From positions 28,638 to 92,637 of the forward strand of contig JAUWGP010000008.1 in NCBI GenBank assembly GCA_030606335.1: a stretch of DNA of 64,000 bases. The letters are read 5' to 3'. Position numbers and translations under genes: made by a program. Below the pieces are notes generated by a model. That model saw nothing but the letters and a program-made list of their open reading frames with translations, ran no database searches and was not told where the DNA came from. Source of the stretch: Caldifarciminota bacterium (GTDB lineage: Bacteria; Hydrothermota; UBA3073). Positions 1 through 64,000 of the stretch are shown in pieces (the stretch's first letter is position 1; each line of letters starts with the position of its first letter).

Positions 1-277
1 GTATTCCATACCAATCAGCCCGTTCATTGGTAAAAGGTTGTGGGGAAAGTGTGTCACCCAGTGTACTCTGGTGATATATAAGAACCGCAATGCTATCTGG
101 ATAGTAAGTTGAGAGTTCATCTGCCTGTTGCTCAGCTAAGTGACAGTTTGAGCATCTGGCGTAACCAAATACCTCAAGAAGCACGATTCTGTTTGTGACT
201 TGCTCTGGCAGTGTGGGCATCCAGGAACATCCATATATAAGAGGAATTAAAAGTATTATTTTTCTCAACACTCTCAT
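1..277 (-). CDS. Thioredoxin-fold lipoprotein, 3' part cut by window edge
   Basis: Manual translation of the complement: MRVLRKIILLIPLIYGCSWMPTLPEQVTNRIVLLEVFGYARCSNCHLAEQQADELSTYYPDSIAVLIYHQ...; lipobox-like Cys and a CxxC motif; open to the window edge. Confidence 0.7.
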   Translation of the reverse strand, partial: MRVLRKIILLIPLIYGCSWMPTLPEQVTNRIVLLEVFGYARCSNCHLAEQQADELSTYYPDSIAVLIYHQSTLGDTLSPQPFTNERADWYGI

Positions 278-303
278 AATTTATCAAGAATGAATTTGTA
301 TAT

Positions 304-2082
304 TTATCGTGTCAGTACGACCATTTTAGCGCTCTTACAATCCTTTTCTGTTGTCAATTTAACAAAATATACGCCACTTGGAACAAGATTGCCTTTATTA
401 TCTGTACAATCCCATACTACGGTTGTATTTTTTATAGGCAAGACTTTTACGATACGACCTGAGATGTTATAAATGGTAATACGAACATAAGATGAGTTGG
501 ACTTGTAAGAGATATTGGTATGTGTATTTACCAGTGTGGGTCTGACAATGAGTTCTGTTGGTATGGTGAAATCATTCTCTTCAATAGCGAATATCTTAAC
601 AGGTATTGTTATATCATCAACATACCAACCTTCACTAGTTGTATTATAATCGCTTATAAATCTAAATCTCAGTCTTGTTGTAAGCAAAGAGTATTCATCG
701 AGTGGATATGTAAACTCCTGCCATGAATTATCTCCCCCTGTAATCTCCTCAAGGGTCTTCCACCACCCAGAGCCATTGTCTATCTCTATGTAGCCATAAT
801 CATAAGCATTTTCCATGCTGTATTTGTGGTAGAGCGAGAGGAGAGTATCAGGTGTTACAATAAAGTAAGGAGTTACTACTGATGCATCGTTCTCATTTGT
901 ATACTGCCAGGAGCCCTCATGTCCACAGTACCATGAGTGATGTGGAGAGTAGCTGTCATGTTCTGAAATATGCCAATTGTCTCTTATACCGTAGTGAACC
1001 CAGCCTGAATCACCAGATTCAATATCGTCCGAGAACCCAAATTGTGTTGTAATTAGTATCGGAATGGTATCTGTGGATGTTCTAAAATCGAGTAGTAATT
1101 CGGCTTGATATGGATCAGGGCAGGAATCCCCAGCATAGACTGTGAGGGTCATTACTGTATCGACATTTCCAGGACTAATCGGAATTTGAGTTGGTTGAAA
1201 GTCTATAACCTCAAGATAAGGGTCTTCATTGTTGAGTATGATACGTTCCGTATAATCACCTGTTCCAAAATTCTTTGCCAGAATACCTGCTGTTAGTGTA
1301 TCACCCGGTATAAATATATCATATTGACCGTCTGGAACGATAGACATACCAAAGTATTGCATTTCAGCCTTCTGAATTACACCAACTTCAGCACCCTGAT
1401 ATATTTCTCTTGTAGAACCCTGTACAAAAACGACTATTTTGCAGTTCTCCTCATCCCAGGAAGGGTCTATTGCGAAATCTCTCGAGATTATAAGTGAATC
1501 ACCCGGTGAAATTGATACTAACTCACCACTGGCATCAGGTAACATATCTCTTGCAACAAAATCGAGATGGCTCATTCCAAGCCAGTAGTGTTCTATGTGG
1601 TTCTCTACTATAGCAAAGTGGAGTGTACCATTAACGGTTTCCATAGAGGTGTTAAAAATTTTTGCCTCGACTGTCCCGCTGTCCTTTCCAGCTCCGTATG
1701 TACATTCAAGTTTAATATCAAGGGGACTTTCAATAGGTATTCTCTGATAGAAGTTTTTGCGGATAGTAGGGTAGATTGTTCCTGTATGTAATCCCCCAAC
1801 TATCTGAATTAAACCATCTATTCTTGTATGAGGAATACCGGTAACTCCATAGTAGTTTTTTCTGACATTACCCTCTGGGATTGAGTAGGCATCAGAGAGG
1901 TGGTAGGCAATAACCACAAGAGAGTCATAAACCCTTTCGTACATCTCATCAAGCGCTCTTGCAGCCCCAGGACAGTAAGTACACCAAGTACCAGTAAATT
2001 CCTCTGCTACTACTATTCTCTGACTGCTGTATGCTATTCCAAAAAGTGCTAGCAAACATAACATCAACAATTTTCGCCACAT
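304..2082 (-). CDS. Omp28-like/thioredoxin-fold secreted protein with C-terminal sorting (FlgD-like) domain
   Basis: ORF; internal ATG at 2082 has a GGAGG RBS and signal peptide (MWRKLLMLCLLALFGIAYS); TWCTYCPGAARALDEM; C-term ITIYNISGRIV...PSGVYFVKLTT. Confidence 0.8.
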   Translation of the reverse strand: MWRKLLMLCLLALFGIAYSSQRIVVAEEFTGTWCTYCPGAARALDEMYERVYDSLVVIAYHLSDAYSIPEGNVRKNYYGVTGIPHTRIDGLIQIVGGLHTGTIYPTIRKNFYQRIPIESPLDIKLECTYGAGKDSGTVEAKIFNTSMETVNGTLHFAIVENHIEHYWLGMSHLDFVARDMLPDASGELVSISPGDSLIISRDFAIDPSWDEENCKIVVFVQGSTREIYQGAEVGVIQKAEMQYFGMSIVPDGQYDIFIPGDTLTAGILAKNFGTGDYTERIILNNEDPYLEVIDFQPTQIPISPGNVDTVMTLTVYAGDSCPDPYQAELLLDFRTSTDTIPILITTQFGFSDDIESGDSGWVHYGIRDNWHISEHDSYSPHHSWYCGHEGSWQYTNENDASVVTPYFIVTPDTLLSLYHKYSMENAYDYGYIEIDNGSGWWKTLEEITGGDNSWQEFTYPLDEYSLLTTRLRFRFISDYNTTSEGWYVDDITIPVKIFAIEENDFTIPTELIVRPTLVNTHTNISYKSNSSYVRITIYNISGRIVKVLPIKNTTVVWDCTDNKGNLVPSGVYFVKLTTEKDCKSAKMVVLTR

Positions 2083-2248
2083 ACATCCTCCTGTATTGAT
2101 AAAATGGTATTGAAAAAATTTAACCAAACCCCGCCTATGGCGGGGCAGGGAGAGCAGTTTGAGAAAAGTGAATATCGAGAAATCCTCCCTCCCTTCTCTC
2201 TCATCACTCATCTCTCTTCTCCACTCTGTGACCTCTGTGGTTTCGTTA

Positions 2249-2668
2249 CTATACTTCTACAATCTCATAGGTGTATCTTATTTTGCATTTTTTAGAAAGC
2301 ATTGCTGATACAGAACAATACTTGTTTTTAGAGAGTTCTATCGCTCTTTTGACATTTTTTTCTTGTACACCTTTACCCTTAACAGTGTATTTCATATCTA
2401 TGGACCTGTAGACCTTAGGATGTTTTTCCTCCCTCTCGCCATAAAGCTCAATTTCCAGGCTCTTTAATTCTACACCCATCTTTTTCAGGATGCTGACAGT
2501 GTCCATCCCGGTGCATCCGCCAAGTGCCATAAGCACAAGTTCCATAGGAGTTGGTCCCTTTTCAGAACCACCATGCTCTTTGATGGAATCCATAATAACT
2601 TTATGTCCTGAATCTGGAATGGCTGTAAGTACCATTCCATCTGACCACGTTATTTTTGTTTCGACCAT
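2249..2668 (-). CDS. OsmC family protein
   Basis: MVETKITWSDGMVLTAIPDSGHKVIMD...GPTPMELVLMALGGCTGMD; RBS GGAGGT before ATG at 2668. Confidence 0.88.
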   Translation of the reverse strand: MVETKITWSDGMVLTAIPDSGHKVIMDSIKEHGGSEKGPTPMELVLMALGGCTGMDTVSILKKMGVELKSLEIELYGEREEKHPKVYRSIDMKYTVKGKGVQEKNVKRAIELSKNKYCSVSAMLSKKCKIRYTYEIVEV

Positions 2669-2818
2669 ATTGAAACCTCCATATGTAAGATATTTCCTAT
2701 TCCCATCTTTTTGCAATCCAACAACCGATTATTTAAGGCAACGTGAGCACTTGTTCCGGCTCACCAAAAGACTACTAAAACGGTATACTTTAACTATAAA
2801 AAAAATAAATATTGATCG

Positions 2819-3250
2819 CTATGAAGCTATATTGTGTTTCCTGGTTTTGTTATGTAGGTCTAGCAGTGTTTCAGAATCAAGAAAGTCTGTAATATGTTTC
2901 TCAAGGGTTTCCCAATATAGATGACAAACACATTTTTCCAATCTAGTGCAATTCCTTCCTGTACTGTTCTCCACACAAGGTACTTGAATTATTGGTCCTT
3001 CTACTGCCAGAATTATATCTCCAATTGTTATTTTTTCTGCCTTTTTGCCTAAGAGATAGCCGCCTTTTGGTCCTCTCACGCTTATTAATAGTCTTGATTT
3101 TTTCAATTCGTTAAATAATTTACCAAGATATTTCTTAGAGATGTCTTGGGTTTTTGATATATTTTTCAGAGAGACAGGACCATCCTTCTCGCATTGAACA
3201 ATCTCCATCATTGCTCGCAGCGCATACCTACCTCTTGTTGACATCTTCAT
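2819..3250 (-). CDS. Rrf2 family transcriptional regulator with Cys cluster
   Basis: MSTRGRYALRAMMEIVQ...SKKYLGKLFNELKKSRLLISVRGPKGGYLLGK; CVENSTGRNCTRLEKCVC. Confidence 0.9.
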   Translation of the reverse strand: MKMSTRGRYALRAMMEIVQCEKDGPVSLKNISKTQDISKKYLGKLFNELKKSRLLISVRGPKGGYLLGKKAEKITIGDIILAVEGPIIQVPCVENSTGRNCTRLEKCVCHLYWETLEKHITDFLDSETLLDLHNKTRKHNIAS

Positions 3251-3255
3251 AATGT

Positions 3256-3284
3256 ATTATACCATAATTTTCCCTGTTTGTCAA
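3256..3284 (-). promoter_or_regulatory. Sigma-70-type promoter of the Rrf2 gene (TTGACA-17-TATAAT)
   Basis: Complement reads TTGACA aacagggaaaattatgg TATAAT, ending 6 bp from the annotated ATG. Confidence 0.8.
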
Positions 3285-3422
3285 GGTGTATAATTTGATA
3301 TCTGGGTTCCAGATACTAAAATACTTTCCTGATTGCCGGGCTTTATTTTACTATTTTACACTAATACTCTCTTGCTTTACTATTATCAGTGTCTTAGTTA
3401 CAGAAAGCTGGATGGATTCAAG

Positions 3423-5303
3423 TCAATCAAAGAGAGGGAATACAGTTTTAAAATATACCTCTCTACCAGGTAATGGATAGTACTCACGTGTCTGGTATTT
3501 ATTATCAAATATATTGGTTACACTAAGTAAAAAATCAATATCCTTTAACTTTCTTCCAACTGAAAGATTTACTACAGTATATGTTGGTAATCTATGAGGG
3601 AAATCAAAATCATCTTCCCATTTTACCTCATCAGTATAGCTGATATCACCATTAAATCTAACACCAAAGGCTTTTCCTGATATTCTATATGTAAGTCTAT
3701 AAGGAGAGGTGTACATAAGTCTCTTATAACTACCATCCTCTTTTTTCCCTTTAGACTCAAGAAACTTGTATATTAGCAAATGGGAGCCCCAAAAGCTTTC
3801 CTTGACTTTAATCTTTGCCTCTATCCCTTGATTATAGGATTTACCAATGTTTGAGGGTCGCCATTTCTCATAATTCGGGTTGGGGTCAATATCAGCCCAC
3901 TTAATCAGGTTTTCAATTTGGTTTTTAAATAGCGAAACACCAAAAATAACTTTTTTCGACTCATATTCAAATCCCGCATCATAACCCCACCCTGTCTCGG
4001 GAAGGAGGTCTGGATTTCCCTGAGTATCTCCTGCAGGACCCCATTCTGATGCAGGCCAGCTTGAACGTGGTGAGTAAAGGTCCTCGATACCAGGTGCCCT
4101 GAATGCCCTTCCAGCAGTTGAGGATAGTTTAAGATTTTTTGAGAATCTAAAAATTAGAACAATCCTTGGATTGGTTATTCCACCAAATAACAAATGGTGA
4201 TCGTACCTTATACCGGAGATAAGTCTGATGGGTTCCTTAGAGAGGATGCTCTGGGCAAACACTGCCCAGTTTTGAGTGAGCTTCGAGATAGTATTTTCTT
4301 CCCAACTCTGTTTTATGAATTCGTTTCTTTGTATATCAACTCCAAATATAAACCCCGGGAGTAGGTTTATCTGTAAATCTCCACTATATTTTTTCCCAAT
4401 TGAATTATCATCTATATATGCCGAGTTACACTTGTACCTGATATTGCTGTAAGTAGTGCTTATTCTTGCATTTAAAAAATTCCCTTTCGTGTATTCTATT
4501 TCACCGAATCCCTTCATTCTCCACTGCCGTGCATCAGGAAACTGTGCTTTTTTTTCACTCTCTCCATTATATTCCTCGATTGTTGTACAATTCATACCAG
4601 CAACACCGAATTCGCTATCGTGCAATAGTAATTTGCCTCTTATACTGCCGAGATTTTTTAAACTCGTTAGAAGAGAGAGAAATACGTCTCTACCTTTGTA
4701 ATCACTATTTTCCCTAAAACCATCACTTCCTTCGCTATTAATGACAAGAGAGGCGTCGATATTGTATATTGTGAAATTAGAGTTAAGGCTGATCTTTTGT
4801 GTGTCAAAGGTACCCATAGAAATGGATAAAAAGGTTTTTTTGGGGGTGGATTCTTTCTGGGTTATGATGTTTATTGCGCCCCCGAAAGCATTTGTGCCAT
4901 ATAGTGATGAGATAGGTCCTTTAACAATTTCTATAGACTTTATATAGTCTGTAATTATTACATCGAGGTCGGCAGTTCCAAGGAAGGGGTCATTAAGTGA
5001 TTGTCCATCAAACATTACAAGAACATGCCTTGATGCATCTCCTCCTTCTCTCAATCTTGCACTCCGCTCTGCTCCTCTCGTGCCACGATTTGACACATCA
5101 ACTAAAACCTTTTCAATAACCTCGGCAACTGTTATCACATTGCACTCATATATATTGTTTTCAGTTATCAGCTCAACATTAGTTGGTAGCCAAAAGAGAG
5201 GTGTTTTTATCCTGGTGGCTGTAACCACAACCCTATCCATTTCATAGAAGGGAATGGTATCTGTAGAGGCAATGCAAAATGCTATTATAAATACACTCGT
5301 CAT
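3423..5303 (-). CDS. btuB: TonB-dependent receptor, probable corrinoid/cobalamin transporter (BtuB-like)
   Basis: Plug domain (VVVTATR, GGDASRHVLVMFDGQSLNDPFLG, IEIVKGPISSLYGTNAFGGAINIIT) and beta-barrel; cobalamin riboswitch directly upstream. Confidence 0.85.
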   Translation of the reverse strand: MTSVFIIAFCIASTDTIPFYEMDRVVVTATRIKTPLFWLPTNVELITENNIYECNVITVAEVIEKVLVDVSNRGTRGAERSARLREGGDASRHVLVMFDGQSLNDPFLGTADLDVIITDYIKSIEIVKGPISSLYGTNAFGGAINIITQKESTPKKTFLSISMGTFDTQKISLNSNFTIYNIDASLVINSEGSDGFRENSDYKGRDVFLSLLTSLKNLGSIRGKLLLHDSEFGVAGMNCTTIEEYNGESEKKAQFPDARQWRMKGFGEIEYTKGNFLNARISTTYSNIRYKCNSAYIDDNSIGKKYSGDLQINLLPGFIFGVDIQRNEFIKQSWEENTISKLTQNWAVFAQSILSKEPIRLISGIRYDHHLLFGGITNPRIVLIFRFSKNLKLSSTAGRAFRAPGIEDLYSPRSSWPASEWGPAGDTQGNPDLLPETGWGYDAGFEYESKKVIFGVSLFKNQIENLIKWADIDPNPNYEKWRPSNIGKSYNQGIEAKIKVKESFWGSHLLIYKFLESKGKKEDGSYKRLMYTSPYRLTYRISGKAFGVRFNGDISYTDEVKWEDDFDFPHRLPTYTVVNLSVGRKLKDIDFLLSVTNIFDNKYQTREYYPLPGREVYFKTVFPLFD

Positions 5304-5315
5304 TAAATGATTTTA

Positions 5316-5343
5316 ATAAAAAACCCGGGTGGTATGACCGGAT
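5316..5343 (-). terminator. Riboswitch expression-platform terminator
   Basis: Complement ATCCGG tcataccac CCGGGT TTTTT immediately before the receptor start codon. Confidence 0.75.
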
Positions 5344-5351
5344 TTAAAAAA

Positions 5352-5458
5352 GCATTACGGACCCCACCCTCGAGGGTCCAAGGAGAATATGTTTGCAGGC
5401 ATTCCGAGTATAACGGCAGCGGGGCTCTGTCGGATTTTCACCTGACTTTCCCTGCGTT
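5352..5458 (-). ncRNA. Cobalamin riboswitch
   Basis: Complement: GCAGGGAAAGTCAGGTGAAAATCCGACAGAGCCCCGCTGCCGTTATACTCGGAATGCCTGC; contains GGGAA...GGTGAAAATCC...CAGAGCCCCGC...CGGAAtGCC B12-box elements. Confidence 0.9.
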
Positions 5459-5462
5459 TTAA

Positions 5463-5837
5463 TTAGTTGGCTTCGAGTTTTTGCATATATTCTTTTGCCA
5501 CACTTACAATATCTACGATGTCTGGATATTCTCTTATAACTTTGGCAAGCTGCCATTTGGCTTCCTTCTTCTCACCACGAGAGTAAGATTTCAAACCAGA
5601 TTCAAGCAAACCAATTGCCAGTTTTCTTAATCTTGCCTCCTGTGCAGCTGAAAGGTTTTTCCCAGTCTCTACCCTATTCCTCGGTAATCTATCACCTCTC
5701 TTTAAACCCATACGTCGCAGCTTTGTCTCAATAGATTTTCTCGTTACTGCAAAGTGTTTAGCAAGCTCTCCATTGCTCATATAAAGAAAGTTACTCCTGA
5801 GAAATTCCATATCCTCTTCAGACCATTTCTTCGCCAT
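5463..5837 (-). CDS. HTH-domain protein of unknown function
   Basis: MAKKWSEEDMEFLRSNFLYMSNGELAKHFAVTRKSIETKLRRMGLKRG (SANT/HTH-like); ATG at 5837 with GGAGGTG RBS. Confidence 0.75.
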   Translation of the reverse strand: MAKKWSEEDMEFLRSNFLYMSNGELAKHFAVTRKSIETKLRRMGLKRGDRLPRNRVETGKNLSAAQEARLRKLAIGLLESGLKSYSRGEKKEAKWQLAKVIREYPDIVDIVSVAKEYMQKLEAN

Positions 5838-5994
5838 CCACACCTCCTTCAATACTAATAGTTTTATGAATAACTTAACAACACATATCTTCTGTTCCTA
5901 TGTATTTCTTCCTAATGGAAGACGCTGGGTGCGTAATATGGTTATTCTGTTTTATTCTTCACAGTTTCAAGTTTAAATCTTGTAAACCGTCAAC

Positions 5995-6023
5995 ATTATA
6001 ACATAAAAATTTTTAAATGTCAA
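5995..6023 (-). promoter_or_regulatory. Promoter for HTH gene (and possibly riboswitch/btuB)
   Basis: Complement TTGACA tttaaaaatttttatgt TATAAT (17-bp spacer). Confidence 0.75.
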
Positions 6024-6067
6024 GTTTTTTTCACCCTTATATATGCCTGTGCTTAAATCTTTTTACC

Positions 6068-6096
6068 TTGACTTAATAATAGTTTTATGTTATAAT
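6068..6096 (+). promoter_or_regulatory. Promoter, divergent from the HTH gene, towards the DUF58 gene
   Basis: TTGACT taataatagttttatgt TATAAT (17-bp spacer). Confidence 0.65.
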
Positions 6097-6300
6097 TAAT
6101 TCAAAATATGCATTAACCACAGATTCACCCTGTGAAATGTCTATTTCGCGGGGTAAACACAGATTATACCCAAAAAAGTAATTAGGTCATTGGGTAATTA
6201 AGTAAGGTAATTATAAAACATCTGGCGCTAAACTATAATTTCTAATAAATCAGAGTTTGACTTCTGACGTTAAACAAAACAACTTTTATTTACATTTTTT

Positions 6301-6407
6301 GGAGTGCAGTAGCCCCGCACCTATGCATACCCTCGCACCTATCAGGTGCGGGGCATAGATACGGGGTAAACTTGCTACTGCATGCCCCGCAAAGGCGGGG
6401 CACTCCA
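6301..6407. repeat. GC-rich nested inverted repeat (multi-stem palindromic element)
   Basis: Outer GGAGTGC/GCACTCC, inner CAGTAG/CTACTG, side hairpins GCCCCGCaaaGGCGGGGC and GCACCTatcAGGTGC. Confidence 0.75.
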
Positions 6408-6594
6408 TTTAAGAGACAAGAAACTTATTAAATAGATATACATACTACTGAACAATTAAAAGAAATGAATACTAAACAAGAGAGACAGCGATTATTGCTG
6501 GCAAAAATAACTTTCTTGGTATTAAATGTTTTATAATTACCTAAATTGTTTTACGTGGTAAATGGTTTCTTAAATCATAATCAAGGATTAATCT

Positions 6595-7476
6595 ATGAGA
6601 AAGCATATAGACCCATATGTAATAGCACGTATGAGATCTCTCGAGTTGAAGGCGCGTACAGTAGTAGATGGATTTCTTGTTGGAATTCATAAGAGCCCAT
6701 ATCACGGGTTTTCACAGGAATTTGTTGAACACAGGCAATATGACCCCAGTGATGACCCGCGTTATATTGATTGGAAGGTCTATGGCAGAACAGACAGGTT
6801 TTATCTAAAACAGTTTGAAGAGGAGAGGAACCTTCGTGCCTATATCGTGATAGATGGTTCAAGGTCGATGGCATATAAGAATGCCGGCGTCATGACCAAG
6901 TGGGAATATGCAGCAGTATTAGCTGCATCATTCGCATATTTATTGATATTGAACAAGGATGCTATCTCTTTGTCAATATTCGATACATCTACCAGAGATC
7001 ATACACCTCCTTCCACAACCCGTGCAGGACTCTCAAGAGTTTTCGATGCACTTGAGGCATCTTCTCCTAATGGCAAGACCAAAATAGCTAAGGCAATAGA
7101 GGAATTATCCAGTAAGGCGAAGAGGAGGGCCTTCATTCTTGTACTTTCGGATTTATTTGATAATATGGATTCAACCTTGAGGTCTCTTATAAACCTGCAT
7201 GCACGGGGGAATGAGGTAGTTGTTGTTCAGATATTGGATAAGGCAGAGAGAGATTTTCCATTTAGAGGGTCTCTAAGATTATATGATATGGAGACAAGAG
7301 ACGAGATTCTTGTTGATGCGAACACGATGAGAGATAAATATAGAGAGAATATGAACACATTTGTTTCGAATATAAAGAGAGAGTTATGGAGAAATAACAT
7401 TGATTATATTACAGTAGATACAGACGCACCAATAGAGAGGGTTTTATACTTCATATTAAAGAGGGAGAGGGTGTAA
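6595..7476 (+). CDS. DUF58 domain-containing protein
   Basis: GFSQEFVEHRQYDPSDDPRYIDWKVYGRTDRFYLKQFEEERNLRAYIVIDGSRSM. Confidence 0.92.
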   Translation: MRKHIDPYVIARMRSLELKARTVVDGFLVGIHKSPYHGFSQEFVEHRQYDPSDDPRYIDWKVYGRTDRFYLKQFEEERNLRAYIVIDGSRSMAYKNAGVMTKWEYAAVLAASFAYLLILNKDAISLSIFDTSTRDHTPPSTTRAGLSRVFDALEASSPNGKTKIAKAIEELSSKAKRRAFILVLSDLFDNMDSTLRSLINLHARGNEVVVVQILDKAERDFPFRGSLRLYDMETRDEILVDANTMRDKYRENMNTFVSNIKRELWRNNIDYITVDTDAPIERVLYFILKRERV

Positions 7477-9129
7477 GTGCCTATGTTCTTCTTAGCACCC
7501 ATATATCTTTTAGGATTATTATCACTTCCTATACCGTTTATTCTTCATCTATTTGAGAAAAGAAGGGTGAAACAGGTGGATTTTCCATGGCTTTACCTGG
7601 TGGAGGAATCCATTAAGGGTGGAAATCTCTTCCTGAGGTTGAGGGAGTGGATTTTGTTGGCATTAAGAACACTTGTTTTGTTATTCCTGGTAGTGGCTTT
7701 TGCCAGTCCAATTGTTAGAAGGGATAGAGGAGTTATTCTTATTGATGACTCGTATGATATGTTCTCCAGGAGAGGAGATGGAATTCTCTTTGACGAGGCT
7801 AAGGGTATTGCAGAAAAAATAGCTCGTGAGAAGGAGTACGACATTGTTTTATCATCAGGCAGGCAATATAAAGACGATATACTTCCTTCATACATGATGC
7901 TTCAGCCCCTTGAGGTTGAAGATGAAAACATCGTATTTATTACGAGCAAAGAGATTCCACAGGAAGGGGATGTTATAATTATAGAAGGAGAACCGAACAT
8001 TATCTCAATTGATACGGTATACTTGAAGGACCCCTTACCACAGGTGGGAACGGACAATCTGATATATGTGGGAGTAACAAACCATGGAGAACACGAGATA
8101 CGAAGAAACGTTTTTATTGACTTGTTTCAGGATAGCAGCTATAAAGAGGTCCTCTTTCCACCAGGACAGATATATTTCTCTATTCCAATAGAATTCCATA
8201 GGTCTGGCACCTTTTCAGGTTATGTTGATATTGGAGATGATGGACTCAATATTGACAACATATATTATTTTTCATTTAAGATACCTGATAAAATAACAGT
8301 AGGAATAGTTGGACAGGATAGCAGTTCATCATTTTATATCGAAAGGGCTTTGTCACCAGGAGGAGTGGAAACTGCAGTTGAGTTGAGCAAAAGCGTATAT
8401 CCCACATTACCATTTACAGACATAATAATATTCTTGAATGTGCCATACATAGAGAATAATATGCCTTCTATAGTCTTTAAAGAAGGTGGATTTATGAATA
8501 GAACGAATGATTTCTATTTTTCTTTTAAGAATATAGACAGAACCCACCCCATATTTTCGGTGTTTGACGATGCCTGTATTGATGAGTTGACCACACGGAA
8601 AATTTACAGGAGGTCTATTGACAATATTAAGGGCAGGTCTATCGTTTATTTTTCAGATGGCAGACAGGCAGTTGTTGAGGATGAGGTTAATATGTTTTTT
8701 CACTTTCTTCCCTCAATTGAAAATACCGATTTAGTATTATCTCCAAATTTTCCACCAATTCTCCATCGTACAATAAGGTATCTAAAAGATGGAGGAGATT
8801 ATCCCGTTATGATACACTGGGGCAGAGATATAAGGGTAAGCGTGAATGAGAATCGTACATACGAAATCAATAATTTCATTAGAGATGAAAGATGGAAAAT
8901 TTCTCCACTTCCTGATGAAAATACCCTTTTTTTGGATTTTAGTCCACCCTATCCAGGTATCTACGTTATAGATGAGGTTGGCGAGGTCGCTGTGAATATC
9001 TCCCGAATGGTCTCAACAGCTGCTAAGTTCAAGGAGAGTACAGGAATGTTTTCATTGAAGAGGTGGTTCTTCCTCATCTGTCTAATCTTTGTTTTTATGG
9101 AGATGGTGGTGAGAAACTTAAGACCTTAA
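7477..9129 (+). CDS. BatA/aerotolerance-type membrane protein
   Basis: N-term PMFFLAPIYLLGLLSLPIPFILHLFEKRRVKQVDFPWLYLVEES; adjacent to DUF58. Confidence 0.85.
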   Translation: MPMFFLAPIYLLGLLSLPIPFILHLFEKRRVKQVDFPWLYLVEESIKGGNLFLRLREWILLALRTLVLLFLVVAFASPIVRRDRGVILIDDSYDMFSRRGDGILFDEAKGIAEKIAREKEYDIVLSSGRQYKDDILPSYMMLQPLEVEDENIVFITSKEIPQEGDVIIIEGEPNIISIDTVYLKDPLPQVGTDNLIYVGVTNHGEHEIRRNVFIDLFQDSSYKEVLFPPGQIYFSIPIEFHRSGTFSGYVDIGDDGLNIDNIYYFSFKIPDKITVGIVGQDSSSSFYIERALSPGGVETAVELSKSVYPTLPFTDIIIFLNVPYIENNMPSIVFKEGGFMNRTNDFYFSFKNIDRTHPIFSVFDDACIDELTTRKIYRRSIDNIKGRSIVYFSDGRQAVVEDEVNMFFHFLPSIENTDLVLSPNFPPILHRTIRYLKDGGDYPVMIHWGRDIRVSVNENRTYEINNFIRDERWKISPLPDENTLFLDFSPPYPGIYVIDEVGEVAVNISRMVSTAAKFKESTGMFSLKRWFFLICLIFVFMEMVVRNLRP

Positions 9130-9133
9130 GAAT

Positions 9134-11023
9134 ATGCTTCTTCTTTGTATCTTCCTCTTAAATAATACTGTTTATTACTCTGCAGATAAGCTTATTTATG
9201 ATTTCGAGGAAGGTAAGATCGTGCTGCAGGAAAGTGCCAGGGTTGATTATAGAAACATAAAGGTAATTTCTGACAGTCTGGTTTACGATACAGAGACCAA
9301 AGATGTTAGGGCATACAAAAACCCTATTTTGTGTATAGATAAGGATACGATTTACGGTAAAACCATGGCCTATAACCTGGATTCTGAAAAAGGGATAGCA
9401 ACTGATGGTAGAAGTAAGGTAGAAAAGGGATGGTTCGAGGGCAAAACTGTAAGGATGGTTGCTCCCAAAACGCTTAATGTAGACAATGGAAAATTTACAA
9501 CCTGTGAACTAAATCCACCCCACTACTACTTCTGGGCAAAGTCTCTAAAGATATATGTTGATGATATGGTCTATGCAAGACCTTTGGTATTATTTGTACA
9601 GGATATACCTGTCTTTTTCCTTCCATTTTGGTTCTTCCCCATAAAGAGCGGCAGATCATCAGGGTTACTTTTTCCCAAGGTTGGGAGGAGCTCTACTCTT
9701 GGAAGATATGTGAGAGACATAGCATACTACTGGGTTATTTCAGATTATATGGATATGACATTCAATCTCGACTATATGGAAAAAAAGGGACTGGCATTGG
9801 GGATTTCATCTGTTTGGCTTTATAGACCAAGGTTATCAGGGAATTTGGACGCCCAATATGTAGATGAAAACGGAGTGAAAAGAAGATGGAAACTAAAACT
9901 ATCACATCGACATAACACACGTGATGGGACTGTAATTGTGGCTAAAGGTGATTTTGTAAGTGACCTTTCTTTTAATATGGATTATGAGGATAATGTAATT
10001 AGTGAGCTGGAACAGGTAATATCATCATATCTATCATTATCTAAAAGGCTTGGTCCATTCTCGACAGGGCTTATAGTGAGGGAAACAAGAGATCTCAAAA
10101 CCGATGATATTATAGGAGACTATCCACGGATTACCATCTCAGCCCCGTCTATAGGATTATTTGGGGGGCTTATTTCTTACTCTGGGATTATTCGGAATTC
10201 TGTTTACACAGAAGATGTGGAGAGAAGAAGCGAGAACAACCTGAGATTTACACTTCCAAAGAGGTTGTGGTATTTTAATATTTCTCCAGCTATTGGGGGA
10301 AGACTTATACTTTCATATGTAGATAATAGTGTTTCGTATGAGAACTTCTATAATGGTTCAATTGGGTTTGGTACAGTACTATATGGCAGATCGATATTAA
10401 GAAGCCCGGAGTTTAGGCATACTATAAAACCCTATTTCTATTATAAATTCTCCAGATCTAATGAATTACATACAGAAAACATGGGTGTATCTATACAGAA
10501 CGACTTTATGACCCTATCCTGGAATGGCGACAAGATTGATCTGGGCAGGATAGATATTAGTAGTACATGGAATTTTGAAACTCATAAATGGAATCCTGTT
10601 GGGATTGTATTTATGACCTCACAAATTTCAGGATTTTCCTTAAGGGGTGGAATGACATGTGATATCTATTCTGACAAACTATACGGGAAATATCTTATAT
10701 CAAATTATTCACTTTCGAGAGGAAATTTTAGGATGAACCTGACCTATAATATAAAAGAGGATAGTGATGAGAGTATATGGGGAACTATAAGTATGAAACC
10801 AACAAGTGGTTGGAGGATTGAAGGTAATATCAGATATGATCTTAGAAACAGAATGTTAATAAATGAGCGTATTTCATTAAAGAGAGACCTACACTGCTGG
10901 GAGCTTCAGTTTAACTATCAAAAGTACGGAGATAGATGGAATTATGACTTCAGACTCTATATAAAGGCAATTCCTGAGGTTAAAGTTGGGAAAGACATAA
11001 TGGAGATGTTACTTGGGAGTTAA
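9134..11023 (+). CDS. lptD: LptD-like LPS-assembly outer membrane protein
   Basis: OstA-like N-domain (ADKLIYDFEEGKIVLQESARVDYRNIKVISDSLVYD) and PVFFLPFWFFPIKSGRSSGLLFPKVGRSSTLG. Confidence 0.82.
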   Translation: MLLLCIFLLNNTVYYSADKLIYDFEEGKIVLQESARVDYRNIKVISDSLVYDTETKDVRAYKNPILCIDKDTIYGKTMAYNLDSEKGIATDGRSKVEKGWFEGKTVRMVAPKTLNVDNGKFTTCELNPPHYYFWAKSLKIYVDDMVYARPLVLFVQDIPVFFLPFWFFPIKSGRSSGLLFPKVGRSSTLGRYVRDIAYYWVISDYMDMTFNLDYMEKKGLALGISSVWLYRPRLSGNLDAQYVDENGVKRRWKLKLSHRHNTRDGTVIVAKGDFVSDLSFNMDYEDNVISELEQVISSYLSLSKRLGPFSTGLIVRETRDLKTDDIIGDYPRITISAPSIGLFGGLISYSGIIRNSVYTEDVERRSENNLRFTLPKRLWYFNISPAIGGRLILSYVDNSVSYENFYNGSIGFGTVLYGRSILRSPEFRHTIKPYFYYKFSRSNELHTENMGVSIQNDFMTLSWNGDKIDLGRIDISSTWNFETHKWNPVGIVFMTSQISGFSLRGGMTCDIYSDKLYGKYLISNYSLSRGNFRMNLTYNIKEDSDESIWGTISMKPTSGWRIEGNIRYDLRNRMLINERISLKRDLHCWELQFNYQKYGDRWNYDFRLYIKAIPEVKVGKDIMEMLLGS

Positions 11024-11046
11024 AAAGGCAAAACATAAAAAAAAGC

Positions 11047-11075
11047 TTGACATATTTGAATTTTTATGGTATAAT
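11047..11075 (+). promoter_or_regulatory. Consensus promoter for tuf and the ribosomal operon
   Basis: TTGACA tatttgaatttttatgg TATAAT, exact consensus with 17-bp spacer. Confidence 0.85.
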
Positions 11076-11155
11076 TGTCAACTTGTAGGGTGTTTTTATA
11101 TTTTCATATTATATATTGGTTATAAATTTAAGTTTAGTGTGAGAAGGAGGTATAT

Positions 11156-12349
11156 ATGGCAAAGCAAAAGTTTGAGCGCACAAAGCCGCACCTTAATGTT
11201 GGGACTATAGGCCATGTGGACCACGGGAAGACTACCCTAACATCTGCTATAACAAGAGTGCTTTCGCAGAAGGGCTTTGCAGAATTTACTGCGTATGATG
11301 AAATAGATAAGGCACCAGAGGAAAAAGCAAGAGGTCTCACGATTCAGCTTTACCACGGAGAGTACGAAACAGAAAAACGTCACTATGCTCACATTGACTG
11401 TCCGGGACACGCTGATTACATCAAAAACATGATTACTGGTGCAGCACAGATGGATGGAGCCATACTTGTGGTTTCTGCTCCAGATGGAACCCAACCCCAG
11501 ACAAGGGAACATATTCTGCTTGCAAGACAGGTGAACGTACCTGCAATTGTGGTCTTCATGAACAAGACCGATCAGGTGGATGATCCTGAAATTCTTGAGA
11601 TTGTTGAACTGGAAATAAGAGAATTGCTCACCAAGTATGAATTCCCCGGAGATGATATACCTATAGTGAAGGGTAGTGCACTTAAGTGTCTTGAATGTTC
11701 ATCACCAGATTGTGATGAGTGCAAGCCCATATTAGAGCTTATGACAGAGGTAGACGAGCACATACCCGCACCTAAGAGGGATATCGATAAGCCGTTCTTG
11801 ATGTCTGTGGAGGATGTATTTACTATAACAGGTAGGGGGACAGTTGCTACCGGAAGAGTTGAGAGGGGAAAGCTTCTACCTGGTGCAAATGTTGAAATAG
11901 TGGGATTTAAACCTACAAGAAAGACAGTTGCCACATCTCTCGAGATGTTTAGAAAGATACTCGATGAAACAGTTGCAGGTGATAATGTGGGTATATTACT
12001 GAGGGGGGTGGAGAAGGATCAGGTAGAAAGAGGAATGGTTATTGCAAAACCAGGTACCATAACACCACATACAAAGTTTACGACACAGATATATGTGTTA
12101 ACGAAAGAGGAAGGTGGTAGACATACACCTTTCTTCAAGGGTTATTCTCCGCAGTTCTATTTCAGGACAATGGATGTTACAGGACATGTAGTGCTGCCCC
12201 AGGGTGTAGAGATGGTTATGCCCGGTGATAATGTAGAGCTGGATGCTTCTCTTATATATCCTGTAGCTATGGAAGAGGGTATGAGATTTGCCATTAGAGA
12301 GGGCGGTAGAACTGTTGGTGCAGGTGTCGTTACAAAGGTGCTGGAATAA
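11156..12349 (+). CDS. tuf: Elongation factor Tu
   Basis: [51 protein letters not shown]. Confidence 0.99.
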
Positions 12350-12425
12350 ATTAGAGGTTGGTGGTAGATAATATTTTAAAAGACCTAAAGGGAAGCATCT
12401 AACATAGTTATTATATTTGCTCTTC

Positions 12426-12459
12426 ACCGCCTGTGGGTTTTAAGAGCCAGAGGCGGTGA
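12426..12459 (+). promoter_or_regulatory. Stem-loop in tuf-rpsJ gap
   Basis: CACCGCCT...AGGCGGTG inverted repeat just upstream of rpsJ. Confidence 0.55.
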
Positions 12460-12491
12460 TGTTTGAAATTTATCAATATTACAGTAAGATT

Positions 12492-12797
12492 ATGACAGAG
12501 AAGATACGTATAAGGTTGAAGGCTTACGACCATACACTGCTGGATCGCTCCTGCAAGGAGATAGTTGAAAATGTTAAAAGAACCGGAGCAAAGATATCTG
12601 GTCCTGTACCGTTACCTGTTGACCGCAGCCTGTATACAGTACTGAAGTCACCTCATATAGATAAGAAGTCTCGTGAGCAGTTTGAGCTTAGAATACATAA
12701 GAGACTGCTTGATATATATGAACCAACAGAAAAGACTATGGAGGCTTTACGTAAGCTTAATCTACCCGCAGGTGTGGATGTTGAGATAAAGGTGTAG
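12492..12797 (+). CDS. rpsJ: 30S ribosomal protein S10
   Basis: [42 protein letters not shown]; start trimmed from ORF track. Confidence 0.98.
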
Positions 12798-12887
12798 GAT
12801 ATTTAATGCCAGATTTGTAAGGTTTTCGTTAGCTCCTGAGGGTTAAATACTCAGGATGTATAATTTTAATCTGTTTGTTTATAATGT

Positions 12888-13496
12888 ATGAAGGCAATTA
12901 TAGGCGAAAAGATAGGAATGAGTCAGATTTTCAACGATAAGGGGGTTGTTGTACCCACAACTGTCGTGAGATGCAAGGGTACTACCATTGTGTGTAAACG
13001 AACAGGTGATAAGGATGGTTACAACTCAGTAGTATTGGGATATGGAGTTGCAAAACATCCTAACCGACCATACCGGGGCATCTTTAAAAAATCAGGAATA
13101 GTTCCTGTTAAAATAATGAAGGAGTTAAGGACTGATAATTTAGAGGGAATAAGTGTGGGTGAGACAATCAGTATCTCTCAATTTGAGGTTGGCAATAAGG
13201 TTCGTGTTACAGGGATTTCGAAAGGAAAGGGTTTCCAGGGGCCAATCAAGCGTTGGGGATTTCACAGGGGTCCTATGAGTCATGGGTCCAAATCGCATCG
13301 CACACAGGGTTCATTAGGTGCAAGCGCATATCCAAGCAGAGTATGGAAGGGTAAGAAAATGGCAGGAAGGATGGGGGGACAAAAGACCACGATAAAAAAC
13401 CTTGCAATTGTAAAAATAGACGAAGAACAGAATCTTATTTATATTAAAGGAGCTTTGCCAGGCGTAAGAGGAAGTTATCTTTTTATAAGGAGTTAA
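12888..13496 (+). CDS. rplC: 50S ribosomal protein L3
   Basis: IGEKIGMSQIFNDKG...KGFQGPIKRWGFHRGPMSHGSKSHR. Confidence 0.98.
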   Translation: MKAIIGEKIGMSQIFNDKGVVVPTTVVRCKGTTIVCKRTGDKDGYNSVVLGYGVAKHPNRPYRGIFKKSGIVPVKIMKELRTDNLEGISVGETISISQFEVGNKVRVTGISKGKGFQGPIKRWGFHRGPMSHGSKSHRTQGSLGASAYPSRVWKGKKMAGRMGGQKTTIKNLAIVKIDEEQNLIYIKGALPGVRGSYLFIRS

Positions 13497-13564
13497 ATTA
13501 TTTTAGGTATTAGTCACAGAGATACCTTCAAAATATATTAAATTTATAATATATAGTTTTATAC

Positions 13565-14206
13565 ATGACCTTAAGTAATATGAAAGTAAACGTATATTCA
13601 AAAGATGGCACTATTGCTGGGAACAGAAAGCTTTCAGTCTCTATATTCGAGCAGGAAGTGAATGAGATACTCGTATCTGAGATTGTTAGAGCCTATATGG
13701 CAACCGCAAGACAGGGAACAGCCTCGGCCAAGACGAGGGGCGAGGTTAGAGGTGGTGGTAGAAAGCCCAGACGTCAGAAACATACAGGAATGACAAGGGC
13801 TGGCTCTATAAGGTCGCCAATTTGGAAAGGAGGAGGTGTAGTATTTGGTCCACGACCAAGGGACTATAGTATAGATATACCCAAAAAGAAGAAAAGGCTT
13901 GCGCTCCTCTCGTCCCTTTCATTTATGGCAAAAGAGGGTAAGGTTATTATAGTAGATGATATAAGCATGGAGCAATCGAAGACCAGTATATTTTACGATA
14001 TGATAAAAAAGTTGGGTTTTAAGGACCGAACTAAGTTGCTTTTTGTGCTTGACAAAAAAGATGATAATGTGTATAAATCTGGTAGAAACATTCCAGGTGT
14101 AAACTTTACTACTTCTTCTGGACTTAATGTCCTGGATATATTATCAGCGAACACAGTTATATTTTCTATAAAAGGTCTTGATTCTCTGGAGGAAAGACTT
14201 GGATAA
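13565..14206 (+). CDS. rplD: 50S ribosomal protein L4
   Basis: RQGTASAKTRGEVRGGGRKPRRQKHTGMTRAGSIRSPIWKGGGVVFGPRPRDYS. Confidence 0.98.
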   Translation: MTLSNMKVNVYSKDGTIAGNRKLSVSIFEQEVNEILVSEIVRAYMATARQGTASAKTRGEVRGGGRKPRRQKHTGMTRAGSIRSPIWKGGGVVFGPRPRDYSIDIPKKKKRLALLSSLSFMAKEGKVIIVDDISMEQSKTSIFYDMIKKLGFKDRTKLLFVLDKKDDNVYKSGRNIPGVNFTTSSGLNVLDILSANTVIFSIKGLDSLEERLG

Positions 14207-14492
14207 GGATGCAAGAAATATAATAATATCACCCGTTCTCACCGAGAAGGCTATAAAGATGAAGGCAGAAACCAATAGTTATACCTTCTGGGTTGACGTT
14301 AATGCGAATAAGATTGAGATAGGTAAGGCGGTTGAAGAGTTATTTAAGGTTAAGCCTTTGGGTGTCAGAACATATAACTTAAGGGGTAAACCAAAGAGAC
14401 TTGGTCGTTGGACGGGGCGAAGGCCAAGAAGGAAGAAGGCAATTGTAAGGCTTAAAGAGGGTGATACAGTAACCGCATTTGAGGGAATGTAA
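14199..14492 (+). CDS. rplW: 50S ribosomal protein L23
   Basis: [24 protein letters not shown] start at 14199 preceded by GGAGG, overlapping the rplD end. Confidence 0.93.
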
Positions 14493-14493
14493 T

Positions 14494-15315
14494 ATGCTTA
14501 AAAAGACCAAACCCACAACTCCGCCAAGGAGACATATGAGCTTTGAGGATTTCTCTTCGTTATCAAAGGTGAGACCCTTAAAGGCACTAACACGTCCACT
14601 GAAGTCAAAAGCAGGTAGGGATTCGAAAGGTAGGATAACTGTTCGACATAGAGGAGGCGGAGCAAAAAGGGTTTTACGACTAATTGATTTCAAAAGAGAA
14701 AAGCATGGAATAGAGGCGAAGGTAACCCATATCGAATATGATCCGAATAGAGGGGCGCGAATTGCTCGACTTTCCTATTTAGATGGCGAAAAGAGATATA
14801 TAATTTGCCCCGGGGGTTTGTCAATTGGAGACAGGGTTGTATCTGGAGAAGATGCACCAATTAAAATCGGGAATGCTCTTCCTTTGAGAAAAATTCCACC
14901 TGGAATGGATATCCATAATATAGAGTTTGAGCCTGGAAGGGGAGGCAAACTTATAAGGGCAGCAGGTACATCTGCAAAGATACTCGCAAAAGAGGGTAAG
15001 TATGCACATGTAGTCCTTTCATCTGGGGAAATAAGACTTATCCACATTAACTGTTTTGCCACACTTGGCCAGGTGTCAAATCCGGATCACCGCGCCGTCG
15101 TTATAGGTAAGGCAGGCAGGATGAGACATATGGGAAGGAGACCTAAGGTTAGAGGTGTTGCAATGAATCCTGTGGACCATCCGATGGGTGGAGGGGAAGG
15201 AAGAAGCAAAGGACATATTCCGAGGTCACCAACCGGTGTACCCTCAAAGGGGAAAAAGACGAGAAAACGCAAAAAACCGTCAAATAAGTTCATTATAAAG
15301 AGAAGGAGAAAATAG
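14494..15315 (+). CDS. rplB: 50S ribosomal protein L2
   Basis: [23 protein letters not shown]...[38 protein letters not shown]. Confidence 0.98.
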
Positions 15316-15398
15316 GGCTTAATAAACCATTCTATTCTTTTTTATTTTACAGTAAGCATTATGGTTAAGTGTTGGTTATCACGAGGTTTGGGGGTGTA

Positions 15399-15674
15399 AT
15401 GGCAAGATCACTAAAAAAAGGACCCTACGTAGATGAAAAGTTATTTAAAAAGATAAAGAGTGGAGGTAGTAAAACAATAAAGACTTGGGCAAGAAGGTCT
15501 ATGATTACACCTGAGTTTGTTGGGCATACCATTCAGATTCACAACGGTAATAGATTTATTCCTGTATATATAACAGAGAATATGGTAGGTCACAAGCTTG
15601 CCGAATTTGCACCGAGTAAGCTTTTTAGACAGCATGGTGGTAAGAAAGCGAAAGAGGCAAGGAGGAAGCCATAA
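15399..15674 (+). CDS. rpsS: 30S ribosomal protein S19
   Basis: [19 protein letters not shown]...[22 protein letters not shown]. Confidence 0.98.
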
Positions 15675-16027
15675 TGGAGGGCATTGCCTACCAAAAATAC
15701 TTGAGGGGTTCTCCCAAAAAGCTTGCAAGGTTGGTGTCTTCACTCCGTAATATGAGTGTCGAGAAGGCACTTGCAGTGATGCGACAGTTGCCATCTACAC
15801 ATACGAGGCTTGTCGAGAAGGCTATTAAGTCAGCCTATGCTAATTTAAATGTAAAGAAGGATGGAGAGTTAAACGAGTCAGATACCTTCGTAAAATTAAT
15901 TATTGTGGAACAGAGCTTCAGGTTGAAAAGATTAAATCCCAGAGCACGAGGCAGGGCAGATATAATACAGAGAAGGTTCAGTCATCTGAAGTGTGTGGTT
16001 ACAGACGAAGTGATCAGTCATCGGTGA
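15674..16027 (+). CDS. rplV: 50S ribosomal protein L22
   Basis: YLRGSPKKLARLVSSLRNMSVEKALAVM...RLKRLNPRARGRADIIQRRFSHLKCVVTDE. Confidence 0.96.
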   Translation: MEGIAYQKYLRGSPKKLARLVSSLRNMSVEKALAVMRQLPSTHTRLVEKAIKSAYANLNVKKDGELNESDTFVKLIIVEQSFRLKRLNPRARGRADIIQRRFSHLKCVVTDEVISHR

Positions 16028-16214
16028 GGAAAAATAAGTGTATCAGAGGATCAGAATATCAGTAGGAAGAACATCAGTAAATCAGGTTTGAGAGGTTTAT
16101 ACCTGGTATTCTGATATACTTTGTAATTTACTGATTACCGGTGACCGATAACCAATATGTGAATTCGGTATTTTCCGGTGTTGTTAACACTTAGTTTAAA
16201 GATAGGGAGGTTTA

Positions 16215-16847
16215 GTGGGACAAAAGACGCATCCATACGGATTCAGGCTGGGTATAACAAAGGATTGGAATTCTCGCTGGATAACAAAGAAAAAGTTCAA
16301 GACATACATTGCAGAAGATAGTACAATTAGAAAGTATATAATTGAGAGATTTATACGAGCTGCTATATCAAAGATAGAGATAGAACGAACAGAGGCAAGA
16401 CTTACAGTTACAATACATAGCGCAAGACCAGGTATAATAATTGGAAGAAGGGGAGTTGAGGTGGAAAGATTGAGAAACGAACTTGCGTTGTTAACCAAGG
16501 GTAAAGATGTATATATTAATATAGAAGAGGTTAAGACTCCCGAGACAGATTCTCGTATAGTTGCCCAGAATATAGCAAGACAGATAGAGGAGAGAGTTTC
16601 ATATAGGAGAGCTATGAAACGTTCTGTACAGCAGGCTATACGTATGGGTGCATTGGGTATAAAAGTAATGTGTAAAGGAAGACTTGGTGGTGCTGAGATT
16701 GCCAGGACTGAGTGGTATAGAGAAGGAAGGGTCCCACTTCAAACCCTAAGAGCTGATATTGACTATTCCTATGTACCATCAAATACTATTTCTGGAGTTG
16801 TAAGTGTCAAGGTTTGGATATATAAGGGAAATCTTGAGATAACTTAA
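16215..16847 (+). CDS. rpsC: 30S ribosomal protein S3 (GTG start)
   Basis: MGQKTHPYGFRLGITKDWNSRW...IIIGRRGVEVERLRNELALLT; RBS GGGAGG. Confidence 0.98.
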   Translation: MGQKTHPYGFRLGITKDWNSRWITKKKFKTYIAEDSTIRKYIIERFIRAAISKIEIERTEARLTVTIHSARPGIIIGRRGVEVERLRNELALLTKGKDVYINIEEVKTPETDSRIVAQNIARQIEERVSYRRAMKRSVQQAIRMGALGIKVMCKGRLGGAEIARTEWYREGRVPLQTLRADIDYSYVPSNTISGVVSVKVWIYKGNLEIT

Positions 16848-17040
16848 TTACTTAATAACTCAACAACTTAACATATTTGTATTAATCTGTTTTATCTGTA
16901 TTCAATTTTGTATTTGCTTTGGACCTTAACCGAATATAAACAGGAAGGCGTTTTATAATCGCAGAAAAAAGTCCCCCGGCTCCTTAGAAATGTGGGATTT
17001 ATAAAATCTTGATAATCTGCGAGAATCTGCGTCCTAAAAT

Positions 17041-17469
17041 ATGCTACAACCATCAAGAGTAAAATACAGAAAGCAGCACAGAGGTAGAATGAAGGGAATA
17101 GCTACACGGGGGGCATCGGTTGCTTTCGGGGAATATGCATTAAAGACACTGGAACCTGCATGGATTACTCAGCGCCAGATAGAGGCTGCCAGGGTTGCGA
17201 TATCAAGGTATCTTAAGAGATCGGGTAAGTTATGGATAAGGATATTTCCCGACAAACCTATCACAAAAAAACCTGCTGAGACAAGGATGGGGAAGGGTAA
17301 AGGCTCTCCAGAATTTTGGGTAGCTGTTGTGAAACCAGGGAGAATATTGTTTGAACTTGGTGGTATACCTGAAAACCAAGCCAGAGAGGCGCTGAGACTT
17401 GGGGCATCGAAGCTTCCCGTGAGGAGTAGGATTGTAAAGAGAAAAGGAGGTATTGGTGAAGCCCTTTGA
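17041..17469 (+). CDS. rplP: 50S ribosomal protein L16
   Basis: [54 protein letters not shown]. Confidence 0.98.
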
Positions 17470-17650
17470 ATTACGTGAATTCTCTGAGGATGAATTGATG
17501 CAAAAAATACACGATTTGCGTGAAGAACTAATGACTCTAAGATTTAAGAAGCACAGTGAAACTCCTAAGCCATCTGACATGAAAAAGATACAATTAGAGA
17601 TAGCGAGGATAAAGACTATATTGAGAGAAAGAAAAGCTGAAAAAAAATAA
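17453..17650 (+). CDS. rpmC: 50S ribosomal protein L29
   Basis: [30 protein letters not shown]...[12 protein letters not shown]. Confidence 0.95.
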
Positions 17651-17742
17651 ATTTTAGAAATATATACAAGCAAACAGTCATCAGGCGAGTTTTTAATTTC
17701 TAAGTTTTTTACAAGATATTTTGGTTGATAGGGAGATAGAAT

Positions 17743-17976
17743 ATGAGAAAGAGGTTTTTGGGCAAAGTCATCTCTGATAAGATGGACAAGTCCCGTTTAG
17801 TTAAGATATCCCTCACAAAGAGACACCCGTTGGTAGGAAAGGTGGTTAAAAAGAATATAAAGTTGATGTGCCACGATGAAAATAACAGCACCAAGGTGGG
17901 TGACAAGGTGGTTGTAGAAGAAACAAGACCATTATCCAAGGTAAAACATTTCAGGATAGTAGAGGTGAAGAAATGA
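17743..17976 (+). CDS. rpsQ: 30S ribosomal protein S17
   Basis: [34 protein letters not shown]. Confidence 0.96.
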
Positions 17977-18341
17977 TTACGTTTCGGACAAGGTTGGAGA
18001 TAGCGGATAACTCAGGAGCTAAGATTGGAATGTGTATTGGAATTCCCGGTTACTCCAGAGTGAGATATGCTAAGCCAGGAGATATTATAGTGGTCACAGT
18101 AAAGGAGGCAGTGCCGAGGAGTCAGATAAAGAGAGGGAGTATTCAAAAGGCAGTTATTGTTCGCACAAGAAAAGAAACAAGAAGAAAGGATGGTAGTTAC
18201 GTGAGGTTTGATGATAATGCTTGTGTACTGATAAATAACCAACTTGAACCAGTCGGGACCAGGGTTTTTGGACCGGTTGCTAGAGAATTGAGGGACAAAA
18301 ATTTTATGAAGATAGTATCACTGGCACCGGAAGTGGTTTAA
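17973..18341 (+). CDS. rplN: 50S ribosomal protein L14
   Basis: [21 protein letters not shown]...[42 protein letters not shown]. Confidence 0.98.
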
Positions 18342-18389
18342 ATATTTTATTTTTTATGATATCTTTAAAAGTTCATTAAATGGTAAGAT

Positions 18390-18698
18390 ATGAAAATTAA
18401 GAAGAATGATACTGTAAAGGTAATTTTAGGAGAATATAAGGGAAAAACCGGAAAGGTTTTGAAAGTATTTCCCCGTAAGTCGATGCTTATAGTTGAGAGC
18501 ATTAATTTTCAAAAAAGGCATATGCGTGCACGTTCTGCAGAAGAACCAGGTGGGATAGTGCAGAAAGAGGGTCCAGTTAATATATCAAATGTTATGTTGA
18601 TATGTCCAAAGTGCAGAGAAGCTGTTAGGGTCTCACTAACCAGGCTCGGAGATAAGAGCGTGAGAAAATGTAAGAGCTGTTCCGAGATGATAGATTAA
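18390..18698 (+). CDS. rplX: 50S ribosomal protein L24
   Basis: MKIKKNDTVKVILGEYKGKTGKVLKVFPRK. Confidence 0.97.
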   Translation: MKIKKNDTVKVILGEYKGKTGKVLKVFPRKSMLIVESINFQKRHMRARSAEEPGGIVQKEGPVNISNVMLICPKCREAVRVSLTRLGDKSVRKCKSCSEMID

Positions 18699-18727
18699 GT
18701 TTGATGAGTTTGATATAAAGATAAGTT

Positions 18728-19273
18728 ATGGCAAGAATTAAGGATTTATATAATGAGACTGTGTTACCTGCTATGATGAAGGGCTTTGAGTATAAGAATG
18801 TATATGAGGTACCCCATCTAGTAAAAATCGTCGTTAATATTGGGCTTGGTGAGGCAGTAGGTGATTCCAAGCTTATAGATATTGTATCATCCGACATTGC
18901 AATTATCACAGGACAGAAACCACTGATTATAAAAGCAAAGAGATCTGTTGCATCTTTTAAACTCAGAAAGGGAAAACCAATAGGTCTTAAGGTAACACTG
19001 CGGGGTAATAGGATGTATGAGTTTTTCGATAGGCTGAATAATTTTGCTATGCCCAGGATAAGAGACTTTCGCGGTATAGATCCTGATGCCTTTGATGGAA
19101 GCGGTAATTATAATTTGGGTATTACTGAGCATACGATATTCCCTGAAATAAAATTTGATAAGGTTAAGTTTAACTTTGGGATGGATATAAATTTTGTTAC
19201 AACAGCACGGACTGACGAGGAGGCATTTGAGCTTTTAAAAGGTCTTGGAATGCCGTTTAAAAGCAAGCAATAG
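18728..19273 (+). CDS. rplE: 50S ribosomal protein L5
   Basis: [36 protein letters not shown]. Confidence 0.98.
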
Positions 19274-19283
19274 AAGGGGGCAT

Positions 19284-19469
19284 ATGGCAAAAAGATCGTG
19301 GATAGAAAAGAATAAGAAAGAACCTAAATTCAAGGTTCAAAAATACAACCGATGTATGAGATGCGGGAGATCGAGAGGTTATTATACAAGGTTTGGCTTG
19401 TGTAGAATTTGTTTTAGGGAACTGGCGCTTAAGGGTGAAATACCTGGCGTAAGGAAGGCAAGTTGGTGA
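19284..19469 (+). CDS. rpsZ: 30S ribosomal protein S14 type Z (zinc-binding)
   Basis: [61 protein letters not shown]; two CxxC. Confidence 0.97.
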
Positions 19470-19475
19470 GGCATT

Positions 19476-19856
19476 ATGATTAATGACCCAGTAGGTGATA
19501 TGTTAGCAAGAATCCGTAACTCTTTAATGAGAGAGGTATACCGTCTTGAATTACCCTCAACCAATATACTTGAAGGTGTTGCGAGTGTTCTCCTTAATGA
19601 AGGTTACATAGAAAAGTATGAAACAAGGGATGAGAGTCCACAAAAGGTTTTGTTGTTATATCTTAAGGTTGGGACAATTAGAGGACTTAAGAGGATTAGT
19701 AAACCAAGCAGAAGGGTCTATGTAAACCTAAAAAATATACCAAGGGTAAAGGAGGGTTTAGGTATTGCCATCATCTCGACCTCCAAAGGTATTCTGTCAG
19801 ATAGAATGGCTAGAAAAGAAAAAGTTGGGGGAGAGATTCTTGCATTTGTGTGGTAG
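19476..19856 (+). CDS. rpsH: 30S ribosomal protein S8
   Basis: INDPVGDMLARIRNSLMRE...GIAIISTSKGILSDRMARKEKVGGEILAFVW. Confidence 0.98.
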   Translation: MINDPVGDMLARIRNSLMREVYRLELPSTNILEGVASVLLNEGYIEKYETRDESPQKVLLLYLKVGTIRGLKRISKPSRRVYVNLKNIPRVKEGLGIAIISTSKGILSDRMARKEKVGGEILAFVW

Positions 19857-19902
19857 ATAGTCATGCAGATATATATTAACCCACTTTTAACTTATTAATG
19901 TT

Positions 19903-20451
19903 ATGTCTAAGATTGGGAAAAAACCTATACCAATTCCAGATGGTGTTAAGTTCGGGATGAAAGGAAACGTAGTAAGGGTATCTGGACCGAAGGGTGAACT
20001 CTCAAGAGAAATACATCCTGAGTTTAATGTTAAAATAAAAGATGGTAATTTGTTTGTGTCTCCAAAACGGGAATCACGGTTTCTTCAACCCTATTATGGA
20101 TTAACTCGTGCACTTATAGCCAATATGGTTGAGGGAGTAAGTAAAGGATTTACAAAAGTCTTAAGATTGGTGGGTGTTGGGTATAGGGCTAAAATGAAAG
20201 ACAGTACGATTGAACTATCCCTGGGCTTCTCTCATCCTGTTATTTTCCAACCTCCAGAGGGTGTGAAAATAGAGGTTCCCGAACCACAGCGGATTGTTGT
20301 AACTGGTATAGATAAAGAGGTGGTTGGTGATAGTGCGAGCAAAATAAGGAGCTTCAAACCACCTGAACCATATAAAGGTAAGGGTGTTAGGTACGAGGGT
20401 GAATATGTAAGGAGAAAACCAGGAAAACGTGCAGTGTCTACAGGTATATAA
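19903..20451 (+). CDS. rplF: 50S ribosomal protein L6
   Basis: MSKIGKKPIPIPDGVKF...LRLVGVGYRAKMKDSTIELSLGFSHPV. Confidence 0.98.
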   Translation: MSKIGKKPIPIPDGVKFGMKGNVVRVSGPKGELSREIHPEFNVKIKDGNLFVSPKRESRFLQPYYGLTRALIANMVEGVSKGFTKVLRLVGVGYRAKMKDSTIELSLGFSHPVIFQPPEGVKIEVPEPQRIVVTGIDKEVVGDSASKIRSFKPPEPYKGKGVRYEGEYVRRKPGKRAVSTGI

Positions 20452-20536
20452 TAAACACCGAAATCGTGGCTCATGTTCGTGAATCGTGATTGTTTATTTT
20501 TGCGAACAACGGGCACGGATAACGAAATTTAGGATT

Positions 20537-20875
20537 ATGGTGAACAGAAGAGAGCGAAGACATAAACGGATACGTAAGAAGGTTTTTGGTACTGATAGAA
20601 GGCCAAGACTCTCTATCTATAGAAGTCTTAGATATATATATGCTCAGTTGATCGACGATATCAATTCCTCCACTATATTAACTTTTTCCACACAGATGCT
20701 TAAAGTTGAAAAGTTGAGCACGATGAATGCGGCAAGGGAATGTGGAAGAAGACTGGCAGAAAAGGCAAGGGAAAAAGGGATAGAAAACGTTGTGTTTGAT
20801 CGTTCTGGGTATAAATATCATGGTAGAATAAAGGCACTTGCCGAAGGTGCAAAAGAGGGTGGTCTTAATTTTTAA
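20537..20875 (+). CDS. rplR: 50S ribosomal protein L18
   Basis: MVNRRERRHKRIRKKVFGTDRRPRLSIYRSLRYIYAQLIDD; start trimmed. Confidence 0.96.
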   Translation: MVNRRERRHKRIRKKVFGTDRRPRLSIYRSLRYIYAQLIDDINSSTILTFSTQMLKVEKLSTMNAARECGRRLAEKAREKGIENVVFDRSGYKYHGRIKALAEGAKEGGLNF

Positions 20876-20881
20876 TTTTGT

Positions 20882-21370
20882 TTGTCGGGGGTTATTGTGA
20901 ACGAAGAAAGAGAATTTGAAGAAAGGGTAGTTGATGTCAATCGTGTATCAAAGGTAGTTAAAGGTGGGAAACGGTTTAGATTTTCTGCAACAGTAATAGT
21001 TGGAGACGGTGTTTCGCGTATAGGAATCGGGTTTGGAAAGGCCCATGAGGTTGCATCTGCAGTCAGGAAGGGTGTAGAGAGGGCTCAAAGGAGCATGAAG
21101 ACTGTCAAGGTTATTAATGGAACTATCCCTCATTCTCTTGTTTCAAAGTGTGGAGGCGCAAGACTTTTTATGAAACCTGCTGCCCCCGGCACCGGTGTAA
21201 TAGCCTGTGAACCAGTAAGGGCTGTATTAGAACTTGCTGGTGTGAGAGATATTCTAACAAAGTCTCTGGGCAGCAATACAACAAAAAACCTTGTAAAGGC
21301 AACGCTTAATGGTCTTGTATCAATGCGAACCAAAGAAGAGGTAGAGAAGATCAGGGGTGTTAAGTTATAG
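20882..21370 (+). CDS. rpsE: 30S ribosomal protein S5
   Basis: EERVVDVNRVSKVVKGGKRFRFSATVIVGDGVSRIGIGFGKAHEV. Confidence 0.98.
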   Translation: MSGVIVNEEREFEERVVDVNRVSKVVKGGKRFRFSATVIVGDGVSRIGIGFGKAHEVASAVRKGVERAQRSMKTVKVINGTIPHSLVSKCGGARLFMKPAAPGTGVIACEPVRAVLELAGVRDILTKSLGSNTTKNLVKATLNGLVSMRTKEEVEKIRGVKL

Positions 21371-21403
21371 AGATTTGTTGTAAATAAGTTTGATTATAAT
21401 TAT

Positions 21404-21628
21404 ATGAAAAAGATAAAGGTTATACAGGTTAAAAGTAAGATAGGGATGAAGTATGACCAGAAGCGTACCCTTGAAGCCCTTGGTCTACATCATCCGAACG
21501 ATGAAAGGGTTCATAATGATACTCCTCAGATACGAGGTATGATAACGAAGATAAGGCATCTTGTAAGAGTTGAGGATGTCGAAACTAAGAAAAATAATAT
21601 GAAAGAAACCACAGAGTCCACAGAGTAA
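21404..21628 (+). CDS. rpmD: 50S ribosomal protein L30
   Basis: MKKIKVIQVKSKIGMKYDQKRTLEALGLHHPNDERVHNDTPQIRGMITKIRHLVRVE; tail KETTESTE. Confidence 0.95.
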   Translation: MKKIKVIQVKSKIGMKYDQKRTLEALGLHHPNDERVHNDTPQIRGMITKIRHLVRVEDVETKKNNMKETTESTE

Positions 21629-21762
21629 ATTTAATTCTCTGTGGCTCCCCTGTTAAATAAAGAACCAGGAGTTATGACTTGTAATTAATTTTGTAAATAT
21701 TTAACAGGGTGAATCCGTGGTTGAGGTTTTTACACTGCCAGGATGTAGGATAGGAGTTATTT

Positions 21763-22386
21763 ATGGGAGTACTGGATAATCTTAAGAAAATTAGAGGAAA
21801 AGAAAAAAAGAGACGGGGTAGGGGTACATCATCTGGTGTGGGTGGAACATCTGGCAGAGGACATAAGGGTGAGAGGTCAAGATCAGGTAAAAAGATATCT
21901 CCATGGTTTGAAGGAGGTCAGACTCCACTATACAGGAGACTACCAAAGAGAGGATTTCGCAATCCGTCATCGGTTGAGTACCAGATATTGAATGTTGGTG
22001 ATCTCAATAAATTAGAGGATGGAACTGTGGTCAACAAAGTTCTACTTTATGAGAAGGGTTTTGTAAAAAGGAACAAGGCTATAAAAATACTTGGTAATGG
22101 AGAACTTACGAAAAAACTTACCATAGAAGACATAAAGGTTTCTAAATCTGCCAAGGATAAGGTAGAAGCAAGAGGTGGAAGTGTTGTTGTGATAGGAAAG
22201 AAGTTAGAGGAGGCGAAGCCTGAGGAAACTGAAGAGATAAAAGGCAGTGAGAATAATATCAAAAAAGAGGAAACAGACGAGGAAGGAGAAATCAAGGAAG
22301 AAGATGCACAAGTAGAAGAGAAAGAAGAAGTGATAATGGAAGAGAAAGTAGAAAAGGAAGTGGAAAAGGATAGTGGTGAGGAGTAA
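21763..22386 (+). CDS. rplO: 50S ribosomal protein L15 with long acidic C-terminal extension
   Basis: RGRGTSSGVGGTSGRGHKGERSRSGKKISPWFEGGQTPLYRRLPKRGF; ~60-residue Glu-rich tail. Confidence 0.96.
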   Translation: MGVLDNLKKIRGKEKKRRGRGTSSGVGGTSGRGHKGERSRSGKKISPWFEGGQTPLYRRLPKRGFRNPSSVEYQILNVGDLNKLEDGTVVNKVLLYEKGFVKRNKAIKILGNGELTKKLTIEDIKVSKSAKDKVEARGGSVVVIGKKLEEAKPEETEEIKGSENNIKKEETDEEGEIKEEDAQVEEKEEVIMEEKVEKEVEKDSGEE

Positions 22387-22455
22387 ATAAAGGGTGACAA
22401 TGGGAAAATTTTACTTGTAAAATTATTATCTTCAAACTGACCAATCTGATATACT

Positions 22456-23769
22456 ATGTTTGCAACACTAAGAAACGCATTTAAGATACCTGACTTGCGA
22501 AACAAGATTTTCTTTACACTTGCGATATTTGTAGTATACAGGTTGGGCGGCCATATACCCATGCCTGGTATTAATACGGCTGCACTTTCCAGTTTCTTTG
22601 AGACCGCCAGAACAACTGCACTTGGGCTCTATGACATATTCGTTGGAGGTGGACTTTCTTCAGGAGCTATTTTTGGATTGGGAATAATGCCGTATATATC
22701 TGCATCTATTATAATGCAGCTACTGGGTGCAGCACTACCTTATTTTCAGAAATTACAGAGAGAGGGTGAAGAGGGCAGAAGAAAGATTAATCAGTATACA
22801 AGGTATCTTACAGTAGGAATAGCTGCCATACAGGCACTTGGTGTATGTATATTTCTTGAGTCTGCAAGAGCCCCCTCAGGAGAGGTTGTAGTAATTTTTC
22901 CTGGATTAACCTTTAGACTTCTTTCTGTTCTTACGCTGGTAACAGGAACGCTATTTATAATGTGGTTGGGTGAGCTTATTACAGACAGGGGTATTGGAAA
23001 TGGTATATCACTAATAATAATGATTGGAATTGTAGCCAGATTCCCAAGAGACACTATTGCCACATTCAACATGGTGCGTATTGGGGCGATGAGTCCACTC
23101 GCGGCAGTAATTGTGGCAGCAGTTATTATCGGTATAATTGCGAGTGTTGTCTTAATAACACAGGGGCAGCGAAGAATTCCAGTTCAATATGCCCAGAGAG
23201 TCATTGGGAGGAAGATTTATGGTGGAAGGTCTACTCATCTTCCATTGAATGTGAATGCCGCAGGTATAATACCAATAATATTTGCACAGGCTGTTCTTAC
23301 TTTCCCAGCAACGATTGCTCGATTTTTTTCAGGAAGCGACTTTGTTCAAACCCTGGTAGGATTTTTTACACCCGCAAACTTGTTGTATAATATAGTATAC
23401 GCAGGTCTGATAGTGTTTTTCGCCTATTTCTACACAGCGGTTGTCTTGAATCCCATTGATATTGCGGATAATATGAAGAAGTATGGGGGATTTATACCTG
23501 GAGTACGACCTGGAAAGAACACTGCCGACTATATTGATAGGATAATATCCCGCGTGACTCTACCTGGTTCCCTGTTTTTTGCTGCAGTAGCGATAATTCC
23601 CGCCATAATCTTCAGAAAGATAAATGCGCCATTTGTTTTTGGTGGTACATCTGTTCTCATAGTTGTAGGTGTTGCGCTTGATACAGTAAGGCAGATAGAG
23701 GCACAGCTTACGATGAGACATTATGATGGATTCTTGAGAAAAGGGAAGATAAGAGGTAGAAGAGGTTAA
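22456..23769 (+). CDS. secY: Preprotein translocase subunit SecY
   Basis: FATLRNAFKIPDLRNKIFFTLAIFVVYRLGGHIPMPGI; VQYAQRVIGRKIYGGRSTHLPLNVNAAGIIPIIFA. Confidence 0.98.
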   Translation: MFATLRNAFKIPDLRNKIFFTLAIFVVYRLGGHIPMPGINTAALSSFFETARTTALGLYDIFVGGGLSSGAIFGLGIMPYISASIIMQLLGAALPYFQKLQREGEEGRRKINQYTRYLTVGIAAIQALGVCIFLESARAPSGEVVVIFPGLTFRLLSVLTLVTGTLFIMWLGELITDRGIGNGISLIIMIGIVARFPRDTIATFNMVRIGAMSPLAAVIVAAVIIGIIASVVLITQGQRRIPVQYAQRVIGRKIYGGRSTHLPLNVNAAGIIPIIFAQAVLTFPATIARFFSGSDFVQTLVGFFTPANLLYNIVYAGLIVFFAYFYTAVVLNPIDIADNMKKYGGFIPGVRPGKNTADYIDRIISRVTLPGSLFFAAVAIIPAIIFRKINAPFVFGGTSVLIVVGVALDTVRQIEAQLTMRHYDGFLRKGKIRGRRG

Positions 23770-24404
23770 TGAAAATATTATTCATAGGCCCTCCTGGTTC
23801 AGGTAAGGGAACACAGGCGAGGATGCTGGCTAATGAGCTCAAAATACCGTTTGTCTCAATGGGGGATATAATTCGTGATGAAATAGGAAAACGAACAAAG
23901 TTAGGGCTTGAAGCAAGAAATTATGTGATAAAAGGGCAACTTGTGCCAGACGAAACTGTTGTAAGTATATTAGAAACAAATTTACCCGAATCTTTTGTTC
24001 TTGATGGATTTCCCAGGAATCTCTCACAGGCAAGACTTTTTGAGAAGATTAAACAAGATTTTGTATTTTACATATCTCTTGGCTTTGATGAAGCAGTTAA
24101 AAGGATTACAAATAGAAGTGTTTGCCCAGGGTGTAAAAAGGTATATAATCTGTTGACAGATCCTCCTAAAAAGGATAGTATATGCGATGTATGTGGTGCT
24201 AAATTGATGACAAGAGAGGATGACACTGTGGATACTGTGAAGAGAAGAATGGCAATCTATGAAAGGAAAACCTATCCACTTATTAAATATTTTAAAAAGA
24301 GAAGCGTGCTTAAAGAAATAGATGGAAACGGTGGCATAAAAGAGGTGTATGATAGAATCAGACAGGTATTTGACAGAACAGCACAAGATGTCCCAACAGA
24401 GTAG
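23769..24404 (+). CDS. adk: Adenylate kinase with four-Cys LID
   Basis: MKILFIGPPGSGKGTQARMLA; CPGCKKVYNLLTDPPKKDSICDVCG. Confidence 0.97.
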   Translation: MKILFIGPPGSGKGTQARMLANELKIPFVSMGDIIRDEIGKRTKLGLEARNYVIKGQLVPDETVVSILETNLPESFVLDGFPRNLSQARLFEKIKQDFVFYISLGFDEAVKRITNRSVCPGCKKVYNLLTDPPKKDSICDVCGAKLMTREDDTVDTVKRRMAIYERKTYPLIKYFKKRSVLKEIDGNGGIKEVYDRIRQVFDRTAQDVPTE

Positions 24405-24476
24405 ATATTTTAAGGAATGTTTTATTTTGTAGTTCTGTTATGTGATTTTTTTATAAGATTTAATTGTTGCTGATTT

Positions 24477-24695
24477 ATGGCAGAAAAGAAAGGTATAAGG
24501 GTTGAAGGTAAGGTTCAGGAGGCACTAAAGGGAGGAATGTTCCGAGTGGTTCTTGATAACGGGCATAGGGTTCTTGCTCATGTATCTGGAAAAATGAGGG
24601 TAAACTTTATAAAAATACTACCAGGTGACAGAGTTGTTGTTGAGCTTTCACCCTATGATTTGACGAGAGGGAGGATACTACACAGATTTAAGTGA
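24477..24695 (+). CDS. infA: Translation initiation factor IF-1
   Basis: [68 protein letters not shown]. Confidence 0.97.
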
Positions 24696-24754
24696 GATAC
24701 GTGATTTTTCAAATTTTAAATACTAAATACTGTTTGATATTGGAATTTGCCTGC

Positions 24755-24783
24755 CCCGTTAGATGATTATTATCTAATGGGGT
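24755..24783 (+). promoter_or_regulatory. Stem-loop between infA and rpmJ
   Basis: CCCCGTTAGAT gattatt ATCTAATGGGG inverted repeat. Confidence 0.6.
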
Positions 24784-24828
24784 GAAGGATTTAAGATTTG
24801 TAATTTATCTGGGATAATAGGAGTATCA

Positions 24829-24942
24829 ATGAAGGTAAGGACTTCTGTAAAAAAGATATGTGCGAAATGTCAGATAGTAAAGAGAAAGGGCGTTTTAAGG
24901 GTTATATGTCAGAACCCAAAACATAAACAGAGACAAGGATAA
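24829..24942 (+). CDS. rpmJ: 50S ribosomal protein L36 (not in ORF track, 37 aa)
   Basis: Manual translation [37 protein letters not shown]; Zn-ribbon C-x2-C...C...H. Confidence 0.97.
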
Positions 24943-25107
24943 GCGGTTGCTTTCAGCAACCTAAATGTAAAAATCAAAATGTAAATTTTAAAATTTTGAT
25001 ATTCGATCTTAGATTATGGATAACGGACCACGGATTCTGGATCACGAATTTACGATTCACGATTTTTAATTTTTAATATTTAATATTTAATTTTACTAAG
25101 GGGTTGG

Positions 25108-25494
25108 ATGGCGAGAATTTCTGGTGTTGAACTTCCCTCAAATAAAAGAATAGAGATTGCACTTACATATATATATGGTATTGGAAGAACCTCTGCAAAC
25201 GAGATATTACAAAAGAGTAAGATTTTACCAGATATAAGGGTAAAGGATTTAACTGATGAACAGGTTGATGTATTAAGGAATGTAATTGAATCTGATTATA
25301 AAATTGAAGGTGCGCTAAGGCTTGAAATTCAGGAGAATATAAAGAGACTCATTAACATAAATTGCTTAAGGGGTCTAAAGCACAAGAGAGGAATGCCAGT
25401 AAGAGGTCAGCGAACCCGAACTAATGCCAGGACAAGAAAGGGACCCAGAAAGGGTTCTATAGCGCTGAAGAAAAAATCAAAGATGAAGAAGTAA
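25108..25494 (+). CDS. rpsM: 30S ribosomal protein S13
   Basis: [25 protein letters not shown]...[24 protein letters not shown]. Confidence 0.98.
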
Positions 25495-25507
25495 ATTATA
25501 GGGGGGT

Positions 25508-25882
25508 TTGATGAAAAAAAGGAGGTTGAGAAAGGCACCCGAAAGTGGTGTGGTTCACATATTGTCAACTTTTAATAATACAATAGTTACAATAACAGAT
25601 GAGAAAGGGAATTGTCTTTCATGGGCAAGTGCTGGAAGCATAGGTTTCAAGGGTTCTAAAAAGGGAACCCCATATGCAGCAGGTATATGTGCGAAGAAGG
25701 TTGCAAGAGGGCTTGCCGATATAGGTCTGAGAAATGTAGACGTGTGGGTTAAGGGTCCAGGTGCTGGAAGGGACTCAGCTGTAAGAGCTATAAAGGCGGC
25801 GAGATTAAAAATTACATATATAAGGGACGTAACACCTATTCCTCATAACGGATGTAGGCCCCCAAAGAAGAGGAGGATATAG
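25508..25882 (+). CDS. rpsK: 30S ribosomal protein S11
   Basis: [45 protein letters not shown]...[15 protein letters not shown]. Confidence 0.98.
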
Positions 25883-25883
25883 T

Positions 25884-26504
25884 ATGGCTGTATACCATGG
25901 ACCAGTCTGCAGACTTTGTAGACGAGAAGGAAGGAAACTATTTTTAAAGGGAAAGAGGTGTGTTTCGGGTAAATGTGCGATTGAGAGAGCACGTAAGAAG
26001 CCAGGCGAACAGGGGAAGGGTTATAGGCGTAAGGAGACAGATTATGGTAGGCATCTAAGAGAAAAGCAAAGGGTAAAAAGGATGTATGGAATGACAGAAC
26101 ATCAATTCAGGAACTGTTTTGAACGAGCAGCAAAAAAGAAAGGTGTGACTGGTGAAGAACTGCTAAAGGGTCTTGAGATGCGCCTGGATAATGTAATATA
26201 TCGTGCTGGACTTGCGAGGTCGAGAAGTGAAGCAAGGCAGCTCGTTACACATGGTCATTTTAGGGTGAACGACAGAAGAGTTGATATACCCTCATATACA
26301 GTTAAAACGGGTGAGATAATAACCATGAGAGAAAAGAAGATTCCTGGAAATATACAGGATGCTATTGTTATGGATGTTACTCCTCCAAAGTGGATTACGC
26401 TTGATAAAAAAGCCATAAGAATAGAGATCTCTGATCTACCCAAGAGGATTGATGTGACCGAAGAGATAGAAGAGAGACTTATCGTTGAACTTTATTCTAA
26501 ATGA
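25884..26504 (+). CDS. rpsD: 30S ribosomal protein S4 (zinc-binding C+ form)
   Basis: CRLCRREGRKLFLKGKRC; EKQRVKRMYGMTEHQFRNCFERA. Confidence 0.97.
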   Translation: MAVYHGPVCRLCRREGRKLFLKGKRCVSGKCAIERARKKPGEQGKGYRRKETDYGRHLREKQRVKRMYGMTEHQFRNCFERAAKKKGVTGEELLKGLEMRLDNVIYRAGLARSRSEARQLVTHGHFRVNDRRVDIPSYTVKTGEIITMREKKIPGNIQDAIVMDVTPPKWITLDKKAIRIEISDLPKRIDVTEEIEERLIVELYSK

Positions 26505-26583
26505 GAATCTGATTTTTTCTTTGACTCTTAAAGTTGATAGGTCGTGAATTATATTATAAATGATGTATTTTTTTATTCCTTAG

Positions 26584-26631
26584 AAAGGATACATAGGATA
26601 AGAAATTTCTTATCGTTCGTATCCTTTTTCT
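26584..26631 (+). terminator. Terminator-like long hairpin between rpsD and rpoA
   Basis: AAAGGATAC atag GATAAGAAATTTCTTATC gttc GTATCCTTT + TTCTT. Confidence 0.65.
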
Positions 26632-26783
26632 TCGTATTGTCAATTCAGATATAATCTTAAATAGTAACTCGCCTATCGCAGACAGGAAGTAGGTGTTTTT
26701 AAGGTATATATTAAGCGTTAAATAACTCTGATTATCATAGGCTTATAATTTTTATAGTACTTTAATATCTTTAGGGGGTAAGG

Positions 26784-27746
26784 ATGAAATTGAGACCATT
26801 TCAAATACCTGACAAGGTAGAAACAGTCGAGGTTAGTGATAGATATACCAAATTCGTTTTGTCTCCTATAGAGAGGAGTTTTGGCACTACGCTTGGAAAC
26901 TCTTTTAGAAGAACACTGCTTTCATCAATGCAGGGTTCTTCAATCATTTCAGTAAAGATAGAGGGTGTTCTACATGAGTTTTCAACCATTGATGGAGTCC
27001 TTGAGGACCTTCCGCGGATACTACTGAATCTTAAGGGAGTAAAGATAAAATTGTTTGATGAGTTTGAGAAGGAGATACCACTCTTGTTTAACAAAAAAGG
27101 ACCAGTTTACGCAAAGGATATCGAATCTGACGGAAGCTTCGAAATAGTAAACCCCAAACATCTTATTACAACTGTTGTACGAGAAGATGTTAATCTGAAT
27201 ATGATTCTCGGGATAGGTACGGGTAGGGGATATGTACCACGTGAAGAATTGCCTGGATATAACCGCGCGCCCATTGGTACAATATTCTTAGATGCTCTCT
27301 ATTCACCTATTGAGAGGGTAGAATTTAAGGTTGAGAGTACTGGTGTTGGAAATCGTGAGAAGCTTATTCTCGAGATCTGGACTGATGGAAGAATTAAGCC
27401 AGAAGATGCTGTAACAATAGCAGCTGCACTCTTAAGAGATCACATTGAACCCTTTCTTAAAATCCGTGAAATTACCATTGAAAGAGAGAAAGAGGAACCC
27501 GAAGATAAGAGAAAACTAAGGCAGATACTGGACATAAAGATTTCAGAACTTGAATTATCAGTTAGGGCTGCTAACTGTCTTAAGACTGCAGGCATTGAAA
27601 GATTGAGAGACCTTGTTCAGATGACGGAACAGGAGATGCTCAAATTCCCCAATTTTGGAAAGAAGTCCTTGCAGGAGCTATCTGGCATACTTAAGAGTTA
27701 TGGTCTTGAATTCGGAATGGAGCAATTAAGAATGGAGGAGAAATGA
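26784..27746 (+). CDS. rpoA: DNA-directed RNA polymerase subunit alpha
   Basis: YTKFVLSPIERSFGTTLGNSFRRTLLSSMQGSSIISVKIEGVLHEFSTIDGV; C-terminal alpha-CTD. Confidence 0.98.
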   Translation: MKLRPFQIPDKVETVEVSDRYTKFVLSPIERSFGTTLGNSFRRTLLSSMQGSSIISVKIEGVLHEFSTIDGVLEDLPRILLNLKGVKIKLFDEFEKEIPLLFNKKGPVYAKDIESDGSFEIVNPKHLITTVVREDVNLNMILGIGTGRGYVPREELPGYNRAPIGTIFLDALYSPIERVEFKVESTGVGNREKLILEIWTDGRIKPEDAVTIAAALLRDHIEPFLKIREITIEREKEEPEDKRKLRQILDIKISELELSVRAANCLKTAGIERLRDLVQMTEQEMLKFPNFGKKSLQELSGILKSYGLEFGMEQLRMEEK

Positions 27747-28132
27747 GACATCGTTCGAAGATAGTGAAATTGGGAAGGGAGAAACAGAAGCGGGATGCAA
27801 TGCTTAGAAGTCTTGTTATATCTCTCCTCACACACCATTCTATAAAGACAACACAGGAAAAGGCAAAACTAACAAGGCATCTTGCAGAGAGGGTTATTAC
27901 TCTATCTAAAAGGGGCGATCTTCACTCAAGGAGACTTGCTTACTCTCTCTTGGGTAATAAGAAGGCTGTCAAGAAGTTATGGGAGGAGATTGCACCAAAA
28001 TATATGGACAGGGATGGTGGATATACAAGAGTTCTGAATTTAGGTAGCAGAAAGGGAGACGGTGCCAGTGTCTGTTTGTTAGAAATGGTAGACATGGAAA
28101 AGGTGATGAGGAGAAAGCCCAAAGAGGAATAA
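27743..28132 (+). CDS. rplQ: 50S ribosomal protein L17
   Basis: MRHRSKIVKLGREKQKRDAMLRSLVISLLTHHSIKTTQEKAKLTRHLAERVITL. Confidence 0.97.
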   Translation: MRHRSKIVKLGREKQKRDAMLRSLVISLLTHHSIKTTQEKAKLTRHLAERVITLSKRGDLHSRRLAYSLLGNKKAVKKLWEEIAPKYMDRDGGYTRVLNLGSRKGDGASVCLLEMVDMEKVMRRKPKEE

Positions 28133-28133
28133 T

Positions 28134-29231
28134 ATGCCTTTACTTCTCTCTGGTAATGAGGCAATAGTGGAAGGGGCACTTGCCTCTGGGTGCCGAATGT
28201 TTGGCGGTTATCCTATTACTCCATCCTCTGATATTGCAGAGAAGATGTCACTTCGACTCCCCAAAATGGGGGGAAAGTTTATTCAGATGGAGGACGAAAT
28301 TGCGAGTCTCGGTGCCTGCCTTGGTTCTTCCCTTACGGGTATAAGATCTATGACAGCAACTTCGGGTCCTGGTTTCTCTTTGATGCAGGAGCATATAGGT
28401 TTTGCAGCAATGGCTGAGATACCCTGCGTAATTGTTAATGTGCAAAGAGGCGGACCATCAACAGGACTTCCCACATACCCATCGCAGGGAGACGTCATGC
28501 AGTCGAGGTGGGGAACTCATGGTGATCATCCAATAATAGTTCTTGTGCCATTTTCTATATTAGAATGTTACACCCTTACAATAAAAGCCTTCAACTACTC
28601 AGACAAATTTAGGACTCCAGTGATCATCCTTTCTGATGAAATTCTTGCTCATTTAAGGGAAAAGATTGAGTTATTGAAAGAGATAGATGTAAAAGTTCGA
28701 AATTTTCCAGAGGTTCCTCCCGAGGAATACCTTCCATTTGATTCAAGATATTTGGTTCCCCCACTTGCACCTTATGGAAAGGGATATAGATTCCATATAA
28801 CAGGTCTTGTCCACGATGAAACCGGATTCCCAACAGCAGACCCAGAAAAAGTTCGAAGTCTTCAGGAGAGGCTTGCAAGCAAGATTCCGGAAGAGGAAGT
28901 AAGGGATATGGATGTACGTTATATGGATGATGCAAGAATATGTTTGTTTTCCATCGGTTCCATAGCAAGGAGTGCTCTTAGAGCTGTACTACAACTTCGA
29001 AAAAAGAATAAAAAAGTTGGATTTATACGCCCCATCACAGTCTGGCCTTTTCCTTATGATGAGATAAAAAGATTATCCAGAGATTTGGATGTAATATATG
29101 TATGTGAGATGAATATGGGACAAATTGTAGGAGAAGTAGAACGTGCAGCAGAATGTGATGTGAGGTTTATTGGAAAGGCGGATGGAACGATTATTTCGCC
29201 CGGTGAGATTTTGTACCGTGTTATGCATTGA
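28134..29231 (+). CDS. korA: 2-oxoacid:ferredoxin oxidoreductase subunit alpha
   Basis: LLSGNEAIVEGALASGCRMFGGYPITPSSDIAEKMS...QMEDEIASLGACLGSSLTG. Confidence 0.9.
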   Translation: MPLLLSGNEAIVEGALASGCRMFGGYPITPSSDIAEKMSLRLPKMGGKFIQMEDEIASLGACLGSSLTGIRSMTATSGPGFSLMQEHIGFAAMAEIPCVIVNVQRGGPSTGLPTYPSQGDVMQSRWGTHGDHPIIVLVPFSILECYTLTIKAFNYSDKFRTPVIILSDEILAHLREKIELLKEIDVKVRNFPEVPPEEYLPFDSRYLVPPLAPYGKGYRFHITGLVHDETGFPTADPEKVRSLQERLASKIPEEEVRDMDVRYMDDARICLFSIGSIARSALRAVLQLRKKNKKVGFIRPITVWPFPYDEIKRLSRDLDVIYVCEMNMGQIVGEVERAAECDVRFIGKADGTIISPGEILYRVMH

Positions 29232-29516
29232 ACACTGAACTCCGCACCTAAATATATAACGCAGATTCACGGGATAGAGAATTTCAATATAGAGAATTAA
29301 CTGCGAAAATCATAACTACCTGCCGTCAGGAAGGGAGATTTTCTACTGGATTTATAACAAACTGGGCTCAAAAAGGAAAGCTTTTCTAACTATCTGTAGA
29401 CAGTTGATAACATTAGAAAAAATAAAATAAAGAATCATGATGATCAGCGCAGATCTGCGTCCTAAAAAACAGGCGTATTACAATAGGTATGGAATAAAGT
29501 TGCATATAATCAAGTT

Positions 29517-30344
29517 ATGAAAACAGAAATTGCTGTTAAATATTTGAGGCAAGAAAAACTTCCATTTATATGGTGTGCTGGATGTGGTCATGGAATAATC
29601 CTTGCATCTATTCTTCGTGCAATAGATGGATTTGGTTGGAGCAAAGACGAGATATGCATAATTTCTGGAATAGGATGCTGTGGTAGAACACCTGGTTACT
29701 TAGATTTTCATACACTTCACACAACACATGGAAGGGCGCTGACATTCGCAACAGGGATAAAATTTGCAAATCCAGCTCTCAAGGTTATAGTAGTTATGGG
29801 AGATGGTGATTCAGTGGCAATAGGTGGAAACCACTTTATACATGCTGCAAGAAGAAATATTGACGTTACTGCTATTATCTTTAACAATTATATCTATGGT
29901 ATGACTGGTGGACAGGCCTCTCCTACGACTCCTGTTGGTAAGATTGCCTCAACTGCACCGTATGGTGCAATTGATCCTCCCTTTGATATAGTTGAGCTTG
30001 CAATTGGTTGTGGGGCGACATATGTTGCAAGGGGAACTGCGTTTCATGTGCCAGCACTTGACAATCTGATAAAGAAGGCACTTATACATAAGGGATTTTC
30101 AGTTGTTGATGTATTGAGCCCTTGTCCAACTGCATTTGGGAGAAGGAATACAATGAAAGGGGTGGTTGAGAATTTCACCTGGTTAAAAGAGAATGTGATA
30201 AGTAAAAGTGCAATAAAGGGGAAGAAAGGTGCGGAGATTGGAAAAAGAATAATAATTGGCGAGTTTTTAAATATTGAAAAACCAGAATATACAGAGATAT
30301 ACAAGAGAGATATTATCGATAAAGTAAGAAGTCCCAGCCCCTGA
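29517..30344 (+). CDS. korB: 2-oxoacid:ferredoxin oxidoreductase subunit beta (TPP-binding)
   Basis: KLPFIWCAGCGHGIILASILRAID...VVMGDGDSVAIGGNHFIHAARRNIDVTAIIFNNYIYGMTGGQASPTTP. Confidence 0.92.
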   Translation: MKTEIAVKYLRQEKLPFIWCAGCGHGIILASILRAIDGFGWSKDEICIISGIGCCGRTPGYLDFHTLHTTHGRALTFATGIKFANPALKVIVVMGDGDSVAIGGNHFIHAARRNIDVTAIIFNNYIYGMTGGQASPTTPVGKIASTAPYGAIDPPFDIVELAIGCGATYVARGTAFHVPALDNLIKKALIHKGFSVVDVLSPCPTAFGRRNTMKGVVENFTWLKENVISKSAIKGKKGAEIGKRIIIGEFLNIEKPEYTEIYKRDIIDKVRSPSP

Positions 30345-30360
30345 AATAAAATTAATTATC

Positions 30361-30486
30361 AAATATTAAAATGCAAAATTATAAACACCAATATCATATA
30401 TTAGACGAATATTCACGAATAAAAAGCAGTTCAATTAATTTTTTCGTGTAATTTGAGGTATTTGTGTAATTAGTGTTAGATTTTTT
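30361..30486 (+). repeat. Dispersed intergenic repeat, forward copy
   Basis: About 90% identical by eye to the reverse complement of 33430-33553. Confidence 0.85.
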
Positions 30487-30515
30487 CATTTTGATTCTCG
30501 ATTTTCTTATATCTT

Positions 30516-31121
30516 ATGCGTAAAGAAGTCATATTAGTTGGAAGCGGAGGACAAGGTACACTTCTCGGGGGACATATACTTGCTGAGGCAGCAGGTATAT
30601 TCGATGGATATAATGTCTCTAACTCCGGGAGATACGGAGCAGCTGCGAGGGGTGATGTAACGGTATCTGAAGTCGTTATATCCGATGAGGAGATAGACTA
30701 TCCGAAGGTTACAAAGGCAGATTATATGATATGTCTATCACAGATAGGATATGATAAATATAAGAATGTATTGAAGAAAAATGGAATACTTATAGCAGAT
30801 TCATTCTATGTATACAGGACGGAACACAAGAACACGCACTTTATTCCCCTATCTGAAGTTGTGAGAGAAAAGACAGGAAGTGAGGTCGGGACAAATATAG
30901 CAGCGCTCGGAGCCTTTGTAAGAATTACTAAAATGGTGAGTAAGGAGGCTATTAGAAAGGCTGTAAAGGAGAAGACACCAAAAGGCACAGAAGACTTTAA
31001 TTTGACAATATTTGATATTGGGCTGGGTAAAATCAAAGAGGATGTGAAAGTAGATGAAAGGGAACAGGACCTTCAGGAAGAATATATATCAATTCTTGAA
31101 GCAGATATACAGCAGAGATAA
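30516..31121 (+). CDS. korC: 2-oxoacid:ferredoxin oxidoreductase subunit gamma
   Basis: MRKEVILVGSGGQGTLLGGHILAEAAGIFDGYNVSNSGRYGAAARGDVTVSEVVIS. Confidence 0.9.
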   Translation: MRKEVILVGSGGQGTLLGGHILAEAAGIFDGYNVSNSGRYGAAARGDVTVSEVVISDEEIDYPKVTKADYMICLSQIGYDKYKNVLKKNGILIADSFYVYRTEHKNTHFIPLSEVVREKTGSEVGTNIAALGAFVRITKMVSKEAIRKAVKEKTPKGTEDFNLTIFDIGLGKIKEDVKVDEREQDLQEEYISILEADIQQR

Positions 31122-31180
31122 TAGTTTAAAAACAGGCATTTGTCATTAGTCATTATTATTTTTACTTTATTATTGGGTTT

Positions 31181-32077
31181 ATGTTTATCATTCTATCATT
31201 TCTCATATCATTTGGTGCAAAGTATGCAGGTGAATTTATTGACCTCCCGGTTGGTGGTAGGGCTCAAGGACTTGGGGGCGCCTATGTTACCCTTGTGAGG
31301 GGAGCGGAATCTCCTTTTTGGAATCCATCTTGCATCATGATAGAGGAAGGAAAAGACCTTTTTCTATTTCATTCTGAGAACTTTGGTGGATTGGTGAATT
31401 ATAATACTTTATCTTTCTCAATGTCAGATGGAATTAGAGGTTTAGGTGTGGCGCTTTATCATGTGGGAGTGCCGGATATTCCCCTTACGAATGACTCTAT
31501 TATCCTCGATACTGTAAATATAGATGACTGGGTAATATATCTGACTTATGGTAGTGTGACTGATTTAGGTGGTCGTGTTCACAATGGCCTTAGATATGGT
31601 TTAAACATGAAGGCTATATACAGAGACTGGAAGGATGGTAGTGCATATGGCATTGGAATAGATGGAGGATTATTTTATAAATTCTGTCCATTTTCAGTTG
31701 GGCTGCATGTAGAAAATATGACTACGACAGTTCTTTTTTGGAGTACAGGAACAAGGGAGTTTATTGCACCATTGCTCAAGACAGGCATATCTTATGAGTT
31801 TCCTGTAGAACGATTATCTGGAAGGTTTATAATTGCAGGGGGTCTGGATACGGATCTCGAAAACAAGATTACAAGATTTGACGCGATAAAGAGTGATCCT
31901 CATATAGGAGCGGAGTACATATATAAAGAAAGATTTGCTGTACGAGTAGGATTGGATAAAGGTGATATGAGTTTTGGTGCTGGAATAAGGTTTGGTAGTC
32001 TAAGGGTAGATTATGGTCAGAGTCAGAATATAGAACTGGGAACGAACTCAAGATTCTCACTCAATTTCAAACTCTGA
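31181..32077 (+). CDS. PorV/PorQ-like outer membrane protein
   Basis: Signal-like N-term; FIDLPVGGRAQGLGGAYVTLVRGAESPFWNPSCI; barrel-like C-term. Confidence 0.75.
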   Translation: MFIILSFLISFGAKYAGEFIDLPVGGRAQGLGGAYVTLVRGAESPFWNPSCIMIEEGKDLFLFHSENFGGLVNYNTLSFSMSDGIRGLGVALYHVGVPDIPLTNDSIILDTVNIDDWVIYLTYGSVTDLGGRVHNGLRYGLNMKAIYRDWKDGSAYGIGIDGGLFYKFCPFSVGLHVENMTTTVLFWSTGTREFIAPLLKTGISYEFPVERLSGRFIIAGGLDTDLENKITRFDAIKSDPHIGAEYIYKERFAVRVGLDKGDMSFGAGIRFGSLRVDYGQSQNIELGTNSRFSLNFKL

Positions 32078-32191
32078 GTGTGTTTTTTTTAGTGTATAAT
32101 ATGACGGTTAAAATTTTAGATACCTCATCTAAAAATTATAAATATCTTTCTAATCAGTGAAATCAGTGGCTCATTTTAACATTTAACATTT

Positions 32192-33397
32192 CTACAAATT
32201 GTATCCTAAATCAATACCAAGTTTAAGTCCTTTCGTACCCATAAAAGGAATACCAACATTCTGCAAGCCAATTTTCAACCCTATCTTTTTTACATTGAAA
32301 CAAGAACCTATCCCTATCAATAATCCCTCATCCCCACCAAATGCCAGACCGACCATAGGTGTTAGGTAAGATCTAAAATAGTATTTCAGTCCAAATGACA
32401 ATTTAGGTGTTCTCGAATATAAACCTGTTTTGTTTATAACCTGCTCATAGCCAATTCCATATTGTATTTTACCCCTATCATATTCGTATGCAAGAATGAG
32501 ATATGTAGGGAGGGGGGTTTTAAAAGAAGGACACTCATATGAAGATGAATCTGTGACAGTGATTGCATCTTCTGTATTAAAAAGGATTAGAGAATCAATA
32601 TCAAAGGAACGCCACCCTTCTTCTGTCTCTTTATACCATTTCATGCCAGTATTAATATTTAAAAAACTAAATCCTATTCTCGATACATCTGAAATCTCTG
32701 CAGAAAACCCAAGATCTAATGCAAAACCGTTACCTCCACTTGCTAAACGGTATTTAACAAAACCATCTCCATTAATGGAGTAACGGGATGTAAGCAGATA
32801 CAGGGTTGCTTCACTTACATGGGCAGTATAAAATCCATAGATGTACCTGAACCCTACCCCGAGCGAGATATTTCGCTCTCCGAAATTGATTAGCCTACCA
32901 TAGGATGTCGTCAGTGATATTGCAGCAACTGTTGTCATGTCAGGTTTCTCAATTTCATAAACCCTGTCAAGTTCGTTTCCCCATAACATAAGGTCAAAGA
33001 TTTCCTTTGGGACTGTTCCCTTTACAATGGCGAAACTGCTAATGGAGAGACCAAAACCACCAACTGATAACTCAAGACCAGAGATATTTGCGTTTGTTAA
33101 AAGAGTGAAGCCTTTATCAGGTATGGATTTCATAATTTTTCTCTTATCCTTATCTTCCAAGAAGACCCCACTGCTGTAGAAGTTGTATTGCGAAAGGGAA
33201 AAGGAACTGTTAAGGACTCCTGCTGATGGGGAGATTATCCTTAAAGAGAATGCCCTATCTAAGGAGAGGTTGGCTGGATTATAATGTATAGCATTAATGC
33301 ATCTTGAGGTAGCTGTATTCGTCCCTGAGAGCACGAGATAGTCTACACTATTTAATAAATTTCCAAAAATATTGAGGAAGATGAAGAGATGTACCAT
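32192..33397 (-). CDS. Outer membrane protein (PorV/DUF5723-like)
   Basis: AIHYNPANLSLDRAFSLRIISPSAGVLNSSFSL; barrel-like repeated aromatic strands. Confidence 0.6.
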   Translation of the reverse strand: MVHLFIFLNIFGNLLNSVDYLVLSGTNTATSRCINAIHYNPANLSLDRAFSLRIISPSAGVLNSSFSLSQYNFYSSGVFLEDKDKRKIMKSIPDKGFTLLTNANISGLELSVGGFGLSISSFAIVKGTVPKEIFDLMLWGNELDRVYEIEKPDMTTVAAISLTTSYGRLINFGERNISLGVGFRYIYGFYTAHVSEATLYLLTSRYSINGDGFVKYRLASGGNGFALDLGFSAEISDVSRIGFSFLNINTGMKWYKETEEGWRSFDIDSLILFNTEDAITVTDSSSYECPSFKTPLPTYLILAYEYDRGKIQYGIGYEQVINKTGLYSRTPKLSFGLKYYFRSYLTPMVGLAFGGDEGLLIGIGSCFNVKKIGLKIGLQNVGIPFMGTKGLKLGIDLGYNL

Positions 33398-33429
33398 ATT
33401 TGTACCCTTATTTTTACAACGGTATTGTT

Positions 33430-33553
33430 AAAAAATCTAACACGTATTACACAAATACCTCAAATAACACGAAAAAAGACTTGAACTGTTTTTATTCGTG
33501 ACTATTCGTCTAATTTGTGATATTGGTGTCTATAATTTTGCATTTTAATATTT
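33430..33553 (-). repeat. Dispersed intergenic repeat, inverted copy
   Basis: Reverse complement matches 30361-30486. Confidence 0.85.
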
Positions 33554-33603
33554 AATTTTTTATATTTAATATTACCTCTGTGACCTCTGTGGTTTATCAT
33601 ATT

Positions 33604-35556
33604 CTATTTAACCCTTACTTTTACACCGCAATATGCACAGAATTCAAGGAAATCTCTTGCATGAATCATTATCGTGTCGGTCTCTGGAACATAAAGGAGG
33701 GCATAGGTAGAAAAGACAGAATCTTGTAAAATTTTAGATTCAAGCGAATCCAGTGTTATCTCAATTGTTTTATTTATGGAAGTAATAGCAACACCATTTT
33801 CATCGGTAGGAGCAGGCGGTATAGAAGCTCTTTTTACGAAAAAGGTCGATCCTGAGGGTTGCTCTAATGTCACAATATCACAGTCGAAACCAAAAGGAAA
33901 ATGATTTTCAACCTCGATATATAAATATACCGATTGTGTGTTTTTGAGAAAATTTGACAGGTCTTCTTCTACTTCTACATCTGTAGTGTCAAAACAGATT
34001 GTATCCTGTGTAAATGCTACCCTGAAGAGGGTATTGTTGTAAACCTTACCTGTGATATAAGAATTCTTTTCAAGTATTCCTGTTCCCTCATCGAGTGAGA
34101 CATCACCAGAGATGATAATTTCCTGGGGCAATATGTCTAATAAAGGTGCAAGGTTGCAATAGGACTCGCTATGTGAGGGAGGAAGGCAGGGTGTTCCAGC
34201 ATCCACCCAAAGCTCAAATGGAATAGATACTGATCCGAAAAATGAGTTACCGGTTATGTCTCCAACTATACTGAAAGGAAAGCCTATGGTGTTCCAGATT
34301 TCTATATACAGGAAGGTTTCAGCAAATTTGATACAGTTGATGTCATCATACTCTACAGGAATATCTATCCTGTAATCAATATTATCTGTTACTGGTTCAA
34401 GAATCTCTCCACCTATAAGGTTGTAATCAGCCATTTGAAGTTCAACTTTTACAGAGATACCATCATCGGCTGTAATATCCACGAGGTCATCCGTAGAATC
34501 TACGTCAACTATTAGTTTCATTGATAGGAGTGTGCTGCCCTGGGGAGAATTGGAGTTATCATAGGTTCTGCCAGTAATGTCTATCTCTTTCGTTATTGTT
34601 GAATGCGGTAGTAAAGAGATTATAAGAAATGTATCCAGTTGTTCTATGTTAGCAGTTAAGTTTCCACTAATTGGCAAATTGTTGTCTAAGTTTAGATGTA
34701 AAGAACCCTTAGAAAATTCTATACTATCAAGATCAAAGGAGAACGCTGAAACTAAGGGAAAGTCAAATTCATAAGTCGACGAGTCTGTAAATGAGGGGAT
34801 TTTGACTCTACCTGCTTTAATTTTCACAGAATCAAGAAACAGAAAAAAACAGACAGAATCATATGGTGCAAATCGTACATTAAAGAGTGTATCCAATGTG
34901 ACAAACTTTAATTGAGCTTTGACCTCGCTTTCTACAAGTGTATTTTCTAAATAAAAAGATGTGTCGGAAGAGGAATTACTTGAAATCTGGATAAAGACGA
35001 TGTTATTCATATCAAGTCCACTCACAGGTAGAAATGCTACAGAATCGAAGCTCATTTCCGTATGGTTAATAAGACTAACAGTGAAATAAACAATATTGAA
35101 ACGTACGCTGTCTATCATATCGAGTGTGTCACTTCTATATGATGTTGTATATGAGAAAGGTGGAATATGGTCCACAATAATAGATGTTTCAGGCAATGCA
35201 ATGCCTGCACCCTCCTCGATTATCTCTCTTTCTGATACTGAGTAATTACCCACATCCATATTGGCTATAAACATATCTCCAATATTTCTTTCTATTACAG
35301 TATCTATATTGCCAATCTCCATCGAATCATCGATACTGAAGGTATCTATATCGAAATCTAGATAGAACTGCATTATTGAGTCTTCACCAACCTGAATTCC
35401 TACAATCGGGTCAAGCGTATCCACAATGTCTATAACTGGATATCTTTCCTTTACAAGAGGGATATTTATAGTCAAATCCCATTCAGGAGCCTTGGGATTC
35501 CAGTTAAAGCAGCTTAAGAAGACAAGAGTAAGTATGATTACAAGATATTTTTTCAT
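33604..35556 (-). CDS. Large secreted lipoprotein, unknown function
   Basis: MKKYLVIILTLVFLSCFNWNPKAPEWDLTINIPL signal/lipobox; 650 aa beta-rich. Confidence 0.7.
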   Translation of the reverse strand: MKKYLVIILTLVFLSCFNWNPKAPEWDLTINIPLVKERYPVIDIVDTLDPIVGIQVGEDSIMQFYLDFDIDTFSIDDSMEIGNIDTVIERNIGDMFIANMDVGNYSVSEREIIEEGAGIALPETSIIVDHIPPFSYTTSYRSDTLDMIDSVRFNIVYFTVSLINHTEMSFDSVAFLPVSGLDMNNIVFIQISSNSSSDTSFYLENTLVESEVKAQLKFVTLDTLFNVRFAPYDSVCFFLFLDSVKIKAGRVKIPSFTDSSTYEFDFPLVSAFSFDLDSIEFSKGSLHLNLDNNLPISGNLTANIEQLDTFLIISLLPHSTITKEIDITGRTYDNSNSPQGSTLLSMKLIVDVDSTDDLVDITADDGISVKVELQMADYNLIGGEILEPVTDNIDYRIDIPVEYDDINCIKFAETFLYIEIWNTIGFPFSIVGDITGNSFFGSVSIPFELWVDAGTPCLPPSHSESYCNLAPLLDILPQEIIISGDVSLDEGTGILEKNSYITGKVYNNTLFRVAFTQDTICFDTTDVEVEEDLSNFLKNTQSVYLYIEVENHFPFGFDCDIVTLEQPSGSTFFVKRASIPPAPTDENGVAITSINKTIEITLDSLESKILQDSVFSTYALLYVPETDTIMIHARDFLEFCAYCGVKVRVK

Positions 35557-35603
35557 GGAATAAATAGAAGTAAAATTTTACTACTATCTGGTATATCAAT
35601 ACT

Positions 35604-35632
35604 ATAATAATATTAATTTTAGCAAAAGTCAA
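35604..35632 (-). promoter_or_regulatory. Promoter of the 33604-35556 gene
   Basis: Complement TTGACT tttgctaaaattaatat TATTAT (17-bp spacer). Confidence 0.55.
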
Positions 35633-35656
35633 GTAAAAAGTTTTAAAAAAGGTCAT

Positions 35657-35917
35657 GGGGTCAGGTCTTTAGTTTTAAGTTTTCATATACCCTTATAAAC
35701 TATTCTCTTAAGGTGTAGGTTTTTAATATATGAATTTCAAAATATTTAACAATAATTGGGACATTGATTTAACCCGAGCTGGACATTTTCACCATAATTT
35801 GAGAGGTAACGTGGTATACCCATCCAGTATATTACTTATTAACACTCTCATTATAGTATCAATATAATATATTTTTTAGAAAAAGTCAAGTAAATTTAAA
35901 ACTAAAGACCTGACCCC
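35657..35917. mobile_element. MITE-like element family A, copy 1
   Basis: GGGGTCAGGTCTTTAGTTTTAA ... TTAAAACTAAAGACCTGACCCC terminal inverted repeats; interior shared with two other copies. Confidence 0.9.
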
Positions 35918-35959
35918 AATTTCGCTCATTATCTTTAAAAATTTCATAATACTCCCTTT

Positions 35960-36955
35960 TTATTCTTTTTGGAAGTAGTATTTCCTTATTTTGAACCCCT
36001 CGTAAGTGATGTTAGGACGATAGACATTACCTTCTACATCGAGTGCAATCTCACTTATAATAGCTCCACTTCCTCCTGGGTATTGATAGATAGGGTGTAA
36101 TAAGTCTATCGAGGCTACCAACTCGCCTCTGTTATCATACTTGTACACTCGTGTATAACCTTTGGACTTTTCGGCGGGTGGGTAATATCGAGAGAAAAAG
36201 AAATTTCCGTTATTGTCGCTGCCTACAAATTGCATAAAGCTATTTTCCCCAGGTAAAGATATAGACACACTTTTGGGTGTAGTAAGATCGTCAAGAATTA
36301 TTTTACTTTCATTTTCGTCTATATCCCAGGACCATGACTGAATACCACCACCATAACCCAATCTTCCCTCTCGTTGAATCAACCCACAAGAGGAGTCCCC
36401 GATGTTGAGTTCAAAGAAATAGGGTTGGGGTCCACCGTAGAGCATTGCATTACCTTTATCGGTTACACCCATCCTTTTTGGCCTTGCTATGGATCCTATT
36501 CTTAATTCCGCTTCCCGCCAGGATTCTTGATACCTATACTCACCTAAAATTTCACTATCTTCCGAATATATTCTGATAGAACTTCCATCATCTGCATATA
36601 TCCTACCATCCTCAGCTACGGCAATGTCTCCAATACCATCTGCAGGTATGCTCCTTATAAAATTCCCTTCCCTGCCATATATGTTTATCCGTGAATTCAC
36701 ACCATCCGAAATATATGTATACCCTCTGGTATTTACAGTAAAGGATGTAGGGCCACGAGTCAGGTCACCCTCTCCCTTACCGATATATAATCCACACTCG
36801 CCAGGTTCTGACCCCCATCTCGCCTCTATTATTAATTCGGAGAAAGCTTTCTCTTCTGATGTCGCTCTCATCTCCCCACTTATAATATAAGTACAAGGAA
36901 TTATTATAAGAAGATTATAAATCACTGCTAGAGTTTTCCAATTTTTTTGTAACAT
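35960..36955 (-). CDS. NHL/6-bladed beta-propeller protein
   Basis: FTVNTRGYTYISDGVNSRINIYGREGNFIRSIPADGIGDIAVAEDGRIYADDGSSIRIYSED; ATG 36955 with GGGGGGA RBS. Confidence 0.7.
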   Translation of the reverse strand: MLQKNWKTLAVIYNLLIIIPCTYIISGEMRATSEEKAFSELIIEARWGSEPGECGLYIGKGEGDLTRGPTSFTVNTRGYTYISDGVNSRINIYGREGNFIRSIPADGIGDIAVAEDGRIYADDGSSIRIYSEDSEILGEYRYQESWREAELRIGSIARPKRMGVTDKGNAMLYGGPQPYFFELNIGDSSCGLIQREGRLGYGGGIQSWSWDIDENESKIILDDLTTPKSVSISLPGENSFMQFVGSDNNGNFFFSRYYPPAEKSKGYTRVYKYDNRGELVASIDLLHPIYQYPGGSGAIISEIALDVEGNVYRPNITYEGFKIRKYYFQKE

Positions 36956-37038
36956 TCTTCCCCCCTTGTTATTCTTTGCTCTCGATAATAAAAAAAACAT
37001 CATGTCCTGTGCGTCGCAATGGGCACACAGAGCATTAC

Positions 37039-37209
37039 GGGTCAGGCTAAAAGATAAGAGATAGTTGCTTGATATAGAGGGAGTGTAATAGTGGAATAAA
37101 AATATACCAATAAACTTGGGATAGAATATGAAGGAACTTTTTACTATGAGATATCTCGTAGCAATAGGAGTGAGACTATATTCTATCTCTTATCTCTTAG
37201 CCTGACCCC
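37039..37209. mobile_element. MITE-like element family B
   Basis: GGGTCAGGCTAAAAGATAAGAGATAG ... CTATCTCTTATCTCTTAGCCTGACCCC TIR with one mismatch. Confidence 0.85.
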
Positions 37210-37255
37210 CATCTCCCTTTTATAAATATTATCTTCTTCATAATTCCTCCTTATT

Positions 37256-38266
37256 TTATGGATTAACAGAGTAGTGATAAATTTTACCCCATCCAACAGC
37301 CCACCCGTCGTCTGGGGCTACGAAATAAACAGCGTTAAGCATACTATCTGTATTTAATACACACTCCCATTCTATACCATTATAATGGGCTATCTTATTA
37401 CCCACACCCCATCCATCATCAGGAGAAAGGAAATATATCGCCTCTAACCTCATACTTACCTCGGTTGTAGTCCATTCACTACCATCAAAATGGGATATAT
37501 AGGGTCCATAACCAACTGCCCATCCATTATTTGGAGAAGTGAAGAATATAGAACCAGAACGGGCTGGTAAATGAGGAAGAGTATCTGTAATATTCCAGGA
37601 GCTACCATCATAATGAATCATAATCCCTTTCGGTGGTTCTTTTTCAGATTCTCCCAACCACTCTGCAACTGCCCAACCGTCCGTAGGCCCAGTAAAAAAA
37701 ATCGTACGCAGCCTGCCCACATTTGGAACATCAACTTCTCTCCACTCATTTCCATCGTAATGAAGCATAAGAGCATTACCATATAATTTCTCACCAACAA
37801 TCCAGCCATCAGATGGTGAAATAAAATATATTGTGTGAAGTTGAAAACCTGGAGGAGGGATATAGGGGAAATTCGTTACCTCTTTCCATTCATTACCATC
37901 GTAGTGTAATGGAGCTCGATGACCTCCACCTAATGCCCATCCATTATCTTTTGATAAGAAAAAGAGACATTGTATTCCTAAAGGACCTTGTTCTACCATC
38001 TCCCATTCTATTCCGTTATAGTGCAGAAGAGGTCCACCACCTACCCATCCATCGTCCTTACTAATAAAGAAAACAGAACAGAAGTCTTCAATTAGAACTG
38101 GGTAAGGGGGGTGAGGATGATCAACCACACGCCAGTACGGAGATGGTGGCTCACTACCTGTTGGATTTTTACTCTTACAGCCAAATATCAATAAGAATAC
38201 AATTATAATGGACCACAAAAGATAGTTGAAAGTCCTATCATATTTATCAAAGTATTTCTCAATCAT
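37256..38266 (-). CDS. Ycf48/BNR-like beta-propeller lipoprotein with DDGWAVG repeats
   Basis: FGCKSKNPTGSE lipobox; repeated FFxSxDDGWxVG...HYDGxEW. Confidence 0.8.
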   Translation of the reverse strand: MIEKYFDKYDRTFNYLLWSIIIVFLLIFGCKSKNPTGSEPPSPYWRVVDHPHPPYPVLIEDFCSVFFISKDDGWVGGGPLLHYNGIEWEMVEQGPLGIQCLFFLSKDNGWALGGGHRAPLHYDGNEWKEVTNFPYIPPPGFQLHTIYFISPSDGWIVGEKLYGNALMLHYDGNEWREVDVPNVGRLRTIFFTGPTDGWAVAEWLGESEKEPPKGIMIHYDGSSWNITDTLPHLPARSGSIFFTSPNNGWAVGYGPYISHFDGSEWTTTEVSMRLEAIYFLSPDDGWGVGNKIAHYNGIEWECVLNTDSMLNAVYFVAPDDGWAVGWGKIYHYSVNP

Positions 38267-38305
38267 TCAAATTCTCCAATTTTTAACCTTAATAGTCAGA
38301 TTAAT

Positions 38306-38332
38306 CCCTACACATGCTATTAGTGTGTAGGG
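38306..38332 (-). promoter_or_regulatory. Perfect stem-loop upstream of propeller gene
   Basis: CCCTACACA tgctattag TGTGTAGGG. Confidence 0.6.
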
Positions 38333-38406
38333 CAGAATGAACAAATCTTGTAAACCTCGAATAGAAAGGTAAATGGAGTATTAGTAACTGATTGGTTTAT
38401 GTTTGT

Positions 38407-38664
38407 GTCAGGTCTTTAGTTTTAAGTTTTCAAGTAACCTTATTAACTATTCTCTTAAGGCGTTGGGTTTTTACTATATGAATTTCAAAATATTTAATGA
38501 TAATTGGGACATTGATTTAACCCGAGTTAAACAATTTTGCTATAGTCTGAGAGGTAACGTGGTATACCATCCAGTATATTACCTATTAACACTCTCATTA
38601 TAGTATCAATATAATACATCTTTTATAAAAAGTCAAGTAAATTTAAAACTAAAGACCTGACCCC
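38407..38664. mobile_element. MITE-like element family A, copy 2
   Basis: GTCAGGTCTTTAGTTTTAAGTTTT...AAATTTAAAACTAAAGACCTGACCCC; interior matches copies 1 and 3. Confidence 0.9.
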
Positions 38665-38756
38665 AATTTTGCCCTTGTGAGTTGCCAATAGACCACACGT
38701 CAGCGAAACAAAACTTTAAAGATAAAATAGTACCAATTATGAATAAGAGCGAATTC

Positions 38757-40106
38757 CTACTCGTTTTTGTCCCCTTTTCTAAGAATATTAACACTAAATT
38801 CTCCTAATTCGTCTTTACTGCAATAAATTCCAACCAATTGATAGTCACCAGCCTCGAGAATTAATCCCCTTCTCCAATATTTGCTTAGGACATTCCAATT
38901 CTCGCTCAAGTTCCTTACGTACGCTCTGTAGTCACCTCTCTGCCTGCTTTCTCCAGATAAGATAAGTCTTTGACTCTCTATAAAGAACGAAGTTCGATCT
39001 CGTACTTTTACTGTTTCATTTTTTTCTCTCATTAAAATCTTTCCTGAGTTTATTTCCAACAAATATAAATCTCCCGAGGGAAGGAATACACCAAGGTGTT
39101 TATCATCAACGGATATGAAGGGAGTAGGTCCCATAACTGTACTTATTTTTTGCTCTTGTTTCCATAGCTGAGTCCCATTTTTCTCAAAAAGGCACCAGAA
39201 TGATTTATCGTCTCCTTTGTCAAAAGTACCTCTATCATTCTGTGTAAACAAAAGATAATAATCTCCCACAGGGACAATAGATATCAGTTTTTCATCTCCC
39301 AAATCCCAGACTTGCTTTTCCATACCATCAGGTAGGGAGAATATTCCCAAATAGGACTTTTCATCTATTTGCCTTTCCTCCCACAGAGCCGCTAAGGAGT
39401 CTCTTATCTCTTTATCTGAAAGAGTCTTATGTACAGTTGCTCTTATAAGACGTATCTTTCGCTGACGATATTCCCAACCCGTCCATTTTTTTAAGGTCAC
39501 TGCTACTTCATCATCAGAAAGAATATGAAATATAGGGCGGATATCCAGGGGAAGGTTTAATTGTAAATTTTTTTCTATCTCTAAGGATTTTCCGTCCCGA
39601 GATCGTAACCATCGAGAACCAACATATTTCCCAAACGCTTTATATAAATACCCACCCTCAGGTGACACTTGGTAGCATACACCAATCTCGGTATCACTAT
39701 AAAGTAACTCACCATTTTTACTATAAACTTGATTTTCAGCAGACTCATAGTCACCACTCCATTGGATTAATACAGTCTCGCCATTGTCAGAGAGTCTCAT
39801 TCCCATCTGATATATCGTGTTAAGTCGTGTATCTTTTTTATTATTAAGTTTCCATAACAGTTCCCCATCAGGAGTAAAGTAATAAACGGTTCCCTCTTTT
39901 GTTTCATCATTAACTGTTGCGACTGCTATATGTCCACTCACTTTTGCAGCCCTAAAATCAAGCATTCTTCCTTTAAACTCTCTACTCCACAAAATCTCAG
40001 CATCTGGGAAAAGCTCTTGTGCAAGCGGTAATTTTCCCACTTTTTCCGATATCTTCTTTGACCACTCACTGTTCGAAAATTGGACCAAAAAGAGCACAAT
40101 CAACAA
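38757..40106 (-). CDS. PQQ-like beta-propeller secreted protein
   Basis: AVATVNDETKEGTVYYFTPDGELLWKLNNKKD...; signal-like N-term. Confidence 0.65.
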   Translation of the reverse strand: MLIVLFLVQFSNSEWSKKISEKVGKLPLAQELFPDAEILWSREFKGRMLDFRAAKVSGHIAVATVNDETKEGTVYYFTPDGELLWKLNNKKDTRLNTIYQMGMRLSDNGETVLIQWSGDYESAENQVYSKNGELLYSDTEIGVCYQVSPEGGYLYKAFGKYVGSRWLRSRDGKSLEIEKNLQLNLPLDIRPIFHILSDDEVAVTLKKWTGWEYRQRKIRLIRATVHKTLSDKEIRDSLAALWEERQIDEKSYLGIFSLPDGMEKQVWDLGDEKLISIVPVGDYYLLFTQNDRGTFDKGDDKSFWCLFEKNGTQLWKQEQKISTVMGPTPFISVDDKHLGVFLPSGDLYLLEINSGKILMREKNETVKVRDRTSFFIESQRLILSGESRQRGDYRAYVRNLSENWNVLSKYWRRGLILEAGDYQLVGIYCSKDELGEFSVNILRKGDKNE

Positions 40107-40676
40107 TATAGCATATAATATAGTAACACCCCCTTTTTTATTTTATAAAAGTAAACTTTTTGACATCAACAAGTTTGTCGTCTATCTTTTGAATACAGAT
40201 TTACAATATACCAAGTAATGTATTCTTTTACCTGTAAGTTAATGTTTCGCAAAAACCCAATTGCAATTGAGGAGGAAAATATCATATGTATAAAAGCTTT
40301 TCTAACTCACAATAAACTACTTAATAAGGTGGTAAGAGAAAAATACCTATTACAATATTTTTCCATTAATTACTTCTAAAAACACATATGAAATTAAAAA
40401 ATTAACAAGAAGAATGTAGTCCTCATTTTTTATAAGTAACTAAGCTAATCTCTTTTAATGGCGAGTCTCTATATGAACAGGAGATGAGTAACTTTAGAAG
40501 GATACTACAATTCTACATCTGAGGTATCTAGGAGAAAGAAATGACTGCGTGTTTCTTTATGGTGTATTTCTAATTGCAGTTCGATAGCTTTCGATTAGCA
40601 TAGGAGAAATTCAATAGGAATGTGGATTATATTAGCTCTAATATCCACTTACAATAAAGATAGAATATCTACATAT

Positions 40677-40705
40677 ATTATAATCCAAAATGTCCCTTTT
40701 GTCAA
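40677..40705 (-). promoter_or_regulatory. Strong promoter far upstream of the 38757-40106 gene
   Basis: Complement TTGACA aaagggacattttggat TATAAT (17-bp spacer). Confidence 0.75.
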
Positions 40706-40996
40706 GTAAGGAATTTGAGAATATTCTCTTATTAATTAAAATTATATGGTTAATCGGAATTCTACATAAATTAGAAACTTGTTTTAACTTTCCTTCGAGA
40801 TAAATCCCACCTCAAAAGCGGCGTAATTGATTTATAAAACACTTATTTAGAAATTTTAAAATAAATGATGAGGTATTACGATTAAAGATAGTTCAAAAGA
40901 GTATTTAATTAAGAGAGTTAATCGACTTGAAGAAAGACTTAACCATTATATGTGAACTCATTTTGTGAGTTATATTCAGAGATAAGAAATAATTTC

Positions 40997-41025
40997 TTGA
41001 CATAGAGGGAAAGTTATGGTAAAAT
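40997..41025 (+). promoter_or_regulatory. Promoter of the P-loop kinase gene
   Basis: TTGACA tagagggaaagttatgg TAAAAT (17-bp spacer). Confidence 0.75.
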
Positions 41026-41066
41026 AAAAACATGCCCGGCAAACTGAGGATATTATAAAATGTCTT

Positions 41067-41639
41067 ATGGAATATTATAACGAATTGATTGGAAAGATTC
41101 AAGGATACTTAAAGGAACTACAGTGTCTAATTCTTATGATTGGTTCTGCTGGATGCGGCAAGACGACCCTTGCAATGTCATTGGTTAAGATGGTATCTTC
41201 ACCCAAGACCACACGTGTTTGTCTGGACAGTATTATTACAATGGAGAGTGGTTATAATTATGATTATGAACTGAGGGATTTTTACCGCGAATTGGAGATT
41301 GATACATCACGAAAATCTTTAGAACATGGTCATAGTCTGATAGTAGATGATACAAATATTTCAAGAGATATAAGAAAGTTATTCATAGAACTGGGGAATG
41401 AGTATAGCGGAGTTCAAACAGTAGGGATTTACTTCAATCTTTCTTCAGAAAGCTGTATTGAAAGGCGTGTAAACGACCCACTTCTTGCACTAAGAGAAAA
41501 GTACTCTAAAAAGGCTGACTGGTCAAGCATTATAAAAAAACAGACATACCTGACAGAAGAGCCAGGTCTGGATGAGGGTTTTGATGTATTGTTTGAAGTG
41601 AATAAAGACAATGAAATAAAGGTATATAAAAAGAAGTGA
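41067..41639 (+). CDS. P-loop ATPase/predicted kinase (polynucleotide-kinase-like)
   Basis: LILMIGSAGCGKTTLAMSLV Walker A; HSLIVDDTNISRDIRKLFIELG; NLSSESCIERR. Confidence 0.85.
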   Translation: MEYYNELIGKIQGYLKELQCLILMIGSAGCGKTTLAMSLVKMVSSPKTTRVCLDSIITMESGYNYDYELRDFYRELEIDTSRKSLEHGHSLIVDDTNISRDIRKLFIELGNEYSGVQTVGIYFNLSSESCIERRVNDPLLALREKYSKKADWSSIIKKQTYLTEEPGLDEGFDVLFEVNKDNEIKVYKKK

Positions 41640-41653
41640 ACCCAATCTCTTTT

Positions 41654-42427
41654 TCAAAATTTAAAGTATATACCTCCCCTGAACCTTGTTTTAAGTGCCG
41701 GGTTTATAGATATCACTTCAGGTGGAATATCCTCTGCCTCCACCCTTACTCCATATGCCTTAATATTGCCTATAAAGTCATACCCAAGAGAGAATCCGAA
41801 TTGATTCAGATTGCAATCTACACCAATTGTACTAACCATTGCACTTCCTCTATAGATTTCATCTATCTCATAATAATGTTCATTACCCAGGGTGTCCCTG
41901 AAATACAAACTGAAATCTATATAGACAGGAAAATATGTAAATGTCCCGCAACCGAAAATCTTAATATTTTCATGTTCCTTAATAGGAGATGCAGAAAAGG
42001 ATATGGAAACTCTGGGATATATATCTTCCTCCCGGATATTTCCATTGATAAAAACCGCCCCAACACCTATTGATGAATATGGTGGGTTTTCTCTTACATG
42101 AAAAACAATATCCCCTGAATATCCTTTTTCATCATATCCACTGACAATGGAGAAATGCTTGTTTAAGCCATATCTTATATACCATCTTGACATTGGTTGA
42201 AGATATGGGTAGTAATCCTTGTAAAGGTGTTCCTGATAATAATACTCAGTAGAATCTTCTTCCTCCTCTCCTGTTGTCCAGATTCCTCCCACAGAAAATT
42301 TACCAGGTTCTGGTTCTTCGTGACCTGCAACGACTGGAATGCGAATCGTATTGTTATGCCTTATTATTAATGTTGGATGTTTCGCACAACCGAAAATCAG
42401 GAGAAATATTAAGATTAATTTTTTCAT
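41654..42427 (-). CDS. Lipoprotein/outer-membrane hypothetical protein
   Basis: MKKLILIFLLIFGCAKHP lipobox; beta-rich. Confidence 0.65.
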   Translation of the reverse strand: MKKLILIFLLIFGCAKHPTLIIRHNNTIRIPVVAGHEEPEPGKFSVGGIWTTGEEEEDSTEYYYQEHLYKDYYPYLQPMSRWYIRYGLNKHFSIVSGYDEKGYSGDIVFHVRENPPYSSIGVGAVFINGNIREEDIYPRVSISFSASPIKEHENIKIFGCGTFTYFPVYIDFSLYFRDTLGNEHYYEIDEIYRGSAMVSTIGVDCNLNQFGFSLGYDFIGNIKAYGVRVEAEDIPPEVISINPALKTRFRGGIYFKF

Positions 42428-42479
42428 GCGAAAATAAGGGTCAAGCATTCTGAAATTCTATAAGTTTATAAACATTAAA

Positions 42480-42508
42480 ATTATACTATATAATCAATAG
42501 ATTGTCAA
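42480..42508 (-). promoter_or_regulatory. Promoter of the 41654-42427 gene
   Basis: Complement TTGACA atctattgattatatag TATAAT (17-bp spacer). Confidence 0.7.
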
Positions 42509-42539
42509 GAAAAATGTATAATGTCAAGACTTGGTCTTT

Positions 42540-43277
42540 CTACGGACCCAAGTTTTGCATTGTTGAACCTCCAGTGATAGTGATGTTCCCCATTGTTGGA
42601 TTACCGTAGTAGTAAAGTCTTGATGCACCACTTAGATTAGCATTTAATATTCCACTTGTGTGAATCATAGCCTGACTTGCTCCGCTTAGAACGACATCTG
42701 CATTAATAGCTATGAAATTGTCTAATTCTGACGTACTGGCACCACTTGCATTGATATCCAGATCTTTACCATCCCCTTCCAGGGTAATGAGACTAGCACC
42801 AGATAAATTTAAATATACATTACCTGTGTTCATAGTAGTGATGACTATACTGGCACCTGATAAATTAGCCTCGAAAGCATGTTCGAAATCAAAATTGAAA
42901 ATAGTAGCTTCAGATGCTCCACTCAGATTTAAGTCCTCCAAATCAGGGAGTGTAATATCAGCTTCAAGAGTTACATTCTGATAAGAATATCCTCTGTCAA
43001 GGTATATTTTGAATGTATTTCCCTGCTTAATTGCATTAAGATAATTTTCAATATTATCGTCAACTCTCAATACAATACTGAAACTATCACTCTGGGTGAT
43101 AGTAGCCTTAAATGCATTAGCTATATCGATTTTGGTGAAATCGATAAAATTTTTCTCTATCGTGACCACATTTCCTGAACCTGTAATGGTATTTGGAGCT
43201 GATATATTTATGAAACATCCTATAGTTGTACAAATAATTAGGATTATAGGTATCGCAAGATATTTAAGTTTTTTCAT
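42540..43277 (-). CDS. Head GIN domain (DUF2807) lipoprotein
   Basis: ICTTIGCFINISAPNTITGSGNVVTIEKNFIDFTKIDIANAFKATI; repeated LSGAS. Confidence 0.88.
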   Translation of the reverse strand: MKKLKYLAIPIILIICTTIGCFINISAPNTITGSGNVVTIEKNFIDFTKIDIANAFKATITQSDSFSIVLRVDDNIENYLNAIKQGNTFKIYLDRGYSYQNVTLEADITLPDLEDLNLSGASEATIFNFDFEHAFEANLSGASIVITTMNTGNVYLNLSGASLITLEGDGKDLDINASGASTSELDNFIAINADVVLSGASQAMIHTSGILNANLSGASRLYYYGNPTMGNITITGGSTMQNLGP

Positions 43278-43336
43278 ATATCATCTCCTCTATATATAGC
43301 TGTTATATAATAAATCAACCTTCCAATTCTCCCTAT

Positions 43337-43365
43337 ATTATATCACAAATTATTACAAAAATCAA
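43337..43365 (-). promoter_or_regulatory. Promoter of the DUF2807 gene
   Basis: Complement TTGATT tttgtaataatttgtga TATAAT (17-bp spacer). Confidence 0.65.
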
Positions 43366-43415
43366 GAAAAAAGGAGATAAACCTATCAATCCGGTGTTTT
43401 GAACGCAATTTATGG

Positions 43416-43435
43416 AGCACTATATAAATAGTGCT
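43416..43435. repeat. Perfect stem-loop AGCACTAT ataa ATAGTGCT
   Basis: Inverted repeat in the intergenic region between two minus-strand genes. Confidence 0.6.
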
Positions 43436-43571
43436 ACCATTTAACATCTGTTGTATATGTTAAAGCGAAGCACATATCCGTTTCCGTCAACTGACGGAGA
43501 CATCTGACAGAAAGGTGAGAAAGAGATTATGAGGGTGTGATATTCCTCGAACTTATTTGTCCAGAATAATA

Positions 43572-45578
43572 CTATTTCAGCACCAAGAACTTTCTGTCAC
43601 CAGTATATTTACCCACAACCATCTTAAGAAAATATACACCCGATACAAGCTCATCTGTATTTATTGTAAGGGTATGCTTTCCAGCATTAAATCTTTCGTT
43701 TGTAAGTATGCTTATAAGTGAACCTGTTACATCGTATATCCTTATGGATACATGTTCATTCCTTGGGATGCTGAAATTTAATGTTGCAGACTTTGAGATT
43801 GGGTTTGGAGTTATAACAGGAAGATTGTAAGCCAGTTCCTGAGAAGTTTCCTCTACACCAAGTTCAAACCAGGATGTAAGATTGTAGATTAATGTATCCT
43901 GTGCGTTTGTGTCAGTTACGGCATGAAAAGGGAAGTACAGGAATACTACCTTAAATCCAAACTCCGGGTCTTCATATCTGTATCCAAGAATGTTCCCCTC
44001 CTCATCGAAAAAGAGCGGAACACACTCATCATCTATTTCAGTGAATATGCCGGTCCAGGTTATCTGCTCTACTAAATTACAGTCAACAGTTACCTCAGAA
44101 GGCATACCTGTGGTGAGTATATCTGTGTTTTCTATGGTAACAGTGAAGGGAGATTCGAGTATGTAATCATCGATGCCTGCATATACCTTCAAGTAATCTC
44201 TTAAAGGATGTGGTGATGGGTATGCAATCCACTCACCATAACCAAGACCATAGCCACCCCCGGGTATATCCTGACCAGCAAGGAATAAACATCCACCGTT
44301 GTCCATGAAGTCTCTGAAGGGTTGAATCCAAGACCAGCCGTAAGGCTCCATAGCAAAGTTAGCACCGGTGAAAGCAAGCCATGAAACAGCCCTTGCCCCA
44401 TCACCTGTTGCATAGAAGTCTGTTACTGTGTTATCAGCGATACCGTCAGTTCTTTCATACCATAAGTCCCAGGGCAGACCTAAAAATGCATCGTGTAAAC
44501 CAGAACCCCAGTTTTCATCAGACTCGATATATAGAAGAGCGTTTCCGGGTGTACCCGCCTTAACCTTATACCAGTACACAGGAGTTATATCTACTGCACC
44601 CACACCATCAGAACCCTCAACCCAGTAGGTTACCTTAGTTTCTGGTGGCTGATCTGGTATTGTCACATGCCACCATGCATATTCCCATCCAGGTGCAGGA
44701 AACCTCACTGAATCCTGAATTACATTAACATCCAGGGTATCATATGTATCATTAAGAATATAGTAGAGCGTTATATTATCGATTCCCAGGGTCGAGGCAT
44801 CCGGGTCGAAGTCTTCTGTATAGATATCAACCATTCTATCACCCGTGTTATATGTCCCTTGTAATTCTTCAGCCTCGATGACAGGACCAATATTCTCATA
44901 GACCTTCACGAGCGCTCTTACCCAGAAGAGGTGCCATGAGGAATACCAACCAGGTCCATTTGCTGCTGGGGCTGCACCACCCTGCTTATAACATATTGCA
45001 TGGTACGGGGGACTTACATTCGGATCTATCCTCGATGTATGGCTTGAGTCACCTATTACAGTACCAGCCCAGAAGGCATCCTTACCTACATCAGGGGTGC
45101 CAGGGACGCTGAGGGTATCCCACTGCCAGTCTTCGGTAAATGGAAAGTCAAATTCAGCTCGTGCGAAAATAGTTCCAACAGGAGTTGGTCCTGGCATAGA
45201 TGCGGAATTGTGATACTCTTCATAGGAATTAAGTGTTACTCCATCAGGGACGTCTGCTACAAGTCCCCAGTATGAGTAGACCCCAGCATCTGAAAACATG
45301 TATTTACAGAAGTGTACTTCAACAAGAGAGCAGGCTGCAGGTGGTTCAAAGAATACACCAAGTGTGTCACCAGGAAGATAAGGACACAGATAACCACCAT
45401 AAATACCATCATACTGTATAAGCCACCAGACCCAGTCTTTTTCAGCAGTAACTATTTTACTTGGCTCTCCAGGTTTAGTTGGTAAAAGGTAAACCTCTCT
45501 GGATTTTGCGTAAATATTGTCTGGTTTAAGAAGACCCAGGGTCAAAATTATTACAAGTATATATATTGTTTTCATCAT
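43572..45578 (-). CDS. Secreted protein with T9SS-type/FlgD-like C-terminal sorting domain
   Basis: Signal peptide; C-term PNPISKSATLNFSIPRNEHVSIRIYDVTGSLI...GVYFLKMVVGKYTGDRKFLVLK. Confidence 0.78.
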   Translation of the reverse strand: MMKTIYILVIILTLGLLKPDNIYAKSREVYLLPTKPGEPSKIVTAEKDWVWWLIQYDGIYGGYLCPYLPGDTLGVFFEPPAACSLVEVHFCKYMFSDAGVYSYWGLVADVPDGVTLNSYEEYHNSASMPGPTPVGTIFARAEFDFPFTEDWQWDTLSVPGTPDVGKDAFWAGTVIGDSSHTSRIDPNVSPPYHAICYKQGGAAPAANGPGWYSSWHLFWVRALVKVYENIGPVIEAEELQGTYNTGDRMVDIYTEDFDPDASTLGIDNITLYYILNDTYDTLDVNVIQDSVRFPAPGWEYAWWHVTIPDQPPETKVTYWVEGSDGVGAVDITPVYWYKVKAGTPGNALLYIESDENWGSGLHDAFLGLPWDLWYERTDGIADNTVTDFYATGDGARAVSWLAFTGANFAMEPYGWSWIQPFRDFMDNGGCLFLAGQDIPGGGYGLGYGEWIAYPSPHPLRDYLKVYAGIDDYILESPFTVTIENTDILTTGMPSEVTVDCNLVEQITWTGIFTEIDDECVPLFFDEEGNILGYRYEDPEFGFKVVFLYFPFHAVTDTNAQDTLIYNLTSWFELGVEETSQELAYNLPVITPNPISKSATLNFSIPRNEHVSIRIYDVTGSLISILTNERFNAGKHTLTINTDELVSGVYFLKMVVGKYTGDRKFLVLK

Positions 45579-45702
45579 AGTTACCTCCAGTTAGATGAAT
45601 TAGGGTATAGGTATTTACAACACACTAAACAAATCTATTTTTTTTGATATCGTTTATTTTTATTGAAATACTCTAACGCCGATTTAACTCAAAAAAAGAA
45701 CA

Positions 45703-48504
45703 TTATCTCATTTTTAATAATTTCTTTATTTCAGTATATTCACCTGCAGTAACTTTAAGAAAATATACTCCAACTGGGACTTTTTTCCCAAAATTATTTC
45801 TCCCATCCCATTCAGTTGTAAACTTAGCTCTTGTAATTCCCTTATTCCACATGGTCTTAACCAATCTTCCACTTAGATCGTAAATAAAAATTTGAGAATT
45901 TTTTGACTCTGAATCCTGAGTAGTTAATTCTATAATTACTTTTGTGCTAAATGGATTGGGATATACTATAACACCAAGAATTGGGATTCCCTGTTCTCTA
46001 TTATCATCTGCTACTCCTATTAGCTTCCAGTCGGTAACTTTACCATATATATCATATCCTCTATGCCTACGGTCATCCATCCATGTAAACACTATGATGT
46101 TATGATTACAGTCAAGGCAAAACCGCCATGATTTTTGATGATTGTAAGGTAAAGAATCAGAGGCATTTATCTGTAAGTTTTCACCTACCACAACACCGTT
46201 CTCATATTTTTGTGCCATTATTTCAGGATCGCCATCAGGGTTCCTATAGTCCTCCCATGTTATCAAAAACCTTTCACCATAAGGGTCTATAGCTATTGAT
46301 GGTGACAACTGCCAATTCGTTCCTTCGTCATCGTTCACTCTGAAGTTAGAACCTATAGGATTTCCTGACGCATCATATGTTTGTGCATAAATGTCATAAT
46401 CACTACGACAATCCACCCAGCATATCACAAATTTTCCCTCACAATCCATAGCTACTGATGGTAACTTTTGGGAACTCCACGTTTCATCGTCATTTATTTT
46501 GAAATTCGACCCTAAAGGATTTCCAAGCACATCGTACATCTGGGCATAGATATCATAATTATGATTACGCTTGTCTTCCCAGCAAATCATAAAGTTGCCA
46601 GTACTGTCAATAGCTGCTGAAGGATAAGATTGCCAATTTGTTCCTTCATCATCATTTACTTTGAAATTTGAACCTATAGAGTTTCCATAGGAATTATATC
46701 TCTGAGCATAGATATCCCAGTAACCGTTATACGAACAACCCATCCAGCAAATGACAAAGTTGCCGTTAAAGTCCATAGCTACTGATGGGAACCTGTGATT
46801 TATTATCTCTGTATCGTTGTTAACCTTAAAGTTTATTCCTACTGGAATACCAGATGCATCATATATCTCTGCATAGATATCGAGATCGTTATTACGCCTA
46901 TCCTCCCAGCAAACCACAAAATTTCCTTTGTAATCCATTGATGCTGAAGGTGATAATTGCCATTTGGTCCCTACATCGTCATTTACTTTGAAGTTCTGAC
47001 CGCAAAAATTTCCAAATGTATCGTATATCTGTGCATATATATCCCAGTTACCATTTCGATCATCTTGCCAACAAACCATAAATTTTTCGCACATATTACT
47101 TGCCACTGAAGGATACTCTTGTGATCTTGTTCCTTGATCTTCTGACCATTTGAAGTTTGAACCAACTGGGTTGACGAGACTATCGTATCTCTGCACATAT
47201 ATATCCGCATTATCATTGCGCCAGTCAATCCAGCAAATTAAAAAGTTTCCGTTAATATCCATTGATGCTGAAGGTGATAATTGCATGCTTGTCTCTCCGT
47301 CCTCATTCACTCTGAAGTTCGACCCTATAGGACTTCCTGATGTATCGTATAGTTGCGCATAAATATCTGGCTCATAGTTATCTCGCCAATCAGTCCAGCA
47401 AATCATAAAGTTACCACCTGCACCCATTACTATCGTTGGATATTGTTGCCAGTTCATACCCTCATCGTCGTTTACTTTGAAGATAAGACCCATTGGGTTA
47501 CCTAATGCATCAAATTTCAGCGCATAGATATCACCGTCGTCTGCTTGCAGGTCCTGCCAACTGACAACAAAACTCCTACTACTGTCCACTGCAATTGAGG
47601 GAGGCAAAGCAGTTACTTCTGTATTATTAATCATAAAATTTGAGCCGACAGGATTTCCTGTGTAATCATATATCTGTATGTATATTTCCCAATCACCCTT
47701 ACGACTGTCTACCCAGCATAATATAAAGTTACCATTAATATCTATAGCTGCTGAGGGATAGTACTGCATATTCGTTCCTTCGTCATCGTTCACTCTGAAG
47801 TTAGAACCTATAGGATTTCCTGACGCATCATATCTTTGTGCATACACATCGAGATTGTAATTACGCGAATCCATCCAGCAAATTATAAAGTTACCATAGA
47901 CATCAATTGCTATCGATGGATAAAACTGACCAGCCATCCCGGCATCATCATTTACTTTAAAGTTTGAATCGATTGGATTACCTAAGCTATCATATCTCTG
48001 TGCATATATATCCGTAAAACCACTACGGTCGTCTTGCCAGCATATCACAAAGTTACCGAAGCTATCCATACCTATTGAAGGATTCGTCTGCCAATTTATA
48101 CCAGCATCATCATTAACCCTGAATTCAGAGCCCATTGGATTACCACGAACATCGTATATTAATGCATATATGTCAGAACTAATTGTGCTGTTGTCTACCC
48201 AGCATATCACAAAGTAGCTGTTTTTACACATAGCGACTGAGGGAAAATATTGATTACATCCACCTGTAGTATCATCATTGACAAGAAAGTCGTTTTTAAT
48301 CACATCCTTTGATTCATTCCAACCGAGTTTGTTAAAAATTTTTTCTTCTTGAATATTTGGATAAATATCTGCGTTTAATGTTAAAGAAATGGATAACAAA
48401 GGTATCATAAATATTACAACTGGCAATGTCCTTGTCTTTGATACAGGCGTTATATTGTTTCTGATAAGGACTTTTGTTTTGTATATCTTGGTTTCTTTTT
48501 GCAT
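45703..48504 (-). CDS. Large secreted tandem-repeat (propeller-like) protein with sorting domain
   Basis: ~13-14 units of GNFVICWxDxRNxxxDIYAQxYDxxGNPIGSNFxVNDDEGTNWQxxPSxAMD; C-term PNPFSTKVII...VPVGVYFLKVTAGEYTEIKKLLKMR. Confidence 0.85.
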   Translation of the reverse strand: MQKETKIYKTKVLIRNNITPVSKTRTLPVVIFMIPLLSISLTLNADIYPNIQEEKIFNKLGWNESKDVIKNDFLVNDDTTGGCNQYFPSVAMCKNSYFVICWVDNSTISSDIYALIYDVRGNPMGSEFRVNDDAGINWQTNPSIGMDSFGNFVICWQDDRSGFTDIYAQRYDSLGNPIDSNFKVNDDAGMAGQFYPSIAIDVYGNFIICWMDSRNYNLDVYAQRYDASGNPIGSNFRVNDDEGTNMQYYPSAAIDINGNFILCWVDSRKGDWEIYIQIYDYTGNPVGSNFMINNTEVTALPPSIAVDSSRSFVVSWQDLQADDGDIYALKFDALGNPMGLIFKVNDDEGMNWQQYPTIVMGAGGNFMICWTDWRDNYEPDIYAQLYDTSGSPIGSNFRVNEDGETSMQLSPSASMDINGNFLICWIDWRNDNADIYVQRYDSLVNPVGSNFKWSEDQGTRSQEYPSVASNMCEKFMVCWQDDRNGNWDIYAQIYDTFGNFCGQNFKVNDDVGTKWQLSPSASMDYKGNFVVCWEDRRNNDLDIYAEIYDASGIPVGINFKVNNDTEIINHRFPSVAMDFNGNFVICWMGCSYNGYWDIYAQRYNSYGNSIGSNFKVNDDEGTNWQSYPSAAIDSTGNFMICWEDKRNHNYDIYAQMYDVLGNPLGSNFKINDDETWSSQKLPSVAMDCEGKFVICWVDCRSDYDIYAQTYDASGNPIGSNFRVNDDEGTNWQLSPSIAIDPYGERFLITWEDYRNPDGDPEIMAQKYENGVVVGENLQINASDSLPYNHQKSWRFCLDCNHNIIVFTWMDDRRHRGYDIYGKVTDWKLIGVADDNREQGIPILGVIVYPNPFSTKVIIELTTQDSESKNSQIFIYDLSGRLVKTMWNKGITRAKFTTEWDGRNNFGKKVPVGVYFLKVTAGEYTEIKKLLKMR

Positions 48505-48571
48505 TTTTTTATCATTAATAATGCAATTTAATCTTATATTGAATCAACCTGGAGCAAAAAACAAAAATTGT

Positions 48572-51500
48572 TTATTTGATGGCGATAACTTTTCTCGTTA
48601 AGTTGCTTTCTTTATTCTCCAATCTTATAAAGTATATACCTGCACATAATTCATCCTCACTCATATCCCAACCTATCATATAGTTACGTGGTTCCCTGAA
48701 TCCTTCGAATAAATTCTTTTTCAACCTACCTGTGATGTCATAAACTTTGACACTGGTTCTGCTCCTCTTATTTCCGGGTATTTGATAGTTAATGTGTATC
48801 TTTGAGGAGAATGGGTTAGGATAACACTGAAGGGATAATTTTATATTCTCATTCTCACCATCTACACCTTCACCATATAAAATCCAATTTATGATTCTAT
48901 TCATAAGAGTGTCCCTTACGATTTCGTTATTGATGGATTCAAAACCAAAGGGTAGGGTAACGGTTCGACTATTAGCAATTTCTCCTCTTACCCCAGCACA
49001 GCCATCATCCTGGTATATAAAAATTGATTCCGAATGGGGATAGTATTCATCAAAAGAAGATTGACATATCTGATTAGAGGCTCCTGAACCACCGGATATG
49101 TTGAATTCCAATTCATTTCCGATAGGATCATCAATTATACCAATTATTGTATCAATATCAATATCAAAATTAATACCCCATGGGATTACGCCAAGAAAAC
49201 GAATAAGATTTCCATATCGAATATCATATATACCTTGACTGGATAAAAAAAGGTTTCCTCTATGTCGAGTAATATACAGATAAAGAATCGTATCTTCTTG
49301 TTGACTTATTGAACTTGAGTTATAATATTCCTGTTGATATGATAAATTACCACAGGTTGTTCCTGTCTCCCATACAATGATATCATATCGATTAAGAATT
49401 GAGGTATCTGGAGAACCATAACAAAAGACATCGTATACATCGCAATTGTAACCATTATTCGATAGTGCATCAGTATAATATGTTTCATAGAATTTAGGAT
49501 TACCTATAGGAGGTCGATTATAATTGTCATCATCAACCACCAATATATTCGCATTCCTAACAAAAGGTTTTGTGGTAAATTCCATTAAATTAATGTATTC
49601 TTTTACATTTCCAATACTATCCTCTGCTGTTATATTTATATTATAGAACTCCTCTTCGTTTACAGGTGTTGTCCAGATGTTTTGATAGAAACTACTGTCT
49701 ACTGGATTGAGTGTAATAGTTGTTAGAGGATTTCCCACTGGATTTTCGATTACAAAATTTGCCGAAAAAACACCAGAACCGTCGATAAGTTGCATTCTTA
49801 TAATTACATTTTCACCTGGCTCAAGATATCTTGGTATAACATCTGGATAATGGACAAACGGACCAACATCGTCATATATTTTTATACTAAGAGTATCTCT
49901 CCACTCAACTTGAAAAGAATCATGAATTTCTAAATAAAAGTTGACTAAATGACCATCTGGACAAATTTCTGATACAAGGATTTTATAATGTCCCTGAGAA
50001 ACAGCATAACCAAAAGGTTCTATATCACCATAGGATTGTTGATTCGAATCTATATCTGATATATAATGATCCCCTGTTATTATGGATGCTGTAATACCAT
50101 TTAATGGGAAAGGTCCTTCATTCCAAAGTTCTACTTGTATATATAAAAAATCTCCCTGACTTGGGATTGAATCGTCACCAATTATCTGCCAGTCTGATAT
50201 AGAAACGGGTCCAAGAGTTGTAAAACTGGTTCCATTTTCGATAATTGTTGTATTTGATAGATTATCTGTTGCTTGTATGTTGATCCACCAGCTATTACCT
50301 TCATAAGGGGTCTGCCATGAATTTCCATATATATGATCTTCAGAAAGACTATCATTATGAACACCATCATCAAATAGATATAACGAATCATATAGACTAT
50401 CTTCAATAGATACTATATAAGCTTTAACCTCTGATATGCCATCTGGGTCGAATACAAAAGCTCTTATTGTTACCGAATCTCCGGGCGATACCTGTGTTGG
50501 AATTGTCTCAATATTAAGCACTATTGGAGACTCAAGGATATAACCATTATTAAATTGATCTATTGCCATCTGTGCATGTTCTTCAAGTTCGTCTAATGTG
50601 TAACCAACTACAACTGCAATAGTGAAATCAACCTCTTCTTCAGGTTCTAAAACCTGATAAGAACCACTGCTTGATAGCTGTCTAACATCATGTGGGATTT
50701 GCCATGACATAAAAATACTATCTGATAAAACATTATATTTAAGAGAGTCATTACCATCATAATCAACCGGGTCGCTATAAAGCCATGGACGGAATCCAGT
50801 CAGCCCTGCATTTCCCGGAGTCTCGCACAAAACCACTCCAATGTAACCCGCGAGCGTAGTCCAATCGGGTTCGTAGTTGTCGTAATCATATGTGTATCCT
50901 AAAGATAGGTCTGTATTATAATCAACCAGGTCATCCCATGCCCCTTGATCGAGCTCGTCAATACCAGAACCAATATCGTTGTCCATAAAGAATCCTGTAT
51001 ATAAATTTCTTAGAGGAAAATCATTCATATTTCTTATTTTATAATTAATAAAAAAGTAGCATCCATTATCTGGCATATTCCAGGAATATGTTCTTTGTTC
51101 TACTCTTATACCAAGTCCCAAACCATCGTATGGTCCTGTATCTCTATCCCAGATAACAACGGCACTATCGGCTGGTATCCAGTCTCCTGCAACACCGTAT
51201 GTATCCTGCATAGAAACTATATCACCATCTGCTGGGTCAAGCTGCATCTCAGGTGGTCTTCTGCTATTAAGAGAGGTATCTGCAAATGGCCATAATCCCC
51301 GGTAGCTCTCTGGATACATACTGGTTTGTACAAAGAGGAAGCATCCATCATTCGGATATCCTTCTGGGATTCTCTGGTCGCTGAAATAGAGACCCAAACC
51401 GGATATATCCCCAAGGATTCCCACATCTTGCATTTCCAATACTCTCATTGCACCCAGGTCAGAGTGGTAAACACCTTTGCTTACATTGGGTACCCAAACA

Positions 51501-51880
51501 GTATCATCGGCACTTATAATGGGATATAATGCACCCACCCATAAACCAGCAGAATAACAATAGTATTGTTCAGAACCAGCAGGATATTCGCAACCAAGTC
51601 CTCTCAAATCAGGATATACATCCCAGGACCAGGTTGGAAATGAACCGTCATAGTAATCCCAGTCAGGAGGTCTCACAAATGGTCCACCTCCCTGGATTGT
51701 ATTGCTTACCATATAATCGGTTAAATCACCGCATCCTGTCCAACCTATAATCCAGAGGTCTGCTGGCTCGTTGGTTACTTCGCGATAAATTCTATTTCTA
51801 AGAGCTGGTTTATAGATAGATTTCGGATAAGGGGAGATACATAGTAGGGTAGAGACCAAATAAATTACAGATGAGAACAT
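48572..51880 (-). CDS. Large secreted protein with Ig-like regions and C-terminal sorting domain
   Basis: Signal peptide; C-term CYPNPFSSKIHINYQIPG...GIYFIRLENKESNLTRKVIAIK. Confidence 0.78.
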   Translation of the reverse strand: MFSSVIYLVSTLLCISPYPKSIYKPALRNRIYREVTNEPADLWIIGWTGCGDLTDYMVSNTIQGGGPFVRPPDWDYYDGSFPTWSWDVYPDLRGLGCEYPAGSEQYYCYSAGLWVGALYPIISADDTVWVPNVSKGVYHSDLGAMRVLEMQDVGILGDISGLGLYFSDQRIPEGYPNDGCFLFVQTSMYPESYRGLWPFADTSLNSRRPPEMQLDPADGDIVSMQDTYGVAGDWIPADSAVVIWDRDTGPYDGLGLGIRVEQRTYSWNMPDNGCYFFINYKIRNMNDFPLRNLYTGFFMDNDIGSGIDELDQGAWDDLVDYNTDLSLGYTYDYDNYEPDWTTLAGYIGVVLCETPGNAGLTGFRPWLYSDPVDYDGNDSLKYNVLSDSIFMSWQIPHDVRQLSSSGSYQVLEPEEEVDFTIAVVVGYTLDELEEHAQMAIDQFNNGYILESPIVLNIETIPTQVSPGDSVTIRAFVFDPDGISEVKAYIVSIEDSLYDSLYLFDDGVHNDSLSEDHIYGNSWQTPYEGNSWWINIQATDNLSNTTIIENGTSFTTLGPVSISDWQIIGDDSIPSQGDFLYIQVELWNEGPFPLNGITASIITGDHYISDIDSNQQSYGDIEPFGYAVSQGHYKILVSEICPDGHLVNFYLEIHDSFQVEWRDTLSIKIYDDVGPFVHYPDVIPRYLEPGENVIIRMQLIDGSGVFSANFVIENPVGNPLTTITLNPVDSSFYQNIWTTPVNEEEFYNINITAEDSIGNVKEYINLMEFTTKPFVRNANILVVDDDNYNRPPIGNPKFYETYYTDALSNNGYNCDVYDVFCYGSPDTSILNRYDIIVWETGTTCGNLSYQQEYYNSSSISQQEDTILYLYITRHRGNLFLSSQGIYDIRYGNLIRFLGVIPWGINFDIDIDTIIGIIDDPIGNELEFNISGGSGASNQICQSSFDEYYPHSESIFIYQDDGCAGVRGEIANSRTVTLPFGFESINNEIVRDTLMNRIINWILYGEGVDGENENIKLSLQCYPNPFSSKIHINYQIPGNKRSRTSVKVYDITGRLKKNLFEGFREPRNYMIGWDMSEDELCAGIYFIRLENKESNLTRKVIAIK

Positions 51881-51955
51881 TGCCTCTCCTTTTTAAATAA
51901 ACATAATACTATTTTTTATTTCTTTACTGTCAGATTCCTTGAAAAAACCTTCATT

Positions 51956-52789
51956 TTACTTCCAGGGTTCATGTGGGAGATAAGGACTTAAAGCCTCAAT
52001 TACTCCAGTATCATCTCTTCGATAAGCGATCCAGTCTCCATCGGGTGACCATGAGAGGGATGTAGCAGTAAAGGATAGAGGATATCTTGTAACGCCTGAT
52101 TGATGAGGTGTAATTACATATATCCACATATCATCTGTATAAGCTACTTTTTCCCCATCTGGAGAGAAGACAGGACATTTTCCAGTAGGTGTTATTCTTT
52201 CATATTCCTCATCCTCAAGGGAATATATGTAAATACCTGAATTCTCATAGACGATTTTGCTACCGTCTGGTGCAAATTCGGGGTTGTTTCCATCTATCAA
52301 GAAGGTAAATGAACTATCTACAATGGATATGAGCCAGATTCTCGATAGATAATCTTCAATTATAATAGAATTTTGGTATCGTTTCACGCCTTTATACAAA
52401 TCCAAAGGAGGCGTCCCAGGTGGTAGACCTATGTCATCTGGTGAAATAGTAAAAATGACATTGCTATCATCATTTGAAAGACATATCTCTAAAATATACA
52501 TGGCTTCTTCTGTGAAACATACATAAGTAACACTATCTTCACTATTCCAGTTTGGATATGTACCGGTTGTTATATTTACAATTGTTGTGTCAAAGGTTCT
52601 GATATATGATATAACCTTATCTGAGCGGTATTCATGGACAAAAGCTATCTTCTCACCATCTGGAGCCCAGGAAGGATCAACCAAATCTATATTTACTGGT
52701 GTAAGGACAGGTGTGTCTTCTATAATTACATGCCCTACTCTCCCACAACTACAGACCAATAAGAATAATATTACTATCCAGTCTTTCAT
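51956..52789 (-). CDS. TolB-like (PD40) beta-propeller lipoprotein
   Basis: LFLLVCSCGRVGH lipobox; DPSWAPDGEKIAFVHE, PEFAPDGSKIVYEN, PVFSPDGEKVAYTDD, LSWSPDGDWIAY. Confidence 0.85.
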   Translation of the reverse strand: MKDWIVILFLLVCSCGRVGHVIIEDTPVLTPVNIDLVDPSWAPDGEKIAFVHEYRSDKVISYIRTFDTTIVNITTGTYPNWNSEDSVTYVCFTEEAMYILEICLSNDDSNVIFTISPDDIGLPPGTPPLDLYKGVKRYQNSIIIEDYLSRIWLISIVDSSFTFLIDGNNPEFAPDGSKIVYENSGIYIYSLEDEEYERITPTGKCPVFSPDGEKVAYTDDMWIYVITPHQSGVTRYPLSFTATSLSWSPDGDWIAYRRDDTGVIEALSPYLPHEPWK

Positions 52790-52811
52790 AAAGAATAATT
52801 ACAAACTAATA

Positions 52812-55259
52812 TCACCATACAATCTGTATACCTACGCTAATCTTTCTCGGCGGACCATAATTAAAGGGGTCTCTCATATAATCTGTATAAGCTCTTACAT
52901 AGCTTTCATACCACTCATTTCTTGATATATATCCATTTCCATCAAAATCTCTCCTCTCGTCTGCACTACCATCTAAAAGTACGCCAACTGGTATCCCGTC
53001 ATCCTCTTCATAATGACTAGGAAATGTGAGACTCAAGTAATATTCTCTGTCGTACATCAAACCATTATCATCTGGTTTTCCAGTATTAGGATAAACATTT
53101 ATTATATTTTTCGTATTGAAAAGGTTATCAATTTCAACAAAGAGTGAAAAATTCAATCCGCCCAAATATATGTTTTTGGTTAATTTGAGATCCGTATTGT
53201 AAATCCAGTTCATACGCTCTTCATTATAGCCATCTACAATCCTTCCATTATCGGTTCTTTTAGTATATGTTAATTCGCTTTTTGCCTCTAAGATGATCGA
53301 TATATTGATATTATCTAAGGGTTTAATATTGGCGAGTTTCCATTCGTTATGGATATCCTTAGAAAGAAAAGCATTTATACTATGCCGTTGGTCCCAGTCA
53401 GAAGGATAGAGTTCCTCTCTCCCATAGAGTCTAAATTTCCACTTCGAGTCCTGTAACGTATAATTGAGATACAAACTTAAATCGGGTAAACTATATCTAA
53501 ACACTACTTCTATTCCTCTGGATGCCCCATATCCCTCCCTTTCTAACGATGAATAATAAGTCCATGGAGGATAAGGACTGTTATATGAACCATAGACATT
53601 TTTTAAAAAGGCAATAAGAGAAAGCATGAAATTGCTTTTGATATTGAATAATCCCTGTAATTTAAAAGATTTAACCTGAGACAAGAGAATTATTGCACCT
53701 TCTCTTTCAGTGTAGTTGAAAAGACTAAAATTATAGCTATAATGGGCAAAAGGATGATAATCCTTAATATATGACTCGTTCATATAATATTGATTGTACC
53801 CCAATAAAATCTTGAATCTATCTGCTGGATTATATGTAATAGAAAACTTAGGACTTATTTCCCAGGTCGATTCTATTTGTAAAGTATCGGAAGAAGGGTA
53901 ATCTACTACAAATTTCCAAGTCCCTGGATTATAATAAACAACTCTGACTCCCCAAATTAATGCAACACCTGCATTGTGCGCTGTAAAATCGAACCATAAA
54001 CTATTCTGTATTGGGTTTTTTTTAATGTAGTCCCAATATAAGTAAATACTTATATCCCTTAGTTCTGGGTCGACAACCGGTATAGTATCACCATTTGGTG
54101 TCACAGAATCAACAGTAGGCATTGAACTAATGTGATCAGTAAGCTTATTTAATATTGTAATCCCTTTAAATTCGATACCTGTATTAAATTTTAACCAGTC
54201 ACTTAGTCTCGCATCAAAATCGATATTTATCAAACTCACACTCCTCTCCATCTCATACCAGAACGAAGGTGAACCAAATAGGAAACACGCAGGCACACCA
54301 TAAGGATAAATATATTCGCCGTTCTCATCCCGTTCATCCCAACCTGTACCTTGGGCTGTGGTATAACGATGGTAAGTATACATCCACCAGGGTTCGAACT
54401 TAATATCCTCATAAAAACGTCTTTCCTCGTCAAAATTGAGGTCCCTTTCACCAATTATTTTATATTGATTGAAGTTTACTAATCTTGCTGAATACGATAT
54501 CTTATCATTGATCCTATGTTGGAAAAAGGCATATAATTGCTTGCCTTTCTCTAACCAGCTTGAACGCAGCCAATCAGGTTTATATTTTTCAGAGTTCTCA
54601 CTCGGTAAAAACCAAGGCAAGCCGAGAAATGTAGAATATAAACCGCCTTGTCCCCTTACTGCTATAAATCCTAAACCTATATTTATATTAGGAGAAACTT
54701 CGTATTTCATACTACCCAAAAGGTAGTAAAGATCACTATCAGTGTTTGAAAGGTCAAAAAGATATGAACGCTCATAATCTCTGGATTTGGTATAACCCAT
54801 AAATGAATATTTCAACTTATCATTATATATCCCTGAAGCACTCAATTCGTAGGTACTCATACCTTCATCGAATCCCGTCAACCATCCTCCAGATTTCACT
54901 CTCTCTTTTATCTCTATCTCTACCACATTTGGTCTTCCATATCTTCCTGAGGTAGGATTACCGTTAAAGGAAATTTTATTAATAAACCCAACTGGAAGAT
55001 TGGGTATATATAAAGGCACTCCATCAATCCAGTACTCTATATTTTCAGCAAAGCCTCCCCTGATATGAAGGTCGCCCCTACAATCTATGACTCCAGGCTG
55101 AAGCAAGAGGACATCCCTGATACTTTGGATTGGATATTTTTCCAAATCCTGGATTTCAAATGAGTGACAGAGAGAATCAGTTTGGAGATTTGTCGTATCA
55201 GTGATAGTCGCTATCAGAGTATTAGTTATGTAATTAAAAAGAAGGATAAAATACAACAT
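52812..55259 (-). CDS. TonB-dependent receptor-like outer membrane protein
   Basis: Plug: IQSIRDVLLLQPGVIDCRGDLHIRGGFAENIEYWIDGVPLYIP; barrel strands. Confidence 0.82.
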   Translation of the reverse strand: MLYFILLFNYITNTLIATITDTTNLQTDSLCHSFEIQDLEKYPIQSIRDVLLLQPGVIDCRGDLHIRGGFAENIEYWIDGVPLYIPNLPVGFINKISFNGNPTSGRYGRPNVVEIEIKERVKSGGWLTGFDEGMSTYELSASGIYNDKLKYSFMGYTKSRDYERSYLFDLSNTDSDLYYLLGSMKYEVSPNINIGLGFIAVRGQGGLYSTFLGLPWFLPSENSEKYKPDWLRSSWLEKGKQLYAFFQHRINDKISYSARLVNFNQYKIIGERDLNFDEERRFYEDIKFEPWWMYTYHRYTTAQGTGWDERDENGEYIYPYGVPACFLFGSPSFWYEMERSVSLINIDFDARLSDWLKFNTGIEFKGITILNKLTDHISSMPTVDSVTPNGDTIPVVDPELRDISIYLYWDYIKKNPIQNSLWFDFTAHNAGVALIWGVRVVYYNPGTWKFVVDYPSSDTLQIESTWEISPKFSITYNPADRFKILLGYNQYYMNESYIKDYHPFAHYSYNFSLFNYTEREGAIILLSQVKSFKLQGLFNIKSNFMLSLIAFLKNVYGSYNSPYPPWTYYSSLEREGYGASRGIEVVFRYSLPDLSLYLNYTLQDSKWKFRLYGREELYPSDWDQRHSINAFLSKDIHNEWKLANIKPLDNINISIILEAKSELTYTKRTDNGRIVDGYNEERMNWIYNTDLKLTKNIYLGGLNFSLFVEIDNLFNTKNIINVYPNTGKPDDNGLMYDREYYLSLTFPSHYEEDDGIPVGVLLDGSADERRDFDGNGYISRNEWYESYVRAYTDYMRDPFNYGPPRKISVGIQIVW

Positions 55260-55293
55260 AGGTGTAAAGTCGTTTCACTTGGTTTTAAAAAAA

Positions 55294-56442
55294 CTAAAAT
55301 GACCTAAAATTGATATTTAAATCAACCAAAATAAAATATCTTTCTTGAGGAATGGTAAATTCTATATTTTCACCACCTCCTATAGCTATACCAATAGTAC
55401 CGAAGGGTATCTTGATACCTAATCCTCCAGTATATGATGGAACGAATTTCGAGATATCGTAATCCTTAGGGGAAGGAAAATAGAAAATATAGGAGCCTGC
55501 TCTGAAGGAGAGATAACGATTTATTTGCCAATCCAATCCCACATTCATCTCCAATTCGTTTTCTCTAAAACTATAATACCATTCACCTTCTTCTACATGC
55601 CATCCGATATAGGACAATTGTGTATTAAGGGTAAAGGATTCATTGAGCTTGATAGATATGCCCGTGCTTATATTAATTGGATAAAAATACCTTTCATTAA
55701 TTGAATAAATTTTTGTGAATGTAGTGTCGCCATGGTTATTCCACCAATTTGTGCCTGAATAATTCCATTCACAGTCTCCCGTCAAGTAAGCAGGTGATTT
55801 GAGCACCAGTCCTATCTCAATCTTAGGACTGTATTGCCAATCTAATCCAATCAAACCCTGAAAACCTTTCACTTTGTAATAACACACATCTTTTGTGTAC
55901 TGTGAGATATATTTGTGTTCAGAATACCCCCAGAGTAATCCCAATGTCCCCCCGATAGTAACATTCGAAGAAATCTTATAGTTACATCCTATTGACAGAT
56001 TTCTCAAGATGGTCTGCAAATCTCCTGTATAGTCATGAGTTTCCAAATTATATGGGATAAAATATAAAAGTCCAAGAGTTGTTTTTTCAAATGAATAGGT
56101 AATACCAATAAGCTGGGGTAAATATAATACATCCTGACAAATAATTTCGAACGGATCCTTCCTGATTTCATATTCTGTACCAAATGTGATATTATTTAAC
56201 CTACCAATACGAGATGGATTTTGCCAGATACTTGCGGCTCCATCAGAAAACATATAAGTCTCACCCATAGCATAGGATTTGGCATCTAATTTAGAAGATA
56301 GCCTTGGGTTCAGAGGAAATGGTATTTCTTCTCCATAGCTCGTTACTATAAATAAAAGACAATACAAAAATAAATCAATTTTGATTTTTCTTAATATATA
56401 TCCTTTTAGTAAATACATAACACATTCAATGATATTTAACAT
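55294..56442 (-). CDS. PorV-like outer membrane protein
   Basis: DAKSYAMGETYMFSDGAASIWQNPSRIGRLNNITFGTEYEI; barrel-like strands. Confidence 0.7.
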   Translation of the reverse strand: MLNIIECVMYLLKGYILRKIKIDLFLYCLLFIVTSYGEEIPFPLNPRLSSKLDAKSYAMGETYMFSDGAASIWQNPSRIGRLNNITFGTEYEIRKDPFEIICQDVLYLPQLIGITYSFEKTTLGLLYFIPYNLETHDYTGDLQTILRNLSIGCNYKISSNVTIGGTLGLLWGYSEHKYISQYTKDVCYYKVKGFQGLIGLDWQYSPKIEIGLVLKSPAYLTGDCEWNYSGTNWWNNHGDTTFTKIYSINERYFYPINISTGISIKLNESFTLNTQLSYIGWHVEEGEWYYSFRENELEMNVGLDWQINRYLSFRAGSYIFYFPSPKDYDISKFVPSYTGGLGIKIPFGTIGIAIGGGENIEFTIPQERYFILVDLNINFRSF

Positions 56443-56472
56443 CCATTACCCTATAACCTAAATCAAATGATT

Positions 56473-59238
56473 CTATCTCATTAAAATTATTTTCTCTGTT
56501 ACAGTATATTCCCCAGCATTAAACTTAAGAAAATATACTCCAGCTGGGACTTTTTTCCCAAAAGCATCACTTCCATCCCAGCATACTGTATGTATCCCTT
56601 CTTTCTGTTTCTCGTTTATAAGAGTATATATCTCTTGCCCATAAAGATTATATATCAGAATATAAACATTGCAACTTTTGGGGAGACCATATTTGATTAA
56701 TGTTTTATCTATAAAAGGATTAGGTTTGCTCTGGGTAATAAAGAGAACGGATTCCTGTGTGGTATCTGCAAACTCAACGACACCCTCAGAGCTTACATTT
56801 ACTTTTATCATAAAGTAATCTGATACATCAGATGTATCAGTAGCTGTAACAGTTCCAATATAAATACCTTCCTCCTGACCAACTTGTATGGATACTGTAA
56901 CTGTCCCTGTTGTTCCATCACCAGATATCAGACTGGATGGTGCTGAGACCGTTACATTGTATGCATTTATGAGTATGGATGGGTTGGTCTGGTGCTGCAG
57001 GTCTGTGACTGTGTAAGTTATATCAACGAGATCGTCGTTCCCGAATGGGTCAGGATCGACATTCTGGACATCGTTGTTCGGGTTATAGATATCAAAATCA
57101 CCTGTATGCTCTTCTCCAGCGTTACCTTCAAGGGTAAGATAGTTACCTATTACGTCGCTGCCATTGTTAGCAATATCCAGGTCATAGGAAGAGTATATCT
57201 CGAGTGATATTGCTATGGCGTCAGTGGGATAACCATCATCATCAATCACCCTTATAAACCCTGAGTATATACCTGCATGTTGTCCGCGGTGGACATCAAC
57301 TGCTGGCTGGACATCCGCTGTTTCACCTATGAGAAGCTCATCTATGACTGTTTCATAAACAGGTGTCCAGAAGTCGGTAACGTAGAGATAGATATCATCA
57401 GGTAGTATAAAGTAGTTACCACCTTCGAGTCCTGATGTATTGAAGAGCAGGTTGTATAGGTCTGCATTGCCAGTGTTTTCAACAGTGAATGTCGTTAGGT
57501 CGACCCATGAAGCATGGTCACCAGAGCCAGAGGTAAGGGTCTCAACTATGTCTATATTCTCCTCCAGACCAACCTGCACAATCAACTCGAACTCATCGGA
57601 TACACCAGCAACCACATCAAATACCGTAATCGTTCCAGAGTATACACCCCCCTCCTGGTCAGCTGGGATGTTAACCACAACTGGCACAATCTCACTTCCA
57701 CCAGTAAGCAGGGTTGCAGAACCTGTGATAACCACATAAGATGCTGGTATCGAATACAGCGGATTATCGACATGCTGGAGAACCGTTGATACAGCGTCTA
57801 CATCAAAGAGATTAGCATTTCCAAACAGGTCTGGGTCTGCGTTCATCGCCTCAGAGTTCGGGTTGATAACCAGGAAGTTTCCTGTGGGCGATGTTCCGGG
57901 TATACCACTAAGTTCCATGGTATTGAAGAAAAGGGAGAGGGCATTGTCGCATATATCAAGGTCATAGGAAGGTTCGACAGTTACACTCACACCTATGACA
58001 TCAGATGGGAACCCGTCGTCATCAATGACCCTCAGCATTCCTGTATAGGTGATTGCGTAGGTACCGAGCGGTACATTAACATGAACCTTTACTTCAACAG
58101 AATCAGTCGCAACAAGCTCGTTTATAGATGTAGGTTCGAAGGTGATATTCTCAAGAACAATCATATGACCAGCACCGCCATAGAGGTCAGTTACCCAAAA
58201 AACGATGTTGTCAAGGTCTACATTGCCATTGTTGGTCACCGTGAAGGTATCTATAGCAGTCACACCATGATCAACCGTCTGATCAAGCGTACCGGTCAGC
58301 ACTATAGACTCAACAGGACCAACTACCAAGTTAACATAGAAGGAATCACCAGTGTCATCCTCGCCAGGCGATGTCACATAAACCATTCCTTCGTACAGAC
58401 CTGGAATCTGACCTTCTGGTATGTCTACCTCGTAGAGCAGGGTATCCGCATAACCAGATGCAAGTATCATAGGAGTAGGTGTAATAGATATATTCGTAGT
58501 TATAATGTCAGGACCAGGACCTGTGAGATTTGTCATCGTGTAGGTTAGATTTGTAATGTCAGCATTTCCAAACGAGTCTGGGTCGACATTTATCATATCT
58601 GTGTTCGGGTTGATGAGCAAGAATAACCCGCTGTCTGAGTTACCAGGGATTTCAGCAAGGTAGAGGATATTACTCACAAGGTTCCATTCATTATTTGAGA
58701 TATCAAGGTCGTACTTGGGTAACACTGTTATCCATAATTCTATTGTCTCATGTGGGTAGCCATCGTCATCCATTACACGGGCTTTACCCTTGTAATCCTG
58801 TGCAAATAAACCACAACGTACATATATATTTACTATAACTGTTATAGTTGAGTCTGAAGGAAGTTCATTTATGTATGAAGGAGTAAAATAGATACATTCT
58901 CTTGGTATAAAATAAGTATTGTCTATAATTCCATTAAAATTTGTACTCCCAAAAATAATATTGTCGAGATCAGTATCACCTGTATTAGTAACTGTAAAGG
59001 TGTCTTGAGCTAATTGACAATGATAAACTGTATCTTGAGATGTATTCCCCAACGTTATTGCCTCGATAGGCCCAACCTTTATCTTTTTGTCGAAGGTATT
59101 TGTTGTATGAGCAAACAGATTGGATATCGAGATAAATATCATAATCCCGATGAAAAGATTAGAAATGAAACTGAATGCTTTTTTAACTATTTGTCTATCT
59201 TTTCTCATTGATTTATTTGATTGTCTGAAAATAACCAA
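56473..59238 (-). CDS. Secreted protein with three large internal repeats and sorting domain
   Basis: Repeats starting VGPIEAITLG / VGPVESIVLTG / VGLEENIDIVE with DTFTVTNxGNxDLDN and DPDxFGNAD; C-term PNPFIDKTLIKYGLPK...VPAGVYFLKFNAGEYTVTEKIILMR. Confidence 0.82.
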   Translation of the reverse strand: MVIFRQSNKSMRKDRQIVKKAFSFISNLFIGIMIFISISNLFAHTTNTFDKKIKVGPIEAITLGNTSQDTVYHCQLAQDTFTVTNTGDTDLDNIIFGSTNFNGIIDNTYFIPRECIYFTPSYINELPSDSTITVIVNIYVRCGLFAQDYKGKARVMDDDGYPHETIELWITVLPKYDLDISNNEWNLVSNILYLAEIPGNSDSGLFLLINPNTDMINVDPDSFGNADITNLTYTMTNLTGPGPDIITTNISITPTPMILASGYADTLLYEVDIPEGQIPGLYEGMVYVTSPGEDDTGDSFYVNLVVGPVESIVLTGTLDQTVDHGVTAIDTFTVTNNGNVDLDNIVFWVTDLYGGAGHMIVLENITFEPTSINELVATDSVEVKVHVNVPLGTYAITYTGMLRVIDDDGFPSDVIGVSVTVEPSYDLDICDNALSLFFNTMELSGIPGTSPTGNFLVINPNSEAMNADPDLFGNANLFDVDAVSTVLQHVDNPLYSIPASYVVITGSATLLTGGSEIVPVVVNIPADQEGGVYSGTITVFDVVAGVSDEFELIVQVGLEENIDIVETLTSGSGDHASWVDLTTFTVENTGNADLYNLLFNTSGLEGGNYFILPDDIYLYVTDFWTPVYETVIDELLIGETADVQPAVDVHRGQHAGIYSGFIRVIDDDGYPTDAIAISLEIYSSYDLDIANNGSDVIGNYLTLEGNAGEEHTGDFDIYNPNNDVQNVDPDPFGNDDLVDITYTVTDLQHQTNPSILINAYNVTVSAPSSLISGDGTTGTVTVSIQVGQEEGIYIGTVTATDTSDVSDYFMIKVNVSSEGVVEFADTTQESVLFITQSKPNPFIDKTLIKYGLPKSCNVYILIYNLYGQEIYTLINEKQKEGIHTVCWDGSDAFGKKVPAGVYFLKFNAGEYTVTEKIILMR

Positions 59239-59282
59239 TAAGAATTCTAAAATAACAGTAATATGGATAATCTCCTCTATAT

Positions 59283-59311
59283 AATATACATAAAAAAGGG
59301 TGATTTGTCAA
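59283..59311 (-). promoter_or_regulatory. Promoter of the 56473-59238 gene
   Basis: Complement TTGACA aatcacccttttttatg TATATT (17-bp spacer). Confidence 0.7.
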
Positions 59312-59416
59312 GTAAAAATTTGTTTATACCTTAGAAGATTTAATTGGTTTACTTTGCGAAGAGGTTTAGTAGGTTCGTTGAGTAGACTTATTCAACCGAA
59401 TGAATTAGGGTTATAT

Positions 59417-60199
59417 TTATTCATCAGCACCAGCAGCTCTCAGTATTTGAGCTAATTCGTTGTGTTCGTTATCAACAGCCAGAGAAAGGGCAGAAGAACC
59501 ATCCTTAGCCATTAGATTGACATCAGCTTCGTGGTTAATTAGGAGCTCTGCAATCTCTTTGTAACCCCATCTACTAACCCACATAAGTGCTGTTGTGCCA
59601 TCAGCCGCTACATGATTAACATCTGCCCCATTTGATAGCAGAAATTCTACCAAGTCTGGTCTGCCATTGTTTGTAGCAAACATGAGTGCTGTCCATCCAG
59701 ATGCATCTCCCCCGACAATAGTATCGTTAATTGAAGCACCTGCTTTTATTAAAAGCTCAGGCACTTCCAATGTTATAATTTCAGCAAGAATTCCAAATAC
59801 TGACTCTATAAGAGCGGTTCTACCATCTACTGCCTTTGCATTGATGTCAGCTCCTTTAGATAGCAAAAGCTCGACATATTTCTTTGAGTTGCCAGCAGCC
59901 CATATTAATGCGGTCGTGCTATCTCGAGAGCGAATACTAACATCAGCACCTCTGGTTAGAAGAAATTCAACCATATCCTCGAATCCTTCTAAGCTACATG
60001 TGAGTATAAGAACGGTACTCCCAGAGATTTCATTCTGTGCATCGATATCGATACCGCAGGAAAATAATTCCTCCACACCCTTAAAATCATTAGCCATGAC
60101 TCTATTTGCCAGAGTGTCGAAATCACTCGCAGACGATACCTTTATCATAAAAAGCATCGATATGAGTATCACAAACGACATGCATGAGACCTTTCTCAT
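59417..60199 (-). CDS. Secreted ankyrin-repeat protein
   Basis: MRKVSCMSFVILISMLFMIKVSSASD signal; DxxGxTALMxAxxxGxxxxVEFLLSxGADVN repeats; RBS AGGAGGGGGT. Confidence 0.9.
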   Translation of the reverse strand: MRKVSCMSFVILISMLFMIKVSSASDFDTLANRVMANDFKGVEELFSCGIDIDAQNEISGSTVLILTCSLEGFEDMVEFLLTRGADVSIRSRDSTTALIWAAGNSKKYVELLLSKGADINAKAVDGRTALIESVFGILAEIITLEVPELLIKAGASINDTIVGGDASGWTALMFATNNGRPDLVEFLLSNGADVNHVAADGTTALMWVSRWGYKEIAELLINHEADVNLMAKDGSSALSLAVDNEHNELAQILRAAGADE

Positions 60200-60319
60200 A
60201 CCCCCTCCTGGTATAATATTCATTATACCTGATTACTCAGATAATAACCACACAACACCTTTAGTTGGTTAGGGATTACTCAGATTAAAATATAAATCTC
60301 TTTACCTAAACATCTTACT

Positions 60320-61249
60320 CTACAACACATTCCATAGTTTTGCTGGTCTGAGAAAATCTTCTAATTTTGCTGTGGCTACGCATATTACCGTATCAGCACC
60401 TCCATAGTAAACAAATACCGTGTCTCCAATTAAAACTGCACCACAGGTAAATACCACATTTGATACATCACCCTGGGTTTCAAACTCTTTCTCTGGTTCA
60501 AGTAACGGCACTGGATGTCTGTATATAACAGTAGTAGGGTCATCAATTGCCATAATAGCATAACCAAGTCGATAGACCATCTTCTTATCTACTGCATGAT
60601 AAATAACAAGCCAGCCGCAATCCGTCTTTATTGGAGCACTACCAGTCCCTATTTTAAAGTAATCCCATTCATATTGCGGTGAAAGTAGGATATTGGAATT
60701 ATACCAATGACGTAAATCTTCTGAATACGCAACCCATATGTGTGGTGGTACACGATGATACATTACATATGTCCCCTGGAAAGCTTCTTGAAAAATGACT
60801 GCACCCTTGTTGTCCACACCTGGAAAAGGATAATATGGTTTACTCCAGTTCCATTTACGTCCTAAAAAATCCTCAATACTTATACTTGTCATAGCGATTT
60901 GTATACTTCTACTAACACCTACTTCCATTGCAGGAGTTTCACCATAAGCCGTATAGGACATATGAAGTCTATCACCTACTATTGAGATTCTCGGGTCCTC
61001 ACAACCGTATTTTTCGATCTCACCTTGCGGTATGTATATTGGTTCTTTTAGTCTTTCATCGATCTTAAATCCATCCTTACTGACAGCGTATCCCAGTCGT
61101 GAAACATCTTCTTTATCTCTTGCTCTGTAAACTATATGCACCTTGCCATCAAGATGGACTGTTGCACAGTTGAATACAGTTTTTGATTCCCACTCATTCC
61201 CCTCTATCGGTGTAATGATTGGATTTCCCTCGTATCTCTTAAGTCTCAT
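60320..61249 (-). CDS. Glycoside hydrolase family 130 (mannooligosaccharide phosphorylase-like)
   Basis: RYEGNPIITPIEGNEWESKTVFNCATVHLDGKVHIVYRARD...YGCEDPRIS...GSAPIKTDCGWLVIYHAVD. Confidence 0.88.
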   Translation of the reverse strand: MRLKRYEGNPIITPIEGNEWESKTVFNCATVHLDGKVHIVYRARDKEDVSRLGYAVSKDGFKIDERLKEPIYIPQGEIEKYGCEDPRISIVGDRLHMSYTAYGETPAMEVGVSRSIQIAMTSISIEDFLGRKWNWSKPYYPFPGVDNKGAVIFQEAFQGTYVMYHRVPPHIWVAYSEDLRHWYNSNILLSPQYEWDYFKIGTGSAPIKTDCGWLVIYHAVDKKMVYRLGYAIMAIDDPTTVIYRHPVPLLEPEKEFETQGDVSNVVFTCGAVLIGDTVFVYYGGADTVICVATAKLEDFLRPAKLWNVL

Positions 61250-61312
61250 CTCATACCTCCATGTATAATATTAACCACCTTGTAATTCACGTTTTTCGTT
61301 GTCGATACTCGT

Positions 61313-61331
61313 CTGCCTGACGGTAGGCAGG
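61313..61331. repeat. Short imperfect palindrome CTGCCTgacggtAGGCAGG
   Basis: Inverted repeat in intergenic region; its complement resembles 29318-29336. Confidence 0.5.
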
Positions 61332-61434
61332 TAACGAAGCTCGTCCTTTTGATACTCGTTATTTGATTAACGTCCTATATAAAAAAGATATAAAGATATT
61401 TTTAAAAATCTCGTTCAATCTCTTTAAATCCCTG

Positions 61435-62496
61435 TTAGATTTTTTCAAATAATTCAATAAACTTCTTTGCTATATTCATTCCTGAGTTATCATTGGTATA
61501 TTCTTTCGCATCTTTAATTACACCTTCATATTTTCTATCCTTTTTGAAAACACTTGCAATACAGGATTTAAGTTCTTCATCACTTTCATACTGATAAACA
61601 GCATTGTTCAGGGTTTCAACAAAAGAAGACTTCAATGTGACCATTGGACAACCAGAACCAAGGCATTGAAAGGCAGTGCTTGCAACAGTTATTATACCAG
61701 GGTTACCTCGTTTGTTATAAAGAAGTAAATCTGAGGCATATAGATACTTATAAAGCTCTTCTATAGGTGGTATTTCTTCACGTATTTCTATTATATCCCC
61801 TTCGCTTTTTTGTTTGATTTCCTTCCATTTCTTCAAGGATGCCTCATGTTTTGTAACAATAAGTATAAGAAGGGGATAATCACTCTCTAACTCCTTTATA
61901 ATATCGTATTTATCTGCTCCAGATTCTGATGCGGGCCCAAATAAAAGGACAATTTTCTTATCAGGGGGAAGAGATAGCGCTTTACGACTTTTCTTCATAT
62001 CACCTGGATGCCAGGGTAAACAGGGATATGGAATTATATGTATAATCTCCTCAGGATATGCGAGTTTTAAAAAGTCGTAATACCGCTTATCAAAGCATAC
62101 TACTGCATCCCAGTCAAATTGATAAAATGAGGGGTCTTCCTTCAGGTTTCCATCATGTATCACGTTTATTGTCTTTGCTCTTCTCTTGATCCAGTGGAAT
62201 ATCTTACCAAGATGGTCCTGTGGGAACATACCAAGGTCTTCCACAACAAAGTAATCATAATCGCTCTTCAAAAACGGTATTGCAAGCAGTTGTGGTTCTT
62301 TTTCAGATGAAACAGTAAAACATCTCGTGACATAATCTTCATCCTCACTTACGAATGCAGTTCCATGGAAACTGTGTTTAAAGAAGCTAAATACAGAGAT
62401 CTTATGTCCAAGTTTTATAAAATTTCTTCCAACCATTTCAGCGTGTATCGAAGCACCTGAATCAGTATTCCATGCACCCATCATTCCTATTTTCAT
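61435..62496 (-). CDS. Glycosyltransferase (GT4-like)
   Basis: MGAWNTDSGASIHAEMVGRNFIKLGHKISVFS...VLLFGPASESGADKYDIIKEL...LLLYNKRGNPGIITVASTAFQCLGSGCPMVT. Confidence 0.8.
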   Translation of the reverse strand: MKIGMMGAWNTDSGASIHAEMVGRNFIKLGHKISVFSFFKHSFHGTAFVSEDEDYVTRCFTVSSEKEPQLLAIPFLKSDYDYFVVEDLGMFPQDHLGKIFHWIKRRAKTINVIHDGNLKEDPSFYQFDWDAVVCFDKRYYDFLKLAYPEEIIHIIPYPCLPWHPGDMKKSRKALSLPPDKKIVLLFGPASESGADKYDIIKELESDYPLLILIVTKHEASLKKWKEIKQKSEGDIIEIREEIPPIEELYKYLYASDLLLYNKRGNPGIITVASTAFQCLGSGCPMVTLKSSFVETLNNAVYQYESDEELKSCIASVFKKDRKYEGVIKDAKEYTNDNSGMNIAKKFIELFEKI

Positions 62497-62810
62497 ACTT
62501 CACCTCTCAAGTCATACACTACTTTTAGAAAATCAGAAAGTGGTATCTTGAAGGGATATCTATCCTCAGGCTTTTTTGCCGTACTTACTTCGTTCAATCC
62601 TTTCAAAACCTTCCAGATTGTTTCATCGTCCTTCATTTTCAACCACACGTTCTCTACAAAGTACTTTACCACATATAAACTCCACTCGTATAGAGGGTCG
62701 TCTTTCTTCTCAGCTACCACCAGATAAAAAGGCAAAAATCTCTCTCTTCTCTCGGCAGTATAACAAGAAAGAATGCTATCTAACTTTTCTTTAAGAACTT
62801 TTATATTCAT
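62493..62810 (-). CDS. Small helical protein, unknown function
   Basis: MNIKVLKEKLDSILSCYTAERRERFLPFYLVVAEKK; overlaps neighbours by 4 nt and 20 nt. Confidence 0.6.
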   Translation of the reverse strand: MNIKVLKEKLDSILSCYTAERRERFLPFYLVVAEKKDDPLYEWSLYVVKYFVENVWLKMKDDETIWKVLKGLNEVSTAKKPEDRYPFKIPLSDFLKVVYDLRGEV

Positions 62811-63312
62811 GATATCTTCTTTCAAACCTGTGCCAGTTATCCTCAAATGTCTTTTTATCTCCAATCCAGTACTCCATTGCCTCGAAATATAACCTTTTCA
62901 ACCTATCAGGTTCAAGGGCTTTCACTAAATCCGAATTGAATATATCATCCATATCCTTTTCAAAACCTCTTGATATCTTGGAGATACTAAGATCGAGTGG
63001 GTCAAGATAAAAAACAGTGAAATTCCTCATTCTCTCTCCCTGAAGTCTCTTTTCAAAATCAGGATGTAGGTTTACTACAACATCACTCACCACATGAAAC
63101 CCATATTTCTCTAAAAGACTACCTATTCCTCTTCCTTTAAGACCCGTTGATAGTACATCTATATCTTGCGTACTCCTGTCAAGGTTATACCTCACTATCA
63201 CAGATGCCCCACGCACCATTATGAGAGAAAGATCACCCTTAATTTTATCACTGTATTTCTCCAACTCCTCATCCACAGCAGAAAGTCTTTGTATTATCTC
63301 TTCCCTGGTCAT
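62791..63312 (-). CDS. DUF6036-like nucleotidyltransferase-fold protein
   Basis: SLIMVRGASVIVRYNLDRSTQDIDVLS; LDPLDLSISKISRGFEKDMDDI. Confidence 0.7.
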   Translation of the reverse strand: MTREEIIQRLSAVDEELEKYSDKIKGDLSLIMVRGASVIVRYNLDRSTQDIDVLSTGLKGRGIGSLLEKYGFHVVSDVVVNLHPDFEKRLQGERMRNFTVFYLDPLDLSISKISRGFEKDMDDIFNSDLVKALEPDRLKRLYFEAMEYWIGDKKTFEDNWHRFERRYHEYKSS

Positions 63313-63474
63313 TATAGCCTCCCGAATAGTAAGTTCAGGTATTTACGAAATTTTTCTTTACAAAACAAGATTATTATAATGACTTATATAAGTTTCTTTA
63401 AGAAAAGTTGCTAAACCAGAAATCTGTAGTTAGCCAACCTTATCTACCGATAGGTAATCTGACCTTAATAATTA

Positions 63475-63503
63475 ATTATAAATCAATTCTTCCAAAAAGT
63501 CAA
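63475..63503 (-). promoter_or_regulatory. Promoter of the DUF6036-like gene
   Basis: Complement TTGACT ttttggaagaattgatt TATAAT (17-bp spacer). Confidence 0.65.
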
Positions 63504-63541
63504 GGGAAAAATTACAGTGGGATCATGGGGTCAGGGATCAT

Positions 63542-63797
63542 GGGGTCAGGTCTTTAGTTTTAAGTTTCCAAGTAACCTTATAAACTATTCTCTTAAAACA
63601 TGGGTTTTTACTATCTGAATTTGAAAATATTTAACAATAATTGGAACATTGATTTGACCCGAGTTAAACATTTTCGCTATAGTCTGAGAGTTAACGTGGT
63701 ATACCCATCCAGTATATTACTTATTAACACTCTCATTATAGTATCGATATAATATATCTAAAAAGTCAAGTAAATTTAAAACTAAAGACCTGACCCC
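63542..63797. mobile_element. MITE-like element family A, copy 3
   Basis: GGGGTCAGGTCTTTAGTTTTAAGTTT...AAATTTAAAACTAAAGACCTGACCCC; matches copies 1 and 2. Confidence 0.9.
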
Positions 63798-64000
63798 AAT
63801 TTCCAATTTCGCCATTCAAGATTGTGGCTAGTAACTTTGGGACTCTAGTAAACATAACCACCTCCTGGTATAATGTTCACCCTGAATATTCAGGATAAAA
63901 AACTTTGCTTTTTAAGATTTATATGTTATAATATATTTATTAATTACGCTCTTTCTCAGCAGGGAGACAGCTTGCGACCCTCCTTATGGGGCATATGCCA

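Follow-up and report, generated by a model that had tools for sequence, protein, structure and literature searches.

The window analysed here is a stretch of 64,000 nucleotides from the genome of a Caldifarciminota bacterium (G000), which was compared with the genome of a sister species in the same genus (G001) and with a genome of the same family (G002). Near its middle, minus-strand genes are interleaved with two families of MITEs, A and B, whose interiors are unrelated, and the elements lie where an earlier note on this DNA had placed them. The features of interest are the following.

32079-40367: interval replaced by other genes in the sister species (G001:C126), with flanks that are 96-99% (left) and 87-97% (right) identical
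35599-35637, minus strand: truncated remnant of another A copy adjoining A1, an 80-87% match to the region of A positions 208-252
35658-35916, minus strand (the transposase sense): MITE A copy 1 (A1), 259 bp tip to tip, located with a repeat finder
35960-37003, minus strand: gene for a 347-aa exported protein, an NHL-type beta-propeller
37039-37208, plus strand: MITE B, 170 bp
37256-38266, minus strand: gene for a 336-aa putative lipoprotein of repeats, with weak, sub-threshold YCF48/BNR propeller similarity
38405-38663, minus strand: MITE A copy 2 (A2), left tip decayed
38757-40106, minus strand: gene for a 449-aa protein with weak, sub-threshold PQQ-propeller similarity
40978-41052, plus strand: decayed B/E53 fragment, lying within the right flank that is conserved in the sister species
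63543-63796 (63528-63796 with its duplication), minus strand: MITE A copy 4, with a 15-bp tandem duplication of left tip and flank

All three genes interleaved with the elements had been labelled beta-propellers. This label holds for the 347-aa protein, for which NHL-repeat propellers of solved structure give a match at E 8e-9, but the other two show sub-threshold similarity only, and single-sequence structure models of the 347-aa and 449-aa proteins are of low confidence (mean pLDDT 39 and 50, respectively). The first gene, previously given a start at 36955, can instead start at 37003, which yields the 347 aa. The view that an element occupies every intergenic gap is correct for three consecutive gaps, from a 650-aa gene to the 449-aa gene, but not for the gaps on either side of them.

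The terminal arms of A1 (27 nt) and of B (26 nt) are each 96% complementary. A1 and A2 are direct copies with an identity of about 91%, including an identical run of 37 bp. The terminal octamer said to be common to both families is indeed found on both, except at the left tip of A2, which reads GTGTCAGG and not GGGTCAGG. In the window GGGTCAGG occurs 9 times (1.47 +/- 1.09 in shuffles), and in the whole genome 110 times compared with 42 for the reversed control; the corresponding counts for GGGGTCAGG are 65 against 11 in G000 and 93 against 11 in the sister genome. Flank alignments show that the conserved ends reach a few bases past the octamer, with ATCATG (A) and ATTG (B) on the window-left side and CAATTTC (A) and CCATTTC (B) on the window-right side. 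G000 contains five copies of A and about ten of B, and the numbers in G001 are similar. Short tandem duplications (~15-23 bp, up to three copies) of an element tip with its adjoining flank are seen at 63528-63550 of the window, at G000:C16:48015-48045 and G000:C31:13891-13914, and at about 23.9 kb of G001:C126.

Single-stranded A and B form hairpins that their own TIRs close, and both fold much more strongly than shuffled sequence (z -5.6 and -5.0). Such strong folding, a constant orientation and a position between the stop of one gene and the start of the next are what would be expected if the hairpins were kept for regulation, as terminators or to stabilise mRNA between tandem genes; a role of this kind has been proposed for REP sequences. 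For A and B it is nevertheless very improbable, as copies are decayed, truncated, nested or missing between comparable genes. An Rfam search found no regulatory RNA at the A and B elements; its sole match is an AdoCbl-II (cobalamin) riboswitch at 5389-5466 on the minus strand, upstream of a 626-aa gene (3423-5303).

Transposons of the kind from which the elements derive are found elsewhere in the same genome. A family search identifies five places with Y1_Tnp in G000. At three of these the element is complete, measures 1.02-1.03 kb and has inverted repeats that start with GGGTCAGG. These three are listed here together with a third MITE.

C53:22364-23392: E53, intact TIRtron, transposase of 307 aa
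C51:21428-22446: E51, intact TIRtron, transposase of 317 aa
C28:87016-88045: E28, intact TIRtron, transposase of 323 aa
C2:24527-24701: third MITE (C), 175 bp, with E51-type ends

All three transposases score over the cut-off of Y1_Tnp (PF01797), carry an HUH motif (NHIH or NHYH) and have a C-terminal Bac_DnaA_C helix-turn-helix (E 1.3e-6 to 5e-13), two of them at or over the curated cut-off of that family and one just below it. They also match the NCBIfam entry REP_Tyr_transpos, two of the three above its cut-off. The TIR tips bear a GGGGWSAS-type motif, GGGGTCAG on E53 and E51 and AGGGTCAG on E28, and the TIR families of these elements are repeated elsewhere in the genome. In the sister species E51 and E28 are broken. 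The E53 transposase is encoded, at 97%, at locus L171, most likely on G001:C125; a contig scan with E53 gave a match in one relative only. The sister-species E51 (G001:C97, L257 2270-2330) has an internal deletion and a right inverted repeat split by a 16-bp insertion, and this split repeat is followed by 6.6 kb that are absent from G000.

B corresponds to E53 without nucleotides 149-1007, a single internal deletion of 858 bp, with 80.6% identity over the remainder, and its DNA still shows the start of the E53 transposase in the form of the retained N-terminal codons (IEYEG.FY...ISR.NR). For A, the reverse complement matches the TIRYT at G002:C69, which encodes a transposase of 343 aa: nucleotides 1-113 match its 5' end and nucleotides 99-256 its 3' end. 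The idea that A is what remains of a transposase gene on the plus strand was discarded because the reverse complement fits both ends of this gene. Both families thus have both ends in common with an autonomous element (B with E53, A with the G002:C69 element), a deleted interior and no complete transposase. With a probability of roughly 0.9, A and B are non-coding internal-deletion MITEs of TIRtrons (TIRYT / TnpA-REP subclass 2.1), a kind of transposon still present in the bacterium; this figure applies to the identity of the elements beside their parents and not to any rearrangement caused by the transposase.

The two families end in the same octamer because both derive from TIRtrons. As the inverted repeats begin with GGGTCA at most of the WOR-3 transposase loci examined, the octamer can be regarded as the tip of the whole family, unlike the inner arms, which are family-specific. 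Across the phylum (candidate division WOR-3) it is conserved as the tip of TIRYT inverted repeats. Literature searches returned no relevant paper for GGGGTCAGG itself, and none that treats WOR-3, a transposase and an inverted repeat together.

The names TIRtron and TIRYT refer to genes for tyrosine transposases that lie between TIRs, many of them with the GGGGWSAS motif (De Nocera et al. 2013, PMC3733652), and most TIRYTs have been placed in subclass 2.1 with helix-turn-helix C-termini (Quentin et al. 2018, PMC6006769). The elements described here share with them the single Y1/HUH gene with a C-terminal DnaA-like helix-turn-helix, the long TIRs starting with GGGGWSAS and the dispersed TIR-derived repeats; they differ in their occurrence in WOR-3, in deletion derivatives of ~170-260 bp that keep transposase codons, and in the presence of several TIR families per genome. 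Like REPINs and their RAYTs (PMC3116915), A and B are short, non-autonomous and palindromic, and by analogy a Y1 transposase probably moves them in trans. Unlike REPINs they have inverted-repeat ends of 26-27 nt, and the transposase gene lies inside a matching TIR pair. A GTAG/GGAG-type tetranucleotide at the foot of the palindrome, the mark of REP sequences, is absent, the element ends being GGGTCAGG TIRs. The Y1 HUH transposase is shared with IS200/IS605, the strand-specific single-strand mechanism of which serves as a working model here, but the near-perfect TIRs and the extra helix-turn-helix domain are not. The likeness to integron cassette arrays, tandem genes with palindromic elements between them, is superficial, as the elements here are transposon deletion derivatives with TIRYT TIR ends and no attC-type boundaries were seen.

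A mechanism that would account for these elements starts from the TIRtron, a ~1-kb unit with one TIRYT gene (Y1/HUH plus C-terminal DnaA-like helix-turn-helix) between TIRs beginning with GGGGTCAGG. As the anatomy and copies of A and B show, each arose when most of the transposase gene was deleted, and spread afterwards. By analogy with IS200/IS605 and REP transposases, the inverted-repeat hairpin in single-stranded DNA is probably what a TIRYT transposase recognises in trans. Insertions settle in intergenic sites, mostly in one orientation relative to the genes. Judged by flank sense, A and B have a common direction in each contig, C19 excepted (by transposase sense, A is reversed relative to B), and an antiparallel left neighbour was counted in 25 of 31 non-orthologous copies. 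Such an orientation bias would fit a strand-biased single-strand mechanism, with gene and replication directions inseparable here; GC skew was tried as a replication signal and dropped, since it could not be separated from gene strand. No clean two-sided empty site was found at the compared loci, and the second B site of C16, considered as one, was rejected since its flanks are too diverged.

The earlier note had proposed that each gene together with its element forms a cassette, and its expectation that the segment varies between relatives is borne out: instead of the same gene order with or without elements, the sister species has different genes. Two stretches of the window, 17.7-32.08 kb and 40.37-41.6 kb, can be aligned with G001:C126 (87-99% identity). 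The interval between them holds five minus-strand genes with A, B and A in G000; in G001 it holds three minus-strand genes unrelated to these, which encode a PD40 propeller, a HEAT protein and a 370-aa protein, with an A, an A interrupted by a nested B, and a B. A second exported-protein array at G001:C90 runs B, gene, A, gene, A, gene. A site at which the two species have different exported-protein genes, each set interspersed with A and B, between flanks that are mostly 96-99% identical, together with this second array and the direct copies A1 and A2, is what would be expected if gene-plus-element units changed places, either through recombination of direct A (or B) copies with one another or through the action of the transposase, and so shuffled the exported-protein repertoire. 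Such exchange is quite unlikely. No gene-element unit was found to have moved intact in the genomes compared, and the edges of the variable interval (32078 and 40368) do not coincide with elements but lie 0.6-3.6 kb from the nearest one. G001 lacks an ortholog of the 336-aa gene (best match 41%), and no intact element pair lies near the paralogues of this gene at G000:C38, G001:C28 and G001:C74; at G000:C38 there is a lone E28-type end at a distance of 157 bp. Many further changes occur away from elements, among them an 11-kb difference at C4:74447-85802 with no element at either edge. Window 45810-56454 (~10.6 kb), likewise free of elements at its edges, contains large Por_Secre_tail exported-protein genes that are absent at the same place in G001.

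At other loci, differences between the two species do stop at elements. Between G000:C19 and G001:C144 there is a 22-kb difference (net of elements) with its end 1 bp away from B; between C16 and C102 there is one of 1.4 kb, which stops at a distance of 2 bp from B. At the E51 locus the two species differ by 1 kb on the left end and by 6.6 kb on the right end, and the flanks of C27 and C111 agree up to the base before the left end of B and then diverge. Over ~320 kb compared, an element end is no more than 15 bp away in 7 of 26 events, where random intergenic positions would give 1.2, with four of the 26 found through queried element flanks or added by hand. When those four are left out, 3 of 22 events are at element ends (about one expected; p ~0.08 by our own arithmetic), so the excess free of ascertainment is weak. 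Element-end rearrangement is therefore possible at some loci and cassette exchange unproven, because many events, including both interval edges, are off elements and because insertions at E53, C11, C6, C26 and C20:929 are stable and orthologous.

These data can also be explained by a hypervariable locus that turns over by horizontal transfer or flank recombination while TIRtron MITEs accumulate harmlessly. This explanation, which competes with the rearrangement part of the interpretation only and leaves the identity of the elements unaffected, has slightly less than an even chance of being right. It agrees with the 19 of 22 gene-content breakpoints in the unbiased set that lie away from elements, with the stable insertions beside ordinary genes and with the variety of adjoining genes elsewhere, which encode Por_Secre_tail cargo, PD40 and SBBP propellers, HEAT, TPR and transglutaminase proteins. 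The same variety ties the elements to variable exported-protein loci in general. Passive accumulation alone does not predict that several large differences stop 1-6 bp from an element tip. Two further neighbours are of note. In the sister species a small HicB-like reading frame has an A element at its 3' end (L147 reverse complement 6950-7160, at 25.6 kb of G001:C126), and a T9SS-cargo gene beside B in G000:C31 (L241 6275-7402) is 95% identical to G001:C45:5498-6625 (L258), a different locus near a C-type element site, which makes a relocation possible.

At some loci DNA beside an element end has been gained or lost precisely at that end, which would be expected if the transposase now and then cut one element end and an unrelated site. 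The propeller genes are not carried by the elements but adjoin them within a hypervariable exported-protein locus. The odds between a transposase that causes rearrangements at some element ends and passive accumulation are close to even. A broader role, in which TIRYT-derived elements repeatedly serve as sites of rearrangement and so make the exported-protein genes of this WOR-3 genus turn over rapidly, is unlikely; the transposase would then join one element end to distant sites, and genes nearby would be deleted or replaced.

The derivation of A and B from TIRtrons explains the puzzle of one octamer on otherwise unrelated repeats. TIRYT elements and the mini-elements descended from them thereby gain a place in a little-known uncultured phylum, where parents occur next to derivatives and two sister genomes are at hand for asking whether such elements reshape exported-protein gene content.
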